Shown here in pieces: positions 1-64,000 of a stretch of 64,000 nucleotides of DNA. Location of the stretch: positions 744,001-808,000 of the forward strand of contig NZ_CP034998.1 of assembly GCF_002531755.2 (NCBI RefSeq). The letters are read 5' to 3'. The stretch comes from Rhizobium acidisoli. Lineage in GTDB: Bacteria > Pseudomonadota > Alphaproteobacteria > Rhizobiales > Rhizobiaceae. The notes beneath the pieces are model-generated. The model made no database searches. It was not told the origin of the DNA and saw only the letters and a list, made by a program, of their open reading frames with translations. The position numbers were made by a program, and so were the translations under genes. How positions within the stretch are numbered: the stretch's first letter is position 1; the number at the start of each line of letters is the position of its first letter.

Positions 1-45
1 GGGAGAAGGTGGCCCGAAGGGCCGGATGAGGGGGCCGCACGGCAC
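1..45. repeat. partial copy of a palindromic intergenic repeat
   Basis: The first 45 bases (GGTGGCCCGAAGGGCCGGATGAG and following, ending CGCACGGCAC) recur at 23104-23143 and, in a longer inverted-repeat form, at 43937-44068. The GGCCCGAAGGGCC core is itself palindromic. It is a mobile or dispersed intergenic repeat truncated by the window edge. Confidence 0.75.
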
Positions 46-197
46 AACCTCACATCATCATTCGTTCTGTGACTCCGTGCCCGATCTCATCACCCGCATC
101 GATCCGCAACTGCCCTTCGTCAGGCTGAATTTGTGGAGCCCAACGCAAAACAGGCGGCACATCGGCCGCCTGCTGCTCATGCCGGACGAACCGTCCG

Positions 198-605
198 TTA
201 CTTCTGTTCCGGCGCCAGGAATTCCGCGCAATAGGACGGACCATTGACGCCGGGAATGTCGGCGACGGTGCGGATGTCGCGGATCGTGTAATCCGAGCTG
301 GTGGTGATTTCGGCCTGGCAGCGCAGATAAGCGGTGCGGGCGGACGCGATCTGCTTGCCGCGCTTGCCGTCGGCGCCTTCGGCATATTTTGCCGGAATGC
401 GCACGGTCTTATAGCCGCCGCGCCAGGTGTAGACGGTGGTGGCGCCTTGCTCGCTGTCGCTGATCGGCGGCCCGTAGGCGGCAAAGAAGATGCCGGCCGA
501 TTTGCCGACCCAGCGGGCCTCGATCGGATTGCCGGCGGAAGGAATGGTGGTGCATCCGGCAAGCCCAATTGCAAGCCCGGCCGCGGTGATGGTGCGGAGT
601 TTCAT
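198..605 (-). CDS. small lipoprotein, function unknown
   Basis: The product is 135 residues. The start at 605 (MKLRTITAAGLAIG...) is chosen because it gives a short positively charged lipoprotein signal ending in the lipobox LAGC, with Cys at about residue 18. The frame is open further upstream, but that part has no signal character. The mature part is rich in Tyr and Arg, contains two further Cys residues near the C-terminus, and resembles no enzyme I recognise. Sec export and outer or inner membrane anchoring are inferred from the lipobox. It stands alone, leftward, with the tRNA-Pro gene beyond its start. Confidence 0.75.
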   Translation of the reverse strand: MKLRTITAAGLAIGLAGCTTIPSAGNPIEARWVGKSAGIFFAAYGPPISDSEQGATTVYTWRGGYKTVRIPAKYAEGADGKRGKQIASARTAYLRCQAEITTSSDYTIRDIRTVADIPGVNGPSYCAEFLAPEQK

Positions 606-870
606 CGTGTTGTCCCTGGTCTCTAGCGCAGTGGCTGCGAATCCGCTCTCTACGCGCGGTTTCGCCTGTCCCGTCGAGCCCTTTAGCGCGGAACCCGGCA
701 AAAGAAAATTGCCCCTGAGGCACTTCCCGACGATTTGCTCCGGGTGTGTCTTTTTGCTGCAGCAGGCCACCGCCACGCCCTGTCATCAACCCGTCAAAAA
801 TTCCACCGGATTTTTGGAATTTGGTGCTTGTGCAACCAGATAGGCTGTTCTATAGAAGCGCCGCTGGTCA

Positions 871-947
871 CGGAGTGTAGCGCAGTCTGGTAGCGCACCA
901 CGTTCGGGACGTGGGGGTCGAGTGTTCGAATCACTCCACTCCGACCA
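871..947 (+). tRNA. tRNA-Pro (CGG anticodon)
   Basis: The cloverleaf is readable. The acceptor stem CGGAGTG pairs with CACTCCG. The anticodon stem CCACG/CGTGG closes a loop TTCGGGA with anticodon CGG. The T arm contains GTTCGAATC and the 3' end is an encoded CCA. It begins with C at position 1, as is usual for bacterial tRNA-Pro. A strong terminator follows seven bases later. tRNA genes are frequent phage integration targets, but I found no second copy of its 3' end in the window. Confidence 0.96.
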
Positions 948-953
948 GCTAGA

Positions 954-976
954 AACCCCGCTCCGGCGGGGTTTTT
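954..976 (+). terminator. Rho-independent terminator of tRNA-Pro
   Basis: The hairpin AACCCCG-ctccgg-CGGGGTT is followed by a run of T. It lies immediately downstream of the tRNA. Confidence 0.9.
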
Positions 977-998
977 CGTTTTCCGACGCGACCTTGGC

Positions 999-1610
999 TT
1001 AAGGAAACGCGGCCGGCAGGCTGTCGTCCAGAATATAGAAGTGTTCGCCGATCTTACTGACGCTGATGAATGCGTCCGGACCAGGATCGAGAGTGACGCA
1101 TTCCTCCCTTTTTTCAGAGCAGAATTTCTGAAGGCGCTGTTGCCAGGCTGCGGTTTGCGCGCCTTTGGGCAAGGCAATTTCATCGCTCTCATCATAGATG
1201 AGGGTCGAGTAGGTTTTATGTCTGAATGTATCGTCCCATACGAACGTCCGGAAGCGCTGCCCTCCGTCCGGGAGATCGGCTCGTTTGATCTCTGCCAGAT
1301 ATGTTTGCCGGGTGAGCGCGAATCGAACGCTGTCGGGCGTTATGCCGGCGATGGCGAGAAGCTGAAGGCAGACGAGCAGCAACAGGGGTGCTGTCAGGAG
1401 AGACAGGATGCGTCGCCAGCGCCGCAGCACCAAGTTTAAGCAGAGGGAGCCTGCAATGGCGATCAGCGTTGCGAGGAAGACGAAAAGATCGATCGTCCAC
1501 CAGTCCCATTGGGGAGCAAGCCAATAAAGCCAATCCTGCCCCAGATACGGCAACAGCCACAGGGCATATATCCAGGTAAATTGGTCGCTGTTTCTTACTT
1601 GCTCTTGCAC
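999..1610 (-). CDS. membrane protein of unknown function
   Basis: The product is 203 residues. The N-terminal half holds three probable membrane segments (about residues 14-32, 41-62 and 72-92), rich in Trp and Leu. After them comes a soluble C-terminal domain of about 110 residues with two Cys in KFCSEKREEC. The topology suggests an inner-membrane protein with a periplasmic or cytoplasmic tail. I do not recognise the family. It is convergent with tRNA-Pro and its terminator. Confidence 0.7.
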   Translation of the reverse strand: MQEQVRNSDQFTWIYALWLLPYLGQDWLYWLAPQWDWWTIDLFVFLATLIAIAGSLCLNLVLRRWRRILSLLTAPLLLLVCLQLLAIAGITPDSVRFALTRQTYLAEIKRADLPDGGQRFRTFVWDDTFRHKTYSTLIYDESDEIALPKGAQTAAWQQRLQKFCSEKREECVTLDPGPDAFISVSKIGEHFYILDDSLPAAFP

Positions 1611-1790
1611 GCGTCCGATACCGGGTATTCTTGATTCGAGGGTTACTTGAAAGCGGATTATGGCGTTCCGAGGACGCTCGTGTTCACATGATGATCATCG
1701 GGATCCCTCACGGTCCGCCTAAACGCCGTAACGTACGGGGTCTTCGCCGACTTCCAAATTCCATTGTCCGAAAGCCCGGCGCCTTTCTTG

Positions 1791-1820
1791 GTTATAACTT
1801 TTCTGCAGGAAAATTATAAC
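1791..1820. promoter_or_regulatory. 30-bp palindrome in a gene-free stretch
   Basis: The stretch 1611-1945 has no supported gene. Within it, GTTATAACTTTT and GAAAATTATAAC flank a central CTGCAG. The arms match at 10 of 12 positions. It could be an operator or a transcript hairpin; no neighbouring gene reveals its role. Confidence 0.4.
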
Positions 1821-1945
1821 GACGCGGTTGAACGGCAACGCAGTGCATCGGCGTTGCCCGAATCAGCTTATGCGCGGTTTTCGAATCAACCGGAACGAGT
1901 CCCAAAGTGATTCGTTGAGTCGCGTTCCGTGTGAGATACTGGGCC

Positions 1946-2185
1946 ATGAGCAAGCGACGAAGCTTCAAACCGGTGAAGATCACCATCAATGGCAAGGTCA
2001 GGACGGTCTATAATGTCGTCCAGGCCGGCAACGCTTTGCTGAACGACTGGCCCGACCAGACGCCGGCGGCCAAGGTTGCCGAGCGGCTTGTGCTTGACGT
2101 GTTCAACGATGCCGCCGGGCCCGAGCAGGTGCGGCGGGCGTTTATTACCGCGGCCAAGGCGAGCGACATCAAATATAGCTCCTGA
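1946..2185 (+). CDS. DUF982-type small protein
   Basis: The product is 79 residues. The internal pattern V.NVVQAGNALLNDWP ... A..VLDVFNDAAGPEQVRRAFITAAKAS is typical of the DUF982 family, which is strongly expanded in rhizobia and has no established function. The start at 1946 gives a basic N-terminus. No strong ribosome site is visible. It converges on the leftward phage-type genes at 2212-2715. Confidence 0.8.
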   Translation: MSKRRSFKPVKITINGKVRTVYNVVQAGNALLNDWPDQTPAAKVAERLVLDVFNDAAGPEQVRRAFITAAKASDIKYSS

Positions 2186-2211
2186 TCGGTGATGCTGGGT
2201 AAAGCCCGGGC

Positions 2212-2439
2212 TCACTTCCATGACATCAGCTCCTGATTGGCGCGGTCCTGGCCCTTGAACTGCGTCTCCATCCAGGCGGCCGTGACGATCGCGGCGAGGA
2301 AGCCGAAGGTGAGGCAGGTAATGGCCTGCTTGCGCCAGGAGATGAAGGTGACCGGCGCCGGGGTGAGGGGCTTTTCCGCGCATTCACCGAGCGGGCAGGC
2401 GCAGCCGGAAAAGGCCTTGACGATGCAATCGGCAGACAT
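2212..2439 (-). CDS. small single-pass membrane protein in repressor-controlled pair
   Basis: The product is 75 residues with one probable membrane segment (about 41-58, ITCLTFGFLAAIVTAAW) and a Cys-rich N-terminus (four Cys in the first 20 residues). I do not recognise the family. It lies 12 bases downstream of the gene at 2452-2715 on the same strand. The two are likely co-transcribed from the promoter carrying phage-type operators at 2757-2810, so it is inferred to be an early phage gene. Confidence 0.6.
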   Translation of the reverse strand: MSADCIVKAFSGCACPLGECAEKPLTPAPVTFISWRKQAITCLTFGFLAAIVTAAWMETQFKGQDRANQELMSWK

Positions 2440-2451
2440 TTCCCTTCCCCC

Positions 2452-2715
2452 TCAGGCGTAAAGCTGATCGCGATCGGTCATGCCCATGATCTCGCGGGCA
2501 TAGCGGTAATGCTCCTCGACCGAGGCCGCAGCGCCGCGCAGCCAGGAGGGGCCGCGGATCGAATGTTCGGGGCGGCGCAGGAAGGCGAAGCCGAGGGCGC
2601 CCATGCGCTGCGCCTCGATCGCCATGTACGCGCTGCAGTCGCTGATCCTCAGCGCGCCATTCCAGCGGGCGTCGCGCTTGCTCTCCTCGGTCTCGATATT
2701 GCGGATATGCTGCAT
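2452..2715 (-). CDS. small protein, first gene behind repressor-type operators
   Basis: The product is 87 residues, with sequence such as ESKRDARWNGALRISDCSAYMAIEAQRMG and no recognised motif. A GAGAGGA ribosome site lies just upstream of the ATG. Its promoter, about 40 bases upstream, has a TTGACG -35 and a TACCTT -10 with 17-bp spacing. One copy of the operator seen at the CI repressor covers the -10 and another lies upstream. This links it to the prophage control region 2 kb away. Confidence 0.65.
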   Translation of the reverse strand: MQHIRNIETEESKRDARWNGALRISDCSAYMAIEAQRMGALGFAFLRRPEHSIRGPSWLRGAAASVEEHYRYAREIMGMTDRDQLYA

Positions 2716-2756
2716 TGCCCGGTCCTCTCACGCGCCTCTGATCGGCTCATGAGGCA

Positions 2757-2775
2757 AAGGTATATATAATACCCT
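2757..2775. promoter_or_regulatory. CI-type operator OA
   Basis: AAGGTAT-atata-ATACCCT is a 19-bp inverted repeat. It overlaps the predicted -10 (TACCTT on the minus strand) of the 2452-2715 gene pair. The same half-sites and 5-bp spacer occur at 4802-4879. Confidence 0.75.
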
Positions 2776-2791
2776 ACATCGTCAACCGCAT

Positions 2792-2810
2792 CAGGTATAA
2801 AAAATACCCT
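2792..2810. promoter_or_regulatory. CI-type operator OB
   Basis: CAGGTAT-aaaaa-ATACCCT has the same architecture as OA, with centres 35 bp apart. That is the same centre-to-centre spacing as between operators O2 and O3 next to the repressor gene. Confidence 0.75.
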
Positions 2811-3388
2811 AATGATTGACGAGGTACGAATCATAGGCGTATGTCTGTCGCCAGTGATTGGGCGACCGGGTGCAACTCCCGAGCTGACGAAGCCCAGCGG
2901 CGCGGGAAGCGAAAGTCCTTAAGTGCGCTGTCAGAAAATCAGGACGAGGGCGAAGCGAATGGCCCCTCTGGCACGTGTCCCATCCCGGCTCCGGCCTTCA
3001 GGACCTGGCCAATGCTCTCCCGGCTTCATGGGCTTTGCTCATGGGGTAGGGGGAAGCTTTGGCCGGAACCCTCCCTCACCAGCCTTCAGGAGCGAAGACA
3101 GAGAGATAGAAAACAAGCCTATCTTGGAGTCTGATGCTGCGAGAAAAACGGCAAGCGCAACGAGATCGGATTCGCGGTGATCGAGGCGGATTCTGGAATC
3201 ACAGAATTTTCTGATCGTGGGAGAGGCTGTCGAGGACATGGTCCCTGCAGCCATTCGTTCCATCCCGGCGGTAAGGCGGGTGGTGCGCGGACGGCGTCCG
3301 GAGCTTCTGCAATTTTGGCTTAAGAGGAGGGAGCGTCCCGAGATCCCTGATGATCCTGGCTGCCGGATCGGGGAGCTTGGGACAAATC
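2811..3388. other. 578-bp stretch with no supported gene
   Basis: Short open frames exist on the plus strand, but none has a ribosome site, family resemblance or rhizobial codon pattern that would support it. It lies between the operator pair and a tiny leftward membrane-protein gene. Confidence 0.5.
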
Positions 3389-3493
3389 CTAAAGGCCGTA
3401 CATCTCGCGCGCGGCGCTGAAGGCCAGCAGAAACACCGCTAGGGTGACGATATAGAACCAGATTCTACCGGCGCGCGATGTCGGTTTCAGCAT
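3389..3493 (-). CDS. 34-residue membrane protein
   Basis: The frame begins MLKPTSRAGRIWFY and ends SAAREMYGL, with one hydrophobic segment (about residues 11-27) preceded by a basic N-terminus. An AAAGGG ribosome site lies seven bases before the ATG. The orderly positive-inside topology and ribosome site argue for a real gene despite its size. It is on the repressor strand, downstream of the repressor and the 3559-4026 membrane protein, so lysogenic expression is possible. Confidence 0.6.
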   Translation of the reverse strand: MLKPTSRAGRIWFYIVTLAVFLLAFSAAREMYGL

Positions 3494-3558
3494 CTTTTAC
3501 CCTTTGTAAGGCGTTTGAATCATTGAGATATTCTTTAACGTACGATGACGTCGCGATG

Positions 3559-4026
3559 TTATTGGCAATCGCTTGCCGTCAGATTGAAACTCGATTGCCC
3601 ATCTTTAAAAGCGTAATTGTACACGGCGAGGTTGGTCTCACCCGAATCAAGCTTTGGTTTCCAGAAAGCGCACACGGTCGAGGCAATGCCGGACTTCATG
3701 ATGGCCCCATCCGTCAAAGGGAGGGAATCGGCCAGGCGGTAAAAATATCGGACCGTCTTCCCCTCGAGAGAGATGCGCTCAAGAGTGGTAAAGGCATCTA
3801 TCTTCTGTGGCAGGTTAGCGTTCGCGACGTCATTCTGTATTCTGGGAATGACGATCAGTTTGGTGATCTGGCTTGAACTGGCAAGAAACAGAACAACAAT
3901 GATCGTTCTCGCGTTCGGAAATCGCTTGGCCGCCAGATGGCCGACAACCGCGCCGATCGCCCCGAATATCCCCCCAACCAGGCCGTAAACAGCCGGCGCC
4001 GGCCATGTTTCCATAAAAGCAAGCAT
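3559..4026 (-). CDS. small membrane protein downstream of the repressor
   Basis: The product is 155 residues. The start at 4026 (MLAFMETW) is chosen because GGAGG lies seven bases upstream; the frame is open further. Two membrane segments are seen (about 9-30 with a Gly-rich GLVGGIFGAIGAVVG face, and 40-55). A soluble domain of about 95 residues follows. I do not recognise the family. It lies about 130 bp downstream of the repressor on the same strand, the place where lysogen-expressed genes such as superinfection exclusion proteins are often found. That role is only inferred. Confidence 0.6.
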   Translation of the reverse strand: MLAFMETWPAPAVYGLVGGIFGAIGAVVGHLAAKRFPNARTIIVVLFLASSSQITKLIVIPRIQNDVANANLPQKIDAFTTLERISLEGKTVRYFYRLADSLPLTDGAIMKSGIASTVCAFWKPKLDSGETNLAVYNYAFKDGQSSFNLTASDCQ

Positions 4027-4155
4027 TTCCCCTCCAATGTTTTCCTCTGTTGATCCGCCCGGCAGCTTGGCGACCGGGTTGCCGAACGTGCCCACGCCAC
4101 TGCCGGTCTGCCCGGAAATTTATTGAGATTTTCGAGCGTGCCCAGCATCTCATCC

Positions 4156-4803
4156 CTACATCTCGATGATCGATCGGCGGACGCGGCCGACGATGGTGAC
4201 GGCGCCGTGGAATTCCGGCGGCGGCACATCCTCGTAGGAGGCGGGCTGGAAGGGCGGGTTGTCGTTCGGGCGATAGCGCTTGTAGGTGGCGGCCCCCGTC
4301 TCGTCGGCGACGACATAGAGCGCGTTCGGCGCCAGGCGCTTGTCGCGCAGGTTGACGAAGATGATCGAGCCGGGCGGCGAGATCTTGTTCATCGAATTGC
4401 CTTCGACCTCGAGCGCGATCCATTCGCCATCGGGCAGATCGAGGGCGGCCACGGTCGGGAATTCGGAGAAGTCGGTGATCGGCGCCTGCTCGCTCAGCTG
4501 GCCGGCGCTGACCCAGGAGATCTTCGGCACGTCGGCGACGGAGACCGGCAGCTCGTCCGGATCGAGCGCGTTGCCGGTTCCGAACTGCAGCCAGTTCAGA
4601 TTGACCTTGAAGGCGCGGGCATATTTCTTCGCATCGGCAATGCCGAAGCCGTTGCGGCCGGACTCATGCGCCTTGTAGACATTCGCATTCCAACCGAACC
4701 GATCGACGATCGCCTTCGGCCCGGCAAAGCCGGCGTTTTTCCTGGCCATGACCAGCCGCTTTGCGCGTTCTTCGCGCTCAAATTGTTCCTGATCTTTCAA
4801 CAT
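4156..4803 (-). CDS. phage CI/LexA-type self-cleaving repressor
   Basis: The product is 215 residues, the usual size. The N-terminal part (about 10-70) is an XRE-type helix-turn-helix. The C-terminal part is an S24/LexA peptidase fold with an Ala100-Gly101 cleavage site (WVSAGQ), nucleophile Ser137 (EGNSMN) and general base Lys175 (ATYKRY). The presence of all three implies RecA-stimulated autocleavage and SOS induction. The gene is divergent from the early operon across three operator sites, one overlapping its own start codon. A promoter with ATGACA -35 (4834-4839) and TATTTT -10 (4811-4816), 17 bp apart, would start transcription at or next to the ATG, giving a leaderless mRNA like lambda cI. 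Confidence 0.93.
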   Translation of the reverse strand: MLKDQEQFEREERAKRLVMARKNAGFAGPKAIVDRFGWNANVYKAHESGRNGFGIADAKKYARAFKVNLNWLQFGTGNALDPDELPVSVADVPKISWVSAGQLSEQAPITDFSEFPTVAALDLPDGEWIALEVEGNSMNKISPPGSIIFVNLRDKRLAPNALYVVADETGAATYKRYRPNDNPPFQPASYEDVPPPEFHGAVTIVGRVRRSIIEM

Positions 4804-4820
4804 GATATAAAAAATACCCT
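4802..4820. promoter_or_regulatory. CI operator O1, overlapping the repressor start
   Basis: ATGATAT-aaaaa-ATACCCT has one perfect and one degenerate half-site. It covers the repressor start codon and the -10 region of the predicted leftward promoter, suggesting autoregulation. Confidence 0.65.
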
Positions 4821-4825
4821 AGTTT

Positions 4826-4844
4826 AGGGTATATGTCATGCCTT
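4826..4844. promoter_or_regulatory. CI operator O2, central site
   Basis: AGGGTAT-atgtc-ATGCCTT lies between the two divergent promoters. Its left half together with the right half of O1 also makes a perfect inward-facing palindrome (ATACCCTA-gtt-TAGGGTAT, 4814-4832). Confidence 0.65.
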
Positions 4845-4860
4845 ATTGCGCTTGACATAA

Positions 4861-4879
4861 AGGGTATTAAATGTACCCT
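4861..4879. promoter_or_regulatory. CI operator O3 on the early rightward promoter
   Basis: AGGGTAT-taaat-GTACCCT occupies the spacer and -10 of a promoter with TTGACA at 4852-4857 and TACCCT at 4874-4879. Repressor bound here would block the early operon. The predicted start point is within a few bases of the ATG at 4887. Confidence 0.75.
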
Positions 4880-4886
4880 AGTGCGC

Positions 4887-5114
4887 ATGGAAAACAGCGA
4901 CATCATCAACTCTCCCAGCCTCGGAGACCGCGGCGCCACCCGCCGAGCCCGCTACACCGGTTGCCCGAACTGCGGCAAGGCGCTGTCGATCGCCGAGGTG
5001 ATCGAGCGCCATTGCGAGACCTGCGGCCGGCAGACCAACCCGAAAGAGATGCGGCAGACCGTCGATGTCCCCGGCGCACCGCACACCGATCCCGACAGCC
5101 TCACGCCTCCCTGA
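4887..5114 (+). CDS. small zinc-finger protein, first early gene (Cro position)
   Basis: The product is 75 residues. It carries a CPNC ... CETC pair of knuckles (about residues 27-30 and 46-49), a likely single zinc ribbon. It occupies the place of Cro or an antirepressor as first gene of the rightward operon, but has no helix-turn-helix I can see. The start at 4887 is chosen because the promoter -10 ends eight bases before it. No ribosome site fits, so the mRNA is probably leaderless. An upstream in-frame ATG at 4833 lies inside the operators and is rejected. Confidence 0.75.
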   Translation: MENSDIINSPSLGDRGATRRARYTGCPNCGKALSIAEVIERHCETCGRQTNPKEMRQTVDVPGAPHTDPDSLTPP

Positions 5115-5301
5115 CGGCTATCGGTGGCCGGCGTCGTCGCCCTCCCTCGGCGACGCCGGCATCCAATCCCCGGGCCGCGGCCCGGCAGGCGATCGGAGCC
5201 TTTGCTCCCGCAACAGAGCCGGCGCTCCGGTCGCCGTCGATGAATTCAAATGAACCATATCTAAGCACCCGCTTCGGCGGGAACGGCGCGCCGCGCTCGA
5301 A

Positions 5302-5553
5302 ATGGACAAGAAGGATCACACCGGCATGAACGCGCTCCAGCTCTTCCGCACCGGCAGGGACTATATCGAAATCGCAGCCGTGCTCGGCATGTCGGTGCCT
5401 TCGGTGGAAATCGAGATCCACCGGCTTCGAAGCGCCGAGAAGGGCGATACCGCCCAGCAGGATCATGCCGGCGCCGAGATCCGCCGCTTTCCTCACCGGA
5501 TCCAGCCGGGCACGCCGGTTAATTTTTTCGGCGGGCAGCGGCGTCGGGTTTGA
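5302..5553 (+). CDS. small putative helix-turn-helix protein
   Basis: The product is 83 residues. Residues 10-44 (NALQLFRTGRDYIEIAAVLGMSVPSVEIEIHRLRSA) look like a sigma-70 region 4 or LuxR-like helix-turn-helix. The rest is basic and low in complexity. It is in the early phage operon. The start at 5302 is uncertain; Met at residue 9 is an alternative. Between 5115 and 5301 I see no gene. Confidence 0.5.
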   Translation: MDKKDHTGMNALQLFRTGRDYIEIAAVLGMSVPSVEIEIHRLRSAEKGDTAQQDHAGAEIRRFPHRIQPGTPVNFFGGQRRRV

Positions 5554-5576
5554 GCGGCGGGAGAAAGGAAAACGGC

Positions 5577-5942
5577 ATGGCGAAGGACACAATGAGCAAG
5601 GACGTCATGGACATCCTCAGCCCGGTGCTGGGGGAGGAGCTGGCGGCAGCCGTCATCGAGCACCGCCGGCGCACGCTGCGCAAGCCGCTGACGGCTTACG
5701 CCGCCCGCATCCAGGCCAGGGAATATCTGCTGACCGGCGATCCGGCCGGTGCTGCCGAAATGCAGATCTTCCGCGGCTGGCAGGCGATCAAATGTGACTG
5801 GTACCTCAAGGAGAAGGCGAGGGAAGCCGGGTCGATCAACAGCAGCACGAGAAGGACAGCAGTGGATGCCGCAAGAGATTTCCTCTCCGGTGAAGATCAT
5901 AGCGGGGATGCTTTCGGGTTTCCCGGCATCATCAGGCACTGA
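5577..5942 (+). CDS. early phage protein of unknown function
   Basis: The product is 121 residues, starting MAKDTMSKDVMDILSPV. The start at 5577 is picked for the GGAGAAAGGA ribosome site upstream. The helical central part (EHRRRTLRKPLTAYAARIQAREYLLTGDP) is reminiscent of small phage DNA-associated proteins, but I do not recognise it. Its last 77 bases overlap the next gene in another frame, which suggests translational coupling. Confidence 0.65.
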   Translation: MAKDTMSKDVMDILSPVLGEELAAAVIEHRRRTLRKPLTAYAARIQAREYLLTGDPAGAAEMQIFRGWQAIKCDWYLKEKAREAGSINSSTRRTAVDAARDFLSGEDHSGDAFGFPGIIRH

Positions 5943-6306
5943 TCCCGACATGCAGATCCGCGCCTATCTCGTCGCGATCGACGGCATTGCAGATGAGGCG
6001 GTCTGGCGGGCCGCCAGAGGCTTCATCTCCGGAAGGGTGCGGGATCATAACCGCGCTTTTGCCCCGAGCAGCGCCAGTTTTGCCGAGGAATGCCGCCGTC
6101 AGCAGGCGGTAATGGACGCGCAAAAGCGGCCGCGCATCGAGCCGGAGCCCGAGACGCCGCAGCCGAAAGTCGCGGCCTACAAGATGCAGCTGCTGCGCGC
6201 TGCGGCCAATGGCAGCCGCAGCGCCAGGCGGGAACTGGCGAAGATGTTCCCCGACAACCCGGTCATCGCAAGGGCCGCACGAGAGACACAGGAGGCAGCC
6301 GGATGA
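5866..6306 (+). CDS. early phage protein, possibly replication related
   Basis: The product is 146 residues. The start at 5866 (MPQEISSPVKII) follows an AAGGAC ribosome site. A central motif (YLVAIDGIADEAVWRAARGFISGRV.DHNRAFAPSSASFAEECRR) resembles helical regions that precede phage replication or helicase-loader proteins, where sliding A..FAP...F.. patterns are common. That assignment is tentative. It overlaps the genes on both sides (TGA/ATG overlap with the next), so this is a compact operon. Confidence 0.6.
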   Translation: MPQEISSPVKIIAGMLSGFPASSGTDPDMQIRAYLVAIDGIADEAVWRAARGFISGRVRDHNRAFAPSSASFAEECRRQQAVMDAQKRPRIEPEPETPQPKVAAYKMQLLRAAANGSRSARRELAKMFPDNPVIARAARETQEAAG

Positions 6307-6599
6307 GAGCCGAATTCTGGACGGAAGACAAGATTGTCAAGGCCGAGAAGCTCTGGAGCGACGGCATGTCGGCAAGAGCGATCGCCGAGATGTTCGGCTC
6401 GAAGAAGAACACCGTCATCATGATGGCGCGCCGCAACCGCGAGAGGTTCCCGGCCCGCCAGGACGCCCGGCAGAAGCTGCCGCAGGCCGAGGCCGCGCCG
6501 GAGCCGCCCCGCCACCCGGATCGGGTCAGACGTGTGACCTTTTCGGGCGCCGAGGTAACGATGCCGCGCGTGCCGTTCATCGATGGGCCGGCGCCATGA
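6303..6599 (+). CDS. GcrA-like cell-cycle regulator encoded by the phage
   Basis: The product is 98 residues. The N-terminal 50 (FWTEDKIVKAEKLWSDGMSARAIAEMFG.KKNTVIMMARRNR) match the pattern of GcrA-family proteins (W.. ..V..L..LW..G.SA..IA...G...N.VI). GcrA is an alphaproteobacterial sigma-70 partner that acts at GANTC-methylated promoters. A phage copy could redirect host transcription or time it to the cell cycle. The start codon overlaps the preceding stop by four bases and the stop overlaps the next start. The C-terminus is shorter than chromosomal GcrA. Confidence 0.7.
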   Translation: MRAEFWTEDKIVKAEKLWSDGMSARAIAEMFGSKKNTVIMMARRNRERFPARQDARQKLPQAEAAPEPPRHPDRVRRVTFSGAEVTMPRVPFIDGPAP

Positions 6600-6808
6600 G
6601 CCCGGCCATCAAGAGCAACGTCACCCCGCGCGAAACCGAAATCATCGGCTGGATGGCGGCGGGAAAGACCGCCGCCGAGATCGGCACCATTCTCGGCATC
6701 TCCCACATCACCGTGAATACGCACATCGCCAACGCCAAGGCGAGACTCGGCGTCTTCAAGGATACCGCACTTGTCGCCGCCGCACTGCGCAACGGCATCA
6801 TTCGATAG
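6596..6808 (+). CDS. single-domain LuxR-type helix-turn-helix protein
   Basis: The product is 70 residues, nearly all a LuxR/GerE DNA-binding domain: VTPRETEIIGWMAAGKTAAEIGTILGISHITVNTHIANAKARLGV. It has no receiver or autoinducer domain. It is translationally coupled to the GcrA-like gene (ATGA overlap), and the two regulators are probably made together. The likely role is switching on later phage genes or a host promoter; this is inferred from position only. Confidence 0.85.
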   Translation: MSPAIKSNVTPRETEIIGWMAAGKTAAEIGTILGISHITVNTHIANAKARLGVFKDTALVAAALRNGIIR

Positions 6809-6821
6809 AAGGACAATCAGC

Positions 6822-7415
6822 ATGGGTGGCAAAGCAGCCAAGGCCAGGACATCACGGGCGAACAAGGGCGCCGGCCGGCCGCGCAAGGAAAATGTCGAGC
6901 GTTTTCCCTGCGGCAAGATCAAGCCCTTCGAGACCGAGAAGGACAATATCAGCGTCGCCATCGCGGCCCGCCGCCGCATCCATGGCTTCGGCCGGACGGT
7001 CGACGACGAGACGGTCAAGAGCCCGTTTGCCGGTTATACCCTCGGCCGCATGTTCCTCGACGGCCTGATCACTTCAGAGCAGCGCCAGGCCGGCGACGAC
7101 TATGCCGAGGCCATGGCTCGCTACCACAAAACCACCGGCATCCCGGCCCCAAGCCCGCGCGCCCAATCGCTCTTCACTGTTAAAGGCCATGAAGGCGAGG
7201 TCACCGAAAGCCTCGCCGACCGCGCCCGCAAAGCCAGCAACCGCATGATGGCCCTGCAGGCCATCCTGCTGCGCTGCCCGGACGGCCCGCAGGTGCGCAG
7301 CACTGTCTACAACGTCACGGTGATGGACTACGAACACCTGCGCCAGATGCCGCCGCAGCAATTGCTGTGGCTGCGCCGGGGGTTGATTGCGCTGCGCGCG
7401 GCGAGGGGTGGATGA
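6822..7415 (+). CDS. last gene of the early phage operon, unknown function
   Basis: The product is 197 residues. The N-terminus is very basic (GGKAAKARTSRANKGAGRPRKENVERF), suggesting nucleic-acid contact. The middle is a helical globular domain (YTLGRMFLDGLITSEQRQAGDDYAEAMARYHKTTG) and the C-terminus is helical. It looks like rhizobial prophage proteins that precede the terminase, but here the next phage gene in the same direction is 27 kb away. An AAGGA-type ribosome site precedes the ATG. Confidence 0.65.
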   Translation: MGGKAAKARTSRANKGAGRPRKENVERFPCGKIKPFETEKDNISVAIAARRRIHGFGRTVDDETVKSPFAGYTLGRMFLDGLITSEQRQAGDDYAEAMARYHKTTGIPAPSPRAQSLFTVKGHEGEVTESLADRARKASNRMMALQAILLRCPDGPQVRSTVYNVTVMDYEHLRQMPPQQLLWLRRGLIALRAARGG

Positions 7416-7552
7416 TGGGGTGGCGGTACGGTTTGTGAAAAGTTTGCGATCCAAGCCGGCGCGGCGTGGCTTGCCCAGCCGATATATGGAACGCCGGGGC
7501 TTTTTGCGCTAACCCTTCGGCCTGCGCTTCGCTTCTGCTTTAGGACTTGCGA

Positions 7553-7909
7553 ATGAACGATCTCCAGCTGTCGCCGGAATTTCATGTCGAATTCGCTAGA
7601 GGAGGACGCTCAGATTCCGGCAGCATCCATCATGTCAAACGGCACAAGCTCGGCGGCTGGATCACCACTCCTGTTGCGCTTTTTTTCATCACTGATGCCA
7701 GGATTCCTGCGGAAGGCTTTTTCCCACACAAGAGACTCGATTTGTTTGTGAGCGACAAAAGGCTCGTTTCCAAACCGGAGTGGCTTGCCGGGATTTTGTT
7801 TGAAGCTTTGAGAAAGCGGGGCGCGATCGGCGAGCCTGCATGGTTGGAATGGCATGTCGCCAAGTCACTTGATGGCAAACCTTACGGTGAGATCTTCGAC
7901 TTCGATTGA
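7553..7909 (+). CDS. small protein of unknown function
   Basis: The product is 118 residues from the ATG at 7553 (a TTG two codons earlier is also possible). Visible pattern: HVKRHKLGGWITTPVALFFITDARIPAEGFFPHKRLDLFVSDKRLVSKPEWLAG, then an acidic C-terminus EIFDFD. I see no membrane segment and no family. It may be the first non-phage gene or the last phage-associated one. No clear ribosome site is visible. Confidence 0.45.
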   Translation: MNDLQLSPEFHVEFARGGRSDSGSIHHVKRHKLGGWITTPVALFFITDARIPAEGFFPHKRLDLFVSDKRLVSKPEWLAGILFEALRKRGAIGEPAWLEWHVAKSLDGKPYGEIFDFD

Positions 7910-7971
7910 TCCTTTGCAGTGGCCGAAGCGAAAACCGCCCTTCTCCGCCCGCCATCGCTGTGTTGGCACAG

Positions 7972-8060
7972 CGCTCACCCCAGCCTCCGTCCTCCTCGGG
8001 CTTGACCCGAGGACCCACGCTGTCCGCCATAGGCTACGGCATGGATTCAGGCTCGGGCGA
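7972..8060. repeat. RIME-like palindromic repeat, degenerate copy
   Basis: The left palindrome TCCTCGGGC-ttga-CCCGAGGA is intact (within 7990-8013). The right palindrome is decayed. It lies in the gene-free stretch 7910-8302, where I see nothing else, and it is the RIME copy closest to the right end of the early phage block. Confidence 0.8.
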
Positions 8061-8302
8061 CGGTCAACGGGGAGTGGGCCGCGCAGAGTATCGAAGTGCA
8101 TGGGTGTGTTAGTTACGCACCTCCACACGGCCCATAATATTTACGATCGGCGGCGCCTGTTGTTCCCCAACCGAGTGAAAATTCTGAGTGGCCGCCCAAT
8201 AATTCGCTGCTTTGGGCTTCGGAGCGTGACTGCTCAGCTCCTCCGTTCAAAGAACTTCGTTCTGATGCCGAGATAAGGAGTGCGAGCAGATCGGCATGCC
8301 AG

Positions 8303-8998
8303 TCATGCTTTCACCACCGAAAAGAACAGGAACCGCGGCGTCGTCGTGAGGCTCCGATACGCCTGCGGAAACAGCTCGGCAGCGCGGGGATCGGGCTGGG
8401 GTTCGCTGACGGTATCGATCTGAAATCCGGCCGCCTTCAGTGCATCGAACATGGCGTGCAGCGGCCGGTGCCAGAAGCGCATGGCGATCTCCTGTCCGCC
8501 GTGCTGCCAGGTCTCGTCGAAGCTGTAGGTCTCGAAATAATTGTCGCGGCCGCTCGACGGGTGATCCATGAAGGGATGGTGGGTGGAGAAAACCAGGCGG
8601 CCGCCTGGAGGCAGCAGCCGGTTGAATTCCAGGAGCGGCGCCGACCAGTCCGGCAGATAATGCAGCACCAGCGAGGCCAGGATCAGATCGAAGGCGTGAT
8701 CCTCGAAGGGCAAAGCTTCGCTGAGATCCGCCTGCAGCAGGCGCGCGCGCCCTTCCAGGCGGCGTTGCGCGATCTGCAGCATGCCGGCACTGGCATCGAT
8801 CCCGGTCACCACGGCCCCACGCGCGACGAGCGCTGCCGCATGCGCCCCGCCGCCGCATCCCGCATCGAGCACGGAGAGACCGGCGACCTCGCCGACCAAG
8901 GCAAGAATGGCCGGCCGCTCGTAATAGGCATTCCAGGCATTGGCCTCATTATCCGCGTCATATGCCGCCGCGAAGGCATCGTAATCATTTTCGGCCAT
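8303..8998 (-). CDS. class I SAM-dependent methyltransferase
   Basis: The product is 231 residues. Motif I VLDAGCGGG is at about 43-51, the acidic loop VTGIDAS at about 63-69, and motif III/IV LILASLVLHYLPDW at about 103-116. A Methyltransf_11-type fold is clear. The substrate is not deducible; small-molecule methylation in the cytoplasm is likely. The gene stands alone with repeats on both sides. Confidence 0.88.
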   Translation of the reverse strand: MAENDYDAFAAAYDADNEANAWNAYYERPAILALVGEVAGLSVLDAGCGGGAHAAALVARGAVVTGIDASAGMLQIAQRRLEGRARLLQADLSEALPFEDHAFDLILASLVLHYLPDWSAPLLEFNRLLPPGGRLVFSTHHPFMDHPSSGRDNYFETYSFDETWQHGGQEIAMRFWHRPLHAMFDALKAAGFQIDTVSEPQPDPRAAELFPQAYRSLTTTPRFLFFSVVKA

Positions 8999-9151
8999 GG
9001 TTTGCCTTTGCGGAGGGTGTCGGGCGATTGCGTTTGGTCAGGCGTGTTTGATTAAGGGCAGCCGTACCTTTTTTGCGAGAATCGCTGGCGGATGCAAGCC
9101 GCCGCAGAGCGCATGGCGGCGCCACGGCCGAGAGGTCGTGCCGTGGTCGCC

Positions 9152-9320
9152 CCCCTCTGCCCTGCCGGGCATCTCCCCCACAGGTGGGGAGATCGCAAGT
9201 GGCCAGACCTTGGCGTCCGTCTAGCGTTTCGCCGTCCTGTGACGTCAATTGTTTGGGGAAGCCAGTGAGCCCAGCCAATCTCCCCACCTGTGGGGGAGAT
9301 GCCCGGCAGGGCAGAGGGGG
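9152..9320. repeat. large inverted repeat (about 42-bp arms)
   Basis: The arm at 9152-9193 (CCCTCTGCCCTGCCGGGCAT..., containing CCCACAGGTGGGG) returns in reverse complement at 9278-9320 with very few differences. An 85-bp loop separates them. It could fold as a long hairpin or be a small non-autonomous mobile element (MITE-like). Each arm carries a smaller internal palindrome. Confidence 0.85.
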
Positions 9321-9340
9321 GCTGACGCGCACGACCGCAG

Positions 9341-9382
9341 TGGGCATGGATCCCAGGCTCGAGGCCTGGAATGACGGAGGCG
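9341..9382. repeat. right half of a RIME-like repeat
   Basis: CATGGATCCCAGGCTC-GAGGCCTGG and ATGACGGAGG form the second palindrome only. It lies directly beside the inverted repeat at 9152-9320. Confidence 0.75.
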
Positions 9383-9408
9383 CGCTTTCGCCAAGCTCCC
9401 GCCTGAGG

Positions 9409-9882
9409 CTAAGCCTTGCCGAGATGCTTCGGCCAGAATGCCTGATGCACTTCCGCGGCTTCGTCTTCGAGGTTCGTCGGGCCAACCACAGTGACGGTGC
9501 GCGCGCCGGTTTGCAAGACCGCCCGGCTCGGCACGTTCAGCCCGATCCCGGCGATCTCGCCAAGCCGGGCTTCGGAGCACGCAAACACCATGCGCCCGAT
9601 GCCTGACCAGTAAATCGCCCCGGAGCACATCGCGCACGGCTCCGTGCTGGTATAGAGCGTGCAGTCGGCGAGAAAACCGGTGTCGTAGTGCTTCGCTGCA
9701 GATTTAATCAGGTTCATTTCGGCGTGGTTCGTCATATCGTGGCCGGTGAAGACGCTGTTTTCGGCGCGCAGGATGACCTCGCCATCCTTCACCAGCACCG
9801 AGCCGAATGGTTCGTCGCCTTGGTCCATCGCGGATTTCGAGAGCGCAATCGCCTCGCGTAAAAACGGCTCGTGGTTTTCCAT
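9409..9882 (-). CDS. cytidine/deoxycytidylate-type nucleoside deaminase
   Basis: The product is 157 residues. The zinc site is complete: HAE (about 53-55, with the catalytic Glu) and PCAMC (about 82-86). The start could be either of two adjacent ATGs (9882 or 9885). Overall it most resembles guanine deaminase or tRNA-adenosine-deaminase-like free-base deaminases (PFGSVLVKDG, NHAEMN). It hydrolytically deaminates a purine or pyrimidine base in the cytoplasm; the exact substrate is not fixed by these motifs. Confidence 0.88.
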   Translation of the reverse strand: MENHEPFLREAIALSKSAMDQGDEPFGSVLVKDGEVILRAENSVFTGHDMTNHAEMNLIKSAAKHYDTGFLADCTLYTSTEPCAMCSGAIYWSGIGRMVFACSEARLGEIAGIGLNVPSRAVLQTGARTVTVVGPTNLEDEAAEVHQAFWPKHLGKA

Positions 9883-10018
9883 CACAGTCCCCCCAAAAGC
9901 TAGAGCAAGAGTTTGTCTTGAATCGGAGGGATTTCCAAGGGCTGCAAATCCGATTGAGGATCGGCGATCCGGATCGCGGCAACCGTCTTCTGCTCGACCA
10001 GCAATGTCTGCCGCTGGG

Positions 10019-10039
10019 GACCGCCGCCGGATGTCTCGT
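10019..10039 (+). repeat. direct repeat, left copy, flanking a DUF805 gene
   Basis: The 21-bp string beginning GACCGCCGCCGGATG is repeated exactly at 10740-10760. The similarity extends weakly on both sides to about 36 bp. The surrounding stretch 9886-10263 otherwise holds no supported gene. Confidence 0.8.
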
Positions 10040-10263
10040 GCGGAGAGGGACCGATCCTCACCGGCTCGCCGTGTTTACCGGCCTCCTCAGAGGTCGCGAC
10101 GTCCGCCGTGATGTCCTTGGAACCCCTTCGTGATGCGAAAAGCCGTTCCTCGCCAAAAACAGAGCCTGTGCTCGTCTTTCAATTGCCGTTTGACGCTGCT
10201 TCAATGCAACCGTCTGACTATGAGCGCGAGAGTGTTTTTCTCGATCAGTTGCAAGGGGGTACA

Positions 10264-10692
10264 GTGCTCAAAATATTCTCGTTACGGGGTAGGCTTGGTC
10301 GTCTTCGCTATTTCCTGTTTACCGTGGCAGTCATCGCTATCGCCGCCGCCGCGATATTCGTGCTCACTCGCCTGCTGACGCTGCCCGGCACTCGGCAGGC
10401 GTTTTCATTGGTTCAGGGGCTGGTCGCCCTAACCTATCTGCTGGCTATCATCGCCAGTCTTTGCCTGATGGCGAGGCGACTGCATGACTTCGATCAGAGC
10501 GGCTGGTGGACCCTTTCAGTCTTTGTGCTTCACTTGCTCTACAGCTATTACCAAGCAGTTGGCTCCCTGACCGCGGTAATTCTCATGGGCATCTTTCTGC
10601 TGGCCGTCCATCTTGCAATCATCCTCACGCCTGGCTCGAAGAATCCCAATAGGTTTGGCGAAGTGCCCGGCGCCGTCGGAGCGCCCATTTAG
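10264..10692 (+). CDS. DUF805 membrane protein
   Basis: The product is 142 residues from a GTG at 10264, chosen because AAGGGGG lies five to six bases upstream and because DUF805 proteins start just before the GR.GR..Y motif, here SLRGRLGRLRYF. Four membrane segments follow, with the family motif LMARRLHDFDQSGWW between segments 2 and 3 and a PG..NPNRFG tail. DUF805 proteins are inner-membrane proteins of unknown function, often near phage or toxin-type genes. It is flanked by a 21-bp direct repeat. Confidence 0.88.
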   Translation: MLKIFSLRGRLGRLRYFLFTVAVIAIAAAAIFVLTRLLTLPGTRQAFSLVQGLVALTYLLAIIASLCLMARRLHDFDQSGWWTLSVFVLHLLYSYYQAVGSLTAVILMGIFLLAVHLAIILTPGSKNPNRFGEVPGAVGAPI

Positions 10693-10739
10693 CTTGCTCG
10701 GCGGATAATGGCCGCCGTAAGTAAGGTCTGCCGGCTCGG

Positions 10740-10760
10740 GACCGCCGCCGGATGTCTCGT
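10740..10760 (+). repeat. direct repeat, right copy
   Basis: Exact second copy of 10019-10039. The two copies bracket the DUF805 gene. Confidence 0.8.
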
Positions 10761-10869
10761 CCGGCGTGCAGACACCCGCACCTTACGAAAATGTATAGCC
10801 CCGGCGAGGTGCCGGTGAGATTTCGGGCGCAGGCTTGGTGCAGTCATTGCCAAGTCGAAGGCCAGTTTC

Positions 10870-11754
10870 ATGAACATGCGCGCCACGCCTGCCGCCCTGA
10901 TGCCGGCGATCCATCCGGTCAGCCTGCGGGTCGACACCTATCTGATCAATCTCGATCGGGCGCCGTTGCGCCGGTTTCGGATGGAGCGCCTGCTGGTGGG
11001 CATCGGCCTTGCCTTCGAGCGGGTGGCGGCGGTGGATGGGGCAGGGCTCAGCCTGCCGCATCCGGATTTCGACGAAGCCGCCTATCTGAGCCGGCATGGC
11101 CGCCGGCCGAACCCTTTCGAGATCGGCTGCTTTTTCAGCCATGTCGAATGCGCCAGGCGCTTCCTCTCCGGCAATGCCGAATTTGCGCTCATTCTCGAAG
11201 ACGACCTCGATTTCGACGAGGACCTCGCTGACGTGATCGAGGCCGCCCTGCAGCACCAGACGCGCTGGGACATTCTGCGTCTTTCCACCGTCAATACCGG
11301 GCGCAAGCATAGGGTGGAGGCGCTCACCGCATCGCGCTCGCTCGCCATTGCGCTCACCCGCGAGAAGGGCTCCGGCGCCTATCTGATCAACCGCAAGGCG
11401 GCGGGCTGGATTGCTGGTTCAATGCTGCCGATGCGGCTGCCCTATGATCTCGCCTTCGACCTGGAATTCGATGAGGGCTTGAGCGCCTGCTTCGTCGATC
11501 CGCTGCCGGTCAGCCAGAGGGCGGATGCCTGCTCCCAGATCCAGGCAGGGCTTTCGGCCTACCGGCTTGGCCGCCGCCGGCCGTGGAGCGTTCTGCCCTA
11601 TCGCGCGGCGGCCGAAATACGCCGCTTTGCCGCCCGCTTCGGCCGCCTCGTGGCGTGGAGGGTGAGCGGTCAAGACCGCTCACCCGGGATGAAAGGTCAG
11701 GACCGCTCACCCGGGAGCAGCGGAAAGCCGATCGAGACGATGAGGCCGGGCTGA
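10870..11754 (+). CDS. family 25 glycosyltransferase (LPS-type)
   Basis: The product is 294 residues. The GT25 hallmarks are present: YLINLDRAPLRRFRME near residue 22, V.AVDG about 55, ..EIGCFFSH..CARRF about 85, and the metal-binding ALILEDDLDF about 108. Such enzymes add sugars to lipooligosaccharide in the cytoplasm. The last 19 codons run into repeated DNA (GGTCA.GACCGCTCACCCGGGA twice) and overlap the 3' end of the histidine-kinase gene on the other strand by 58 bp. The C-terminus therefore looks extended by a repeat insertion. Confidence 0.85.
   Translation: MNMRATPAALMPAIHPVSLRVDTYLINLDRAPLRRFRMERLLVGIGLAFERVAAVDGAGLSLPHPDFDEAAYLSRHGRRPNPFEIGCFFSHVECARRFLSGNAEFALILEDDLDFDEDLADVIEAALQHQTRWDILRLSTVNTGRKHRVEALTASRSLAIALTREKGSGAYLINRKAAGWIAGSMLPMRLPYDLAFDLEFDEGLSACFVDPLPVSQRADACSQIQAGLSAYRLGRRRPWSVLPYRAAAEIRRFAARFGRLVAWRVSGQDRSPGMKGQDRSPGSSGKPIETMRPG
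11665..11718 (+). repeat. tandem duplicate of a 22-bp palindromic unit
   Basis: Two copies of GGTCA(A/G)GACCGCTCACCCGGGA lie about 30 bp apart, and AGCGGTC-aa-GACCGCT forms a hairpin at the first. It lies at the convergence of the GT25 and kinase genes and may act as a bidirectional terminator. Confidence 0.7.
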
Positions 11755-13097
11755 TTGTCTCCCATGGTGATCTCAGCCGCATGCAGCTCGGCGATCGCCT
11801 TGACGAGGCTGAGCCCGAGCCCGCTTCCTGATGTCGTGCGGCTTTTGTCCAGCCGGTAGAGCCGCCGGAAGACTTTTTCCCTTTCGCCGGCGGGAATGCC
11901 GGGGCCGGTATCGGCGACCGAGAGGATGGCGCGATCGTGCTGGCGGCTGAGCGAAACGGTGATCGCCGTTCCGGCCGGGCAGTGGTTGATCGCATTTTCC
12001 ACCAGGTTGGCGAGCATCTGGGTCAGCAGATCGCGATCGCCGCGGATCATCGCCGGACAGCGCGCCGTGATCCGCAGCGACTTCTGCGCATCTTCGGCGA
12101 CATCGACATAGACTTCGGAAATCACCGCAAGCACGGCATCGAGATCGGTCGCCTGGAAACGCTCCTTGCGGGCGCCGGCCTCGATCTGGGAGATGCGCAG
12201 CAGCGCCTCGAAGGTGGCGTTGATCCGGTCGCTCTCGTGTCTCGCTTCGTCGAGAAGGGCTGAGACATCCGCCTGCCGGTCATTGCCCGCCACCGCGGCA
12301 TCGAGCGTCAGGCGCAGCCGGTTGAGCGGTGTCTTCAGATCATGGGCGATATCGCTGCTCACCTGCCGCATGCTCTCGACCAAGGTCTGCAGCCGCACCA
12401 GCGCCGCGTTGATCTGGATCGCCACCGTATCGAGATCATCGCCATTGCCGCTGATCGGAATGCGGGCGTCGAGCGCGCCGTGGGAGACATCGTTCATGGT
12501 GAGCGCGACCCTGTCCAGCCGCGCCTGGGCGCGAACGGCGAGAAACACGCCGCCGCCGATTGCCGTCGCCACGACGATTGCCGCGGCCCATTCGAAACTC
12601 ACCAGCACGATCCGCAGCATCTCCTCGACATCGTTGAAGTTTTCGCCGACCACCAGGCTGTAGGGGCCGATCGTCGACACCTGCATCCGGTAGCGTTCAT
12701 GGCCCTTCAGCCCGACATCGCGGGAGGTGACGGTATAGACGCCGTTCGGGATGGGCGGTGCGGCGAAATTGCCGGCGAGTTTCTTGCCGGCATGATCGGT
12801 CAGCGAATAAAGCCCGTCGGAGGTAGACTGGAAGCTCGCATAATTGTTGAGCGTGTTGACGAGATCCTGGGTGTCGCCGGGCTCGTAGGTCGAAACGATC
12901 AACGCATTCATCTCGGTGAGCGACTGTTCGAGATCGCGGGAGAGGCCAAGGTCCAGCATGTGATAGATGATCGCGCCGCTCAGAAAGAAGGTGACGACGA
13001 AAAGCACGACGAAGGTGACGGCAAGCCGGAACGGCGTGCTCCGGCGCAGGCTGGAGAATGATGCCGAAAAATGTGTGTGGTTTTCGGACGGCATCAT
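11697..13097 (-). CDS. two-component sensor histidine kinase
   Basis: The product is 466 residues. The first membrane segment is about 24-48, a periplasmic sensor domain 50-165, the second membrane segment 167-190, and HAMP about 190-243. The H-box SSDIAHDLKTPLNRLRL (phospho-His near 254), N-box NLVENAINHC, G1 DTGPGIP and G2 SGSGLGLSLVKAI complete it. It is an EnvZ/QseC-type inner-membrane kinase. Its start overlaps the stop of the response-regulator gene by a few bases, so the two form one operon with the regulator first. The stimulus is unknown. Confidence 0.94.
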   Translation of the reverse strand: MMPSENHTHFSASFSSLRRSTPFRLAVTFVVLFVVTFFLSGAIIYHMLDLGLSRDLEQSLTEMNALIVSTYEPGDTQDLVNTLNNYASFQSTSDGLYSLTDHAGKKLAGNFAAPPIPNGVYTVTSRDVGLKGHERYRMQVSTIGPYSLVVGENFNDVEEMLRIVLVSFEWAAAIVVATAIGGGVFLAVRAQARLDRVALTMNDVSHGALDARIPISGNGDDLDTVAIQINAALVRLQTLVESMRQVSSDIAHDLKTPLNRLRLTLDAAVAGNDRQADVSALLDEARHESDRINATFEALLRISQIEAGARKERFQATDLDAVLAVISEVYVDVAEDAQKSLRITARCPAMIRGDRDLLTQMLANLVENAINHCPAGTAITVSLSRQHDRAILSVADTGPGIPAGEREKVFRRLYRLDKSRTTSGSGLGLSLVKAIAELHAAEITMGDNQPGLIVSIGFPLLPGERS

Positions 13098-13777
13098 CCT
13101 GTCCTGGGCGCATGCAGGCTGTACCCGGTATTGCGGACCGTATGCAGAAGCTGGGCCTGGAACGGTCTGTCGACCTTGGCCCGCAAACGGCTGATATGGG
13201 TCTCGACGACGCTGGTCTTCGGATCGAAGTGGAAATCCCAGACGCGTTCCAACAGCATCGTCTTGGTGATGACCCGGCCTTCGCCACGCATCAGCACTTC
13301 GAGCAGGGTGAATTCGCGCGGCTGCAGCTCGATCGCCTGGCCGGCGCGGCGGGCTTCGCGGCGGATCAGATCGAGCTCGAGATCGGCAACCTTCAGCACC
13401 GTCTTCTGCTCCTGCACCGGTGGCCGGCGGCCGAGCGCGTTGACGCGGGCCAGCAGCTCGGAGAAGGCAAAGGGTTTGGTGAGATAATCGTCGCCGCCGG
13501 CCTCCAGCCCCTCGACCCGGTCGTCGACGCCGCCGATCGAGGTCAGGAACAGCGCCGATGTGCCGACCTTGGCGGCCCTGAGCGACCGGATAATCGCCAG
13601 CCCGTCCAGCCCCGGCAGCATGCGATCGACAACAATGACGTCATAGGCTTCGCGCTGCGCCTGAAACAACCCATCGCGGCCGTCGCCGACCACATCGCAG
13701 ACATGGCCTGCCTCGGAAAGGCCCTTGGCGATATAATCGGACGTCTTCCGATCGTCCTCGATAAGCAGGATCCGCAT
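13094..13777 (-). CDS. OmpR/PhoB-family response regulator
   Basis: The product is 227 residues from the MRILLIEDD start at 13777; an ATG four codons upstream (13789) is equally possible. The receiver domain (1-115) has the acidic pair ED, phospho-acceptor in VVDRMLPG near residue 51, and Lys in LTKPF near 101. The winged-helix domain (about 128-220) ends VRNTGYSL. It is the partner of the kinase that follows with overlapping codons. It likely controls envelope or efflux genes, as close relatives do, but no target is visible here. Confidence 0.94.
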   Translation of the reverse strand: MRILLIEDDRKTSDYIAKGLSEAGHVCDVVGDGRDGLFQAQREAYDVIVVDRMLPGLDGLAIIRSLRAAKVGTSALFLTSIGGVDDRVEGLEAGGDDYLTKPFAFSELLARVNALGRRPPVQEQKTVLKVADLELDLIRREARRAGQAIELQPREFTLLEVLMRGEGRVITKTMLLERVWDFHFDPKTSVVETHISRLRAKVDRPFQAQLLHTVRNTGYSLHAPRTG

Positions 13778-13901
13778 CAGCCCGATCATTCCCGGCAGGT
13801 GAGGGGGCAATCTAGCGGAGCCGGCGGCTGGGCGACAACTTACGGATTTGTAAGGTGGGCGAGGCTTTGAGCAACCGGACTTCTCTGCATGCGCAGCGCT
13901 C

Positions 13902-14186
13902 TCAGCCTCGCGGGCGTGGTTTCGCCTCATATGTCGTCCGAACGATCGAGGTGGGGTCGAGGCCGCGTGCGACGGGTGTCCAGCCGACGGGCTGGCTCCG
14001 TCTGACAAGGCCGACATCGTCGAGATGCTCGTCATCCAGCCGATCGAGATCCGGCGTCGCATCATGGCGGGATGCCCTGTTTTCACGCCAGTTGGAAAAG
14101 CTGTGAAGCGCAAGCGCAAGCGGATGGGCGATCGCGGCGAAGATGGTGGACTGGGTGTTCGATCTGGCGAAGCTGGTCATTTGCAT
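13902..14186 (-). CDS. small DUF1127-like protein
   Basis: The product is 94 residues. The central part FSNWRENRAS.. .. LDRLDDEHLDDVGLVRR resembles the DUF1127 signature (R.L..L.D..L.DIGL.R) common in small alphaproteobacterial proteins, some of which act in phosphate or carbon metabolism and RNA turnover. The long C-terminal extension is unusual and has shadow-like composition, so the true stop region may be affected by a frameshift. Confidence 0.5.
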   Translation of the reverse strand: MQMTSFARSNTQSTIFAAIAHPLALALHSFSNWRENRASRHDATPDLDRLDDEHLDDVGLVRRSQPVGWTPVARGLDPTSIVRTTYEAKPRPRG

Positions 14187-14306
14187 GGTCCCCTCGGTTG
14201 ATGGTGCATGCTGGCATCACGGGCCGGCCATGTACCGACGGGCAGCTGACGAAGCGCTGAATTTTCGCTGAAAGCGACGTTTGCGGGTGCGACGGCGCGG
14301 CGCGCG

Positions 14307-15803
14307 CTACGCCTCTCCGGGAAGGACCGGGAACTGCGCCGACTTCAACAGATCGAGTATGTGGGCGCGCTGCTCCGGCCGCTTCACCCCGGCATGATCG
14401 AGATATTGGCTGGCCGACTTGTAGCCGATCAGCATCGCCTGGTCGCGCCAGCCCGCGGCTTCTTCCGGCCGGCCGATGGCAACGGCACAACAGGCAGCCG
14501 TTACCAGGTCGTCCATCGAGCGTGTGTTCGGTTGCCGGCGCAGGATGAAGGACAAGGCCTCCTCGTATCGGCCGGCATGGAAGGAGGCGCGACGGAAGGA
14601 ACTGTCGTACCAGATCGGCCAGCTCGGATTGAGCCGCCGGGCCTTTTCAGCCGCAGCGATACCCTCCTCGATGCGCCCGAAGACCGGCGCCCAGCCGGAG
14701 AACATCGCCAGCACATCGGCGTTCGACGGGCCGAGACCGAGCGCCCGATCCAGCGCCGCCTCCGCCGCTTCCATCTGCCCCATATTGCCGAGCATCTCGC
14801 CGAGCGCCACCAGCGCCTCCGCGTCGAACGGATCGAGTTCAACGGCGCGCCTGGCGGAATTGAGCGCCGCAGCATCGTTCTCGCTCATGTCGACGCCGAA
14901 CGAGGCGAGCTCATCATGCGACCAGGCAAGACCGAGCCAGGCGCGGGAAAACAAGGGATCGATCTCGATTGCCCGCTGGAAACAGTGCAGCGCCTTTTCA
15001 GCGTCTTCCCGGTTGAAGCGATTGGTGTGATATCGCCCGCGCAGATAGAGTTCGAAGGCATCGCGATCGGCCGCCGCCCGTCGATGCAGGTGCTCGGCGG
15101 CGACATTCAGCAGCACGCCGTGGCCGGCAAGCGCGTTGACGATGCCCTCGGCGATTTCCGACTGGATTTCGAGCGCATTGGCGATCGCCCCGTCCCAGCT
15201 TGCCGACCAGACGATCCGGCCGCTCGACATTTCGGTCAACACGGCGGTGACCTTCATCATGCCGTCGACCGACTGCACCATGCCGTTGAGGTCGAAGCCG
15301 AGCGTTGCGCGCAGAGGCGAGGGGACTGCCTTCTCCGGCAACCAGGTGACCTCGAGGTCGTGGTAGCGCGCCAGCCTGGAGGCGACCTCGGTGGAGAAGG
15401 CCTCGGCAAACCAGGCCGCATCGCTGCCGGGGCCGATCAGACGGAACGGGGCAACCGCCAGGGGAAGCGCCCGCACGAAGGCCTTCTCCGGCATGGCGTC
15501 GGCGGCCGATTGCTTGTTCTCGAACAGATAGCCGCGCCGGAACAGGGTGCGGATCAACCCGTCGGCGCCGATCGCCTTGCGGATCTGGCTGATCGCCTGG
15601 GTCAGCGAATCCTCGGTGACGATGACACCCGGCCAGACCGCTTGCATAAGCTCGTCCTTGGAAACCACGCGGCCCTCGTTGCGGACGAGATAGGTCAGCA
15701 TGGCGAGTGGCTTGGCGCCGATCTCGACATCCCTGCCGCGCCGCATGAGCCGCCCCCTTTCGGGGTCAAGCGTGACGTCAGCGAATGTGAACAAATCCGT
15801 CAT
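14307..15803 (-). CDS. CadC-type winged-helix regulator with TPR domain
   Basis: The product is 498 residues from MTDLFTF at 15803; the frame is open further but lacks domain sequence. Residues 1-100 form an OmpR-type winged helix with no receiver domain (LTYLVRNEGRVVSKDELMQAVWPG ... RTLFRRGYLF). Residues 110-235 are an adenylate-cyclase-associated or TolB-like fold (PFRLIGPGSDAAWFAEAFSTEVASRLARY). Residues 250-490 contain tetratricopeptide repeats. No membrane segment is obvious, so it is a soluble relative of CadC/HilA. Such proteins are found as single genes in rhizobia and regulate unknown targets. Confidence 0.85.
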   Translation of the reverse strand: MTDLFTFADVTLDPERGRLMRRGRDVEIGAKPLAMLTYLVRNEGRVVSKDELMQAVWPGVIVTEDSLTQAISQIRKAIGADGLIRTLFRRGYLFENKQSAADAMPEKAFVRALPLAVAPFRLIGPGSDAAWFAEAFSTEVASRLARYHDLEVTWLPEKAVPSPLRATLGFDLNGMVQSVDGMMKVTAVLTEMSSGRIVWSASWDGAIANALEIQSEIAEGIVNALAGHGVLLNVAAEHLHRRAAADRDAFELYLRGRYHTNRFNREDAEKALHCFQRAIEIDPLFSRAWLGLAWSHDELASFGVDMSENDAAALNSARRAVELDPFDAEALVALGEMLGNMGQMEAAEAALDRALGLGPSNADVLAMFSGWAPVFGRIEEGIAAAEKARRLNPSWPIWYDSSFRRASFHAGRYEEALSFILRRQPNTRSMDDLVTAACCAVAIGRPEEAAGWRDQAMLIGYKSASQYLDHAGVKRPEQRAHILDLLKSAQFPVLPGEA

Positions 15804-15989
15804 ATCAGAGACCGCTTTAACCGCAGGAATTATACCAAGGCGAGCGCGAACCGAAGCCCCGCGCGACGGTGCAGATGAGGAGACGCTCAAGCGCCCCACG
15901 GCAATTCTGGCGGTTGCCGGCCTCAGGCATCTCATGGCAGCCAGGCCGGCAAAACCTCGATCGCCGGTAAAGTTACTACCGTTGTCGAG

Positions 15990-16160
15990 CGTTTCAAATC
16001 ACCCAGGGGGAGTATGGCGGATCGCTGGCCGTCGTGGGGACGGTGCTCGATACGCTCAGCGGTGGCGACGTGCTGCTCGCCGACCGCGTCTACGACAGGG
16101 ATGCCTGGCGCCTCGAGATGGCCGCGCGCGGTGCTCGCTTCCGCCAAAATCTGGATGTGC
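15990..16160 (+). pseudogene. relic of an IS5-type transposase
   Basis: The reading frame around 16034 gives VLDTLSGGDVLLADRVYDRDAWRLEMAARGARF, close to the DDE region of IS5/IS427 transposases (LP.G.VLLADKGYD.DA.R......GA). Only this fragment is present. There is no start, no N-terminal domain and no terminal inverted repeats. The frame then runs into unrelated sequence before the EthD-type gene. Confidence 0.6.
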
Positions 16161-16226
16161 TTTACGAGTCGGTGAGCTATAAAGCCGCCTCGATGCTCGC
16201 AGAGGCGTTCAGGCAGGAGCCCGACC

Positions 16227-16541
16227 ATGATCAAAATGAGCGTCTACTATCCGGCCGCTGGCGGCTCGAAGTTCGATCACGACTACTATCGCACCAGCCA
16301 CATGCCACTGATCCAGGAACGGCTCGGCGATGCCTGCCTGCGTTACGAGATCGAAAAGGGCCTTGCGGGTCGCGAACCTGGAAGCGCGCCGCAGTTCGTC
16401 GCGGCGTGCCACATCTACTCGCCGACCCTGGGGACATTCCAGGAGGCGTTCGCTCCCCACCGCGCGGAGATCGTCGCGGATGTCGCCAACTATACGGACA
16501 TCGCGCCCATCGTACAGATCAGCGAAATCGTTGGAGGGTAG
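16227..16541 (+). CDS. EthD-family protein
   Basis: The product is 104 residues, the full family length. The motif YYP...G..FDHDYYRTSHMPLIQERLGDA is the EthD signature (dimeric alpha-beta barrel). EthD is associated with cytochrome P450 ether degradation, but most members have no defined role. A CAGGAG ribosome site precedes the ATG. The gene sits directly downstream of the IS relic. Confidence 0.85.
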   Translation: MIKMSVYYPAAGGSKFDHDYYRTSHMPLIQERLGDACLRYEIEKGLAGREPGSAPQFVAACHIYSPTLGTFQEAFAPHRAEIVADVANYTDIAPIVQISEIVGG

Positions 16542-16650
16542 GGGCCTTCGGCGCGTCAGGCGTAGCCTTTGAACTTTCCGGGATCGGCAGGAACATATGG
16601 TTGCCGTTGAAGCGAAAACGACCTTGCTCTTGCCAAACTCGCTTGGGGGC

Positions 16651-17133
16651 TCACCCTGCGTTCGCGGTGGAAAACATGCCACTTGTCGAGGGCGGTGCTT
16701 GGTACTCGTCCATTGCTCTTTGCAAAGCGATTTGTGTTCCGATGAAGAGAGTCGCCGGCCGCAGCGTTTTGCAAGTTGCTATCTCGCTGGCGAAGGCGGC
16801 GGCCTTGGTCTTGGCTTCCGGCCTAACATCGTTGTCGGTCACGATGAAGCCGAGATATTCCTCCCAATCCACATATCCGTTCGACGCCGGAAATTTGCTC
16901 TTGTACATCTCGGCTTTGTAATAGCGAACCATGCGTCGCTTTTCGAAAAGGAGGAAAGCAATCCAGAATTTAATTGCGCCCCATAGATTTAGGCCCACGG
17001 GCATGAGCCAGAGGAAACCGAGTGTTGCCATGAAAACGAAGGGCGCCTCAATCCCGTTCGCCACCAAAGTAGCAAGAATTGCGATGCCGACGTCGAGGAC
17101 CATGAAGAACAATAGAGTTAGTATCCACCTCAT
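16651..17133 (-). CDS. membrane protein of unknown function
   Basis: The product is 160 residues from MRWILTLLFF at 17133; the frame is open to 17271, but the extra part looks non-coding. Two membrane segments (about 2-22 and 31-60) are followed by a cytoplasmic helix-rich tail beginning FEKRRMVRYYKAEMYKSKFP. I do not recognise the family. Base composition is lower in GC than the neighbours, which hints at acquisition. Confidence 0.6.
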   Translation of the reverse strand: MRWILTLLFFMVLDVGIAILATLVANGIEAPFVFMATLGFLWLMPVGLNLWGAIKFWIAFLLFEKRRMVRYYKAEMYKSKFPASNGYVDWEEYLGFIVTDNDVRPEAKTKAAAFASEIATCKTLRPATLFIGTQIALQRAMDEYQAPPSTSGMFSTANAG

Positions 17134-17225
17134 GCTGCCGTCGCCATAAGCATATCCCCACACCCTCCGGCTACAACTGCTGCATTTGAAAAATCGTAAG
17201 TCGACAATGCGGATGCGCGCTCCAA

Positions 17226-17708
17226 TCACTCCGCACAGGTGTTGATGCCGTCCCTGACTATGAGCGCCCACTTGGGGCCGAGTGTCTCGCGAGCAGAAAG
17301 CGCGTTTTCGCTGCCCGGCTCACCATCTTTGAACATGTGGACAGCAAGGTCCTGATTGTGCCCGCCAGCCACGAATGTCGGGCCGGGATTGTAGACTGTA
17401 TTGCCAGTGTAATAGCCGGTGTTTCCGTAAACAGTCGCGCTGCCCGTCGTGGTATAAGATCCGGGCATCTGGACAACGCGCGTCGTATCGGCGCCAGCTT
17501 GGCCGACGATGACATAACTGTCATAGCCCGCCTTGATCGTCTCGATCGCAGCTTGTTTTCCGGCAACCTTCATCGCGCCCGTGTCTCCACAGATCGGAGC
17601 GGCGCGCGTCTTGATGATGATTTCGTTTTTAGCGGTACGCATCGAGCTTGACGCCGCGCAGGATGACAAGGCGCCGGCTGCCAGCGCGAGCAATATCGGT
17701 AGTCTCAT
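17226..17708 (-). CDS. lipoprotein of unknown function
   Basis: The product is 160 residues. The start at 17708 (MRLPILLALAAG) is preferred because GGGGAG lies four bases upstream; an in-frame ATG at 17720 has none. The signal ends in the lipobox ALSSC. The mature part contains a Gly/Tyr/Thr-rich stretch (TTTGSATVYGNTGYYTGNTVYNPG) and HNQDLAVHMFKDGEPG, typical of small rhizobial surface lipoproteins with no assigned role. Confidence 0.75.
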   Translation of the reverse strand: MRLPILLALAAGALSSCAASSSMRTAKNEIIIKTRAAPICGDTGAMKVAGKQAAIETIKAGYDSYVIVGQAGADTTRVVQMPGSYTTTGSATVYGNTGYYTGNTVYNPGPTFVAGGHNQDLAVHMFKDGEPGSENALSARETLGPKWALIVRDGINTCAE

Positions 17709-17905
17709 GAATCTCCCCATGCCTCTAGAGCCAGCGTAAAGGCCGGTTGTATTTTAGCAAGAGGAATTGATGGAAGGTGAAGAATAAGTCGGCCTCACAA
17801 CTCACTTTACAGACAACACCGAAGGCAGCCGGCGGCAATCCGACACTTGCCGCGGACCCCGACTTCGCCTGACGCCTTATCGACGCATGTTATTCGGCGC
17901 GATGG

Positions 17906-18211
17906 TTAAATCCCCGACCCATCGAGCTGCTGGGCGTCGTCGCCTTCCCAGGGGGAGGGCATCGAGAGGCGAGCGAGATTGGCCGAGGGCATCGGCATCC
18001 AACACTTCAATTCCGGCTCGGCATATTCGATGATCTGCCCGGGCGAGGAATCCGAGGCGCGCCAGCCTTCTGCGCCAAATTGATCGCCATGCGACCAATA
18101 GGCGAGGTCAACTTCTGCCGGCCCCTGTTCGGACGGGCGGATGGTGACCAGGATCCGACTGCCGTCTTTCGGTGCGCTGGCCATGCTGCGCCAGCGGTCT
18201 GCCTCGTCCAT
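17906..18211 (-). CDS. small conserved-type protein, unknown function
   Basis: The product is 101 residues. The N-terminus WRSMASAPKDGSRILVTIRPSEQGPAEVDLAYW has the WxxMxSAPKDG pattern shared with short DUF551-like proteins of phages and bacteria. CW.PMP.. lies near the C-terminus. The DUF551 relationship is a guess from pattern. Confidence 0.65.
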   Translation of the reverse strand: MDEADRWRSMASAPKDGSRILVTIRPSEQGPAEVDLAYWSHGDQFGAEGWRASDSSPGQIIEYAEPELKCWMPMPSANLARLSMPSPWEGDDAQQLDGSGI

Positions 18212-18345
18212 CGTTTTGCCTCCTGCCTTGCTGCAGGTGCAACTGTCGCCTCGCCAACGAAGGCGGTCAACTCAAACTTTGGGGGGACCGTTCGCTATCC
18301 CTGGCGGTTTAAGCTATCCTGACGTTCCGGATGGAGGATTAGCGC

Positions 18346-18876
18346 ATGGCGAAGCTCGTCTTCGGAATGAACATCTCCCTGGATGGCTATGTCGACCACC
18401 AGAAATTTGCGCCCGATCCCATCCTCTTTCGCCATTGGATCGAGCAGGCGCGCGGTCTGACCGGGAGCCTCTATGGCCGCCGCCTCTACGAGGTGATGCG
18501 CTACTGGGACGAAGACCGTGCCGAGTGGACCCCGGAGCTGCACGACTTCGCGCTTGCCTGGCGGCGCCAGCCGAAATGGGTCGTGTCGCGCTCGTTGACC
18601 TCGGTCGGGCCCAATGCCACGCTTATCAAGGAGGACATCGAGACGGCGATCCGCGGGCTGAAGGCCGGGCTTGCCGGGGAGATACAAGTCGGCGGGCCGG
18701 AGCTTGCGGGTGGACTGACCGACCTCGGCCTGATCGACGAATATCGGCTCTACTTCCACCCCGTCGTGCTCGGCCGCGGCAAACCGTTCTTCACCGGCCC
18801 GAGGCCGCCACTCCGCCTTGTCGCCAGCGATCTGATCGGCGGGGATGCGGTGCGATTGACCTATGTTCCTGGTTGA
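18346..18876 (+). CDS. RibD/dihydrofolate-reductase-like protein
   Basis: The product is 176 residues. The motifs NISLDGYVDHQ (start of the fold), GRRLYEVMRYW, and IQVGGPELAGGLTDLGLIDEYRLYFHPVVLGRGKPFF are those of the RibD C-terminal/dihydrofolate-reductase-like family. These bind NADPH and reduce pterin- or pyrimidine-like substrates. Stand-alone short versions like this one have no defined substrate. A GGAGGAT ribosome site lies before the ATG. Confidence 0.88.
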   Translation: MAKLVFGMNISLDGYVDHQKFAPDPILFRHWIEQARGLTGSLYGRRLYEVMRYWDEDRAEWTPELHDFALAWRRQPKWVVSRSLTSVGPNATLIKEDIETAIRGLKAGLAGEIQVGGPELAGGLTDLGLIDEYRLYFHPVVLGRGKPFFTGPRPPLRLVASDLIGGDAVRLTYVPG

Positions 18877-19090
18877 GCGGTAAATGTGCGAGGGCGCGGT
18901 GAGGCGGCAGTCACGAAGATTGACCAAATGCTTCTGCGTCGTACCTGCAGTCGCCCCGACGCGGCCAGATGAGGAATGGCTGCGGTCCGCGATACCATGC
19001 GTGACATCAATGCGCGCTGCGCGATAACATATAAGCCCATTCAACCCACTTTGAGGTTGAGTAGAGCAAGAGATCAGGCATAGTCACGGA

Positions 19091-19678
19091 ATGCTCGATC
19101 TCTCGTTTCCTTGGCCCATCGGCCCCATTCCCATAGCCGTGACGGTCTGGGCGTCTTATGGTCTTTACCGTGCGGTTGTAACACGCGACGGGGTTACGTG
19201 GGCGTCAGTGGTTTCAGTTCTGGGGCTGGTGGCGTTCATGGCAGCACTAACTGCCCAAGTCGTAAAGCCCGTTATCCACCAAACGCTTTCCCTGATAATA
19301 GCTCAACGTCTTGGAACGAGTGCGTGCTTCCTGCTCGTCAAGATATTGTCGTCCATTCAAAAACCGAAACCGAAACCGCAACCCTCTCTCAGGCGTCCCG
19401 ACGTGAAAGTGTTTCGCGGCATGGGCATCTGCCTAAGCTTCCTGATTGTCATTGACGGGCTTTTCTTTTTATTCTCTGACGCCGGAAAGTGTAAACATTT
19501 CAGCGGGTATATGGCTAGTAAGTGTGCTGGCCAGGAATTATTTATTGGAATTCATGACCTTCCAGTGGAGATCTATTTTGCAGTTGTCCTGGGAGTTCCT
19601 GCGCTGGCCGGACTAATTTTAGGAATTTGGATGCTGTTTAGGACAACTGGCCTTCCAAATGCGGATGATAAGCCTTGA
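19091..19678 (+). CDS. polytopic membrane protein, unknown function
   Basis: The product is 195 residues with about five hydrophobic segments (near 12-28, 38-58, 70-88, 113-130 and 160-182). A Pro/Lys-rich loop (QKPKPKPQPSLRRP) and two Cys flank a short extracytoplasmic loop (GKCKHFSGYMASKCAG) that may form a disulfide. It is AT-richer than its neighbours. Function is not deducible. Confidence 0.6.
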   Translation: MLDLSFPWPIGPIPIAVTVWASYGLYRAVVTRDGVTWASVVSVLGLVAFMAALTAQVVKPVIHQTLSLIIAQRLGTSACFLLVKILSSIQKPKPKPQPSLRRPDVKVFRGMGICLSFLIVIDGLFFLFSDAGKCKHFSGYMASKCAGQELFIGIHDLPVEIYFAVVLGVPALAGLILGIWMLFRTTGLPNADDKP

Positions 19679-19760
19679 TTGCGCCGGCAAGCGGCCCCTC
19701 GCTTTTTCCGGCGCTGAACAATACGCACGATCTTGCCTGATCCAACCTGAAGAGCATCCG

Positions 19761-20102
19761 ATGATCCACGAATTGCGCATCTATACATGTCTGCCGGGGA
19801 GGCTGCCGGCACTGCAGCAGCGTTTCGAGACCGCGACGCTGGCAATCTGGGAACGCCTCGGTATCCGCTCACTCGGCTTCTGGACGACGATGATCGGTTC
19901 TTCCAGCAACGATCTGACCTACCTCCTGGAATGGCGGTCACTGGCGGAGCGCGAGCAGAAATGGGCCGAGTTCATCGCCGATCGCGAGTGGCAGGAAGCG
20001 AGGGCGAAGAGCGAGGCGGATAGGCCGATCATCGCCAACATCGCCAGTTCGCTGCTGCAGCCGACAAGCTTCTACCGCGGCTTCTCCAAACCGTCGGAAT
20101 AA
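19761..20102 (+). CDS. NIPSNAP-family protein
   Basis: The product is 113 residues. MIHELRIYTCLPGRLPALQQRF at the start and a single dimeric alpha-beta-barrel domain are characteristic of NIPSNAP proteins. Bacterial members are of unknown function. The start at 19761 is chosen by the family N-terminus; the open frame upstream is not conserved-looking. AAGAGCAT upstream is only a weak ribosome site. Confidence 0.85.
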   Translation: MIHELRIYTCLPGRLPALQQRFETATLAIWERLGIRSLGFWTTMIGSSSNDLTYLLEWRSLAEREQKWAEFIADREWQEARAKSEADRPIIANIASSLLQPTSFYRGFSKPSE

Positions 20103-20118
20103 CGGCCAGAAACTCCGC

Positions 20119-20250
20119 ATGCAATTGATTGAGACGTGTTTCGGATGGGTTTCGGCGCGAGTGCGAGCCGTCATCCGCAAATGGCGCAATCTGCACGAGG
20201 CGGGCTTGCGCCGGGACCGCCGCGATCTCGAGCATCAAGCGGAAACATGA
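20119..20250 (+). CDS. possible 43-residue basic protein
   Basis: ATG to TGA gives a helical, Arg-rich peptide (WVSARVRAVIRKWRNLHEAGLRRDRRDLEHQ), similar in style to very small DUF1127-type proteins. It has no convincing ribosome site, so it may be non-coding. Confidence 0.3.
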   Translation: MQLIETCFGWVSARVRAVIRKWRNLHEAGLRRDRRDLEHQAET

Positions 20251-20295
20251 GCATCGCCGAACAGCGCAGCCATTGTCCGTTGAGCCGCAAAGAAG

Positions 20296-20322
20296 AAACG
20301 CCAGGGTGTCGCCCTGGCGTTT
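20296..20322. terminator. bidirectional terminator hairpin
   Basis: A perfect 11-bp stem, AAACGCCAGGG-tgtcg-CCCTGGCGTTT, lies just beyond the stop of the ABC exporter gene. The stem ends in A/T runs on both sides. Confidence 0.88.
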
Positions 20323-20326
20323 CGGT

Positions 20327-22117
20327 TCAGGCGACCAGGCCCTTGGTCAGCTCCAGCGCCTGCCGCTCGAACAGCCGGCGGTAGATGCCGTCGGGGCGGC
20401 GGATGAGCGCCTGGTGGTCGCCTTCTTCGACGATTTCGCCCTTGTCGAAGACCAGCAGCCGGTCGAGCGCCCGTACTGTGGACAGGCGATGGGCGACGAC
20501 CAGTGTGGTGCGGCCGTCCATCAGGCGTTCCATCGCCTGCTGGATCTGCACTTCGCTCTCGCTGTCGAGGCTGGACGTTGCCTCGTCGAGGATCAGGATC
20601 GGCGCATCGGCGAGGAAAGCGCGGGCGATAGCGACGCGCTGCCGCTCGCCGCCCGAGAGTTTGACGCCGCGTTCCCCCACCATCGTCTCATAGCCCTTGG
20701 GAAGGCTCAGGATGAAGTCGTGGGCGCTCGCCTGTCTCGCCGCCTGCTCGATTTCACGCCGCGAGGCATTCGGCCGGGAATAGGCAATATTCTCGGCCAG
20801 CGTGCGGTGAAACAGGATCGGCTCCTGCTGCACGATGGCGATCTGGCTGCGCAGGCTGGATTGCCTCACCTCGGCGATATTCTGCCCGTCGATGCGGATC
20901 GAGCCCGAATTCACGTCGTAAAGGCGCTGGATCAGCTTGACGAAGGTCGTCTTGCCCGAACCCGAATGGCCCACAAGCCCCACACGCTCGCCCGGTTTGA
21001 TGGTGACCGAAAAGTCATCATAAAGCGGGCTCGGATGCGCGCCATATTGGAAGGTGATGCGATCGAAGACGATCTCGCCCCGGTCGATTGCGATGGGGGT
21101 CGCGCCCGGCCGGTCCTCGATGCCGAGCGGCATCTTGTCGAGCAGCACCAGTTCTTCCATGTCGTTGACGGCACGCTGCAGATTGCGGATGTCCTGGCCG
21201 ACATTGCGCAGATAACCCTGCAGGACGAAGAACATCGCCAGCACGAAGGTGACGTCGCCAGGCGTCGCCAGACCCTGCTGCCACATGATGAGGCCCGTGC
21301 CCAGAATGCCGGCCTGCATGGAAACCATCATGAAGCCCTGGATCGTGCCGCTCAATGTGCCGCGCTTCCACGTCCGCCGCGTGCGGCTGTCCCACGTGCC
21401 GAGCACGCGGCCGAGCCGGGTCTCCTCGCGGTTTTCGGCACCGAATGCCTTGACCACCGAGTTGCAGCTGATCGCATCGGCGAGCGCCCCGCCGAGCTTG
21501 GTATTTCAGGCATTGGCAAGCCTTGCCGCCGGCGACACGAAGCCCATGGAAAGCGCCACGGTGACGCCGATATAGATCAGCGATCCCAAGCTGACGATCA
21601 GCCCCATGACCGGCCAATAGCTGCCGAGCACGATGCTGGCGCCGACCAGCATGACGATCGACGGCAAGAGGGCGACCAGCAGCAGGTCGTTGAGCGAATC
21701 CAGCGCCCACATGCCGCGGGTGATCTTGCGCACCGTCGAGCCGGCAAAGCTGTTGGCGTGCCAGTCGGTGGAGAAGCGCTGCACCTTGTGGAAGCCGCCA
21801 TTGGTCACATCCGCCATGGTGCGCAGCGTCAGCCGGATGATGCCGTTGAAGATGAAATAGCGCAGCGCCACGCTGGTGAAGCCCAAAGCGACGACAATGA
21901 CGAAGGCGCGAAGCGCGCTGTCGGCCGGATTGCCGCCGGCGATGGCATCGACGATCTGGCCGGAGTAGACCGGCACCATGACTTCGGCGAGCGTGCTTGA
22001 GATCACCAGCACGATGATCAGACCCACCAAAGCAGGCCGGTGGCTCCAATGATGAAAGATAAAGCCGAGCACGTTGCGATAGGCATCGGCGCGGAAATCG
22101 AGCTTCTTGCGAGTCAT
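20327..22117 (-). pseudogene. ABC exporter (fused membrane and ATPase domains) with an in-frame stop
   Basis: The frame starting MTRKKLDFRAD at 22117 encodes about six membrane segments (residues 1-320) and a complete ATPase domain: Walker A GHSGSGKTT, signature LSGGERQRVAIARA, Walker B LILDEATSSLD, and H-loop VVAHRLSTV. One TGA (21506-21508) interrupts it in frame at LANA*NTKLGGALADAISCN, in cytoplasmic loop 2. The rest of the frame is intact on both sides. TGG to TGA is the simplest single change, though the lost residue is not certain. It is a recent pseudogene, a split protein, or a sequencing error. Intact relatives are MsbA/MdlB-type exporters. Confidence 0.85.
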
Positions 22118-22511
22118 TTGAACCAACCCGGCCGCATATCGGCAACCGGTCCTCAAAATCGAGAGTTAAATGGCACAGCCCAAGCGGGAGACAAAATGAT
22201 CCCGTCAGATCATCGGGCTATGAAGGGAGTGAAAACCGCATGTCGGGCGCGCTCGAGGCGGGCCGCGAATGGAAATGACCTAGTGTCGGTTCATTCCGCA
22301 CGGGAGGATTTTGGTGATTGCTGATGATGTCATGCAACGCCTCCCTTTTGTTCGATCTGACGCGGTGAGCCTCTTGTAGCGAAGGCGAACGCCGTTGCCA
22401 ACCGGGAAATTGCAACCTGACAGAAAGTGATGCGAAAACGACACAATCTGTAACGTGCAGGTTTACGCGCCGCCGTTTGCAGCCGGGTTCGCCGAGCCGA
22501 TGCCGGGCATG

Positions 22512-23009
22512 TTATGGCAGACGCGAAAGGTCGGTCGGCTCCGGTTTTGCGCCGGCTGCCGTCAGCATCGCGTGGACCTGGCCGCGGTGATGGGTCTGGT
22601 GGTTGAAGAGTTCGATCGCACAGTTCGCCTTCGGCCTCTCGACCCGCGTTGCGCCGTCGCCGGGATACCAGACAAGCATGCCGTCGAGCTCGGCGTCGCG
22701 CAATCCTGCCGCCCAGGCTTCGATTTCGATGTTGCGTTGCAGGCGCAGGCTCTTGAACGCATCCCAATCCGATGGGCTTGTCAGCGAGTGCGTGATGGTT
22801 TCCTCGGGCCGCTCATTGCCCGTCAATCGCGCGAGGATCAGGGCGTCGGCCCAGTAAAGATGGTTCAGCGTCGCGGCGATCGATTGGAAGAACGCCCCTC
22901 GATCCTTCCAGCGCTCCGCATGCGTCAGCCCGTCGGCGGCGGTGACCAGAGAGGTGTTCTGCCAGCTGTTGTAGCGGGCCATGAGTCGGCAATAGTCGGC
23001 GGAGATCAT
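22512..23009 (-). CDS. DinB-family protein
   Basis: The product is 165 residues from the ATG at 23009, at the end of an open frame that extends into repeats. A four-helix DinB fold is indicated by the three metal-ligand sites: His in LNHLYWAD (about 49) and the HHRGQ pair (about 140). DinB proteins bind a divalent metal; some act as thiol-dependent transferases, most are unassigned. The gap 22118-22511 upstream holds only a possible 21-codon frame (GTG near 22313 after GGAGG) and no supported gene. Confidence 0.85.
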   Translation of the reverse strand: MISADYCRLMARYNSWQNTSLVTAADGLTHAERWKDRGAFFQSIAATLNHLYWADALILARLTGNERPEETITHSLTSPSDWDAFKSLRLQRNIEIEAWAAGLRDAELDGMLVWYPGDGATRVERPKANCAIELFNHQTHHRGQVHAMLTAAGAKPEPTDLSRLP

Positions 23010-23103
23010 TGTCTCGGGCTCCAATGGTTGGTGATGTTGGGGGAGGGTGGCGAATGAGGGGAAGACCCATGGAGCCGTTTGTTCCCCGTCGCTTGCGATA
23101 TTC

Positions 23104-23143
23104 ACAGGTGGCCCGAAGGGCCGGATGAGGGGGCCGCACGGCA
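23104..23143. repeat. second copy of the repeat at window start
   Basis: GGTGGCCCGAAGGGCCGGATGAG through CGCACGGCAC is identical to bases 8-45. Confidence 0.85.
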
Positions 23144-23325
23144 CAGCGTCAACGATGATCAGTCTATCCCGAAACAGCATCGTCGCAAATGCCTGATGAC
23201 ATTCTTCGTTTTCGAGGGACGCCAACTCATGGCGCAAGTCGTCATGTCCGTTTCTGACGCACTCCGACGAAGGCAGTTGGCTGCTGTCTACCCATTGCCG
23301 CCATCCGTCGCTGAATTTGCCGCTG

Positions 23326-23418
23326 AACTCACCCCACCCTCTGTCCTCCTCGGGCTTGACCACCAGCGGGGTCATGGATCCCAGGCTCAGGGCCTAGGAT
23401 GACGGAGATTGGGGGTGC
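23326..23418. repeat. RIME-like repeat, diverged copy
   Basis: TCCTCGGGCTTGACC is followed by a damaged first palindrome, then CATGGATCCCAGGCTCAGGGCCTAGGATGACGG. It lies in the 492-bp gene-free stretch 23010-23501, which is otherwise without features. Confidence 0.75.
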
Positions 23419-23501
23419 GTTCTCGCCAAACTCAGCCGTCAGCCTTGGTCTATCTTGCTGCGCTGCCATTACACGGCATTGCATCGTTTCCTTCGCACGC
23501 C

Positions 23502-25430
23502 TCATCTTGGCGGCGGCTCGGCGCCGTTTTCCCCGACAAGCTCCCAAATGTCGACCTTCTCGGCGCGTCCCTTGACCGGGGCAAGGCCGAGGGGGCGGAA
23601 GGTGAAGCGGTGGGCGACGGCGTCGCGGGTGGCGGCGCTGACCAGGATCGATGTGTTCAGCTCCTTGTTCATGCCTTCCAGCCGTGACGCCACATTGATC
23701 GTATCGCCCATCGCCGTATATTGCTGGCGCGAAATCGCCCCGAAGCTGCCGACGACGGCCGGGCCGGTGTGCAATCCGAAGCGCGTCAGCAACTCCGGGC
23801 GGCCATTTCTGAGATTGGTTTCGTTCAAGCCGTCGACCGCCGCTTTCATGGCCAGCGCGCATCGACAGCCATGTTCGGCATGGCTGGTATCGTCGACCGG
23901 GGCGTTCCACATGACGAAAATGGAATCGCCGAGATATTGCACGACGGCCCCGCCATTGCGCTCGGCGATGGTGTTCAGCAGTTCGAAATAGGCAGAAAGC
24001 GTGTCGACCACCTCTTCGGGCGAATGTTGTTCCGAGATGGTGGTGAAGTCTTTGATGTCGGTGAACAGCACGGTCACATCCTGTCGCTTCGCCTTGACGA
24101 TCGTTCTCGTCTCGGGATTGACGATCCGCCGGACCACTTCACGCGGCACATAAAGCGCAAACTGAGCGATGGCATGACGGCTGGCCGCCAGCGCGTTTGC
24201 CAGCGTGTTGATCTCGCTGATCCAGGAGTGGGACATCGGTTTCTCCCCCACATCCAGATCGCCGATCCTGCGCGCCTCGTCGGCCAGCCGATAGAGCGAG
24301 CGGCTGACCATGCGCGACAGCATCACCGAGGCGCCGACACCGGCGAGCACGAAGGCGGCGGCGATGAAGAGGTTGCGCACCAGCAGCCGATTGGCCTCAG
24401 CCACCAGGTCCTGCAACGGCACGACGATGGCGGCCTCGCTGCCCGTGAACAGGCCAGAGACGCTGACGGGGGCGATCTGCACCAGATGGGTTTCACCATC
24501 GAAATCGACCCGTGCCAGGCCGCCGCCGGCAAAGGCCGGATCCTGCCTGAGCCGCGCCACGGTTTTAAGGCTCGGGTCGAAACCGTTTGCCGTCGTGGCA
24601 AAGGCGCCTGATGTTCTCGACCACAAGGCGATGATCCTGCTCATGATATCAGGGTCGGAATGGGCGACGAGATTGCCGTCGGCATCTAGGATATAGGCCC
24701 GCGCCCGCGGCGAGATCTCAGCTGCGTCGAGCAGCCGGCTGACGGTCTGCAGGTGAATGTTGATGCCGAGCACCACCTTGCCATCGTCCCGCATCGGGGC
24801 GGCGATCGTCAGCGTCGGAACGTTCAGCGTTCCGGTGATATAGGGTCCAACGGAAACCGGCGCGCCGTCTTGAATGACGGATCGATACCAGGGGCGTTGC
24901 CGCGGATCGAAGGATGTATCCTCGATGGTCCGCTCCGCGATCAGCTTTGCGTCGCTGTCGAGAAAACCGAGCGTCGAGATGATGTCGGCCGCTGGTCGCC
25001 GCGCGATCATTCGGATCGCGAAAGCCGTACCATCGGGTGCGGCAAGCGTCTGGCGGATGTCGCGCCGGGCCGTATTGATCACCTGCAGGTAGGAGCCATC
25101 GGGATAGCCGGCGTAAACGCTGGTGGCATTCGGGACGGTTCGCAGAACCTCCTGAAAGAATTGCTGTTTTGCCTTGATATCCTGAGGCGGCGGGGAAACG
25201 AGCTGCGGCAGGGTGGAGGCCAGCGCCACGGCCTCGGTGCCGCTCTGCAGCGTATTCCGGTACCCCTCGATCAGCCGCAAGCTCATCGCGCGCATCTGCT
25301 GGGCGCCAGCGCTGACCGCAGCTTCGCTTCCGTGGCTGAATGCCATCCAGATGATCGGCGCCGATGTGCACAGCAGTGACGCGACGACCAGGACGCCGAG
25401 ATGCAGTCTGAGCGGTTTGGACCAGCGCAC
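23502..25430 (-). CDS. membrane-bound class III adenylate/guanylate cyclase with dCache sensor
   Basis: The product is 642 residues from a GTG at 25430, preferred for the GGGGGAG ribosome site upstream; an ATG 20 codons earlier is possible. After a membrane segment (about 10-30) comes a double-Cache periplasmic sensor (35-335, with PWYRSV and LGINIHLQTV), a second membrane segment (about 338-360) and HAMP (360-415). The cyclase catalytic domain (about 440-590) has the metal-binding VLFTDIKDFTT and later Asp in GDSIFVMWNAP. The substrate-choice residues are not confidently read, so cAMP is likely but cGMP not excluded. Rhizobia carry many such cyclases. Confidence 0.9.
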   Translation of the reverse strand: MRWSKPLRLHLGVLVVASLLCTSAPIIWMAFSHGSEAAVSAGAQQMRAMSLRLIEGYRNTLQSGTEAVALASTLPQLVSPPPQDIKAKQQFFQEVLRTVPNATSVYAGYPDGSYLQVINTARRDIRQTLAAPDGTAFAIRMIARRPAADIISTLGFLDSDAKLIAERTIEDTSFDPRQRPWYRSVIQDGAPVSVGPYITGTLNVPTLTIAAPMRDDGKVVLGINIHLQTVSRLLDAAEISPRARAYILDADGNLVAHSDPDIMSRIIALWSRTSGAFATTANGFDPSLKTVARLRQDPAFAGGGLARVDFDGETHLVQIAPVSVSGLFTGSEAAIVVPLQDLVAEANRLLVRNLFIAAAFVLAGVGASVMLSRMVSRSLYRLADEARRIGDLDVGEKPMSHSWISEINTLANALAASRHAIAQFALYVPREVVRRIVNPETRTIVKAKRQDVTVLFTDIKDFTTISEQHSPEEVVDTLSAYFELLNTIAERNGGAVVQYLGDSIFVMWNAPVDDTSHAEHGCRCALAMKAAVDGLNETNLRNGRPELLTRFGLHTGPAVVGSFGAISRQQYTAMGDTINVASRLEGMNKELNTSILVSAATRDAVAHRFTFRPLGLAPVKGRAEKVDIWELVGENGAEPPPR

Positions 25431-25565
25431 GCGATCTCCCCCGAAATGCGGACCCGTCTCAGCACGTGTAGCGCAATGCCCGTCCGGCATGCGCTAGCCA
25501 ACGATGCCAGCTAACTGCTTTTTGCAGGCTTGCACAAGCTAGCCGTCGCTGAGTTTGCCGCTGAG

Positions 25566-25671
25566 CTCACCCCACGCTCCGTCTTCCTCGGGCTTGACCC
25601 GAGGATCCACGCCGTCTCCACCCGCGCGACCATGGATTCCAGGCTCAAGGCCTGGAATGACGGAGGTTGGG
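25566..25671. repeat. RIME-like repeat, complete copy
   Basis: Both palindromes are intact: TCCTCGGGC-ttga-CCCGAGGA-type arm, 40-bp centre, then CCAGGC-tcaag-GCCTGG and ATGACGGAGG. It and the copy at 25798 fill most of the gap 25431-25997. Confidence 0.9.
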
Positions 25672-25797
25672 GCGGGATTTCGCCAAATCCACCGTCGGCG
25701 CGCTTGACAGTCCGGCGGCTAAGGAGGCGGAGCAGAGAGGGGCCGAAGACGCGATGGTACTTTGCCCTTCCGCCGTCTGTTTCTGAGTTTGCCACTG

Positions 25798-25905
25798 GGC
25801 TCACCCCACCCTCCGTCCTCCTCGGGCTTGACCCGAGGATCCACGCCGTCTCCACCAGCAGGGACCATGGATTCCAGGCTCAAGGCCTGGAATGACAGAG
25901 GTTGG
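25798..25905. repeat. RIME-like repeat, complete copy
   Basis: Same orientation as, and nearly identical to, the copy 230 bp upstream. The two make a tandem pair. Confidence 0.9.
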
Positions 25906-25997
25906 GGGCGTGTTTTCGCTCAAGGGTTATCTGGCGCAATTGATGGGAAGAGATGCCTCTGCGCTTTACCGCTGAAACTCGGCATCATGAGCGCTTT

Positions 25998-26399
25998 TCA
26001 ATGCGTCGCACCCCCAAGCTCTTTCGTCGCGCTCGATGCCCACTCCTGCACCTGCCGTTCGGACATGGGCAGGTCAGGGACTTCAGTTTCAGCGAGAGAC
26101 CTCAGGCTCGCTCCCTCCAGCTTTGCGATCGCCTCCTCAACGTCCGAATAGATCTCGGTTCCCGGAAGACAGCCCTGCTTTTGGATATATCCCAAAAATC
26201 GTGGACGCATCGGCTTCGGCTCCGCCCCGCAATATTTCTCCGCCAGGACATGCATCATCAGCGCGTATTCGATTCCGATGAATCGCAACTCGATCGGTTC
26301 GTTCGGTTTGAAACTGTTTCGGCAAAAATTTGGAGATGCGGCATTGGCGGCAGCGAGCGGCACGCAGGCGAATATTACGCCGCAGACATAACGAAGCAA
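25998..26399 (-). CDS. small secreted protein with four cysteines
   Basis: The product is 133 residues. The N-terminal 21 residues form a Sec signal peptide (MLRYVCGVIFACVPLAAANAA). The mature part has three Cys (NFCRNS, KYCGAE, KQGCLPG) and a helical C-terminal half. Function is not recognised. It is convergent with repeats and downstream of the TetR gene on the same strand with a 38-bp gap. Confidence 0.65.
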   Translation of the reverse strand: MLRYVCGVIFACVPLAAANAASPNFCRNSFKPNEPIELRFIGIEYALMMHVLAEKYCGAEPKPMRPRFLGYIQKQGCLPGTEIYSDVEEAIAKLEGASLRSLAETEVPDLPMSERQVQEWASSATKELGGATH

Positions 26400-26436
26400 A
26401 TCACTTCCCTCCCATATTTTTCAAGCGCGACGAATT

Positions 26437-27132
26437 TCATTGTTTGGGAACGAGGCCGTCGAGCAGGAAGTCGAGGCCTTTGCTGAAGGCGCCGTCCCAG
26501 TCATTGTCCAGTAGCAGCCGGGAGCGTTCGATTGTCGGGTAGTGCTCACTGAGACTTGTGAGGCGCTGCTGCGCGGCGGCTCTGTCGTCGTCCGATAGGT
26601 CGAAGCTTGCCCGGGTGGTGGTGGCGCCGATCACATAGTTCCAGAGCGACCAGATCGCGACGTTCAGATCGGCGTCGGCCACGCCGGCTCTGGACAGGGT
26701 GCTGCTCAGCAGCTCCAGGCGAAAAAGGATGTTCGGGCCGAGCGCCCGGCGCGGCAGCAGCGCTGCCGACCAGGGATGGCGGAGCATGCCGGCGCGCCAG
26801 TCTTTCAGCATGTGAACGACTTCGCCGCGCCAGTCCTCAGACGCATCGATTGGCGCCGGGCCGTTATATGCGAGCACCGAATCCAGCGCCAGATCGAAGA
26901 CCTCCTCCTTGCTGCCGACGTGCCAGTAAAGGCTCATCGCACCGGCGCCGAGGCGATCGGCCAGCCGGCGCATCTTCAATCCGTCAATTCCTTCGCTATC
27001 CAAAAGCTCGACCGCGGTCGCGACGATCCGTTGCAGCGAGAGAGGCTGGTCACTGCGCGGTTCCGGCCCGGATGGCGGAGGCACTTTGCGTTCAGATTGC
27101 TTGCTCTGCCCGCCGCTGCGTTTGGCTGCCAT
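26437..27132 (-). CDS. TetR-family repressor
   Basis: The product is 231 residues. The helix-turn-helix is at about 32-78 (LSLQRIVATAVELLDSEGIDGLKMRRLADRLGAGAMSLYWHVGSKEEVFDLALD), followed by a tetracycline-repressor-like ligand and dimer domain. The basic, low-complexity N-terminal 25 residues are typical of this subgroup. It is divergent from a RidA-type gene across an intergenic region with a near-perfect palindromic operator, so it probably represses itself and that gene in response to a small molecule. Confidence 0.92.
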   Translation of the reverse strand: MAAKRSGGQSKQSERKVPPPSGPEPRSDQPLSLQRIVATAVELLDSEGIDGLKMRRLADRLGAGAMSLYWHVGSKEEVFDLALDSVLAYNGPAPIDASEDWRGEVVHMLKDWRAGMLRHPWSAALLPRRALGPNILFRLELLSSTLSRAGVADADLNVAIWSLWNYVIGATTTRASFDLSDDDRAAAQQRLTSLSEHYPTIERSRLLLDNDWDGAFSKGLDFLLDGLVPKQ

Positions 27133-27197
27133 CCGTTTTCCCTACCGATCAGAATGCCGATTTAAGCCGACAATCCAATGAATGTCGATCCTGGCGG

Positions 27198-27249
27198 ATT
27201 GACTCGTACGACGTACGATGCAAATTTATCGTACGCTGTACGAGTCAAT
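27198..27249. promoter_or_regulatory. palindromic operator between tetR-type and ridA-type genes
   Basis: The 22-bp arms 27198-27219 and 27228-27249 match as reverse complements at 20 of 22 positions (ATTGACTCGTAC..CGTACGAT), with an 8-bp centre. Each arm contains an internal GTACG/CGTAC palindrome and a TTGACT -35-like element, so two divergent promoters may be embedded. Confidence 0.85.
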
Positions 27250-27319
27250 CGTACCGGCGGTAAATCAACTGCCGGCCGCGGCGAGGTGGCCCGCAGTTCT
27301 CAACGCTCAAGAGAAAATC

Positions 27320-27808
27320 ATGTCACGCGCAATCAAGCATCTGCTCATTGGAGGGCTCATCATCATGACTATTGGAATTCCGGCTGCGGCGACGGCCAAC
27401 GAGACCGATCTGAAGCTCACCATCGTCAATCCGAAAAACCTCTACGACCCCTCGCCGAACGGCTACAGCACGGCGGTGATCGTGCCCAGGCAAGGCCGGC
27501 TGGCCTATATTTCCGGGCAGGGCGGCCAGGACAGCACCGGCGCCCTGTCACCCGATTTCGCCGTCCAGGTGAAGCAGGCCTATGCCGATTTGCACACCGC
27601 CCTCGACGCGCTCGGCGCCAGGCCCGATCAGGTCGCCAAGCTGACCGTCTTCGTGGTCGATCACGACATGGCGAAGCTTCAAGTGTTGACGGAAAACGTC
27701 AAGGCGATGTTCGGCGCAGCCCTGCCGGCGCAGACTTTGATCCCGGTTCCCAAGCTGGCCATCGACCCCATGCTCTTCGAGGTCGAAGCCGTCGTCGTCT
27801 TGGACTAG
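27320..27808 (+). CDS. exported RidA/YjgF-family protein
   Basis: The product is 162 residues. Unlike ordinary RidA it has an N-terminal signal-like segment (about 1-27, IKHLLIGGLIIMTIGIPAAATA) before the RidA fold (NPKNLYDPSPNGYSTAVIV ... VKLTVFVVDH ... ). The family Arg of catalytic RidA near the C-terminus is not seen in FEVEAVVVLD, so imine deaminase activity is doubtful. It lies downstream of the palindromic operator and is probably controlled by the divergent TetR protein. Confidence 0.85.
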   Translation: MSRAIKHLLIGGLIIMTIGIPAAATANETDLKLTIVNPKNLYDPSPNGYSTAVIVPRQGRLAYISGQGGQDSTGALSPDFAVQVKQAYADLHTALDALGARPDQVAKLTVFVVDHDMAKLQVLTENVKAMFGAALPAQTLIPVPKLAIDPMLFEVEAVVVLD

Positions 27809-27859
27809 GCATACTGAAGCTCGACAGCCTTCGCCTGCGCGGCGGTTGACCAGGGATGG

Positions 27860-28204
27860 TCAATCCGCCTTCAGTTGCTCGGGAAGCTGTCCATAAGCCG
27901 TCAGAATGGACTTGATCAGCCCCGGGAAGCGTTCGTCCAGCTCTGGGCAGCGGGTTTGGTTGCGCATTTCCACGCCCTGGCGCTCGCTGCGGATCAGGCC
28001 GGATTCGCGCAGCACTTTGAAATGGTTGGACAGCGATGATTTCGGAATGATGCGGTCGCCGAGATCGGCGAGGGCAGAGCAGGTCCCGCCACAGCCGGCG
28101 GTGGCAAGCCTCGAAAATATGGCAACGCGCTCCGGATCGGACAGCGCATAAAGGATCGCCTCCGGCCGAATATCCTCCAGGGCTGGGTGAAAGAGCGGTC
28201 GCAT
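27860..28204 (-). CDS. ArsR-family transcriptional regulator
   Basis: The product is 114 residues from MRPLFHPA at 28204; the longer frame runs through the promoter. The winged helix is clear: AILYALSDPERVAIFSRL ... IPKSSLSNHFKVLRESGLIRSERQGVEMRN. A Cys pair (AGCGGTCSAL) lies at about 45-49, but the classic metal-site ELCVC is absent, so metal sensing is unproven. It is divergent from the SDR gene and shares an operator. Confidence 0.9.
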   Translation of the reverse strand: MRPLFHPALEDIRPEAILYALSDPERVAIFSRLATAGCGGTCSALADLGDRIIPKSSLSNHFKVLRESGLIRSERQGVEMRNQTRCPELDERFPGLIKSILTAYGQLPEQLKAD

Positions 28205-28240
28205 GAATTTTATATAGCGCCCCTTGACATCAAGATCAAC

Positions 28241-28259
28241 AGTTCCGAATTTCTGAACT
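28241..28259. promoter_or_regulatory. palindrome between arsR-type and SDR genes
   Basis: AGTTC-cgaatttct-GAACT is centred about 60 bp before the SDR start. A TTGACA lies at 28224-28229 just upstream, so the palindrome would cover the -10 region. It is the likely ArsR-type operator. Confidence 0.65.
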
Positions 28260-28310
28260 ATGGAACAAGCCGCCAATCCCGGCGGCTGTCCCGATCAGAA
28301 GGAATAACAG

Positions 28311-29057
28311 ATGGCCAAGCTCACCGGAAAAGTTGCAGTGGTAACGGGGGCCTCCAAAGGTATCGGCGCGGCGATTGCCAAGGCGCTCGCGGCCGAAGGG
28401 GCAAAAGTGGTGGTGAACTATGCCTCGAGCAAGGCGGGAGCCGACGCCGTGGTCGAGGCGATCGGCGCGGCCGGCGGCAAGGCCATCGCGGTTCAGGGTG
28501 ATGTTTCCAAGGCCGAGCAGGCGCAGGGCCTGGTCGATGCCGCCGTCAAGGAATTCGGCAAGCTCGACGTCCTGGTCAATAACTCCGGCGTCTACGAATT
28601 CGCGCCGATCGAGGAGGTGACCGAGGAACAGTATCGCCGCATCTTCGACGTCAACGTTCTCGGCCTTCTCCTGACCACCCAGGCGGCGGTCAAGCACCTC
28701 GGCGAGGGCAGCAGCGTCATCAACATCTCTTCGGTGGTCACCAGCATGGCGCCGCCCGCCTCCGCCGTCTACACCGGCACCAAGGGCGCCGTCGAAGGCA
28801 TCAACAGCGTGCTTGCCAAGGAACTTGGCCCGCGGAAGATCCGTGTCAACGCCATCCTGCCGGGAATGGTCGAGACCGAGGGAACGCACACGGCCGGCGT
28901 CATCGGCTCGGATTTCCAGCAGGTCATCGTCGGCCAGACGCCACTCGGCCGCGTCGGCCAGCCGGACGATATCGCCGGGGTCGCGGTCTTCCTCGCTTCC
29001 GACGATGCCCGCTGGCTGACCGGCGAACGGTTGGCTGCCAGCGGCGGTTTTCGCTGA
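28311..29057 (+). CDS. short-chain dehydrogenase/reductase
   Basis: The product is 248 residues, standard length. The NAD(P) site TGASKGIG is at about 12-19, NNSG at about 88-91, catalytic Ser in NISSVVTS about 137, and YTGTK (Tyr/Lys) about 150-154. It oxidises or reduces a hydroxyl or carbonyl group, substrate unknown. Divergence from the ArsR gene suggests inducible expression. Confidence 0.93.
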   Translation: MAKLTGKVAVVTGASKGIGAAIAKALAAEGAKVVVNYASSKAGADAVVEAIGAAGGKAIAVQGDVSKAEQAQGLVDAAVKEFGKLDVLVNNSGVYEFAPIEEVTEEQYRRIFDVNVLGLLLTTQAAVKHLGEGSSVINISSVVTSMAPPASAVYTGTKGAVEGINSVLAKELGPRKIRVNAILPGMVETEGTHTAGVIGSDFQQVIVGQTPLGRVGQPDDIAGVAVFLASDDARWLTGERLAASGGFR

Positions 29058-29117
29058 GAATTGAGCGAGGAGCGCGCGCTTTCTTGAGCCTGCGCATACC
29101 GGTATATCGGCACAAGG

Positions 29118-29225
29118 TTCACCACACCCTCCGTCGTCCTCGGGCTTGACCCGGGGACCCACGCCGGGCCTCTTCGGCCGTGGCCATGGATTCCAGGCTC
29201 AAGGCCTGGAATGACGGAGATTGGA
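29118..29225. repeat. RIME-like repeat, complete copy
   Basis: Both palindromes are present with a GGGCCTCTTCGGCC hairpin in the centre. It lies in the 377-bp gap after the SDR gene. Confidence 0.88.
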
Positions 29226-29349
29226 GGACGCGACTGGCAGGGGGCGCAACGGCGCTGTTACTCCGCCACTATTCTGGATTTACCACGCAACTCTCCCCAC
29301 CATTGCTGGATTTGCCACTGAACTCACCCCACCAATCGTAGGGTTTGCC

Positions 29350-29405
29350 ACGAGCCCACCCCAGCCTCCGTCGTCCTCGGGCTTGACCCGAGGACCCATG
29401 CTGAG
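29350..29405. repeat. RIME-like repeat, left half only
   Basis: CCTCCGTCGTCCTCGGGCTTGACCCGAGGACCCATGC; the second palindrome is missing and the hydrolase stop codon follows within 35 bp. Short tandem pieces (CTCACCCCACCA.., TTTGCCAC) fill 29280-29350. Confidence 0.8.
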
Positions 29406-29434
29406 GAAGGCGCGCTCAGGACGAAGAGGGCGCC

Positions 29435-30247
29435 CTAGGACCCGTTTCCTTTCAGCGCTTCCACAAAACGGATCACGTCACCGACCATGCGATCGTTCAA
29501 GATATCGTTGTGACCCGCACCGTCATAGATCAACATCTGCTTGGGCTCGGGTGCAATGCTGTACAACGCCTGCCCTGACGAAAGCGGGATGCTGTCATCA
29601 AGCCGGCCGTGGAGGAACAACTTCGGTTGTCCTACTTTGCCGATGTTGAGGTCCGAGCGAAAGGGATCCTTGAGAAGAAGCTCGACCGGGAGGAACGGAT
29701 AATGCGTCTGCGCAACCGACAGAACCGACAGGTACGGAGACACAAGAATGACGCCCACGGCCGGCCTCTTTGCGGCGGTATTCACGGCAACGCCGGTGCC
29801 AAGTGACCGGCCCAGGACAACGATCCCGCTTCCGGCATGTGCCGAAAGCCAGTCGAACGCGGCGATGCCGTCTGTCAGCAGCCCCTGCTCACTGGGGGCG
29901 CCGGTCGATCCGGGATAGCCGCGATAGGAAATCGCCAGCAATCCAATCCTCCGCGTGGCCAGCGCCTGTGCGAGAAACGGGTAATTGTCGACGCGGTCAC
30001 CGTTGCCGAAAAAGAGGAGCACGCAGGGCTTGTCGCTGTCGCCCTGGCTGTACAGTCCATGAAGCATCTCCCCGTCGGGCGTCTTGATGCGGACCGTCTC
30101 GCCCCAACTCGCCTGCTCCGGAACAGGTGTGGCGCCGGCTCCGGGAAAGAGCAGGGCTCGCTGAGAAAGATAGATCAGACCGACGAGCGCCACGTAGGCG
30201 ATGGCCGCCATCAGCGGCAAGATCAGCAAGTACTTTGTAGCGCTCAT
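29435..30247 (-). CDS. membrane-anchored alpha/beta hydrolase (BEM46-like)
   Basis: The product is 270 residues from MSATKYLL at 30247. The N-terminal membrane anchor is about 5-25. The hydrolase core has ISYRGYPGS.G (oxyanion region), nucleophile Ser in GRSLGTG (about 145), Asp in HGRLDDSIP (about 220) and His in GAGHND (about 245). This is the BEM46/ABHD13-like pattern. It is a serine esterase-type enzyme facing the periplasm or cytoplasm; substrate unknown. The gap 30248-30601 upstream shows no feature. Confidence 0.88.
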   Translation of the reverse strand: MSATKYLLILPLMAAIAYVALVGLIYLSQRALLFPGAGATPVPEQASWGETVRIKTPDGEMLHGLYSQGDSDKPCVLLFFGNGDRVDNYPFLAQALATRRIGLLAISYRGYPGSTGAPSEQGLLTDGIAAFDWLSAHAGSGIVVLGRSLGTGVAVNTAAKRPAVGVILVSPYLSVLSVAQTHYPFLPVELLLKDPFRSDLNIGKVGQPKLFLHGRLDDSIPLSSGQALYSIAPEPKQMLIYDGAGHNDILNDRMVGDVIRFVEALKGNGS

Positions 30248-30601
30248 GAGAGACTGTACCCGCCGGTTTGGCAATGCCCAGAACGCTTTGCGGTAGCCGC
30301 GGCCCGTTGCGGCGGGGTGTGCTCAGCGTCCCAGGGATTAGGGATGACGAAAGCGCTGTCTCGCTGATGAAGCGCTTTTAGCTGCTCAAATTTATGCCCT
30401 TGATCCGGCATCGCTCGTCTCCCGTGCGCGGTTGCGAAATGAGATTAGCAGGCGGGAAGGGGATGGAAACAGTCATTCAAGTCTTCTGGAGGTATTGGCG
30501 GATCTTATGGCCGGTGACGCCGACTCCCCTTTCCTCCAAGGAACAAAGTCCGCACGGCGAGGTTGGTATTGCGATAAAGAAAAGGACCATGGGAGGAACG
30601 C

Positions 30602-30943
30602 ATGCGTAAATCTCTTCAATTCATCCTGGTCGGCCTGGCCAGCATGACCGGCTTGACGATCTCGCCGACGATCGCGGCTGCGCAGGATCTGGAATTGCGG
30701 GTCGGCCCCGGCGGCGTCGGGGTTTACGATCGCGATCGCGACCGTGACCGCTATGACGGATATGAACGCCGCGGTCCGCGCGGCTGCGACCCGGACGACG
30801 CGCTCGACATTGCCCGCGGCGAAGGACTTCGCCGGGCGCAGATCGTCCGCATGTCGCCGCGCAGCATCGTCGTCCAGGGGATGACGCGCCGCGGACCCGA
30901 GCGGATGATCTTTGCAAACCGGCGCGGTTGCCCGGAAATCTGA
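30602..30943 (+). CDS. small secreted protein with basic central repeat
   Basis: The product is 113 residues. A Sec signal ends near TIAAAQ (about residue 27). The mature part contains YDRDRDRDRYDGYERRG, then a compact domain of about 55 residues with two Cys (RGCDPDD, RRGCPEI) and ALDIARGEGLRRAQIVR. Similar small periplasmic proteins are common in Rhizobium and unassigned. A GGGAGG ribosome site precedes the ATG. Confidence 0.75.
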   Translation: MRKSLQFILVGLASMTGLTISPTIAAAQDLELRVGPGGVGVYDRDRDRDRYDGYERRGPRGCDPDDALDIARGEGLRRAQIVRMSPRSIVVQGMTRRGPERMIFANRRGCPEI

Positions 30944-31076
30944 TCCGGCGTCAGCGGCAGGTTGGACCGTCGGGTTTGAGAGCCCGGCGCGGAACCTTTG
31001 GGCGCGCCGGACATTGCTGCCCATGCAGCGCTCTGCACGGGTCGGCTGCAGTCTTTGAACCATGGGAGGATTCATC

Positions 31077-31610
31077 ATGATGAGCGGTCAATTGAAGGCG
31101 CTTCTCGCCGTTCTTGCCGTTGCCGGCTATCAGAACAGAGACAAGATCGGGGAACTTCTGCGCGGCATTCAAAACCCGCAGCAGGCAGGCCCCGGAGGCC
31201 AGCCGCCGGGCGGGCTCGGCGGCATCCTCGGCGGACTGGGTGGTTCGGGTGGTTTGGGCGGTCTTCTCGGCGGGCTGACCTCCGGCGGCATCGTCAGCGG
31301 CGGTCTCGGCGATCTCCTCAAGACCTTTCAGCAGAACGGCCATGGCGACAAGATCGACTCATGGGTAAAACCCGGCCAGAACGCAGAGATCAATGACGGC
31401 CAGCTCGCCGAAGCTTTGGGACCGGATGTCCTGAACGAAATCGCCCAAAATACCGGCCTGTCGCATGAGGAGATCCTTGGCCGCCTGAGCCGCGATCTCC
31501 CCAAGGCCGTCGACGACCTGACCCCAGGGGGGAAACTGCCCACCGCCGAAGAGGACTTCTTGTCGTCGGCGAGCAGTGCGACCACGTCGTCGCGGCCGAG
31601 CGGCATCTAG
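31077..31610 (+). CDS. DUF937 (YidB-type) protein
   Basis: The product is 177 residues. The start at 31077 is chosen because GGAGG lies seven bases upstream; an ATG at 31062 would contain that site. It has a hydrophobic helix at the N-terminus, a long Gly-rich stretch (about 40-80: GGLGGILGGLGGSGGLGG), and the DUF937 core LLKTFQQNGHGDKIDSWV ... ALGPDVLNEIAQNTGLSHEEILGRLSRDLPKAVD. The family has no established role. Confidence 0.88.
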   Translation: MMSGQLKALLAVLAVAGYQNRDKIGELLRGIQNPQQAGPGGQPPGGLGGILGGLGGSGGLGGLLGGLTSGGIVSGGLGDLLKTFQQNGHGDKIDSWVKPGQNAEINDGQLAEALGPDVLNEIAQNTGLSHEEILGRLSRDLPKAVDDLTPGGKLPTAEEDFLSSASSATTSSRPSGI

Positions 31611-31728
31611 GTTTGGGATCAGGGCGCGGGGCCGGGCAGGCAGCCGGCGCGCGTTTGCTGTGCGGGAGCGACGGGGAAGCGCAATTGCGCTGATAGTCCG
31701 GCATACCTCGCTGATTTGCCGCAGAGCC

Positions 31729-31831
31729 TACCCCACCCTCCGTCCTCCTCGGGCTTGACCCGAGGATCCACGCCCCAATCGGCAGCGGCATGGATTCCAG
31801 GCTCAAGGCCTGGAATGACGGAGATTGGGGG
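31729..31831. repeat. RIME-like repeat, complete copy
   Basis: First of a tandem pair filling 31611-32141. Both palindromes are intact. Confidence 0.9.
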
Positions 31832-31934
31832 TATGTGGTGCCACACTTGCTGCCGGCGCGTCAGGCGTGAAGAGTGCGATTGGGAAGCGTACTTGCGCTT
31901 ATACTCCGCCATACTTGCTGATTTGCCGCATAGC

Positions 31935-32046
31935 TTACCCCACCCTCCGTCCTCCTCGGGCTTGACCCGAGGATCCACGCCGCGCCCCCAATCGGCAGCG
32001 GGCATGGACTCTAGGCTCAAGGCCTGGAATGACGGAGATTGGGGGT
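31935..32046. repeat. RIME-like repeat, complete copy
   Basis: Second of the pair, starting 206 bp after the first. The sequence before each copy (CATAC.TCGCTGATTTGCCGCA, ..TAGC.TACCCCACC) is also duplicated, so the duplication unit is larger than the RIME itself. Confidence 0.9.
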
Positions 32047-32141
32047 GTTGGTGCCAAACCAGCCGATGGCACTGCCAATCAGCGACATGCTGGCGGTGTT
32101 CGCGTTGTTGTGGCGGTTCCGCTTCTAGCCTCCAGCCTTCT

Positions 32142-32321
32142 CTAGGCCACGTCGCTGCCCTGCCCAGCAATGCTCGAATCATTCGGCTCTACGGAGTTTC
32201 CGCTCGGTTCCGGGAGCCAGGATTTTCGCTCGGATAATGATGGCGACATGCCGAGCCAGATTGCTAGGCCGATCAATAACACGCCGATCAAGACGCCGAT
32301 GATAGAGTATATCCAGATCAT
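32142..32321 (-). CDS. small single-pass membrane protein
   Basis: The product is 59 residues from MIWIYSIIGV at 32321; AAGGAG lies nine bases upstream and rules out the longer open frame. One membrane helix (about 2-25) is followed by a polar tail. Family unknown. Confidence 0.65.
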   Translation of the reverse strand: MIWIYSIIGVLIGVLLIGLAIWLGMSPSLSERKSWLPEPSGNSVEPNDSSIAGQGSDVA

Positions 32322-32411
32322 CCGCTCGCTCCTTTTGCGAGCATGCACCATACCACGGATGGCGTGTTTCAACAGTGGCGCGCAAGCGGGCAAACGACGC
32401 GCGGCGCGTTC

Positions 32412-33257
32412 TCAGTTCAGGAGCGACTTGCGAAGGAACGCGTAAACGCTGCGGATGGATTTTGCCGCGGCGTCCGGGTTGTATTTTTCGATGTGACCCA
32501 ACACTCGCCTTCCCGCCGCGAACTCCGGGGCATCAAAATTGTGATAAACACCCTTGTAGAGATTGAGCTCGATCGGCGGCGCATCGTCGCCAACACCGGC
32601 AAGCCTCTTCCGGCATCGTTCAGCCGGGCTCCAATTGTCCCGGTCGCCGCTTAAAATCAGGGTCGGCACCGTCGCATCGCCCTGACTTGCCGCACAGACC
32701 GGATAGTAGGCGACCGCTGCCCTGAACTTGTGCTCCATCAGCTGTTCGTTGCCTTCGATCTTGGTTGCCTCCAGCGTCGCGGTGCCGCCCGCCGCAAAGC
32801 CCATCAGTGCGACGCGCCTGGTATCGACGAAGCTCGACTTCGATAGAGAATTCAAAGCGCCATAGGCGTCGAAGACGGGATCGGGGAGAGCGCTTCGGCA
32901 TGTCTCCTGGATACTGCGGGTGGTGAAGCTGTCGACGACCAGCACGACGTAACCCCATGAGACCAGCCGTTTCGGCCAAAGGTCTTTGACGCTCGGCCGC
33001 ATGCCGTCGCATCCAGGCATGACGACGACCGCCGGGAAGGGACCGTCGCCCTGAGGGCGGGATAAATATCCGAGCAACGGTGTGCCTGGCGGCTGGGAGA
33101 GAAATTCTCCCTGTTCAGCGGCCTTGCGGATTCGAAAGGGGCTGAGCTTGACGGGCGCGCTTTCGAACCGCACCAATTCGTCGGCCTCGGCCGGGTTTCC
33201 TGGGAGCCCGACGCCGAGAAGAGCGAAAAGGCAGAGAAAGAGTCTCGCGGTTTTCAC
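32412..33257 (-). CDS. secreted dienelactone-hydrolase-like protein lacking the nucleophile
   Basis: The product is 281 residues from a GTG at 33257. It has a Sec signal (about 1-25) and then a DLH-type alpha/beta hydrolase with PAVVVMPGCDGM, an Asp in LSGDRDNWSP and His in GVYHNFDAP. The nucleophile elbow reads ALMGFAAGGT. The position normally Cys or Ser is Ala, so ordinary hydrolysis should not be possible. Either it is a binding pseudoenzyme or the nucleophile has moved. It lies beside the repeat cluster. Confidence 0.8.
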   Translation of the reverse strand: MKTARLFLCLFALLGVGLPGNPAEADELVRFESAPVKLSPFRIRKAAEQGEFLSQPPGTPLLGYLSRPQGDGPFPAVVVMPGCDGMRPSVKDLWPKRLVSWGYVVLVVDSFTTRSIQETCRSALPDPVFDAYGALNSLSKSSFVDTRRVALMGFAAGGTATLEATKIEGNEQLMEHKFRAAVAYYPVCAASQGDATVPTLILSGDRDNWSPAERCRKRLAGVGDDAPPIELNLYKGVYHNFDAPEFAAGRRVLGHIEKYNPDAAAKSIRSVYAFLRKSLLN

Positions 33258-33339
33258 TGACGCCTCCAACCGTTTGACCGAGAGCCCTATAATAGTACGC
33301 CGGACCTCAAAGCTTGGCAAAGCGGGTGGCGGCGGCGCA

Positions 33340-34372
33340 CGATCGGAAACCGTTGATCACCGCCCGGCAAGTCGATTATGACTGCCGTAAATCCAAGCTG
33401 CGAGATTTGAATGCAGAGGTGAATTCGGCCAAGTCGATATCGGCCAGGCATCTCGATCGAGCCGATGACAGCGGCTAACGTCACCGAGCCACCATCGCGG
33501 ATTTGCCACAGCGCTCACCCTTTGTTCCGTCATCCTCGGGCTTTACACTTGACCCGAGGATCCACATTGGTCTCCATCAGCAGCGGGCATGGATCCTCGG
33601 CTCAAGGCCGAGGAGGGCGGAGGTTGGGGTAGCCTTTTCGCCAACTCCGCCGCCGGAGCGCCGCAAGTCTGCCGCCAATTGGGCGTCCGGCAGAATAGAG
33701 TTCTAAGTTGACAGTCGGTCACGCTTGAAGGCGCTTGATCACCCCCCGGCAGGTCAGTTAAGACTACTGTAAATCCAAACTGCGAAATTTGAATTCGGAG
33801 GTGTGGTTGGCCAAGTCGATATCGGCCAGGCATCTCGATCGAGCCGATGACAGCGCCTAACGTCACCGAGCCATCATCGCGGATTTTCAGCAGTGCTCAC
33901 CCCTTGCTCCGTCCTCTTCGGGCTTGACCCGAGGATCCACGTTGACCTCCATCGGCAGCGGGGATGGATCCTCGGCTCAAGGCCGAGGAGGACGGAGGTT
34001 GGGGTGGCGTTTTCGCCAAATCCACCACCGCAGCAGTGGGTGACATTCTGGCGTGCACTCCAAATTGACAAAACCCACATCAGCCCTTGATCACCCCCCG
34101 GCGGATCATTTATCACTACCGTAAATCCAAGCTGCGAATATTGATTCCGAAGGCAATGATCGACGATCAAATCGGTGTTGCTCTTCGATCGCATGCATTC
34201 GCCGAGGCTCCCCGGCCAGCGTCATCGAACGCCACCGCGGGTTTGGCACAGCCCTCACCCCTTGCTCCGTCCTCCTCGGGCTTGACCCGAGGATCCACGT
34301 TGGCCTCCGCCAGACGTGGGCATGGATCCCAGGCTCGAGGCCTGGGATGACGGAGGGTGGGGGGAGGTTTTC
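33340..34372. repeat. threefold composite repeat ending in RIME copies
   Basis: Three diverged units begin GATCACC.CCCGGC at 33355, 33737 and 34089. Each continues with CTACTGTAAATCCAAACTGCGAA-type sequence, the first two share CAAGTCGATATCGGCCAGGCATCTCGATCGAGCC-type sequence, and each ends in a RIME copy (33513-33630, 33895-34010, 34252-34370). Periods are about 382 and 352 bp. It fills the gene-free stretch 33258-34448 directly before the late phage genes. Confidence 0.88.
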
Positions 34373-34448
34373 GCCAAACCTATCGGAGCTAAGCGTGCCC
34401 CTGCGGCAGCGTCGGCGTGGACACCGATTTCTCACAAGGAGAACTGCC

Positions 34449-34685
34449 ATGGACGCTTCGATTGCGCCGGCCTCGCGGGCAGCAGCGGTGACCCCGAATG
34501 ATAGTGCGATCGTCGGCGCGCGGGCGCTTTATATCGGCACGGCGGGCGATGTGGCGATTGCGCCGCGGCGGGATGTGGATCCGGTGGTCTTCAGGAACGT
34601 GCCGGCCGGGACGATCCTTCCGGTTCATGCGGCCATCGTGGCGCTGACCGGGACCACCGCTTCCAACATCATCGCGCTGTTCTGA
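34449..34685 (+). CDS. phage spike-base-like small virion protein
   Basis: The product is 78 residues. ARALYIGTAGDVAIAP...VVFRNVPAGTILPVHAAIVALTGTTASNIIALF matches my memory of the short 'spike base protein' family named after a gene of the Rhodobacter gene transfer agent (Rcc01079). An AAGGAG ribosome site is present. It is the first gene of the late operon. A virion decoration role is inferred. Confidence 0.7.
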   Translation: MDASIAPASRAAAVTPNDSAIVGARALYIGTAGDVAIAPRRDVDPVVFRNVPAGTILPVHAAIVALTGTTASNIIALF

Positions 34686-34703
34686 GCTTTCAGAAACAGA
34701 CCC

Positions 34704-35174
34704 ATGGGCAGACCGACCAAGTTCACCCAGGCACTGGCCGAGAAGATCTGCGACCGCATTGCCGACCGGGAAAGCCTGCGGGCGATCTGCCGGGATGAGG
34801 ATATGCCGGCGAAATCGACGGTGCTCTCTTGGCTTGCCGACGACGGCAAGGCGGCGTTTCGGGCACGCTATGCGCTGGCGCGCGAGATCCTCGCCGACGG
34901 CTTCGTCGACGAGCTGGTCGAGATTGCCGACGACCGCAGCAACGACTGGATCGAGAAGAAGAATGCCGCCGGCGATACCACCGGCTGGCAGGAGAATGGC
35001 GAGGCGATCCGGCGTTCGCAGCTGCGTATCGCCACCCGCCAATGGGTTGCCGAGAAGCTGAAGCCGAAGAAATACGGCTCGAAGGCCGAGCCCGAACAGG
35101 GCGTGACCGGCGAAGTCTCGCAATTGCTGGAAGATATCAATGGCAAAACCCGCGGACTTCCAAACGGCGGTTGA
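34704..35174 (+). CDS. terminase small subunit (Sf6/P22-type)
   Basis: The product is 156 residues. The N-terminal helix-turn-helix (FTQALAEKICDRIADRESLRAICRDEDMPAKSTVLSWLADD) and helical core fit small terminase subunits that recognise pac DNA. The C-terminus (EVSQLLEDINGKTRGLP) overlaps the large-subunit start by 35 bp in another frame, the usual arrangement. Confidence 0.9.
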   Translation: MGRPTKFTQALAEKICDRIADRESLRAICRDEDMPAKSTVLSWLADDGKAAFRARYALAREILADGFVDELVEIADDRSNDWIEKKNAAGDTTGWQENGEAIRRSQLRIATRQWVAEKLKPKKYGSKAEPEQGVTGEVSQLLEDINGKTRGLPNGG

Positions 35175-36711
35175 TCAGTTCTCCGACTGGCGCTGGCGGC
35201 TGAACAATCTCTACTGGATCACCGACAAATCGGGCCGGCGCGTCAGGTTCGAAATGAACTGGACGCAGATGACGTTTTTCGAAGAGATGCATTATCTCAA
35301 CGTGCTGCTGAAGGCCCGCCAGCTCGGTCTGACCACCTTCATCCAGATCTTCATGCTCGATGCCTGCGTCTTCAACCGGGATATCCGGGCCGGCACCATC
35401 GCCCATACGCTCGGCGACGTGCAGACGATCTTCAGGGACAAGGTCAAATACCCCTATGACAATCTGCCGGATGGTATCCGCAACGCCGTGCCCGTCGTCA
35501 GGGGCAACCAGGCCGAACTGCTGCTCGCCAACAATTCGAGCATCCGCGTCGGCACGTCGCTGCGCTCGGGAACACTGCAATATCTGCACATCTCCGAATA
35601 TGGAAAGCTGTGCGCCAAATATCCCGACAAGGCGCGGGAGGTGCGCACCGGCGCTTTGAATACGGTGCAGGCCGGCCAGCTGGTGTTCATCGAAAGCACG
35701 GCGGAAGGCCAGGAAGGGCATTTCTATACGCTCTGCGAGGATGCCAAGGTCAAGCAGCGGCAAGTCGCCAAGCTCACCGAACTGGACTTCAAGTTCCATT
35801 TCTTCCCGTGGTGGAAGGAGCCGCAATATGCGATCGCGCCTCAAGGCGTCATCGTCAGCGATGCTTTCGCCAAATATTTTCGCCAGCTTGCCGAACAAGG
35901 CATCACCCTGACCGACGGGCAGAAGGCCTGGTACGTCAAAAAGGCCGAAACCCAGCTCGGCGATATGAAGCGCGAATATCCCTCGACACCGGCGGAGGCT
36001 TTCGAGGCGAGCGTCGAGGGCGCCTATTACGCTGAGCAGATGGCGGTGGCCGACGCCGAAGAGCGCATCGGGGTCTTTCCGCATGTCGACGGTTATCCGG
36101 TTCACACCATTTCCGATATCGGCATGGACGACACCAACAGCGTCTGGCTGTTCCAGGTGCTGCCCGGCCGTATCAGGATGATCGGTTATTTCGAGCATAC
36201 CGGCACCGGCATGGACGGCATGCTCGACGAGCTGGCACGGCGCAGTACCGAGCACGGCTATGTCTACGGCGTCCATAACATGCCGCACGACATCAAGGTC
36301 CGCGAATGGACGCGCGGCGGCATGACCCGCATCGAGATCATGCTGAAAGAGGTCAGGGCGCGTGGTCTCGGCACGGTGCGCAAGGTCGAGCGCGCCTATG
36401 TGCACGACCGCATCAACGGCACCCGGCGCATTCTGGCAAAGGTCGAGTTCGACCAGGCCGGCTGCATCGAGGGCATCAAGTGCCTGAGGAACTACCGCAA
36501 GGATTGGGACGAGGATCTCGGCGTCTTCCGCGACGAGCCGCTGCACAACTGGGCCTCGCACGGCGCCGACGCTTTCGGCGGGCTCGCGATCATCTTTACC
36601 GGCCTGGCGCCCGAGCCGCTGAAACCGGAGCGTAAGCCGCTGCCGACATTCCAGACGATGACATTCAACGAATTTGCCGATGCCACCCCAAGACAGAGCG
36701 AGCGTGTTTGA
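35140..36711 (+). CDS. terminase large subunit
   Basis: The product is 523 residues. The N-terminal ATPase has a Walker A-like LLKARQLGLTT (about 45-55), Walker B-like LQYLHISEYGK (about 145), and the coupling motif FIESTAEG (about 187). The C-terminal RNase H-like nuclease begins TISDIGMDDTNSVWLFQV (about 325) with the expected Asp residues. It packages DNA into the head by ATP-driven translocation and cuts it. It is coupled to the small subunit by overlap and to the portal gene by TGATG. Confidence 0.92.
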   Translation: MAKPADFQTAVDQFSDWRWRLNNLYWITDKSGRRVRFEMNWTQMTFFEEMHYLNVLLKARQLGLTTFIQIFMLDACVFNRDIRAGTIAHTLGDVQTIFRDKVKYPYDNLPDGIRNAVPVVRGNQAELLLANNSSIRVGTSLRSGTLQYLHISEYGKLCAKYPDKAREVRTGALNTVQAGQLVFIESTAEGQEGHFYTLCEDAKVKQRQVAKLTELDFKFHFFPWWKEPQYAIAPQGVIVSDAFAKYFRQLAEQGITLTDGQKAWYVKKAETQLGDMKREYPSTPAEAFEASVEGAYYAEQMAVADAEERIGVFPHVDGYPVHTISDIGMDDTNSVWLFQVLPGRIRMIGYFEHTGTGMDGMLDELARRSTEHGYVYGVHNMPHDIKVREWTRGGMTRIEIMLKEVRARGLGTVRKVERAYVHDRINGTRRILAKVEFDQAGCIEGIKCLRNYRKDWDEDLGVFRDEPLHNWASHGADAFGGLAIIFTGLAPEPLKPERKPLPTFQTMTFNEFADATPRQSERV

Positions 36712-38801
36712 TGGAAGACGAGATAACGGCTTCGGAGAATGGGCAGCGCTGGGATACGGCCAAGGTCGGCGCCCATTGGCAGCAGGAGCTCGAGCGCGCG
36801 CGGCGCTATTTCAAGTCCTGGCACGACCGCTGCGTCAAGATCGAGAAGATCTATCTCGACCAGCAGTCCGACCAGACGAGCGCGGCCAAGCGCCGCTTTC
36901 CGATGCTCTGGGCCAATACTTCGGTGCTGCAGCCGGCCGTCTATGCCCGTGTGCCGCAGCCGGTCGTCGAGCGCCGCTTCAAGGATGCCCAGCCGGTGGC
37001 GCGCATCGCTTCGGAACTGGTCGAGCGCAATCTCGCCTATACCGGCGATGAGGCCGATATCGATTCGATCATGCGGGCGGTGCGCGACGATTTCCTGCTC
37101 TGCGCCCGCGGCACGGTGTGGCTGCGCTATGAGGCCGATTTCGAGCCGCTCGATATGGGCGTCCAGCCCTCGGACCCGGCGGCAGCCCACAATCTATCCG
37201 AAAGTTTGCCCGGCGAGATCGGCGGAGCACCGCCCGAGGCGATCAGCGACGAGCGTGTGTGCATCGATTATGTCCACTGGTCGGATTTCCTGCATTCGCC
37301 GGCCCGCCGCTGGAAGGATGTGACCTGGGTGGCGCGGCGCGTGCCGATGACCGACGAGGAAATGGAAAAGCGCTTCGGCGCTGAGGCCATGGCATCGCGG
37401 GCGGCGGAAGGCACGGCCGGCAATAAGGCCGCCAGCCAGGCCGAGCGCCTGGAGAATGAGGGCAAGACCCATGTCTGGGAGATCTGGTGCAAGAGCGAGA
37501 ATTATACGGTCTGGATCGCCGACGGTTCGCCGGTGGCGCTTGAGGTTTCCGAGCCGCCGCTCGACCTGACGCATTTCTGGCCTTGCCCGCGCCCGGCCTA
37601 CGGCACGATGTCGACCAGCTCGCTGATCCCGGTTCCGGACTATGTCTATTACCAGCAGCAATGCGACGAGATCGATCTGCTGACCAAGCGCATCAACAAG
37701 CTGACCGATCAGCTGCGGCTGAAAGTGTTCTATCCCTCCGGCGACGGCGCGGTCTCGCCGGCGATCGAAAAGGCGATGCGGCCGGAGAACGACATGGTGA
37801 TGGTGCCGATCCCGGAATGGGCGGCATTCACCGACAAGGGCGGCTCGAAGGCGATCGTGACGCTGCCGATCGACGAGGTGCAGAAGGTGATCGTCGCTTG
37901 CATGCAGGCGCGCAAGCAGCTGATCGAGGACGTCTATCAGATCACCGGCATCTCCGACATCGTGCGTGGCGACACGCAGGCGTCGGAGACGGCCACGGCG
38001 CAGCGCATCAAGAGCCAGTGGGGCTCGATCCGCATTCGCGACCGCCAGGCCGAGCTTGCCCGCTTTGCCCGCGACATCATCCGCCTTGCCGGCGAAATCA
38101 TCTGCGACCAGTTCCAGCCGGAAACGCTGATGCTGGTGAGCGGCATCCGGCTGCCCAGCATGGCCGAGAAACAGCAGGTACAAATGCAGATGCAGATGGC
38201 GGCACAGCAGGCGGCCATGCGGGCACAGCAGATGGGCCAGCCGGCACCGCCGCCCCCCGAAATGCCGCCGCAGCTGCAGCAGATGATGGGGCAGCCGACG
38301 ATCGACGAGGTGGTGCAGCTCTTGCGCAACGACAGCATTCGCGGCTTCCAGATCGAGATCGAGACGGATTCGACCATCGAGCCTGACGAGGATGCCGAAA
38401 AGCAGCGCCGCATGGAATTCGTGCAGATGGTCGGCGGCTTCATGCAGCAGGCCGGCGCCATGGCGCAGCAGAGCCCGATGCTGGTGCCGGTGATGGTCGA
38501 GACGCTGCTCTTTGCCGCTCGCGGCTTCCGGGCCGGCCGCCAGCTCGAAAGCACGCTGGAGCAGGTCGGCGCCCAGCTCTCCCAGGCGGCAGCCGCGCCG
38601 AAACCGGAACCGCAGCCTTCACCCGGCGAGATGCTCAAACTGAAAACCGCCGAGGTGAAGGCCGGCGCCGAACAGCGCAGAGCCGAACTCAGTGTCGCCG
38701 AGGCCGAGATCGAACATCGCGCCACGGTGGAACAGGCGCGCGGCCAGATGGCGGCGCAGGCGATCGACCAGATGCGCGCCGCGCAGACCCCCTATCAATA
38801 G
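36711..38801 (+). CDS. portal protein (P22-like)
   Basis: The product is 696 residues, the size of P22-type portals. It has an N-terminal wing (RARRYFKSWHDRCVKIEKIYLDQQ), a stem/clip region, and a long C-terminal barrel rich in Gln and Met (about 485-680, VQMQMQMAAQQAAMRAQQMGQ). It forms the dodecameric DNA gateway at one capsid vertex. The ATG overlaps the terminase stop. This type implies a short-tailed (podovirus) virion. Confidence 0.9.
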   Translation: MEDEITASENGQRWDTAKVGAHWQQELERARRYFKSWHDRCVKIEKIYLDQQSDQTSAAKRRFPMLWANTSVLQPAVYARVPQPVVERRFKDAQPVARIASELVERNLAYTGDEADIDSIMRAVRDDFLLCARGTVWLRYEADFEPLDMGVQPSDPAAAHNLSESLPGEIGGAPPEAISDERVCIDYVHWSDFLHSPARRWKDVTWVARRVPMTDEEMEKRFGAEAMASRAAEGTAGNKAASQAERLENEGKTHVWEIWCKSENYTVWIADGSPVALEVSEPPLDLTHFWPCPRPAYGTMSTSSLIPVPDYVYYQQQCDEIDLLTKRINKLTDQLRLKVFYPSGDGAVSPAIEKAMRPENDMVMVPIPEWAAFTDKGGSKAIVTLPIDEVQKVIVACMQARKQLIEDVYQITGISDIVRGDTQASETATAQRIKSQWGSIRIRDRQAELARFARDIIRLAGEIICDQFQPETLMLVSGIRLPSMAEKQQVQMQMQMAAQQAAMRAQQMGQPAPPPPEMPPQLQQMMGQPTIDEVVQLLRNDSIRGFQIEIETDSTIEPDEDAEKQRRMEFVQMVGGFMQQAGAMAQQSPMLVPVMVETLLFAARGFRAGRQLESTLEQVGAQLSQAAAAPKPEPQPSPGEMLKLKTAEVKAGAEQRRAELSVAEAEIEHRATVEQARGQMAAQAIDQMRAAQTPYQ

Positions 38802-38817
38802 GCTTCGGAGCAACAGC

Positions 38818-39129
38818 ATGAGAGAACGCTATTGCCGCGTCTGCGGCGGTTGGCACCAACTCGACCAATGGCCGCAGAATTGCCTGCCGGCGCAAAACCC
38901 GGCGCTGTCGGATCTGCCGACGCCGCATTTCGTCAGCGACAACATCGATATCCAGTCGATGCATGACGGGAGGCATTACACCTCGAAAGCCAGGCTGCGC
39001 TCGGCCTACCGGGCAGCCGGGGTGATCGAGATCGGTAATGAAAAGCCGCAGCCGATCGAGCAGCCGAAGACGGATCGAACGGCGATCCGCAACGAATTGC
39101 GGCGGGTGCACGCCGAATACAACGCCTAA
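38818..39129 (+). CDS. small zinc-knuckle phage protein
   Basis: The product is 103 residues. The N-terminus RERYCRVCGGWHQLDQWPQNC has three Cys and one His suited to bind zinc. The rest holds a YTSKA.LR..YR.AG motif seen in short phage proteins between portal and scaffold genes. Function unknown. Confidence 0.75.
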   Translation: MRERYCRVCGGWHQLDQWPQNCLPAQNPALSDLPTPHFVSDNIDIQSMHDGRHYTSKARLRSAYRAAGVIEIGNEKPQPIEQPKTDRTAIRNELRRVHAEYNA

Positions 39130-39221
39130 TGCATGTCGCCCGGAAGTGTGTAGCGGTTCCGGGATAACGACATGCATAAAAGCTCTAACGGGCATCAATC
39201 CCCGACATAGGAAATTTCCCA

Positions 39222-40298
39222 ATGGATATGGAAGACCTGAACGAGGCCGGCAACGGCAGCGAAGATTTTGGTGCGTTCGACGATAAGTCATTGAGCGATG
39301 GGCCCGTCAGCATCCGCGACAGCCTGAAAGCGGCGATCGACACCGTCGAGTCCAATGGACCGGGCGATATATCAGGCCAGCCGCGCGACGGCGAAAACGG
39401 CCGCTTCCTGGCCAAGGGGCAGGAGCAGGCCGGCGCTGCAACGCGGGCAGGGCAGGCGCCGGCGGCAAATGCCGCCCAGCAGCAGGCGCTGCAGAACCGC
39501 GGGCAGGGCGGCGACCAGCCGGCCGCCGGCAGCAGCCGGGTGCCGCCCGGCTGGTCGGCGGAAGCCAAGGCGCAGTTCACGAGCCTTCCCCACGAAGTGC
39601 AGGCGGCGATCGCCAAGCGCGAACAGGAGGTCGATAACGGCTTCCGCGTCCTGCAGGATTACAAGGGGCTGGAGGAATTCACCCCGATCGTCCGCCAGGC
39701 CGGCATGACCCATGCCGATGTCATGCGCCGGGCGATCGACTGGGAGAAGGCGCTCATCCACGATCCCGTCAACACCGTCGTTCACGTCGCCAGAATGGCT
39801 GGGGTCAATCTTCACGCCCTGGTCAATGGTCAGACGGGAGAGATCCTGCAGCGGAATTCGCAGCAGGCACAGCCCCAACGCCAGACCGGCGCCTTCAATG
39901 TCGAGGCGACGGTCGAACATGTTTTGCGGAAAAGGGACACCGAAACTCAAGTCGATGCCTTCCTTTCCGACCCGGCAAACGCGCACGCCGAAGATGTGCT
40001 CGAGGACATGATCGCCCTTGTCAACGCAGGGCGGGCAACGTCGCTCCAGGACGCCTACGACGCCGCATGCTGGATGCGCCCGGACATTCGCCGGCAGTTG
40101 ATCAGCCAGACTGCTCAGGCATCCGTCCCACAACTCCACGCCCAGAGGGCCGCAGCGGCAGATCAAGCCCGCCGCGCCTCGCGATCCATCTCTGGTTCTT
40201 CCGCGCCGGGCCCGACCCGCGATGCGGCAAGAGGCCAGCCCACCTCCATCCGCGACTCGCTGCGCGACGCCATGCGTTTTTCGCGCGGCCAAGTCTGA
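39222..40298 (+). CDS. capsid scaffold-type protein
   Basis: The product is 358 residues, highly charged and low in complexity at the N-terminus (1-110, Gly/Ala/Gln-rich). Helical segments follow (VEATVEHVLRKRDTETQVDAFLSDPANAHAEDVLEDMIALV). The phrase DGPVSIRDSLKAA near the start is echoed by PTSIRDSLRDAM near the end. Its place between portal and capsid and its composition indicate the internal scaffold that guides head assembly. Confidence 0.75.
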   Translation: MDMEDLNEAGNGSEDFGAFDDKSLSDGPVSIRDSLKAAIDTVESNGPGDISGQPRDGENGRFLAKGQEQAGAATRAGQAPAANAAQQQALQNRGQGGDQPAAGSSRVPPGWSAEAKAQFTSLPHEVQAAIAKREQEVDNGFRVLQDYKGLEEFTPIVRQAGMTHADVMRRAIDWEKALIHDPVNTVVHVARMAGVNLHALVNGQTGEILQRNSQQAQPQRQTGAFNVEATVEHVLRKRDTETQVDAFLSDPANAHAEDVLEDMIALVNAGRATSLQDAYDAACWMRPDIRRQLISQTAQASVPQLHAQRAAAADQARRASRSISGSSAPGPTRDAARGQPTSIRDSLRDAMRFSRGQV

Positions 40299-40330
40299 TC
40301 AAAGGCCAATTCTGATCAAAGGAATGATCG

Positions 40331-42339
40331 ATGCCCATTTCGCCCAACCTCTCTGAAATCGTCACCACGACGCTGCGCAACCGCAGCGGCACGGTCGCCG
40401 ACGACGTGACGAAGAACAACGGTCTTCTCACCCGCCTCAACAGCCGCGGCCGCAAGAAGCCGATCTCCGGCGGCCGGACCATCGTCCAGGAACTGCAATA
40501 TCAGGAAAATTCCACCTTCAAGCGGTTAACTTTTGCAGCCGCCGCCTGAGGTTTGCTTGCGTGCCAAAAGCCTGTCCGTTGTTGCAGCTTTGATATTGTT
40601 GCAGCGGCCGCATAACGTTTGAGCATTCTCTTGAACGTTTGTACCACCTGCACAGCAAGGGATTATATGATCCAGCGTTAGGTTGGAATTCGAACCGCAA
40701 TGAGCGCACTCTGTTCCAAGCCACTTCTTTCGCTGCAATGGCGTGAAATTAGTGGTTCGGTATCGGCGTCTCGGGCGCGGCTTCAAGAACTCCTCTTCGG
40801 AATATGGCTCAAGTCCCCACATGGACCTGCCATAGGCTGATACGCATTTAGGATCGCCGCAGGTCTTATCGATGTTCCTTTCGATCATCGATTTCTTGCG
40901 GTATGCCTGATCCCCGCAAACAACACATGTGATTGTTTTGCCCCTTAGATTTTGAGGACGTGGAGCGCTTTTATCGATCAGCTTCAGCCTAAATCCCTGC
41001 TGGCGGCAGGGCTCGGAACAAAACCGAGACCGACCCGCCTTGATGTCGCTGACGGTTCGATAGAAACCATTCCCACATGCCTCGCAGACAAGGGTTGAGC
41101 CTCGCTTCCTTTTAGCTTCGATCGAACCATCTGATCGGGCTTTGCCGACACAGGCTCTAGAGCAGAATTTGGAGGATGTTCCGTTGGCTTCCGCATAGCG
41201 GATCGCCGAAGGCCATTTCTCGAAAGAAGCTGCGCAATATTCACATGTCAAAGTGATCTTTGGCACGTATTACCTCAGGTGAAAAACCGGGTTAATTCGG
41301 GGAAAACTATCGCCAATCAGATGTTGTGTTCTAATAATAGCATCTGAATCAAAATGATGGCAATCCCGAACCAAGCCGCATATGTAGCAATCCGATGGAT
41401 TGTGAGGGATGCGGAAGGTCGAACGACTAGGCAGTGACGAAAGAATAATCTGCCCACGAAATCCCGGCCCATAGCAAATGGGAAGATATAGTCTGAGCTT
41501 CACTGAGTTGGCGCAAGGTGAAGAAGCAGGGGATAAAGAGCCTCTGCGATAACAGAACTGACTCTGGTTACGATATCCTGAACGTCCAGCCCTCCGACGT
41601 CATCACCGCTGCCGAATACGACCTCAAGCAGGCTGCGGTCGCCGTCTCCATGTCGGGCCTCGAACAGCTGCAGAATTCGGGCGAGGATGCGATCCTCGAT
41701 CTTCTCGAGCAGCGCATCGAGAACGCCGAAACCACGTTGAAAAACAACATCGCGCTCGACTGCTATTCCGACGGCACGGCCGATGGCGGGCGGCAGATCG
41801 GCGGCCTGCAGCTGTTGATCTCGACCTCGCCGACCTCCGGCACCGTCGGCGGCATCTCGCGCGCCACCTGGGGTTTCTGGCGCAACCAGAAATTCTCGGC
41901 CTCGGCCGATGGTGGCGCGGCCGCCACCAACGCCAACATCCAGAGCTATATGAACCGGCTCTATATGTCTTGCGTCCGCGGCTCCGACGCGCCCGATCTC
42001 GTCGTCGCCGACAACAACTTCTTCCGCCTCTACTGGGAATCGCTGCAGGCAATCCAGCGCATCACCTCGGCCGACAAGGGCATGGCCGGCTTCCAGTCGC
42101 TGCAATACATGGGCGCCGACGTGATCTTCGACGGCGGCTTCGGTGGCGGCGCTCCACTCAACCAGATGTTCTTCCTGAACACCAAATACCTGTTCTACCG
42201 CCCGCACCGCGACCGCGACATGGCGCCGATCGGCGATGAGCGCATGAACACCAACCAGGATGCCTTCGTCCAGCTGATGGGCTTTGCCGGCAACCTCACC
42301 ATGAACAACGCCTTCCTGCAGGGCGTGTTGTTCGCCTGA
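40331..42339 (+). CDS. major capsid protein, gene interrupted by a group I intron
   Basis: Exon 1 is 40331-40526 and exon 2 is 41561-42339. Together they give 975 nt, 324 residues and a single clean frame. The junction reads TFKR-Y-SGYDILN, a natural continuation for this capsid type (ENST.QRYSGYD.L...PSDV..AAEYD.KQAAV). Later parts (GGRQIGGLQLLI, TWGFWRNQ, DRDMAPIGDERMNTNQDAFVQLMGFAGNLTMNN) are typical of this capsid family. Without splicing, translation would stop at residue 72 (TGA at 40547-40549), so head formation depends on intron removal. Confidence 0.93.
40526..41266 (-). CDS. HNH homing-type endonuclease, antisense within the capsid intron
   Basis: The product is 246 residues from a GTG at 41266 with GAGG eight bases upstream. 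Three zinc knuckles (C8xxC11..C35..C39; C61xxC64..C83..C87; C114xxC117..C136..C141) precede a C-terminal HNH nuclease (C187xxC190, D199-H200, N214, C219xxC222). Such multi-zinc HNH proteins are usually free-standing or intron-borne homing enzymes that nick the intronless allele. Here the gene runs against the capsid transcript. Its TAA stop uses the last base of exon 1 and the first two of the intron, so its 3' end covers the 5' splice site and P1 guide. AT-richer than the phage genes. Confidence 0.9.
   Translation of the reverse strand: MPKITLTCEYCAASFEKWPSAIRYAEANGTSSKFCSRACVGKARSDGSIEAKRKRGSTLVCEACGNGFYRTVSDIKAGRSRFCSEPCRQQGFRLKLIDKSAPRPQNLRGKTITCVVCGDQAYRKKSMIERNIDKTCGDPKCVSAYGRSMWGLEPYSEEEFLKPRPRRRYRTTNFTPLQRKKWLGTECAHCGSNSNLTLDHIIPCCAGGTNVQENAQTLCGRCNNIKAATTDRLLARKQTSGGGCKS
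40527..41560 (+). ncRNA. group I self-splicing intron
   Basis: The intron is 1034 nt, between exon bases ...AGCGGT and ACTCTGG.... The exon end GCGGU can pair with GCCGC at 40537-40541, placing the conserved U.G at the splice site (P1). Core elements are readable in order: P (AATTCGGGGAAAACT, near 41294), Q (AATCCCGAACCAAGCC, near 41362), R (GAACGACTAGGCA, near 41420) and S (AAGATATAGTC, near 41483), with P7 as GACTA/TAGTC. A stem-loop GCAGG...CCTCTGC (41526-41547) fits P9, and the last base is G. The ribozyme core occupies only the final 300 nt; the 5' part holds the antisense HNH gene. Confidence 0.93.
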
Positions 42340-42363
42340 TCGTCCACGAAAGGAACAAAGCAA

Positions 42364-43149
42364 ATGTCGGTCGCAACAATCCAGTCCGATCGTCTTGGCG
42401 CGAACCCGTTCGTCGTCGAAGGCCCGATCGTTTCCGGCTCCGGTATTCCCGGGCCGAACTTTGCCCTTGGCGCGATTGCCGGCGGCGATCGTGAATCCGA
42501 ATGGGTCTATTGCCAGCTGGTGCTGGCCTCGCAGACCACCCTTCAGCCCGGCCAGTGGTTCCAGTGGACCAGGGATTATGTCGCTTCGCTGCTGACGACG
42601 GCCGCCGCCGTCGTCGGCCAGCGCTGCGGCGTCTTTTCGGGGGCCGCCCAGCCGCCGACACTGACCGGCGGCCCAGTCGGGGCCATTACGCTCGCAGCCG
42701 GCACCTATTACGTCTGGCTGCAGCGCAACGGCCAGGCGCCGTCGCAGGTGGCCACCGCAACGGCGGCCCTCGTCGTTGCCGAAACCACCGCCACCGCAGG
42801 TCAGGCGAGCGCCCCGGCCTCGGCCACCGCAACCACCAAGGCGATCGCCAACGTCAACTTTGCCGCCGCCAACCAGACGTTCACCGCAACCACCGTCAAC
42901 GGCTCCAACCTGCTGGGGGGCATTGCCGGCCTGAGTGCCGGCTCCGGCCCGTTCATCGGTGCCGCGGTCGCCGGCACCGGTATTGCCGGCGGCACGACGA
43001 TTGCGGGCATCACCTACAGCCCGAACGGCGTCGTCCAGAGCATCACCCTCTCGGCCAACGCGACGGCCAACGGCACTGGTATCACCATCACCGCGACGGG
43101 CGTACTCGAAGCGACGCTGATGCGGCCATATTTGTCGAAGGTGAACTAA
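42364..43149 (+). CDS. head decoration-type protein with Ig-like/Gly-Thr-rich tail
   Basis: The product is 261 residues. The N-terminal half (about 1-130: GPIVSGSGIPGPNFALGAIAGGDRESEWVYCQLV..) looks like small capsid-associated proteins that follow the major capsid gene. The C-terminal half is Ala/Thr/Gly-rich (FAAANQTFTATTVNGSNLLGGIAGLSAGSGPFIGAAVAGTGIAGGTTI), resembling adhesin-like beta repeats. It probably stabilises or decorates the head. Confidence 0.7.
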   Translation: MSVATIQSDRLGANPFVVEGPIVSGSGIPGPNFALGAIAGGDRESEWVYCQLVLASQTTLQPGQWFQWTRDYVASLLTTAAAVVGQRCGVFSGAAQPPTLTGGPVGAITLAAGTYYVWLQRNGQAPSQVATATAALVVAETTATAGQASAPASATATTKAIANVNFAAANQTFTATTVNGSNLLGGIAGLSAGSGPFIGAAVAGTGIAGGTTIAGITYSPNGVVQSITLSANATANGTGITITATGVLEATLMRPYLSKVN

Positions 43150-43214
43150 ATCAAGCAATCAACGGGCGTTTCGGCGCCCGTCATGGCTACCAACAAGGCC
43201 TGCAAACTTCTCTT

Positions 43215-43300
43215 CCGTCATGCTCGGGCTTGTCCCGAGCATCTGCCGCCGGTCGATGCGCAGCAGATCCTCGGCACAAGGCCGAGGATGACGAGGAGGG
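43215..43300. repeat. palindromic repeat inside the late phage operon
   Basis: Two hairpins, GCTCGGGCTTGTCCCGAGC and ATCCTCGGC-acaa-GGCCGAGGAT, form a RIME/RPE-type pair. It lies between two virion genes, in DNA that should otherwise be phage-specific. Confidence 0.85.
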
Positions 43301-43352
43301 GATGCTTCTCCCCGCTCATTCACTTCCCCGCCATCAACAGCGAGACCAGCAA

Positions 43353-43916
43353 ATGCCCGACAACACCGGAATCTATGCCTCCTTCAGCCTCGAACCGGTC
43401 GAACAGACCTTTCTGACCGAGAAGGAAGGCCGGCCGATTTTTGCCGACAAGGAATTCGTCCGCATCTTCATCGCCGGCGACAAACATACCGAGGTCTACC
43501 GTGAGGTGACCGACAACGACAAACAGCGCTTTTCCGACGCCTACAAACGGTTCAAGGAAGGCGCCGAGGCCCGTGAGCAGCTGACCGGCACGCCGCTTTC
43601 GCAATGGCCCTATCTCAAGCCCAGCCAGATCAAGGAGATGGAGGCGGTCAACATCTATACCGTCGAGCAGCTCGCAGCCCTTTCCGACACCGCCAAGCAG
43701 AAGATCGGCATGGGCGCCAACGAGCTTACCGCCGCCGCCCGGGCCTATCTCGCCACTGCCGAAAACTCCAGCGCGGCGTCCGCCTTTGCCGCCGAAAACG
43801 AGCGGCTGAAGGACGAGGTCACCCGCCTGCAGGCGCAGATGAAGGAGATGGCCTCGCGCTTCGAGGCGCTCGAAAGCGAAAGCGGCAGCAAGTCCCGAGG
43901 TCGGCAAGCAGCCTGA
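43353..43916 (+). CDS. late phage protein with C-terminal coiled coil
   Basis: The product is 187 residues. The N-terminal part (TFLTEKEGRPIFADKEFVRIFIAGDKHTEVYREVTDND.QRF..AY..FK) is a motif common in phage proteins near capsid genes. KEMEAVNIYTVEQLAALSD resembles a helix-hairpin-helix. The C-terminal 45 residues form a heptad-type coiled coil (AAENERLKDEVTRLQAQMKEMASRFEALE). Role unknown, possibly head completion. Confidence 0.75.
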   Translation: MPDNTGIYASFSLEPVEQTFLTEKEGRPIFADKEFVRIFIAGDKHTEVYREVTDNDKQRFSDAYKRFKEGAEAREQLTGTPLSQWPYLKPSQIKEMEAVNIYTVEQLAALSDTAKQKIGMGANELTAAARAYLATAENSSAASAFAAENERLKDEVTRLQAQMKEMASRFEALESESGSKSRGRQAA

Positions 43917-43936
43917 AGATGCGCTGACGCAAGCAG

Positions 43937-44054
43937 CCCCCTCATCCGACCCTTCGGGCCACCTTCTCCCCGCTGGGGAGAAGGGAGAATCGAGACGCCG
44001 CCACCTGTCTCTTCTCCCCAGCAGGGAGAAGGTGCCGGCAGGCGGATGAGGGGG
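43937..44054. repeat. long inverted repeat between virion genes
   Basis: CCCCTCATCCG and CACCTTCTCCCC..GGGGAGAAGG form outer and inner arms mirrored by CTTCTCCCC..GGGAGAAGGTG and CGGATGAGGGG. The downstream flank CCACACGGCACA matches the end of the repeats at 1-45 and 23104-23143. It separates the coiled-coil gene from the next virion gene and could form a strong transcript hairpin. Confidence 0.85.
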
Positions 44055-44108
44055 CCACACGGCACACCTGTCCCGCCACGCCCACCGCCCTGAACAGGAG
44101 ATCCGCGC

Positions 44109-44816
44109 ATGTCGCTCTTGACCATCATTCAGAACGTCTGCGCGGAAATCGACCTCGATCCGCCGACGGCCGTCATGTCTTCGGCGGATCCGCAGATCAT
44201 GCAGCTGCGCATCCTCTCCACCCGCGCCGGCCGCGACCTGGTGCGCGAGCATGACTGGTCGGCGCTGATGGTGCGGCGGCAGTTCGTGGCGACCGGTGCA
44301 AATCCGGAACCGGCCGAGCCGCCGGATGACTGGAACCGCTTCGCCGCCAATGCCAAGATCTGGAACGCCTCGCGCCTCTGGCAGCTCAACGGCCCTGTCG
44401 AGCCGCAGACCTGGCAGCGCCAGACGATCCTCAATTCCAACCCGGTGCCGCAGATCTGGCGCATGGCCGGCGGCAAGCTCGACATCTACCCGAACGTCTC
44501 GGGCGAGACGATGGAATATGCCTATATCTCCGGCTTCTGGGTGGCGGTGAATGGCGGCGCGACCACTGCGGCGAATTGGGCAAACGACACCGATACCGCC
44601 CGTTTTCCCGAAGACCTTCTCGAACTCTCGCTGATCTGGCGCTGGAAGCGGGCCAAGGGCCTCGATTACGGCGAGGAGATCGCCAGTTTCGAGCGATCCA
44701 AGGAATCGGCGATCGGCGCCGACCGGGCGGCAAGCCCTGTCGGCCTCTCGCTGCCGGCGAGGGGTGAAGCGCCTGAGAATTATTGGCCCGGCACGATCAC
44801 GGTGGCAAATCCATGA
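44109..44816 (+). CDS. head-to-tail adaptor-type protein
   Basis: The product is 235 residues. MSLLTIIQNVCAEIDLDPPTAVMSSADPQIMQLRILSTRAGRDLVREHDW is the usual opening of phage head-tail joining (gp4/gp6-like) proteins that bind under the portal. The later part is Trp-rich. It overlaps the next gene by four bases. An AGGAGAT ribosome site is present. Confidence 0.75.
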   Translation: MSLLTIIQNVCAEIDLDPPTAVMSSADPQIMQLRILSTRAGRDLVREHDWSALMVRRQFVATGANPEPAEPPDDWNRFAANAKIWNASRLWQLNGPVEPQTWQRQTILNSNPVPQIWRMAGGKLDIYPNVSGETMEYAYISGFWVAVNGGATTAANWANDTDTARFPEDLLELSLIWRWKRAKGLDYGEEIASFERSKESAIGADRAASPVGLSLPARGEAPENYWPGTITVANP

Positions 44817-46636
44817 CCCGCAGACCTGTCCCTCCGAATGGGCGCACCGGCCGCGTTTCGCCGAGCAAGGACTGGATCGCGCCGATCGGCGGCTGGCGAA
44901 CCGATGTCGAGATGGCGGATATGCCCGCGGATGCGGCGTTTCAGCTCGACAATTTCTTCCCCGAGGCCAACCGTGTGCGCGCCCGCTACGGCTTCCTTGC
45001 CTTCTCAACCGGCCTTGGCGGCGACGTGCAGACGGTCATCCCCTATTCGGGCGTCAGCAACAGGCTGTTTGCCGCTGCCGGCGACAAGATCTTCGACGTC
45101 ACGGTGGGCGGCGCTGCCGGTGCGCCTGTCGTCTCGGGCATGGCGAGCGCCCATTGGTCGGTGCAGCAATATACCAACCCGGCCGGCCAGGAATTCCTGC
45201 GTCTCGTCAACGGCCTCGACACGCCGCTGCTTTTCAACGGCACCTCCTGGACGAATAATTTTCTGGTGGGCACGGCAGCGCTCGCCACCCAGAACGTCGC
45301 CGTCCGCAACACGCCCTATACGCTGAGCTTCTTCGGTACCGGCTCCGTCACGCTCTCCGGCGCCTTCTCCGGTACGCTGAACGGCACCGGCGTCAACAAC
45401 CGCGTGTCGCTTCCCTTCACGCCCGCGGCCGGCACGCTTGTCGTCACCGTGACGGGAACGGTCACCAATGCGCAGCTCGAAAAGGGCGCGGTCGCCACGC
45501 CTTACGTCGCCTCGACGATGATATCAGGCATATCGGACTCGTCGCTGCTGATCGCGGTGACGGCCTATCGCTCGCGCCTGTGGTTCATCGAGAAGAATTC
45601 GACCAATGTCTGGTATCTCGCCACCGACGCCGTCAGCGGCGCGGCGACGGTTCTGCCGGTCGGCGGCAACATGAAATACGGCGGCACGCTGGTTGCGATC
45701 AACGTCTGGACGATTCCGGTTTCCACGGGCCTGCAGCAGTGCCTGGTGCTGATCTCCTCGGAAGGCGAGGTGATCGTCTTCCAGGGTTCCGATCCATCGA
45801 GTATTGCGAACTGGGGGCTGATCGGCACCTTCAAGCTCGGCCGGCCGCTCGGCAGCGACCGATGCCTGCTGTCGGTCGGCGCGGATCTGGCGATCATGAC
45901 GACCGATGGCATCGTGCCGATCACCAAGGCGGTGCAGCTCGACCGCGGCGCCACCAGCCTCGGGGCGATTACTGCGAGAATCGGCCCGACATGGCGCGAG
46001 ACGGTGGCGGCAACCGGCACGACCTCGCAGGAATGGCAGCTTTCGAGCTTCCCGGCGCGGCAGATGGCGATCGTCAACCTGCCGTCCTCCTTCGGCCCCT
46101 ATCAATATGTCATGAACACCGAAACCGGCGCCTGGTGCCGCTTCGTCGGCATGCCCGCCTCCTGCTGGGCGAGCTGGCAGGATCGGCTGTTCTTCGGCGC
46201 CGGCGACGGCACGGTCTATGAGGCCGAGGTCGGCGCCAACGACAATGGCGTGGCGATCGACGCACTGATGGTCGGCGCCTGGAGCCGCTATGGCGACGGG
46301 CTTTCGACCAAGCTCTCGAAGCTGATCGGGGTGACGGCGCAGATCGGCGTTTCCTCGCTGATGTATGGCGGGATCTCGGTGGATTACCAGACCAAGATTC
46401 CCACAGCGCTGCTGTCGTCGGTCGAAAACAACGCGGCGGCGAAATGGGGAACGGCGGTCTGGGGAGTCTCGAAATTCCCCGGCGTTTCGCTGGTGCGCAA
46501 ATTCGCCTCCGCCGGCGGCGCCGGCTCGGCCTTGGCGCCGACGATCCGCGCGCTGATTTCCGGCTCCTCCGGCTCCGTCTCCGAGGCGGCCGTCGTCGGC
46601 GGCTCGGTGCTTTACGAAAAGGGCGCGCCGATTTGA
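44813..46636 (+). CDS. large tail/hub protein of podovirus type
   Basis: The product is 607 residues. The N-terminus DWIAPIGGWRTDVEMADMPADAAFQLDNFFPEANRVRARYGFLAFSTGLGG is the typical start of phage proteins that thread beta-propeller-like domains around the tail tube (P22 gp10-like position). Several later segments are beta-rich. It is coupled to the adaptor gene by ATGA overlap and to the next gene by TTGA overlap. Confidence 0.75.
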   Translation: MTRRPVPPNGRTGRVSPSKDWIAPIGGWRTDVEMADMPADAAFQLDNFFPEANRVRARYGFLAFSTGLGGDVQTVIPYSGVSNRLFAAAGDKIFDVTVGGAAGAPVVSGMASAHWSVQQYTNPAGQEFLRLVNGLDTPLLFNGTSWTNNFLVGTAALATQNVAVRNTPYTLSFFGTGSVTLSGAFSGTLNGTGVNNRVSLPFTPAAGTLVVTVTGTVTNAQLEKGAVATPYVASTMISGISDSSLLIAVTAYRSRLWFIEKNSTNVWYLATDAVSGAATVLPVGGNMKYGGTLVAINVWTIPVSTGLQQCLVLISSEGEVIVFQGSDPSSIANWGLIGTFKLGRPLGSDRCLLSVGADLAIMTTDGIVPITKAVQLDRGATSLGAITARIGPTWRETVAATGTTSQEWQLSSFPARQMAIVNLPSSFGPYQYVMNTETGAWCRFVGMPASCWASWQDRLFFGAGDGTVYEAEVGANDNGVAIDALMVGAWSRYGDGLSTKLSKLIGVTAQIGVSSLMYGGISVDYQTKIPTALLSSVENNAAAKWGTAVWGVSKFPGVSLVRKFASAGGAGSALAPTIRALISGSSGSVSEAAVVGGSVLYEKGAPI

Positions 46637-47049
46637 TCGTCTCCGAACCGCGCGAGGACATCGCTGCCTGGGTCGCCGGCCGGATCGGCGTCAGCTTCCA
46701 CCCGCCTTACACCGCGCTTGCTCATGTCGACCGCGGCCGGATCATTGCCGGCTTCGTCTTCAACGTCTGGACCGCGCATGATGTCGAGGTCTCGCTTGCC
46801 GCCGACCGGCTGACGCGGACGCTGATGCGATCGGTGTTTCACTACGTCGTGCATCAGCTCGGCTGCCGGCGCGCAACCGCCAGGACACAGGCCGACAACC
46901 TTGACGCCCAGACGATGCTCGCAAGGCTCGGCGCACGCCTGGAAGGCCGCCAGCAGGCCTATTTCGGCGACTGCGACGCGCTGCTTTACGCAATCATGAA
47001 GGAGGATTTCCCCTATGGTCTCCACGCCAAAGGCCCCGAAGGCGCCTGA
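46633..47049 (+). CDS. phage GNAT-like acetyltransferase fold protein
   Basis: The product is 138 residues from a TTG at 46633 that overlaps the preceding stop codon. RIIAGFVFNVWTAHDVEVSLAADRLTRTLMRSVFHYVVHQLGCRRATARTQADNLDAQTMLARLGARLEGRQQAYFGDCDALLYAI has the strand-helix order and the terminal N..A..ML..LG.. motif of GNAT enzymes. The Q/RxxGxG/A acetyl-CoA loop is weak, so activity is uncertain. Such proteins are common beside podovirus tail genes. Confidence 0.7.
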   Translation: MIVSEPREDIAAWVAGRIGVSFHPPYTALAHVDRGRIIAGFVFNVWTAHDVEVSLAADRLTRTLMRSVFHYVVHQLGCRRATARTQADNLDAQTMLARLGARLEGRQQAYFGDCDALLYAIMKEDFPYGLHAKGPEGA

Positions 47050-48022
47050 TCCGACACAGACCGCGGCCGCGCAGACAGCGACGAACGTCGACACCGCCAT
47101 CGCCAATGCCGGCTTGAGCCACACCAACCAGTACACACCCGACGGTTCGCTGGAATACAAGCAGACCAGCAAGAGCATCATGAAGGATCAGAACGGCAAG
47201 ACATATGAGCTGCCGGTCTATTCCGCCTATCAGACCTATTCGCCTCAGAACCAGGCGATCTACGACCAGACGCAGCAGACCCAGCTCGGCCTCGCCAAGC
47301 TCGCCAACGACCAGACCGGCAAGATCTCAGGCATCCTCGGCACCAATGTCGATTTGAGCGCCGGCAATGTCGACAAATACGTCAACGATCACTGGCAGTC
47401 CGGCTTCAACAACCAGTGGGATCGCGATCAGGCGAGCCTCGACCAGAGCCTGGCCGACAAAGGCATCTCGATGGGCTCGGCGGCCTACGACAATGCGCTG
47501 CGCGATTTTTCCACCCGCAAGCAGGCGGCCTCCGACCAGTATCTCGGCGACATGTATTCGAATGCCCAGAATTCGATCCTGACCGAGCGCAACCAGCCGC
47601 TGAACGAGATTTCGGCGCTGATGTCGGGATCGCAGGTCCACCAGCCGAGCTACGTCAACACCCCGACGACGCAGCTGCCGAACGTCGACCAGGCCGGCCT
47701 GATCAATGAGAACTACAATCAGAAGATGGGCCAGTACAATCAGCAGGTCGCCCAGTCGAACGCCGCGATGGGCGGTCTCTTCGGCCTCGGCGGCTCACTG
47801 CTCGGAGGCTGGGCGATGAAATCCGACCGGCGGCTGAAGGAAGACATCAGACGGGTCGGCACCCTGGATAACGGCCTGCCGGTCTACGCCTTCCGCTACA
47901 AGGACGGCGGCCCGATGCAGCTCGGCCTGATGTCGGATGACGTGCGCGGGGTCCACCCGGATGCCGTGTTCGAAGCTGCCGACGGTTTCGATCGCGTCGA
48001 TTACGAGAGGGCAGTGGCATGA
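47015..48022 (+). CDS. virion protein with S74-like C-terminal chaperone domain
   Basis: The product is 335 residues, with AAGGAGG upstream of the ATG. The N-terminal region is Gln/Asn-rich with helical repeats (QAIYDQTQQTQLGLAKLANDQTGKISG). After a Gly-rich hydrophobic segment (GGLFGLGGSLLGGWA) the C-terminus KSDRRLKEDIRRVGTLDNGLPVYAFRYK...LGLMSDDV matches the intramolecular-chaperone (peptidase S74) motif SDxRLKxDI found at the ends of tail fibres. Here it ends a small, probably ejection-type, protein. Overlaps the next gene. Confidence 0.75.
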   Translation: MVSTPKAPKAPDPTQTAAAQTATNVDTAIANAGLSHTNQYTPDGSLEYKQTSKSIMKDQNGKTYELPVYSAYQTYSPQNQAIYDQTQQTQLGLAKLANDQTGKISGILGTNVDLSAGNVDKYVNDHWQSGFNNQWDRDQASLDQSLADKGISMGSAAYDNALRDFSTRKQAASDQYLGDMYSNAQNSILTERNQPLNEISALMSGSQVHQPSYVNTPTTQLPNVDQAGLINENYNQKMGQYNQQVAQSNAAMGGLFGLGGSLLGGWAMKSDRRLKEDIRRVGTLDNGLPVYAFRYKDGGPMQLGLMSDDVRGVHPDAVFEAADGFDRVDYERAVA

Positions 48023-48336
48023 TCCCAACCATCTCAGGCGGCAATACCGGCAGGACCCAGGCCGACATCGACGACAAGCGCAAGCAACTGGCCTACGCCA
48101 TGCTGGAGCAGGGCATGGATGCGAGCCCGGTGCAATCGCCGTGGGAAGGGATCGCGCGGCTTGCCGAAGGCGGGCTCGGCGGCTTGGCGGTTCGTCAACA
48201 GCGGCAGGAGCAGCAGGCAGGCGCCGGTCAAGGTGCCGGCGTTTCGACAGGCCAGCCTTCCAAACCAGCGCCGGCCTCTCCCGGCTTCCTGTCGCTGTTC
48301 TTCGGTGGTGGGCCGACGCGCCGGATTGACGGCTGA
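48019..48336 (+). CDS. small phage protein, paralogue of the N-terminus at 48487
   Basis: The product is 105 residues. ISGGNTGRTQADIDDKRKQLAYAMLEQGMDASPVQSPWEGIARLAEGGLGGLAVRQQRQEQQAG aligns along 65 residues with the start of the next large gene (FGGDTGKTQGDISDRRKQLADAMLQQGMNSGPVQSPWQGAARL). It ends in a Pro-rich tail. The pair is a tandem duplication; this copy is short. Confidence 0.7.
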   Translation: MIPTISGGNTGRTQADIDDKRKQLAYAMLEQGMDASPVQSPWEGIARLAEGGLGGLAVRQQRQEQQAGAGQGAGVSTGQPSKPAPASPGFLSLFFGGGPTRRIDG

Positions 48337-48486
48337 ACTAGGACATCAGCGGGGTAACGGCGTGCTGATCGGTTCCGATACAGGGACGACGGTCCGATCC
48401 AGATCGGCCTCATGTTCAACAATGTGTGAAAAATCCATCCAGACAGACGGTTTCGACCGCGTCTTCTACGAAAGGGCAGTGGACCA
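48337..48486 (+). pseudogene. decayed duplicate of the S74-like gene end
   Basis: Between the two paralogues, disrupted frames read GPIQIGLMFNNV and DGFDRVFYERAV, matching GGPMQLGLMSDDV and DGFDRVDYERAV at the end of the 47015-48022 gene. A TGA and frame changes break it. It marks the boundary of a tandem duplication of the segment 47.9-48.2 kb. Confidence 0.8.
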
Positions 48487-50556
48487 ATGTCACTAGCGTC
48501 ATTCATTTTCGGCGGCGATACCGGCAAGACACAGGGCGACATCAGCGACCGGCGCAAGCAGCTGGCTGATGCCATGCTGCAGCAGGGCATGAATTCAGGC
48601 CCCGTACAATCCCCCTGGCAAGGGGCCGCGCGTCTTGTCCAGGCGCTTCTGGGCGGGCTGGCGATCCGCCAGCAGGAGCAGCAGGCAAGCGGCGAGGGCA
48701 GCGCGGCGCCGGCCGGCGATCCGGGCGACTATCCCTTCGCGCCGCTGCCCGACAACGGGCCCGTTCCGCCGGAAAGACCCAGTCTCGACCCGCTGATGAC
48801 GACGGACGATCGCGGCGAACAGCCGATGGCCCCGGCCGCCCAGCCCGGCGCCGGTCTCTTCGCGCCGCTGCCCGACAACGGGCCTATTCCGACGCCGAAG
48901 CCCTATCGCGACCCGATGGTCACGACGGACTATCGCCGGGCGGCCGAGCAGCCTGGCGACGATCCCTTCGCACCGCCCGCCAACCTTCCCATTCCGACGC
49001 CGCGGCCTTATCGCGACCCGATGGTTACGACCGACTATCGCCGCGAGCAGCCGATGGCGGCCGATGAACCAGGCGACGACGTCTTCGCTCCGCTGCCTGA
49101 CAACGGACCCATTCCCTCGCCGAAACCTGGCTATCGCGACCCGCAGGTCACGACCGACGAACGCCGCCAACAGCCCGCGGCGCCAATTGCTGGCGGCGGC
49201 GCCGCCGGATCCGCAAACGACGGGGCAGAGCTTCAAACGATTCTGTCCGATCCCGTTCGTAGCGCCAACCTGCCGGCCGGCATGCGCAACAACAATCCCG
49301 CCAATCTCAAATACGTCGGGCAGCATGGGCCAGGGATCATCGGCCCTTCCGAGAACACCGACCAGGGCGATCCGCAAGTCGTCTATGCCACGCCGGAAGC
49401 GGGCATGCGGCACAATATCTGGCAGATCATGAGGAAGTATCGAAAGGGCATGCTGACGCCGAACCAGATGATCGCTGGCGACAGCGGCTGGACGCCTAAA
49501 TCTTTTACGGCGGCTGCCCACGTTGCGCAAATGATGGGCATCGGCCCTGACGACGATCTCCAACTGAACGACCCGGCTATGGCAAAGAAGTTCGTTCGCG
49601 CCCTCGTCACTCAGGAGCAGGGAACATCGGGCGCTCTTTATCCGGACAGTATGATTGAAGCGGCGATCGCGGCACAGACCGCTGGGACCGCGCATGCCGT
49701 CCCTACGCGGACCAAGGTGCCCATTCCGACGCCGCGGCCGGAATATCCCGATCCGCAGATGACGACGGACGAGCGCCGCCAGCAGCCCGCGACCGCGCCC
49801 CAGCTGCCTGGCGACGATCCCTTCGTTCCAACGGGCAAAGTGCCCGTTCCTACGCCAAAACCCAGCCGCCACGATCGGCAGGCGGTAAGGGGCACTCCCC
49901 GCCAGCAACCCGTCGACGCCGATGTCTTCGACGGCTTCATGGGTACGATCAAGAACGGCTATAAGCAGCGGGATGGGTCGATCATCAAGGTGACCAACCC
50001 TTATGGTCTTGCGGCTATCGCCTCGACGGGCCAGTCCGAAAGCCAGTTCTCGGCCAAGAGAGCCAATAGTTCCTGGTCCGACCCAAGCAAGAGCGGAAAG
50101 CCCGGCAGATCAGGCGCCATCATGTCGTGGCGTAACACCCGACTGCAGGCACTTTACGACTTCGCCGCCGCCAAGGGCGAAAAGCCGGGTGCGATCAGCC
50201 CGCAGACACAGGCCGAGTTCTTCCTGCAGGAGGACCCTCGCCTGATCACCAGGCTGAACGCCGCTCAATCGCTCGAGGAGGCGCAACGCCTGATGAACAG
50301 AGCTTGGGCTTTTCGAGATTACAATGTTCCGGGGAACCAGGAAGCCGCAAACCGGTTCGCAAGAGCAAAGAGCTTTCTGCCGCAGTACCAGACTGACGGC
50401 GCCGCCGATCCCTTGGCCCTGCCTGACAACCCGCCCATTTCGACACCGAAACCGGACTCTCGCATTCCGCGGCAGACGATGAACCAGACCCGCGAAGGGC
50501 CTGGGGCCGCGCTCGTGCGTGCACTCCTGGCCCGGGGGCAAAGTGGCCTTTGGTAG
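48487..50556 (+). CDS. multidomain virion lysin / ejection protein with proline repeats
   Basis: The product is 689 residues. Residues 1-70 are the duplicated GGDTGKTQ domain. Residues 75-230 carry repeats of P.PDNGPIP.PKP.YRDP.VTTDYRR. A first globular domain (about 250-390) has AGMRNNNPANLKY and ends QEQGTSGALYP, a pattern of phage structural lysins. More proline repeats lie at about 405-465. A second domain (about 475-640) resembles phage tail lysozyme (NPYGLAAIASTGQSESQFSAK with a candidate Glu, and GAIMSWRNTRLQALYDFA). It probably opens the host wall during DNA entry. Confidence 0.75.
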   Translation: MSLASFIFGGDTGKTQGDISDRRKQLADAMLQQGMNSGPVQSPWQGAARLVQALLGGLAIRQQEQQASGEGSAAPAGDPGDYPFAPLPDNGPVPPERPSLDPLMTTDDRGEQPMAPAAQPGAGLFAPLPDNGPIPTPKPYRDPMVTTDYRRAAEQPGDDPFAPPANLPIPTPRPYRDPMVTTDYRREQPMAADEPGDDVFAPLPDNGPIPSPKPGYRDPQVTTDERRQQPAAPIAGGGAAGSANDGAELQTILSDPVRSANLPAGMRNNNPANLKYVGQHGPGIIGPSENTDQGDPQVVYATPEAGMRHNIWQIMRKYRKGMLTPNQMIAGDSGWTPKSFTAAAHVAQMMGIGPDDDLQLNDPAMAKKFVRALVTQEQGTSGALYPDSMIEAAIAAQTAGTAHAVPTRTKVPIPTPRPEYPDPQMTTDERRQQPATAPQLPGDDPFVPTGKVPVPTPKPSRHDRQAVRGTPRQQPVDADVFDGFMGTIKNGYKQRDGSIIKVTNPYGLAAIASTGQSESQFSAKRANSSWSDPSKSGKPGRSGAIMSWRNTRLQALYDFAAAKGEKPGAISPQTQAEFFLQEDPRLITRLNAAQSLEEAQRLMNRAWAFRDYNVPGNQEAANRFARAKSFLPQYQTDGAADPLALPDNPPISTPKPDSRIPRQTMNQTREGPGAALVRALLARGQSGLW

Positions 50557-50625
50557 CCTAAATTTGGGCTTCCGGGGCAGCAACGCGCGAAAGCTCATTC
50601 GGCACCGGCGCAGCCACCATGGCGG

Positions 50626-51603
50626 CTATACCTTCCTCGATACTGCCTGTTGGTTTGACGTTGTAAACCTCATCGCGATGGCGGCGATATCAAGAAAAGC
50701 AAAGGCAGCAATCAAGGGTATATTTTTGACGCCGAAAATCTTCGTCAAGGAGCTCTTCCAGCCGAAACGCGCCTGCACAGCGCCTTGCAGGGAGTAAATC
50801 CAGATCAAAGGAGCCGGAAGATTGCGTTGAGATTCGACAGTTAGCCCCACCCTGCGCAGGAGTTCGGCCAATCGCTCAAAATTGTAAAGGTTCAAATGCC
50901 GCGGGAAATAATATCCGCCCCATGCACAGCCCGCAAACAGCTGTCTGTCCCAGCCGTCAGTATTAGGCGTTTCGATCAACAGCCGGCCATCCTTCGCCAA
51001 GGCGAGGACAAGGCGCCGCAAACTCTCTTCCGGCTCCCAAAGGTGTTCTATAAGCTGGAGCATGACGATGAGATCAAATGGCTGGGCCGGCAGTTCCGCA
51101 GCTTCGAGCGGCGCTTCGACTAGATTAATTCCTTGTTTTTCCAGGGCGGTACGCGTTTCAGCCGGGAAATGCCAATCGAGACCGAAGAGCTCGAGATCAG
51201 GACGCGCTTGACGAAGTGCAATCAAAAGTTCGCCGTTGCCGCATCCTACATCGAGCACTCTTCCCCGCAAAGGGAGATGCGCGACAACACCCTTAAGGCG
51301 CTTTCGATTGACGATGGTCTTTACTCGCCCAAGGAGATTTGCGCGGCCCTGAAATCTGTTCGAGAAGGTGCCGTAGTTCGCCGGATACATCAAAGACAGT
51401 TGGCTGATGTCGGGCCTCGGATTGAGATAGAAATGACCACATCCATCGCATCGGACGTATCTGAAGGAGTCTTCACTGCCGTGATATATATAGTCGCGCC
51501 CGGTAGCGACAACGGTGGAGCTGTTACTGCCGCAACCGCTGCACGTTGTAGGGGTTGATCTTATATGAGTTGTCGCTTGAGAGTTCATGTTTGCCGCGTT
51601 CAA
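50626..51603 (-). CDS. zinc-ribbon class I methyltransferase (cargo operon, last gene)
   Basis: The product is 325 residues. The N-terminal zinc ribbon CSGCG...CDGCG (about 21-56) is followed by a Methyltransf_23 core with motif I VLDVGCGNG (about 116) and LQLIEHLWEPEESLRRL (about 188). A C-terminal hydrophobic helix is present. This type is frequent in surface-polysaccharide and lipid gene clusters. It is the seventh gene of a leftward operon and converges on the phage lysin gene with a 69-bp gap. Confidence 0.85.
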   Translation of the reverse strand: MNAANMNSQATTHIRSTPTTCSGCGSNSSTVVATGRDYIYHGSEDSFRYVRCDGCGHFYLNPRPDISQLSLMYPANYGTFSNRFQGRANLLGRVKTIVNRKRLKGVVAHLPLRGRVLDVGCGNGELLIALRQARPDLELFGLDWHFPAETRTALEKQGINLVEAPLEAAELPAQPFDLIVMLQLIEHLWEPEESLRRLVLALAKDGRLLIETPNTDGWDRQLFAGCAWGGYYFPRHLNLYNFERLAELLRRVGLTVESQRNLPAPLIWIYSLQGAVQARFGWKSSLTKIFGVKNIPLIAAFAFLDIAAIAMRFTTSNQQAVSRKV

Positions 51604-51614
51604 TACCTTAGACC

Positions 51615-52622
51615 CTAGAGAGCCAACGCATCTTGAACCGAATCTGAGAAATCATTGTTCTTACGATTTCTCGAGAGTCGGATGAATTTTGCAAAACCAC
51701 TGCGCTGCAGGCACCTCGGAAAATGCTCGTAGAAACCACCTTTGAGCAGGTGCCTATGAAGTTTTGCGAGATTGTGCTGCGGAATGGCGGGAAAAAGATG
51801 GTGTTCGATGTGATAGTTGAAATTAGCCTGGTACATAAGCCATTTCTCAAACCAATTAGGGACTGTCGTCCTGGCAAGAGGCATCATGGCCCGCTCCCGT
51901 CCGTCCTCGTAAAGTGGATAGTCCTCGGGCTGATGCTCCGCGATGGTGCGTATGATATTCAGGGCGATTGCGACGGCAGCGATGGGATAACCCCATAACA
52001 GAATGTAGAGATACCATCGGCCCGTGGCGATGCAGAGTGCAAACAGCAAGCCGTTGAAGAGGATGGTCACCATCGGCGCTAACCAGGAAGGCGACAGCGA
52101 GTTACCCGATGCTTTCTTTCGAGCCAGACCACCGTATTTGTCAGCCGCCAGCCACACGCCCATGCCACCGCTCAGCGCCTTTACCATGACCCACGCGAGC
52201 GCCCGGAAGCCCTTGATCGGCTCGCGATAGGGGTAACCATCCTCATCCTTCTCTGTACCCAGATGTGCATGGTGGCTCATGTGGCGTAGTCGATATGCGC
52301 CGACTGACATCCCGACAGGCGCGGCAAAGAATATATCGCACCAGATATCGTTTTTGTTGCGGCTGGAGAAGAGGTGGAAATGCGACGCCTCGTGAACCCA
52401 AAGCAACATGCCCTGCGTTACCGCGGAGTTAATCAGGAATGGCAGCCATAGCACCCACCAAGGGCCGAAGAGCGCGATCGCCCAGGAGATGACGATCTGA
52501 ACCCAGACCATCGTCGTCGCCACGATAATTGCGCGCGGTTGAGGCTGTTTCAACGATTCAAGGAAGCTCTGGTCGACAAGCCTTCTCGCTACCTTCATGC
52601 ATTCATTGAACTGCGCATCCAT
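51615..52622 (-). CDS. membrane fatty-acid (or sphingolipid) desaturase
   Basis: The product is 335 residues. All three histidine boxes are present: HEASH (about 77), HMSHHAH (about 114) and YHIEHH (about 272), placed among four to six membrane segments. It is a di-iron enzyme that introduces a double bond or hydroxyl into an acyl or sphingoid chain in the inner membrane. It sits 11 bp before the zinc-ribbon methyltransferase. Its presence in a prophage cargo operon is unusual. Confidence 0.9.
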   Translation of the reverse strand: MDAQFNECMKVARRLVDQSFLESLKQPQPRAIIVATTMVWVQIVISWAIALFGPWWVLWLPFLINSAVTQGMLLWVHEASHFHLFSSRNKNDIWCDIFFAAPVGMSVGAYRLRHMSHHAHLGTEKDEDGYPYREPIKGFRALAWVMVKALSGGMGVWLAADKYGGLARKKASGNSLSPSWLAPMVTILFNGLLFALCIATGRWYLYILLWGYPIAAVAIALNIIRTIAEHQPEDYPLYEDGRERAMMPLARTTVPNWFEKWLMYQANFNYHIEHHLFPAIPQHNLAKLHRHLLKGGFYEHFPRCLQRSGFAKFIRLSRNRKNNDFSDSVQDALAL

Positions 52623-52763
52623 GCAGTGACCAATCCTCAGGTTTCGAAATTTGAAAGCATCTGCAAGCGCCGGGCTGAAAGGCGACGCTCAAATCTTACA
52701 AACGAATCCGTCGCGGTAGCGACGGACCTCCTTTCCTATACATTCTAGGACCCTCGAAGTAAG

Positions 52764-53627
52764 TTATCCAACTTCCTTTGAACTCTTGCTTCTAACCAGC
52801 ACATTCATACCGCCACCTTCCGCGATCATCGCGCGTACTTTGTCGGCGTCTTCGGGCAGCTTCCTGCCAGATGCCATTTCACCAATTTCGTAACCGCCCT
52901 CCCAGAGAAGCTCCAACAATCTGTCGAAGTCTCCGGGATTTTCAGCATAAACATAGGGGGCCAATTCAAGCATTATACGCGGCTGGAACTTTTTGAGAGT
53001 CACGGTCGCCCCAAGTAGAACCGCAAGCTCGTTTCCGTCGACGTCAAGTTTTATGAAATCGACCTTGCCGACCCCAAGATCCCGCAATGTTTCGTCCAGG
53101 GTGCCGAGCCGGGCGCCCTGTGTCGACATGAGGCGACCGTGGTGTTCGCTATGCAGATCTTCAGCAACTTCGAGCGGCCAGCTTGAATAGACCGCTTCGG
53201 GCATCGCTTCGGCCGCACTTGCCATAAGCATCACCTGGTAAGCGTCGATGCGCTGGGCGAGCGTCGGGTTGAGCGAAATATTGGCTTTCTGTTTCGCGAA
53301 CGCATGAGCCGTCGGCTCGAAAGAGATTACCCTGCCGGCTCCGCCCACCAATTGCGCCAGGGGCAACGTATGAGAACCCACATTGGCGCCGATATCGAGG
53401 ACTATGTCTCCTTCCCCTATCAGCTCTCTATACCTGTCGAGCGTTCTGACCTCGAACCCGCCCAATAGGTAGATCGCGAAATCAACGCCGTCTCTAAGGT
53501 CCAGCGACCAATTTATTCCGCGGCGCTTCGTTATGACGGTTGCGGGTAAGCCAACGCAACCCCGGACGAACAAGACAGCTTTGGATAGAGAGCGAGCGAT
53601 CAGGATTTTGTTGCTGGTGGATAACAT
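52764..53627 (-). CDS. FkbM-family methyltransferase (copy 1)
   Basis: The product is 287 residues from MLSTSNKI at 53627. Motif I IVLDIGANVGSHTLPLA is at about 76, the acidic SFEPTAHAF about 102, and VDFIKLDVDGNELAVLLGA about 186. FkbM enzymes O-methylate sugars or other hydroxyls in glycans and natural products. It is related to but clearly different from the next gene. A 141-bp gap to the desaturase holds no gene. Confidence 0.88.
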   Translation of the reverse strand: MLSTSNKILIARSLSKAVLFVRGCVGLPATVITKRRGINWSLDLRDGVDFAIYLLGGFEVRTLDRYRELIGEGDIVLDIGANVGSHTLPLAQLVGGAGRVISFEPTAHAFAKQKANISLNPTLAQRIDAYQVMLMASAAEAMPEAVYSSWPLEVAEDLHSEHHGRLMSTQGARLGTLDETLRDLGVGKVDFIKLDVDGNELAVLLGATVTLKKFQPRIMLELAPYVYAENPGDFDRLLELLWEGGYEIGEMASGRKLPEDADKVRAMIAEGGGMNVLVRSKSSKEVG

Positions 53628-53643
53628 TGTCCGCACGTCGCCT

Positions 53644-54393
53644 TTAAGTGATATTGGGGTTGGCGGGCGCTCTTCTTGCAACGATCAGATTGCAATATTG
53701 GCCAGCGTTTTTTGGATCAAGGCTCTCGTAATTGAAAGCAGTGCCAGGTGGATCCGCTATGTTGTGGAACTCGAAATTCAGCATCTGTAGGAAATTGGTG
53801 AGTTCGGCCGGGTTCACGGACGCTTTCGACAAACCATAAGGCCAGAACTCCATGAATACCCGAATGTCGCGATTGTCCCGCAGGACCCGCTCGGCACCCT
53901 GCAGAACGCTCAGCTCATATCCCTGAACATCGATTTTGATAAAATCGACCCGCTGCCCTGGCGAAAAGTAATCGTCTAGCTTCACCAATGGGACGTCGAT
54001 GCTCACTCGCCCATCGCCACTATCAAATGTTCGGTGATCGACATTCAGCTCGGCCGAAACATACAGCCTTGTGGTACCGCTGGCCGCTCCTACCGCGGCG
54101 TGCTGCAGGGATACATTCGACACGCCGGCTACCGTTGCTTCAAGCTTTTCGAAGTTCGCCGGCGCCGGTTCGAAGGCATGGACATGGCCGGTCGTTCCCG
54201 TCAGCGCGGAGAACATGCGGGTATATATTCCGATATTTGCACCGATATCTGCGACGATCATGCCCGGCGAAATCAGCTCACGCATCAAAGCGCGCTCACG
54301 TCGTTCTGAAACTGCCTTCCATACGGAATAGAGAGGATAATAAAGGGGATAACAATGCCGATAGAGCCAATCGGCGAGACGTAGCAAAACCAT
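53644..54393 (-). CDS. FkbM-family methyltransferase (copy 2)
   Basis: The product is 249 residues. Motif I IVADIGANIGIYTRMF is at about 46, AFEPAPANFEKL about 73, and VDFIKIDVQGYELSVLQGAERVL about 149. It ends 16 bp before copy 1 and begins 2 bp after the preceding gene. Two FkbM enzymes side by side suggest methylation of two positions or two sugars of one glycan. Confidence 0.88.
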   Translation of the reverse strand: MVLLRLADWLYRHCYPLYYPLYSVWKAVSERRERALMRELISPGMIVADIGANIGIYTRMFSALTGTTGHVHAFEPAPANFEKLEATVAGVSNVSLQHAAVGAASGTTRLYVSAELNVDHRTFDSGDGRVSIDVPLVKLDDYFSPGQRVDFIKIDVQGYELSVLQGAERVLRDNRDIRVFMEFWPYGLSKASVNPAELTNFLQMLNFEFHNIADPPGTAFNYESLDPKNAGQYCNLIVARRAPANPNIT

Positions 54394-54395
54394 CC

Positions 54396-55178
54396 CTACA
54401 CCTCTTCTTTTGACGTGAGGCGGGCCGTGAAGAATGAGGCGAACACCTTGGGCAGCGCGGCGCCTATTGCTCTGTCGAGCGTGAAGTAAGGCTTATAAGC
54501 CCAGCCAGGCACAGGAAACTTCTTCGATATCCCGCCTGTCACCATATAGGAGAGCGAGGTGAAATAGCTGATCCTCGTCTTCTCAAGGCTATAGCAATCT
54601 GTGAGCTCAGCGAGCCAGTCCGGCCGCTGAAAGAAGATCATATGCGGCATCGCCTGATTTGAGGTCGAAAGAGGACCCTGAACGGTATCCAGAACCGGAC
54701 GGCGGATACTCAAATCCACCGGCTCATGATGGAGAAGTTTATACATCGGGTAGGATAGCCAAGATAAATAAGGTTCCGTCACATACACCCTGCCGCCCTT
54801 TGTGAGCTTGCGCGTCGCCCCGCGGAGAAACGCAAGGGGATCCTTCAGGTGATGCAGAACATTGGTCATCGTAATCACATCGACGCTATGGTCTGCGATG
54901 TCAGGCAACCCAGCGATCTCGTGGCAATCGAAGACAAAGTCCAAATAGTCTAACTTCAGCACATCGGAAGTGATGACATTCGGTAGGAAGCGCTTGAGAG
55001 GCGATGTTCCGCTTCCGATTTCCAGAACGGTATTCGTGGCAATATCCGGTTCCTGTCGGAACATCTCCTTGTAGAGCTCACCATACCAGTGCATCAGGTT
55101 CGGATTTGCGCTTAGCCGCTCGCGATTTGCCAGCGTCTGAGCAAGATCGGCATCATAGAGAGTGCTTTCGATTTCCAT
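54396..55178 (-). CDS. class I methyltransferase
   Basis: The product is 260 residues from MEIESTLYD at 55178. Motif I VLEIGSGTSPLKRFLP is at about 50, VDVITMTNVLHHLKDPLAFLRGATRKLTKGGRVYVTEPYLSWLSYPMYKLLHHEP about 100. The last motif resembles methyltransferases encoded with glycosyltransferases. It is separated from its neighbours by 2 bp on each side. Confidence 0.85.
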   Translation of the reverse strand: MEIESTLYDADLAQTLANRERLSANPNLMHWYGELYKEMFRQEPDIATNTVLEIGSGTSPLKRFLPNVITSDVLKLDYLDFVFDCHEIAGLPDIADHSVDVITMTNVLHHLKDPLAFLRGATRKLTKGGRVYVTEPYLSWLSYPMYKLLHHEPVDLSIRRPVLDTVQGPLSTSNQAMPHMIFFQRPDWLAELTDCYSLEKTRISYFTSLSYMVTGGISKKFPVPGWAYKPYFTLDRAIGAALPKVFASFFTARLTSKEEV

Positions 55179-55180
55179 CG

Positions 55181-56512
55181 TCAGAGAAACTTTATTCGTC
55201 TTGCCGCAAAAACCAGCATAGCCAACAGAATGGAACCATGACGCCAACGCGAGATGTTCGTTTCACCGTAGAGTCTTTCTCGATAGCCGATCGGAACCTC
55301 GACGATCTTAAGGCCCATCCGCGCGGCGCCGAAGATCAGGTCGAAATCACCAAAGGGATCGAAATCACCGAAGTAGGATCTGTTTGCCTGAAGTTTGAGA
55401 TAATTGGAGCGGCTGATCACCTTGGTTCCGCATAGGGTATCTTTGTATCTCTGGCCAAGAACGAAGGAGAAAGCCAATGCGAAAAACTTGTTGCCCAGGA
55501 GATTGAAGAAACGCATCGCCTCCTTTTCCATGGGGTAGACTAGGCGAGTTCCGTTGATGAACTCGCCTTTCCCATCCTTGATGGCGTTGTAGAATTTCGG
55601 CAAATCCTCGGGCGGGACCGTCATGTCCGCGTCAAGAATCATCAAGACTTCCTTTGTGGCTAGCGAAAAACCCTTCCTGACGGCGTCGCCTTTACCCTTA
55701 CCATTCTGTTGGGCAATCAAGATGGTGCGTTCGCCGCCATAGCGCTGTTGCGCTTCTTGGATCGCCTTCCACGTCGCATCGGTTGAATTGCCTTCGACAA
55801 AAATGAGTTCATCATCCGGCCCCATAACAGGCAACCGTTTGACAATATCCTCGATATTTCCTGCCTCGTTTCTCGCTGGAACGACAATTGACACCGACGG
55901 CTCGGTTTTCGATACGGCCTCGCCGACCGGCCTCGCAATCGCGATGTTGAGAAGGCAGAGAGTTCGAAAAAGCGGAAGAGGAGCAAGGCAACGGTTAACA
56001 AAGCCACTGATAAGTGGGATGTAAACCGGGATTAGTATCTTCTGGTCCAGTCGGATTAATTCGAAGTCTTCGAGCGTCAGAAGATTCTCAACGTCTTCAT
56101 GGGCAAGCCAATTCGATTCAGGAACCCGCCGGCGCAGACCGAGCTTGGATGCCAGAGTTGCGAGCGGGCGCCACATGCTGCTGTAATAGGTAAGAACAAG
56201 CCGTGTCTCAGGCGAACACAATGCGCGTGCCTGAGCGAACATGCTCTGTATGTCTCGTTCGTAATGGATGAGGCCGCTGATGACCAGGTAATCAGGTTTG
56301 GTGTCAGCGACTTCTTCGATCTTGACGACCTTGTGCTCGTCAAACTCTTTCACAGGTTCAGTCGGTTGCGTTATCGAGCGAAACGTTATCTTGCCCTGAG
56401 GAAATTTACCAATCAGCAGAGGCGTCGTCGGATCGATCTCGACCACGGAATTCTGGCCCAAGACAAAGAGGCCAATGTACTTTCTCAATTGAGAATAGAA
56501 ATAGTCCCGCAT
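55181..56512 (-). CDS. glycosyltransferase 2 (polyprenyl-phosphate type) with N-terminal methyltransferase-like part
   Basis: The product is 443 residues. Residues 1-180 look like a degenerate methyltransferase fold without a good SAM motif (DYLVISGLIHYERDIQSMFAQAR). Residues 205-420 are a GT2 of the dolichol-phosphate-mannose synthase type: VSIVVPARNEAGNIEDIVKRLP, ELIFVEGNSTDATW, GKGDAVRKGF, MILDADMTVPPEDL, and GDFDLIFGAARMGLKIVEVPIGYRER. It probably charges a polyprenyl-phosphate carrier with a sugar. A C-terminal hydrophobic helix is present. Fusion of the two parts is notable. Confidence 0.88.
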   Translation of the reverse strand: MRDYFYSQLRKYIGLFVLGQNSVVEIDPTTPLLIGKFPQGKITFRSITQPTEPVKEFDEHKVVKIEEVADTKPDYLVISGLIHYERDIQSMFAQARALCSPETRLVLTYYSSMWRPLATLASKLGLRRRVPESNWLAHEDVENLLTLEDFELIRLDQKILIPVYIPLISGFVNRCLAPLPLFRTLCLLNIAIARPVGEAVSKTEPSVSIVVPARNEAGNIEDIVKRLPVMGPDDELIFVEGNSTDATWKAIQEAQQRYGGERTILIAQQNGKGKGDAVRKGFSLATKEVLMILDADMTVPPEDLPKFYNAIKDGKGEFINGTRLVYPMEKEAMRFFNLLGNKFFALAFSFVLGQRYKDTLCGTKVISRSNYLKLQANRSYFGDFDPFGDFDLIFGAARMGLKIVEVPIGYRERLYGETNISRWRHGSILLAMLVFAARRIKFL

Positions 56513-56515
56513 AAA

Positions 56516-57601
56516 TTACCTCGGCGCCAAGCGGTTCAAGCGCCAATGTCCCAGGATGAGGGCTGCAGGCACGACGTACACCACAAAAAAGAGAAAATGA
56601 ACGGCCGTCGCCAGGAGTAACCCCTCTGAGGGTGAACGCCCTAGCAATACGAATGCCGAAACGACGGATGCATGGAATGTGCCGACTCCGGATGGTGCAG
56701 CTGGGATCATCAGACCCAACCCCCCGGCAAACAACACGAATAACGATTCTTGATAACTCAGCTCGACGCCGACAAACCGGGCGACGAAGATATACGCAAG
56801 GGCGTATGCCGAAAGCCACAAAACCAGCGTGAGAAAGGCCGGAACGATGGTCACGGACAGAGATAAGCTTCGTGCGGAATTTCCGATAAAATGAATAACG
56901 TGACGATCAAAGAATTCTTGCAGTCGCAGGAGACCGAAGACGGGCCGCAATATCGGCACAAGCCGATTGCCGAAATTCCTTACCAGAACTGCCGATAGAA
57001 ATATCCCAACTATTGCACCAACCATGATGACCAAAAGAACATTTCGGTATTCGGAATTCAGTGTGTGGCTCAGTAAAACCAAAGAAAATATGCCGACGGA
57101 AATGATCGTCACCAAGTCAACCATCTTTTCGACCAGAAGCCGGCCAAGAGCGTCTCCGTAGGGGACAGTCGCGACAACTCGGCTGTAATGTACACGCAAG
57201 AGGTCTCCACCTCTCGCAGGAAGGAACATGTTGGCGCCCAAGCCGAGTAGGGAGGCCATGAGGGACGTTCCGTAACCGATCTTGCCATCCAACAACAGGC
57301 GCCACCGCACCGCATAGCCTACCGCGATACCAAAGGTAACAAGCATAAACCAAAGGAGCGATGTGACGGATATTCCGCTACGAAAAATCCGGATGGCTTC
57401 CTCCCAATCCACCGCCTTTAGCAAGAATATCAGGAGGAAAATGCTTATTGCCGAGGCTATAAGCATCTGCAGGCGTTGATATGCAGGAGCCGCCGCCGCA
57501 GCTTTGCTCCATGAGTTATACAACCTCTCACGCATCCGCCAGTGACTTACGGCTTCAACAGCCGAACTGGGTAAAGCGTTTTTGATAGGACGTTTGAGCA
57601 T
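56516..57601 (-). CDS. flippase-like membrane protein (lysylphosphatidylglycerol-synthase TM family)
   Basis: The product is 361 residues from MLKRPIKN at 57601. About eight membrane segments carry the UPF0104/AglD pattern (LLGLGANMFLPARGGDLLRVHYSR, FVLFAGGLGLMIPAAPSGVGTFHASVVSAFVLLG). Such proteins are proposed to move or modify lipid-linked sugars. It is the first gene of the leftward operon. The neighbouring GT2 supports a lipid-carrier role. Confidence 0.87.
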   Translation of the reverse strand: MLKRPIKNALPSSAVEAVSHWRMRERLYNSWSKAAAAAPAYQRLQMLIASAISIFLLIFLLKAVDWEEAIRIFRSGISVTSLLWFMLVTFGIAVGYAVRWRLLLDGKIGYGTSLMASLLGLGANMFLPARGGDLLRVHYSRVVATVPYGDALGRLLVEKMVDLVTIISVGIFSLVLLSHTLNSEYRNVLLVIMVGAIVGIFLSAVLVRNFGNRLVPILRPVFGLLRLQEFFDRHVIHFIGNSARSLSLSVTIVPAFLTLVLWLSAYALAYIFVARFVGVELSYQESLFVLFAGGLGLMIPAAPSGVGTFHASVVSAFVLLGRSPSEGLLLATAVHFLFFVVYVVPAALILGHWRLNRLAPR

Positions 57602-57858
57602 AAAAGGCCTGCGTTTGAATCGATCGCAAGTAGATGTCGAGGGTGAAGTTGACCGCATACATCACTAACGGGCGGCCCGCTACCAATAGTTTTGTCGCGG
57701 CACCATCTCAATTTACAGTACCCACAAGTCTTCTTTTTCCTGGTCGCGCACGGCGTGGAATCAGCGTGATTTAGCGCTTGCTTACGACCGCGGTTGATTT
57801 AGAACGGCGGTCCGCAAGGGCTCGATATCCGGAAAATTTCTAGAGCGCGGGAAATGAG
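57602..57858. other. AT-rich divergent promoter region of the cargo island
   Basis: 257 bp lie between the leftward operon and the rightward membrane-protein gene. No gene is visible. AT-rich blocks and TTTAGC/TTGACG-like elements are present, but I cannot assign promoters. Confidence 0.5.
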
Positions 57859-59544
57859 ATGAGTGATCAGCTTCAAGTCAAGCCGAAACTGAATAGTTTG
57901 CTTTTACTGACGATTGCTGTTCTCTTGACCCACTGGATGGCCCTCTTCAATGAAGGAATATTTGCTGAGGATGCCGGTTTATTTCCAACATTGATCTACA
58001 ATGATTGGATCGCCATCGCGGACATGTTTTCTTCAGCAGGGGTGCCGGTCTTTACGTACTATGTTTGGCCGATGGCCTTCGTTGGGGACGTTTTGCTTTT
58101 AAAATCCTTTGTCGTAATCGGGGTCTACTTCATTGCGATCTTCTCCTACCTCCTAGCTTCAAAGTCTGGATATTTTTCGGAGCGCGAGTCTTTGGTCCTC
58201 GCAATATTCACGCAGTTGTTGCCGCTACCCACGATCACGGTTATTTTTACATATTCGATATACTTTAATGCCTATGCCCTTTTTCTATTGGCTACATATT
58301 TATTCCTGTCAATCGATTGGATGCGCGGAAGGAGCCACTATCTCCTCCGCGGACTGGCAATTTGCATTTACTTCATTGCATTCACGCTGAATTCCTTGCT
58401 GGTGCTCTATGCCGCTGGTTTCGTCCTCGTTTATGCGGTGTGGCTGAGAAGGACAGGGCGCCGAGTTCGCAATGCGCGGGAATTGGTCTCGACATTTTCA
58501 TCATTCTGCCTTGCACGAGCGGATTTCACCATTCTGCCCTTCGTGTACTGGGTTTGTAAGGCAATTTTCTACCCTAGGTACGGATTATACGATAACTACA
58601 ATGGCTTTACCCTAAATGTTGAGAGCATTGCGGAGAATTCCTATCGATTTATAGTTAATGGCACGATCTTTCCTTTGGCGAGGAGCGTTTATGATTGGAA
58701 TGTTTATACCTACTTGGGAGCTGCGGTCTGTTCGATCCTTTTTGTCGCGTGCTTTGTGTTCGCGAACAGGGGAGATGCTCGAAACCAACAGCTAAATGAA
58801 CGCTCTAGCGATGGTTTCAAGATTATCGGCTTTGGGATCTTTTTACTGCTGTGTGGAACGGTCCCCTATATACTTGTTGGTAAGAGCCCCGCACCCGGCG
58901 TGTTGATGAGAAACGCGATGCTTATGCCGCTGCCGATAAGCGTGGTGGGCATCGGGATATGGCGAGTTATCAAATTCAGATCGACCAACCTTCAAAGCCA
59001 TAGGGTGGCAATCTTAATGTTTGTATCACTTCTCACCGTGTTCATCGGCCGGTGGTGGGAGAGTTACGCGGCGTGGCAAGCACGGGCAGCGAAGGATCTG
59101 GCTGTCTCCCAATATCTCGCTGATCATCCTGAGTGGTCTGCTTATTCGGTTTACTGGATAGTCGACAAGCTTCCGCTGTCTGGCGAAGTCTCGGAATATG
59201 GGTTTGCTGACTATACCTCTAAATTCCGCATTCTTTGGGGCGGACAAACCAGGATGGCATTTACGCCCGCCCACATCTTGTTTTTTGGCGTTGATACAAA
59301 GCCGGGCGTTAGGCCCGTCCACTCCAATCTTCCCGCTCGAATCGCTTTTTTCTGCAATTCTTGGGCCAGCGCGAAAGATATTGATTTGAGCGGCCCACAA
59401 GCGGAACTGGAAATTACAGCCACGCAAAGATCATGGAACGACGTTTCTGTCGCATCTGGATACCTCTATTATCGCTTCATCGAGCCTAGTGGCTTGAAAA
59501 ATTATCTGGCTGAACTGGTGAATGTAACGCTGCGGGCGCTTTGA
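57859..59544 (+). CDS. polytopic membrane protein, glycosyltransferase-C-like
   Basis: The product is 561 residues with about ten to eleven membrane segments. The first extracytoplasmic loop holds FNEGIFAEDAGLFPT, an E-D-x-G pattern like the catalytic loop of GT-C enzymes and of phage Gtr-type serotype-conversion proteins. A soluble C-terminal domain of about 120 residues follows. Its codon use is the most AT-rich in the window. I infer transfer of a lipid-linked sugar to O-antigen or another surface glycan; this is not proven by motif. Confidence 0.7.
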   Translation: MSDQLQVKPKLNSLLLLTIAVLLTHWMALFNEGIFAEDAGLFPTLIYNDWIAIADMFSSAGVPVFTYYVWPMAFVGDVLLLKSFVVIGVYFIAIFSYLLASKSGYFSERESLVLAIFTQLLPLPTITVIFTYSIYFNAYALFLLATYLFLSIDWMRGRSHYLLRGLAICIYFIAFTLNSLLVLYAAGFVLVYAVWLRRTGRRVRNARELVSTFSSFCLARADFTILPFVYWVCKAIFYPRYGLYDNYNGFTLNVESIAENSYRFIVNGTIFPLARSVYDWNVYTYLGAAVCSILFVACFVFANRGDARNQQLNERSSDGFKIIGFGIFLLLCGTVPYILVGKSPAPGVLMRNAMLMPLPISVVGIGIWRVIKFRSTNLQSHRVAILMFVSLLTVFIGRWWESYAAWQARAAKDLAVSQYLADHPEWSAYSVYWIVDKLPLSGEVSEYGFADYTSKFRILWGGQTRMAFTPAHILFFGVDTKPGVRPVHSNLPARIAFFCNSWASAKDIDLSGPQAELEITATQRSWNDVSVASGYLYYRFIEPSGLKNYLAELVNVTLRAL

Positions 59545-59772
59545 GGCTTATGGCATCAACAAAGCCGTGGCTGGCCCAATTGGCCCTGAACCAAAGGCAG
59601 CAGTCCACGGGCGCCGTCGCGACTGCCACGGGCGAACTCAAGTGCCCGTCTTCGGGCAGACCGCTGAGTTAATCCGCGATCTTGAGACGGCAGATCGAGG
59701 CTGTCGGTCGCTGGGTTGATCCACCCGCAAAATCTGGGCGCGCGTGCACCCGCCATTGCTAACCCATCATAT

Positions 59773-59797
59773 GGCCTCGCATCCGCGGGGCCTTTTT
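59773..59797 (+). terminator. terminator between cargo island and tail fibre
   Basis: The hairpin GGCCTCG-catc-CGCGGGGCC-like stem is followed by a T-run. It lies in the 268-bp gap after the membrane-protein gene and just 16 bp before the tail-fibre start. The rest of the gap (59545-59772) holds an imperfect CCACGGGCG repeat and no gene. Confidence 0.7.
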
Positions 59798-59812
59798 CTT
59801 TGGAGATGATGA

Positions 59813-61168
59813 ATGCCCAGAAACCCATCAACCGGCGTCTATTCCAAACCCGCCGGCACGACACCCTCCGTCGGCCAGGTCATCGACCCGGCGCCGTGGA
59901 ACGCGCTGACCACCGACCTCGGCAACGAAATCACCAATTCTCTGCCGCGCGATGGCTCGGCGCCGATGATCGCACCGCTCAAAGCCGCAGGCGGAACCGT
60001 GTCCGCGCCGGGGGTCGGCTTCGCCTCGACCCCGCAGACCGGTCTCTATCTGAAAGGCGGCGGCCTGCTCGGCTTTGCCCAGAACGGCGTTGAGGTCGCA
60101 TTCGATCAGGATCTGGTCTATGCGGTGAAGTCAGGCGATTACACCGCGCTCGCATCCGACGATAACGCCGTCCATCGCTTTACCGCGGCAGCCACGCTCA
60201 CCCTGACCGCAGCGGCAACGCTCGGCGCCAACTGGCACTATTGCGTCATCGCCGATGGCGGGGATGTGACGATTGATCCGAATGGCGCAGAGACGATCGA
60301 CGGGGCGGCAACGCTTATTCTCAAGGACGGTTACAGCGTCGAAATCATCTGTTCCGGTGCCGCTTTCTTCACCAACAAGCTCTTCGCCAGGATACAGAGC
60401 AAAGCCGACAGTTCGGCTGTCGGCGATTTCGTTGTCGGGCTCACCCTTTCCAACAACGGCGGCAGCCCGAATACGCATATCGATTTTGCTGCAGGATCTG
60501 CCAGGACGGGATCGAGCTTCGTTTCCAGCACAACGTCATTGACGAAGCGGGTGACGGGAACATTTGCGGCTGGCACCGGCGCTGGCGGCCTTGACGCGGG
60601 CGCCGTTGCGGCGAACGCGACCTACTTTGCCTATGCCTTGCGCAAGGACGCAGACCTGTCTTTCGACGTTGTTCTCTCGACCTCGGCAACGATGGGCGGC
60701 ATCATCACAACACTGCTCACCGGCTATACGATCGTCAGATGCATTGGTGTGGTACTGACCGATGCCAGCTCGCTCATCCGGCAATTCGTGATGTACCCGC
60801 GTGACGAATATACTTTCGTTACGCCCGTCAAGGACGCTGTCAACGTTGCTATCTCTACGACTTCGGCACTCCTGGCGCTGACGGTGCCGAATGGGGTGAA
60901 GGTCAAGGCCAAGCTGCGATTTGAATTCACCTCGTCGGCGGCGACCAACGCAGCCCTGTTATCGGACCCAGCTCAAGGAACGCTTGCAGGGGGTATCGGT
61001 AATGATGGCGGCAACATGGGCACGATCCAGGTCTCCAATGGACTTGCAATCGGCTGTAGCGATATCTGGACAAATACAAGCAGGCAGATCCGCCACGTAG
61101 CCGGCGCGTCCGGCACTATGTGGCTGTGGAACGATGGTTTCTATTTCCCGTGCGGGAGGAATGCATAA
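59813..61168 (+). CDS. tail fibre / receptor-binding protein
   Basis: The product is 451 residues. The N-terminal virion-anchoring part (MPRNPSTGVYSKPAGTTPSVGQVIDPAPWNALTTDLGNEITNSLPRDG) and the shaft segment (TPQTGLYLKGGGLLGFAQNGVEVAF) are typical of rhizobial phage fibres. A beta-rich middle and a distinct C-terminal head domain follow. GGAG lies eight bases before the ATG. It binds the host surface, probably LPS, which the adjacent cargo may modify. Confidence 0.85.
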   Translation: MPRNPSTGVYSKPAGTTPSVGQVIDPAPWNALTTDLGNEITNSLPRDGSAPMIAPLKAAGGTVSAPGVGFASTPQTGLYLKGGGLLGFAQNGVEVAFDQDLVYAVKSGDYTALASDDNAVHRFTAAATLTLTAAATLGANWHYCVIADGGDVTIDPNGAETIDGAATLILKDGYSVEIICSGAAFFTNKLFARIQSKADSSAVGDFVVGLTLSNNGGSPNTHIDFAAGSARTGSSFVSSTTSLTKRVTGTFAAGTGAGGLDAGAVAANATYFAYALRKDADLSFDVVLSTSATMGGIITTLLTGYTIVRCIGVVLTDASSLIRQFVMYPRDEYTFVTPVKDAVNVAISTTSALLALTVPNGVKVKAKLRFEFTSSAATNAALLSDPAQGTLAGGIGNDGGNMGTIQVSNGLAIGCSDIWTNTSRQIRHVAGASGTMWLWNDGFYFPCGRNA

Positions 61169-61257
61169 TGCCGTTTGTGTCACGATCGAGCGCGCCCGAG
61201 CTTCTTGAGGGGGATATGCATGCACGAACACTGGCAATAATCGATGTCGTCAGCTAA
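61168..61257 (+). CDS. possible 29-residue peptide after the fibre gene
   Basis: ATG overlaps the fibre stop codon (TAATG). The frame encodes MPFVSRSSAPELLEGDMHAR and ends in a double stop, TAATGA. The coupled start suggests translation, perhaps of a fibre chaperone remnant; alternatively it is non-coding. Confidence 0.35.
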   Translation: MPFVSRSSAPELLEGDMHARTLAIIDVVS

Positions 61258-61281
61258 TGACCTTCGAACTCGGAGGAAACC

Positions 61282-61839
61282 ATGGCAGCCGATAAAGCAT
61301 CGTACCGAAACCGCGGAGGAGTTTTTCAGCGTCTCGTTACCGCCTACAAGCGATTTCGCTACTTCAGCCGCGCCGGCGCGAACCTCGTTGTCAAGCGCAG
61401 CGCCGAGTTCCGAATGGTAAAGCACGCGGTTCTTGACGTCGGCAGCAACGTCACGATTCAAGACTATTCCTTCTTCCAACTCACGATGCCTGAGCCGAAG
61501 GTGTTTATTGGAAACAACACCGTCATCGGACGGCGGAATATCATCACTGCTAAGAACCGCATATCCATAGGCAATGATGTCCTGATCGGCTCGGATGTCC
61601 AGATCATCGATCACGGCCACGGTATGAGACGAGACGTACCGATCAGACTTCAGAAGGCCGAAATCGGTTTTGTCGAAATTGGTGATGATGTCTGGATCGG
61701 TGCAGGTGCCAAAATATTGATGAATGTCACGATAGGGACCGGAGCCGTGATCGGAGCAAACTCCGTCGTCACGGCCGATATCCCCGACTACGCAATCGCC
61801 GTTGGCTCGCCAGCGAAAGTCATTAAATACCGCACTTAA
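61282..61839 (+). CDS. hexapeptide-repeat O-acetyltransferase
   Basis: The product is 185 residues. Left-handed beta-helix repeats are clear (VFIGNNTVIGRRNIITAKNRISIGNDVLIGSDVQIIDHGHGM, VEIGDDVWIGAGAKILMNVTIGTGAVIGANSVVTADIPDYAIAVGSPAKVIK). The catalytic His lies in IIDHGH. It transfers acetyl from acetyl-CoA to a sugar. GGAGG is seven bases upstream. Directly after the tail fibre, it is a strong candidate for O-antigen acetylation that blocks superinfection. Confidence 0.9.
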   Translation: MAADKASYRNRGGVFQRLVTAYKRFRYFSRAGANLVVKRSAEFRMVKHAVLDVGSNVTIQDYSFFQLTMPEPKVFIGNNTVIGRRNIITAKNRISIGNDVLIGSDVQIIDHGHGMRRDVPIRLQKAEIGFVEIGDDVWIGAGAKILMNVTIGTGAVIGANSVVTADIPDYAIAVGSPAKVIKYRT

Positions 61840-62140
61840 ATCTGATCCGAAGTGTAGGGTCGAATTTGGGACGCGTGTGGCTCCCGCGCTGTCTCGAGCC
61901 CATTACGAGCACCTCGGCTTCATCGATACCGTCCTGCCACCCGGTTTCAGGTTTTGCTTCCTTCTTGAGCCGACCGCGTGGATGGCACTTGCCGTTCGTT
62001 AACGAGTGGTAGTGAACGGCTATAAGTCTCCCTTTTTCGTTGGACAGGGTGCCATTAAGCACCACTGAAAGCCGACTGGCACCGGGTCGCTGCCCGGGAG
62101 CCAGGCACCCCCGACACCCATACACCCCGGAGCCCACCCC
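61840..62140. other. 301-bp stretch with no supported gene
   Basis: Short frames exist but lack ribosome sites. A GTGCC-ATTAAGCACCACTGAAAGCCGACT-GGCAC inverted repeat (about 62049-62083) may be an RNA hairpin before the lysis genes. Confidence 0.4.
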
Positions 62141-62395
62141 ATGCTCGTCCACAACTGGCGCGCTGTGCTGCGGCACGCCTGGTCCGTCCGCCTGATGGCG
62201 CTGGCGCTGCTCTTCATCGTGCTTGAGCCCGTCATCAATTTCGTCGCTGCAACCTGGGTGTCGCGCAACCTCTACATCCAGCTCGCCATGTCGGCGGCAA
62301 CGGGGCTTTTCGCCGTTGCGGCGATCGTCGCCCGCATCTTCGTTCAGCAGAAAATCTCAGGAGAATTGAATGGCAAACCGCCTGCAGAAGGGTAG
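62141..62395 (+). CDS. holin-like membrane protein
   Basis: The product is 84 residues with two membrane segments (about 15-40 and 50-70) and a short charged C-terminus, the layout of class II holins. It lies directly before and overlaps by 26 bp the endolysin gene. Holin function is inferred from size, topology and position. Confidence 0.75.
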   Translation: MLVHNWRAVLRHAWSVRLMALALLFIVLEPVINFVAATWVSRNLYIQLAMSAATGLFAVAAIVARIFVQQKISGELNGKPPAEG

Positions 62396-62834
62396 TGCCG
62401 CAGCCGCCATGGCTGTGGCGCTCGTCGGCTCGTTCGAGGGATTGCGCCAGAATGCCTATCCCGATCCGGCCACGAAGGGGCAGCCGTGGACGATCTGCTA
62501 TGGCAGCACGAATGGCGTCAAACCCGGCGACCACAAGACGGTGGAGCAATGCAAGGCGCTGCTGGCGCTGGAGCTCAAGACCTATGCAGCCGGCGTCGAA
62601 AGCTGCGTGCGCGTGCCGCTGCCGGATGCGCGCTTCGTGGCGCTGACCTCGTTTGCCTATAATGTCGGCGTCAAGGCGGCCTGCGGCTCGAGCGCGGTCA
62701 GGCTCATCAACCAGGGCAGGACGGCCGAGGGCTGCGAGGCGCTTTTGAAGTGGAACCGCGCCGCCGGCATCACCTTTCCCGGCCTGACCCGGCGCCGACA
62801 GAAAGAGCGCGCCTTCTGCCTCGAGGGCATCTGA
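62370..62834 (+). CDS. phage endolysin, GH24 lysozyme with SAR-type N-terminus
   Basis: The product is 154 residues. The N-terminal KGSAAAAMAVALVGS is a weakly hydrophobic Ala/Gly-rich signal-arrest-release segment. The active site follows: Glu23 in SFEGLRQNAY, Asp32 in YPDP, and Thr41 in WTICYGST. Later motifs LTSFAYNVGVKAACGSS and RRRQKERAFCLEGI are standard. It hydrolyses peptidoglycan after release from the membrane. Four Cys in or near the active site may add redox control. Confidence 0.92.
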   Translation: MANRLQKGSAAAAMAVALVGSFEGLRQNAYPDPATKGQPWTICYGSTNGVKPGDHKTVEQCKALLALELKTYAAGVESCVRVPLPDARFVALTSFAYNVGVKAACGSSAVRLINQGRTAEGCEALLKWNRAAGITFPGLTRRRQKERAFCLEGI

Positions 62835-63196
62835 TGTTCTCCCTCCTCGATACGCTCAAGATGGGCTCAGGCATCGCCGCCGGCCTGATGCTCTATCACC
62901 TCTATGCGGTTGCGATCGGCTATCCCTCGGCCGCCCGCGAGGCGCGGGCCGGCTATATCATGCTGGCCGAAAAGACGACGGCTGAAGCGAAAGCCGTCGA
63001 GATGGAACGGCAGCGCGACGCGGCGGCCGAGGCCACTGAAGAACACCGCAAGCGCCTGAAAGCGGCTGAGGCATCCGAGCAGGCGGCCAGAGACACACTC
63101 GAAACCGAGATCCAATCCTATGAGCTTCAGCTTTCGGAAAAGAACCGCGCTTGCGCTGTCACTGCTGCTGATCGTCAGTGGCTGCTCCGCCACTGA
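62834..63196 (+). CDS. i-spanin (Rz-like) protein
   Basis: The product is 120 residues. One N-terminal membrane segment (about 12-30) precedes a long charged coiled-coil periplasmic domain (EKTTAEAKAVEMERQRDAAAEATEEHRKRLKAAEASEQAARDTLETEIQSYELQL). ATGA overlap couples it to the endolysin gene. With the overlapping lipoprotein it would fuse inner and outer membranes at lysis. Confidence 0.85.
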   Translation: MFSLLDTLKMGSGIAAGLMLYHLYAVAIGYPSAAREARAGYIMLAEKTTAEAKAVEMERQRDAAAEATEEHRKRLKAAEASEQAARDTLETEIQSYELQLSEKNRACAVTAADRQWLLRH

Positions 63197-63428
63197 GCGG
63201 CTGAACAAGGCGGCGGTGACGAAGGGGCAGGCGGCAGCCGGCATCGCGCTGCCGCCTTTGCCCGACGATCTTCTCAGGCAGGAAGCGCATGCGCCTGTCG
63301 TGGAAGGCGAGCCCATCATCGCGATCCTCGCCCGCGAGCGCCAGGCGCTAGACCGCGCCAATGCCCGCCAGGGGCGCACCATTCGCTTTTACGACGACCT
63401 CACCAGCAGATATGGAACCCGCCGATGA
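63120..63428 (+). CDS. o-spanin (Rz1-like) lipoprotein
   Basis: The product is 102 residues, starting inside the Rz-like gene in another frame (77-bp overlap). The signal ends in the lipobox IVSGC at residue 21, and a short Pro-rich stretch ALPPLPDD follows, both expected of outer-membrane spanin subunits. The rest is helical. It is longer than lambda Rz1 and only partly nested. Confidence 0.83.
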   Translation: MSFSFRKRTALALSLLLIVSGCSATERLNKAAVTKGQAAAGIALPPLPDDLLRQEAHAPVVEGEPIIAILARERQALDRANARQGRTIRFYDDLTSRYGTRR

Positions 63429-64000
63429 TGAATGCCATCTCGCTTGCCCTGACATATCCGAGGGGTGGAGCTGTTCTGGCGCCACCGCCTTGGGTGCCGG
63501 ATCCTGATCGCTACATGCCGGCGGCGACGCGCACGCGCTGGCCGACCGGCGCGACCGCCACGCCATGGACGTTCCCGGCCGGGCTGAATTACCAATGCAC
63601 CAAGCTGTTCTTCGGCTCGCCCGACTATCCGACGAACGACTTCCTTATCCCGTTCGTCGGCTTCGCGCTGACCGAAGGCGGCAATGCGCCGCAAGAAACG
63701 CAGTCGCCGAACGCCGACACCGTGATCGACGAGGCGTTCTTCGTGATGCCAAACGGCACGGAATACCCGATCTTGTTCGGCGGTCTGGTGCCGGCGACGG
63801 TCACCGCCGCAACCGGCATTGTTTACGGGCAGGTCATACTGCCAGTTGCACTGCCGGCATGGTCGATCTTTGGCGTCCGGACGGTCTATCACGGCGCAGA
63901 GGGTGCGCAGCGCTGCGGCTCCTATCGCATCCAGCGCCATCGCGGCGAAAAGTATTGGGGCGCGGCCGACTTGGCGTCCGTACAGGCGCTGGCTGCCGCC
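63424..64000 (+). CDS. phage protein of unknown function, runs off the window
   Basis: At least 192 residues are open to the window end. It starts ATGATG across the spanin stop codon. It begins MMNAISLALTYPRGGAVLAPPPWVPDPDRYMPAATRTRW and is beta-rich with FFVMPNGTEYPILFGG and AQRCGSYRIQRHRGEKYW. Similar openings occur in rhizobial prophage proteins that may continue into an esterase-type or receptor-binding domain, but the diagnostic part is outside the window. Confidence 0.7.

Follow-up and report, generated by a model that had tools for sequence, protein, structure and literature searches.

The window, the whole 64,000-nucleotide stretch of Rhizobium acidisoli DNA analysed here, contains a phage late-gene module (34347–50553; TerS, TerL, portal, capsid, SU10-type adaptor and tail lysozyme) that lies between bacterial genes. 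The major capsid gene of this module is split by an insert with the features of a group I intron, and the insert carries an HNH endonuclease gene on its opposite strand. The features are as follows:

40331–40526, + strand: capsid 5′ exon, 65 codons plus base 1 of a Tyr codon (phrog_9953 positions 6–66; empty alleles)
40522–40526, + strand: P1 5′ strand GCGGU, in the exon (sequence; P1 scan)
40526–41266, − strand: HNH endonuclease gene, 246 aa, GTG start (ORF; Pfam HNH_5 2.1e-9; dN/dS 0.09–0.16)
40527–41560, + strand: group I intron, 1034 nt, terminal G (Rfam E 2.4e-9 over 41239–41523; compensatory changes; empty sites)
40538–40542, + strand: internal guide GCCGC (second register at 40541–40545)
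40543–40552, + strand: P2 5′ strand CGCCTGAGGT (partner ACCTCAGGTG at 41272–41281)
40558–40568, + strand: P2 extension TGCGTGCCAAA (partner TTTGGCACGTA at 41259–41269, containing the antisense start codon)
41272–41276, − strand: GAGGT, putative ribosome-binding site for HNH translation (within the 3′ strand of P2)
41287–41493, + strand: catalytic core, P3 to P8 (compensatory changes)
41294, 41362, 41418 and 41483, + strand: elements P, Q, R and S, in this order
41334–41363, − strand: promoter-like site upstream of the HNH gene (10/12 consensus matches; weak)
41425–41429 and 41489–41493, + strand: P7, GACTA/TAGTC
41430–41454, + strand: hairpin P7.1
41498–41547, + strand: P9 (41498–41523) and P9.2 (41526–41547)
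41561–42339, + strand: capsid 3′ exon including the stop codon (phrog_9953 positions 69–327)

Removal of 40527–41560 restores AAG CGG T|AC TCT and with it a single frame of 65 + 1 + 258 = 324 residues, and the proteins of both exons match one head-protein profile, phrog_9953, over positions 6–66 and 69–327. Unspliced, the capsid frame meets a stop codon seven codons inside the insert (ORF 40331–40549, 72 aa). Head production would then depend on splicing. Across the window, the sole match above an Rfam gathering score is a tRNA gene at 871–944.

Empty capsid alleles define the insert

We searched 148 genomes of the same genus with the 3′ exon protein and found it in 38 of them, at 45 places. 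The junction was read at 30 loci, and the codon is uninterrupted in 28; the two occupied loci are the window itself and one further genome (G032), which carries a 1034-nt insert at the identical base. The remaining 15 places have open frames of at least 322 codons, versus 280 at the two interrupted ones. A Bradyrhizobium phage capsid gene is likewise uninterrupted at this codon. Among the 80 viral-contig capsid loci listed, two lack the 5′ exon; of the 78 that can be scored, 71 are empty and seven are occupied, each of the latter by 1034 nt with an identical junction. These exact empty alleles mean that the insert is precisely bounded and is the minority allele. They also bear out, to the base, the boundaries and the single 324-residue frame given in the original prediction, which had proposed this comparison with intronless capsid genes.

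The nine intron copies (own genome, G032 and seven viral contigs) are 95–100% identical. Over both exons and the intron, one viral contig does not differ from the window and may come from the same strain. An assembly artefact as the source of the insert was rejected.

Intron alleles are scattered among empty ones and share an exon tract

To place the intron alleles relative to the empty ones, we built a tree from 2,530 nt of flanking sequence, with about 70 nt around the junction excluded, for nine intron rows, of which those of the window and L356 are identical, and 71 empty alleles. The intron rows fall in five places among the empties, with the starred branches forcing at least four changes, and a tree with all intron alleles in one clade is rejected (p-AU 3.6e-61). 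All intron alleles nevertheless share the junction sequence AAGCGGT|ACTCTGGTTACGATATCC. We compared the seven distinct sequences among the nine intron alleles with 52 empties, which remained after 17 of 69 distinct empties with less than 90% identity had been dropped. The tract from −14 to +24 is monomorphic in the seven intron alleles, whereas random sets of seven empties give a median of 8 and a maximum of 29 nt. Low diversity is clear in the bin +12 to +25, where none of 500 subsets was as low, and the deficit is not clear in the bins −10 to 0 and 0 to +12 (159 and 38 of 500 subsets as low, respectively). Two marks of the intron alleles, +2C and +5T, occur in 0/52 empties, and a third, −2G, occurs in 2/52. 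In four pairs of occupied and empty alleles, we counted 7, 4, 5 and 7 differences within the 38 positions from −14 to +24 and 31, 28, 48 and 37 in the other 935 positions.

The scattered intron alleles and their shared exon tract, as read from these alignments, fit homing with co-conversion. An alternative is vertical inheritance with many losses, in which the shared exon bases would descend from one old insertion and no homing would have taken place. It draws on the comparison of the window with another copy, L014, in which the intron (95.2% alike) and the exons (92.9% and 95.0%) are about equally diverged, which argues against a very recent sweep; in two further copies, L068 and L069, similarity to the window is somewhat higher in the intron than in the exons. 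It also draws on a yidB-like gene, which at 22 of the 39 capsid places in the genus (at least 85% identity) lies 8.3–11.0 kb from the capsid gene, so that much of the locus seems to be inherited in place. We nonetheless regard this alternative as unlikely: the tree rejects the one intron clade, and loss does not predict the concentration of differences within −14 to +24 of the four pairs. Homing with co-conversion accommodates both.

The insert has a conserved group I ribozyme core

The Rfam model Intron_gpI matches 41239–41523 with 43.9 bits (E 2.4e-9), and all 253 model positions are covered. The covariance search suggested in the original prediction thus gives a match that scores below the gathering score of 50 bits. 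That score is a threshold of the database and not a property of introns; its effect is that the window's core is missing from a default Rfam scan. Three related cores (L097, L098 and L100) score 51.9–53 bits.

For covariation analysis, we aligned eight cores from seven lineages (window, L014, L097–L101 and L104) by sequence only and drew the structure from the window; L104 was kept (alignment A3) although its splice points are not fixed. P0044 was left out of a further alignment (A1), and L102 was passed over as having the same match values as L101. Changes on both sides of a pair occur in 36 of 64 core pairs, versus 17.8 in shuffles, and 0/500 shuffles were as high. Pairing is present in 90.6% of cells (75.1% in shuffles) and reaches at most 44.5% when the partners are slid out of register. 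RNAalifold alone gives 45 pairs, 28 of them with both-sided changes. P7 is invariant and so contributes no covariation support. A single-sequence fold has a z-score of −5.1, with 0/200 shuffles equally stable. The window's core scores 312.9 bits with model R1, and a covariance model built from the eight cores matches L105, which is not among its building sequences, at 203 bits. Chance likeness to a group I intron was rejected on the Rfam E value, the fold z-score and the number of compensated pairs. The covariance match and the compensatory changes, together with the exact empty sites, uphold the proposal of a group I intron in a prophage major capsid gene, and each of the proposed elements is present: P, Q, R and S in order, P7, a P1 helix with its U·G pair and the terminal G.

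Introns of subgroup IA have an extra hairpin, P7.1, after the 5′ strand of P7. Such a hairpin is found in the window, with four of its five pairs compensated across lineages, and by this rule the intron may belong to subgroup IA.

P1 is formed by GCGGU and GCCGC, including the terminal U·G. Across lineages it follows its target, as GCGGU/GCCGC, GAGGU/GCCUC, CGGU/GCCG and GGGU/GCCC; cross-scoring of these short helices did not discriminate own P1 pairs from swapped ones. The usual exon sequence of empty alleles, GCGCU, has a match of just three bases in the first 50 nt of the intron, whereas GCGGU gives a five-base P1, and the −2 base is therefore probably important for splicing. The P2 strands and their extension would close P2 around the HNH gene. 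When 5′ and 3′ segments of P2 were swapped among seven lineages, the sum for own pairs was high (12 of 5,040 permutations were as good), although in only three of the seven does the own pair score best in its row. We recognized no P10 between the guide and the 3′ exon when reading the window sequence by eye; P10 is not present in every group I intron.

A decayed intron that has lost splicing, with a broken capsid gene in a remnant prophage, would account for an Rfam score below the gathering score and for a module in which, among 20 window proteins scanned with PHROGs, only late genes and no integrase were recognized. We consider this very unlikely, as the core of three related copies (L014, L068 and L069) differs from the window's at only 2–6 of 294 positions, whereas the HNH part differs at 27–44 of 738; pairing is maintained in every core helix across lineages; and both exons remain in frame, their proteins 100% or almost 100% identical to those of intact relatives. 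It is extremely unlikely that the insert is instead an HNH cassette without an intron, its likeness to an intron being due to chance as in the ShiLan element: HNH genes do occur in phage genes without a detectable intron, as part of PMC11855218 describes, but here the window and seven further lineages have a group I core next to the beginning of the HNH gene, on the strand of the capsid gene, with compensatory changes in the core and an in-frame stop codon early in the insert.

The antisense HNH gene shares sequence with the ribozyme

The original prediction contained neither the antisense HNH gene nor the evidence of intron movement. The HNH protein matches Pfam HNH_5 (2.1e-9) and HNH (6.3e-7), and within the HNH part the profile of its family aligns with HNH endonucleases of solved structure, best with 4h9d (E 5.9e-10). 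The frame is open in all eight copies translated, and dN/dS is 0.09–0.16 in the five comparisons that have non-synonymous changes; judged by these sequence comparisons, the gene is intact and under purifying selection.

The gene occupies the P2 loop and overlaps the P1, guide and P2 sequences. Its last codons run across P2, the guide and the 5′ end of the intron, and its TAA stop codon uses the last exon base. A GAGG, GGAG or GAGAG motif lies upstream of the HNH start in L097–L100 as well and is not clear in L101 and L104. Two promoter-like sites were found in the region, versus 0.9 expected. The C-termini of the HNH family end in GG followed by 0–6 residues in 31 of 43 members, and several of the tails resemble the CKS of the window's protein; we infer that the GG-ending members may also end at a GCC-rich guide. 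Stretches resembling the antisense of intron core elements, according to hand-picked motifs, are found in the N-termini of 10 of 44 family members. Taken together, these two terminal features imply that gene calls of the HNH family may hide capsid introns.

Related introns lie in the same stretch of other capsid genes

Seven more introns (L097–L101, L104 and L105) were found in the same capsid stretch of other phages, each with a related antisense HNH gene. A scan with an HNH alignment listed the best 80 of 253 relatives. Nine HNH relatives were viewed within their surrounding DNA, and eight of these (the seven above and L103) are antisense in a major capsid gene. The L103 contig breaks off within the HNH gene and includes neither core nor 3′ exon. 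The ninth, L170, lies in a Rhodobacterales genome outside a capsid gene, and no group I core was found there. At L170 (4001–4702), the HNH relative, at 53%, adjoins a resolvase-like ORF; it is the only close relative outside a capsid gene among the matches listed.

L097–L100 share the window's Arg-Tyr codon as insertion site, although their capsid parts are just 34–61% identical to the window's; L103, as far as its 5′ side shows, is inserted there too. The insertion in L101 is 9 nt downstream, at the next Tyr codon, and those of L104 and L105 are near there. Splice points of the relatives were set by hand from the frame, the U and the G, and the points of L104 and L105 are not fixed. The homing gene is antisense in all introns examined of this lineage.

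Further intron-like cores were noted in some of these records. L097 has a second one in the same capsid gene (4849–5581, − strand), in two pieces that score 129 and 48 bits with R1 and surround a capsid-strand ORF resembling, by eye, a GIY-YIG endonuclease. In L104, a second core (3389–3632, − strand; 107 bits with R1) lies farther along the same capsid gene and overlaps an ORF. A core of 72.9 bits in a genome of the same order (L398, 1501–1763) interrupts a gene and is followed by an ORF; by eye, we take the interrupted gene to be T7-type RNA polymerase-like and the ORF GIY-YIG-like.

Broader searches gave no similar intron in the plasmid records searched and, in the phage records searched, one HNH match only, over 40 residues. 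The single-protein HNH scan of genome contigs found no relative; the HNH-alignment scan of genome contigs found 26 loci, with a full-length match in L170 only. Among 394 genomes of the family, 363 had matches in the HNH search, which, the window aside, covered the HNH domain only (best E 3.5e-10), and none of 17 loci with HNH-domain-only matches matched the intron model. A 14-base core pattern occurs in at least 120 stretches of viral contigs.

A model for splicing and homing

We consider it very probable that the capsid gene holds a group I intron, predicted to be self-splicing, whose antisense HNH gene likely drives homing into intronless alleles. In the predicted splicing reaction, the exon end GCGGU would pair with the guide GCCGC in P1, and guanosine would attack directly behind it; the U so released would in turn attack after the terminal G, and ligation of the exons would give the 324-residue frame. 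In the corresponding homing reaction, the HNH protein would cut or nick the empty capsid site, and repair would copy the intron plus a few exon bases, thereby presumably swapping the usual GCGCU for the GCGGU that P1 requires. The exon marks of the intron alleles fit this ribozyme requirement. With 71 empty and seven occupied viral-contig alleles among the matches listed, this one prophage capsid site offers a natural-population view of intron homing.

The anatomy of the locus also invites the speculation that HNH mRNA could block capsid splicing. The antisense arrangement might act as a switch, in which HNH mRNA would be complementary to P1, the guide and P2, so that endonuclease synthesis would block splicing and capsid transcription would silence the endonuclease. 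We hold this to be doubtful. If true, DNA cleavage and coat production would rule each other out throughout the capsid intron lineage, and one stretch of DNA would have four roles at a time: ribozyme guide, P2 helix, ribosome-binding site and C-terminus of the endonuclease. For rDNA introns, part of PMC9548176 describes as unsolved how the expression of an antisense homing gene avoids disturbing the host RNA. The capsid intron lineage makes this question testable, with an HNH gene that in the window overlaps the guide.

Comparison with known introns

The original prediction regarded such an intron in an essential head gene of a rhizobial prophage as unusual. Capsid introns as such have precedents: according to part of PMC3706429, the mycobacteriophage LittleE has a major capsid intron of 819 bp whose splicing was shown by RT-PCR, and a capsid intron of the lactococcal phage Tuc2009 is cited there. 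We found no rhizobial capsid intron in the open-licence literature, judged mainly by titles and abstracts. A review of bacterial group I introns states, in one part, that ORFs usually lie entirely within loops (PMC3984707), and the words 'antisense', 'opposite' and 'capsid' are absent from its main text.

Group I introns of the same genus in tRNA-Leu(UAA) genes share the group I core with the window. In the window's own genome, such a short intron lies at C1:1440622–1440815 and scores 60.5 bits with Rfam; a group I match over the Rfam cut-off was found in 24 of 148 genus genomes, and the four loci checked are tRNA-Leu introns. Unlike the window's intron, which scores 312.9 bits with R1, these lie inside a tRNA gene and score 34.9 bits, and their length of 204–205 nt leaves no room for the HNH gene. 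The introns of phage T4, as part of PMC2988022 describes them, are likewise group I introns of a phage that carry homing endonuclease genes, but these genes are co-directional with their neighbours, the free-standing segD excepted. Didymium nuclear rDNA introns, described in part of PMC9548176, do have a homing gene on the strand opposite the ribozyme; they differ in that the gene encodes a His-Cys endonuclease, lies in P9.2, contains a spliceosomal intron and belongs to nuclear rDNA.

The closest parallel in layout is LittleE, which, as that part of PMC3706429 reports, combines a major capsid intron with a U before it, a G at its end and a homing-type gene on the bottom strand. That gene is annotated HNH and lies, like the window's, on the minus strand. 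Its HNH protein is not alike (BLASTP E 81), however, and its core scores 19.5 bits with R1 (E 7e-4). The two introns are built alike and are not demonstrably one family. LittleE is therefore a precedent for a capsid intron that carries a homing gene on the bottom strand; new here are the intron lineage, its use of one sequence for two purposes and the evidence from populations that it has spread.
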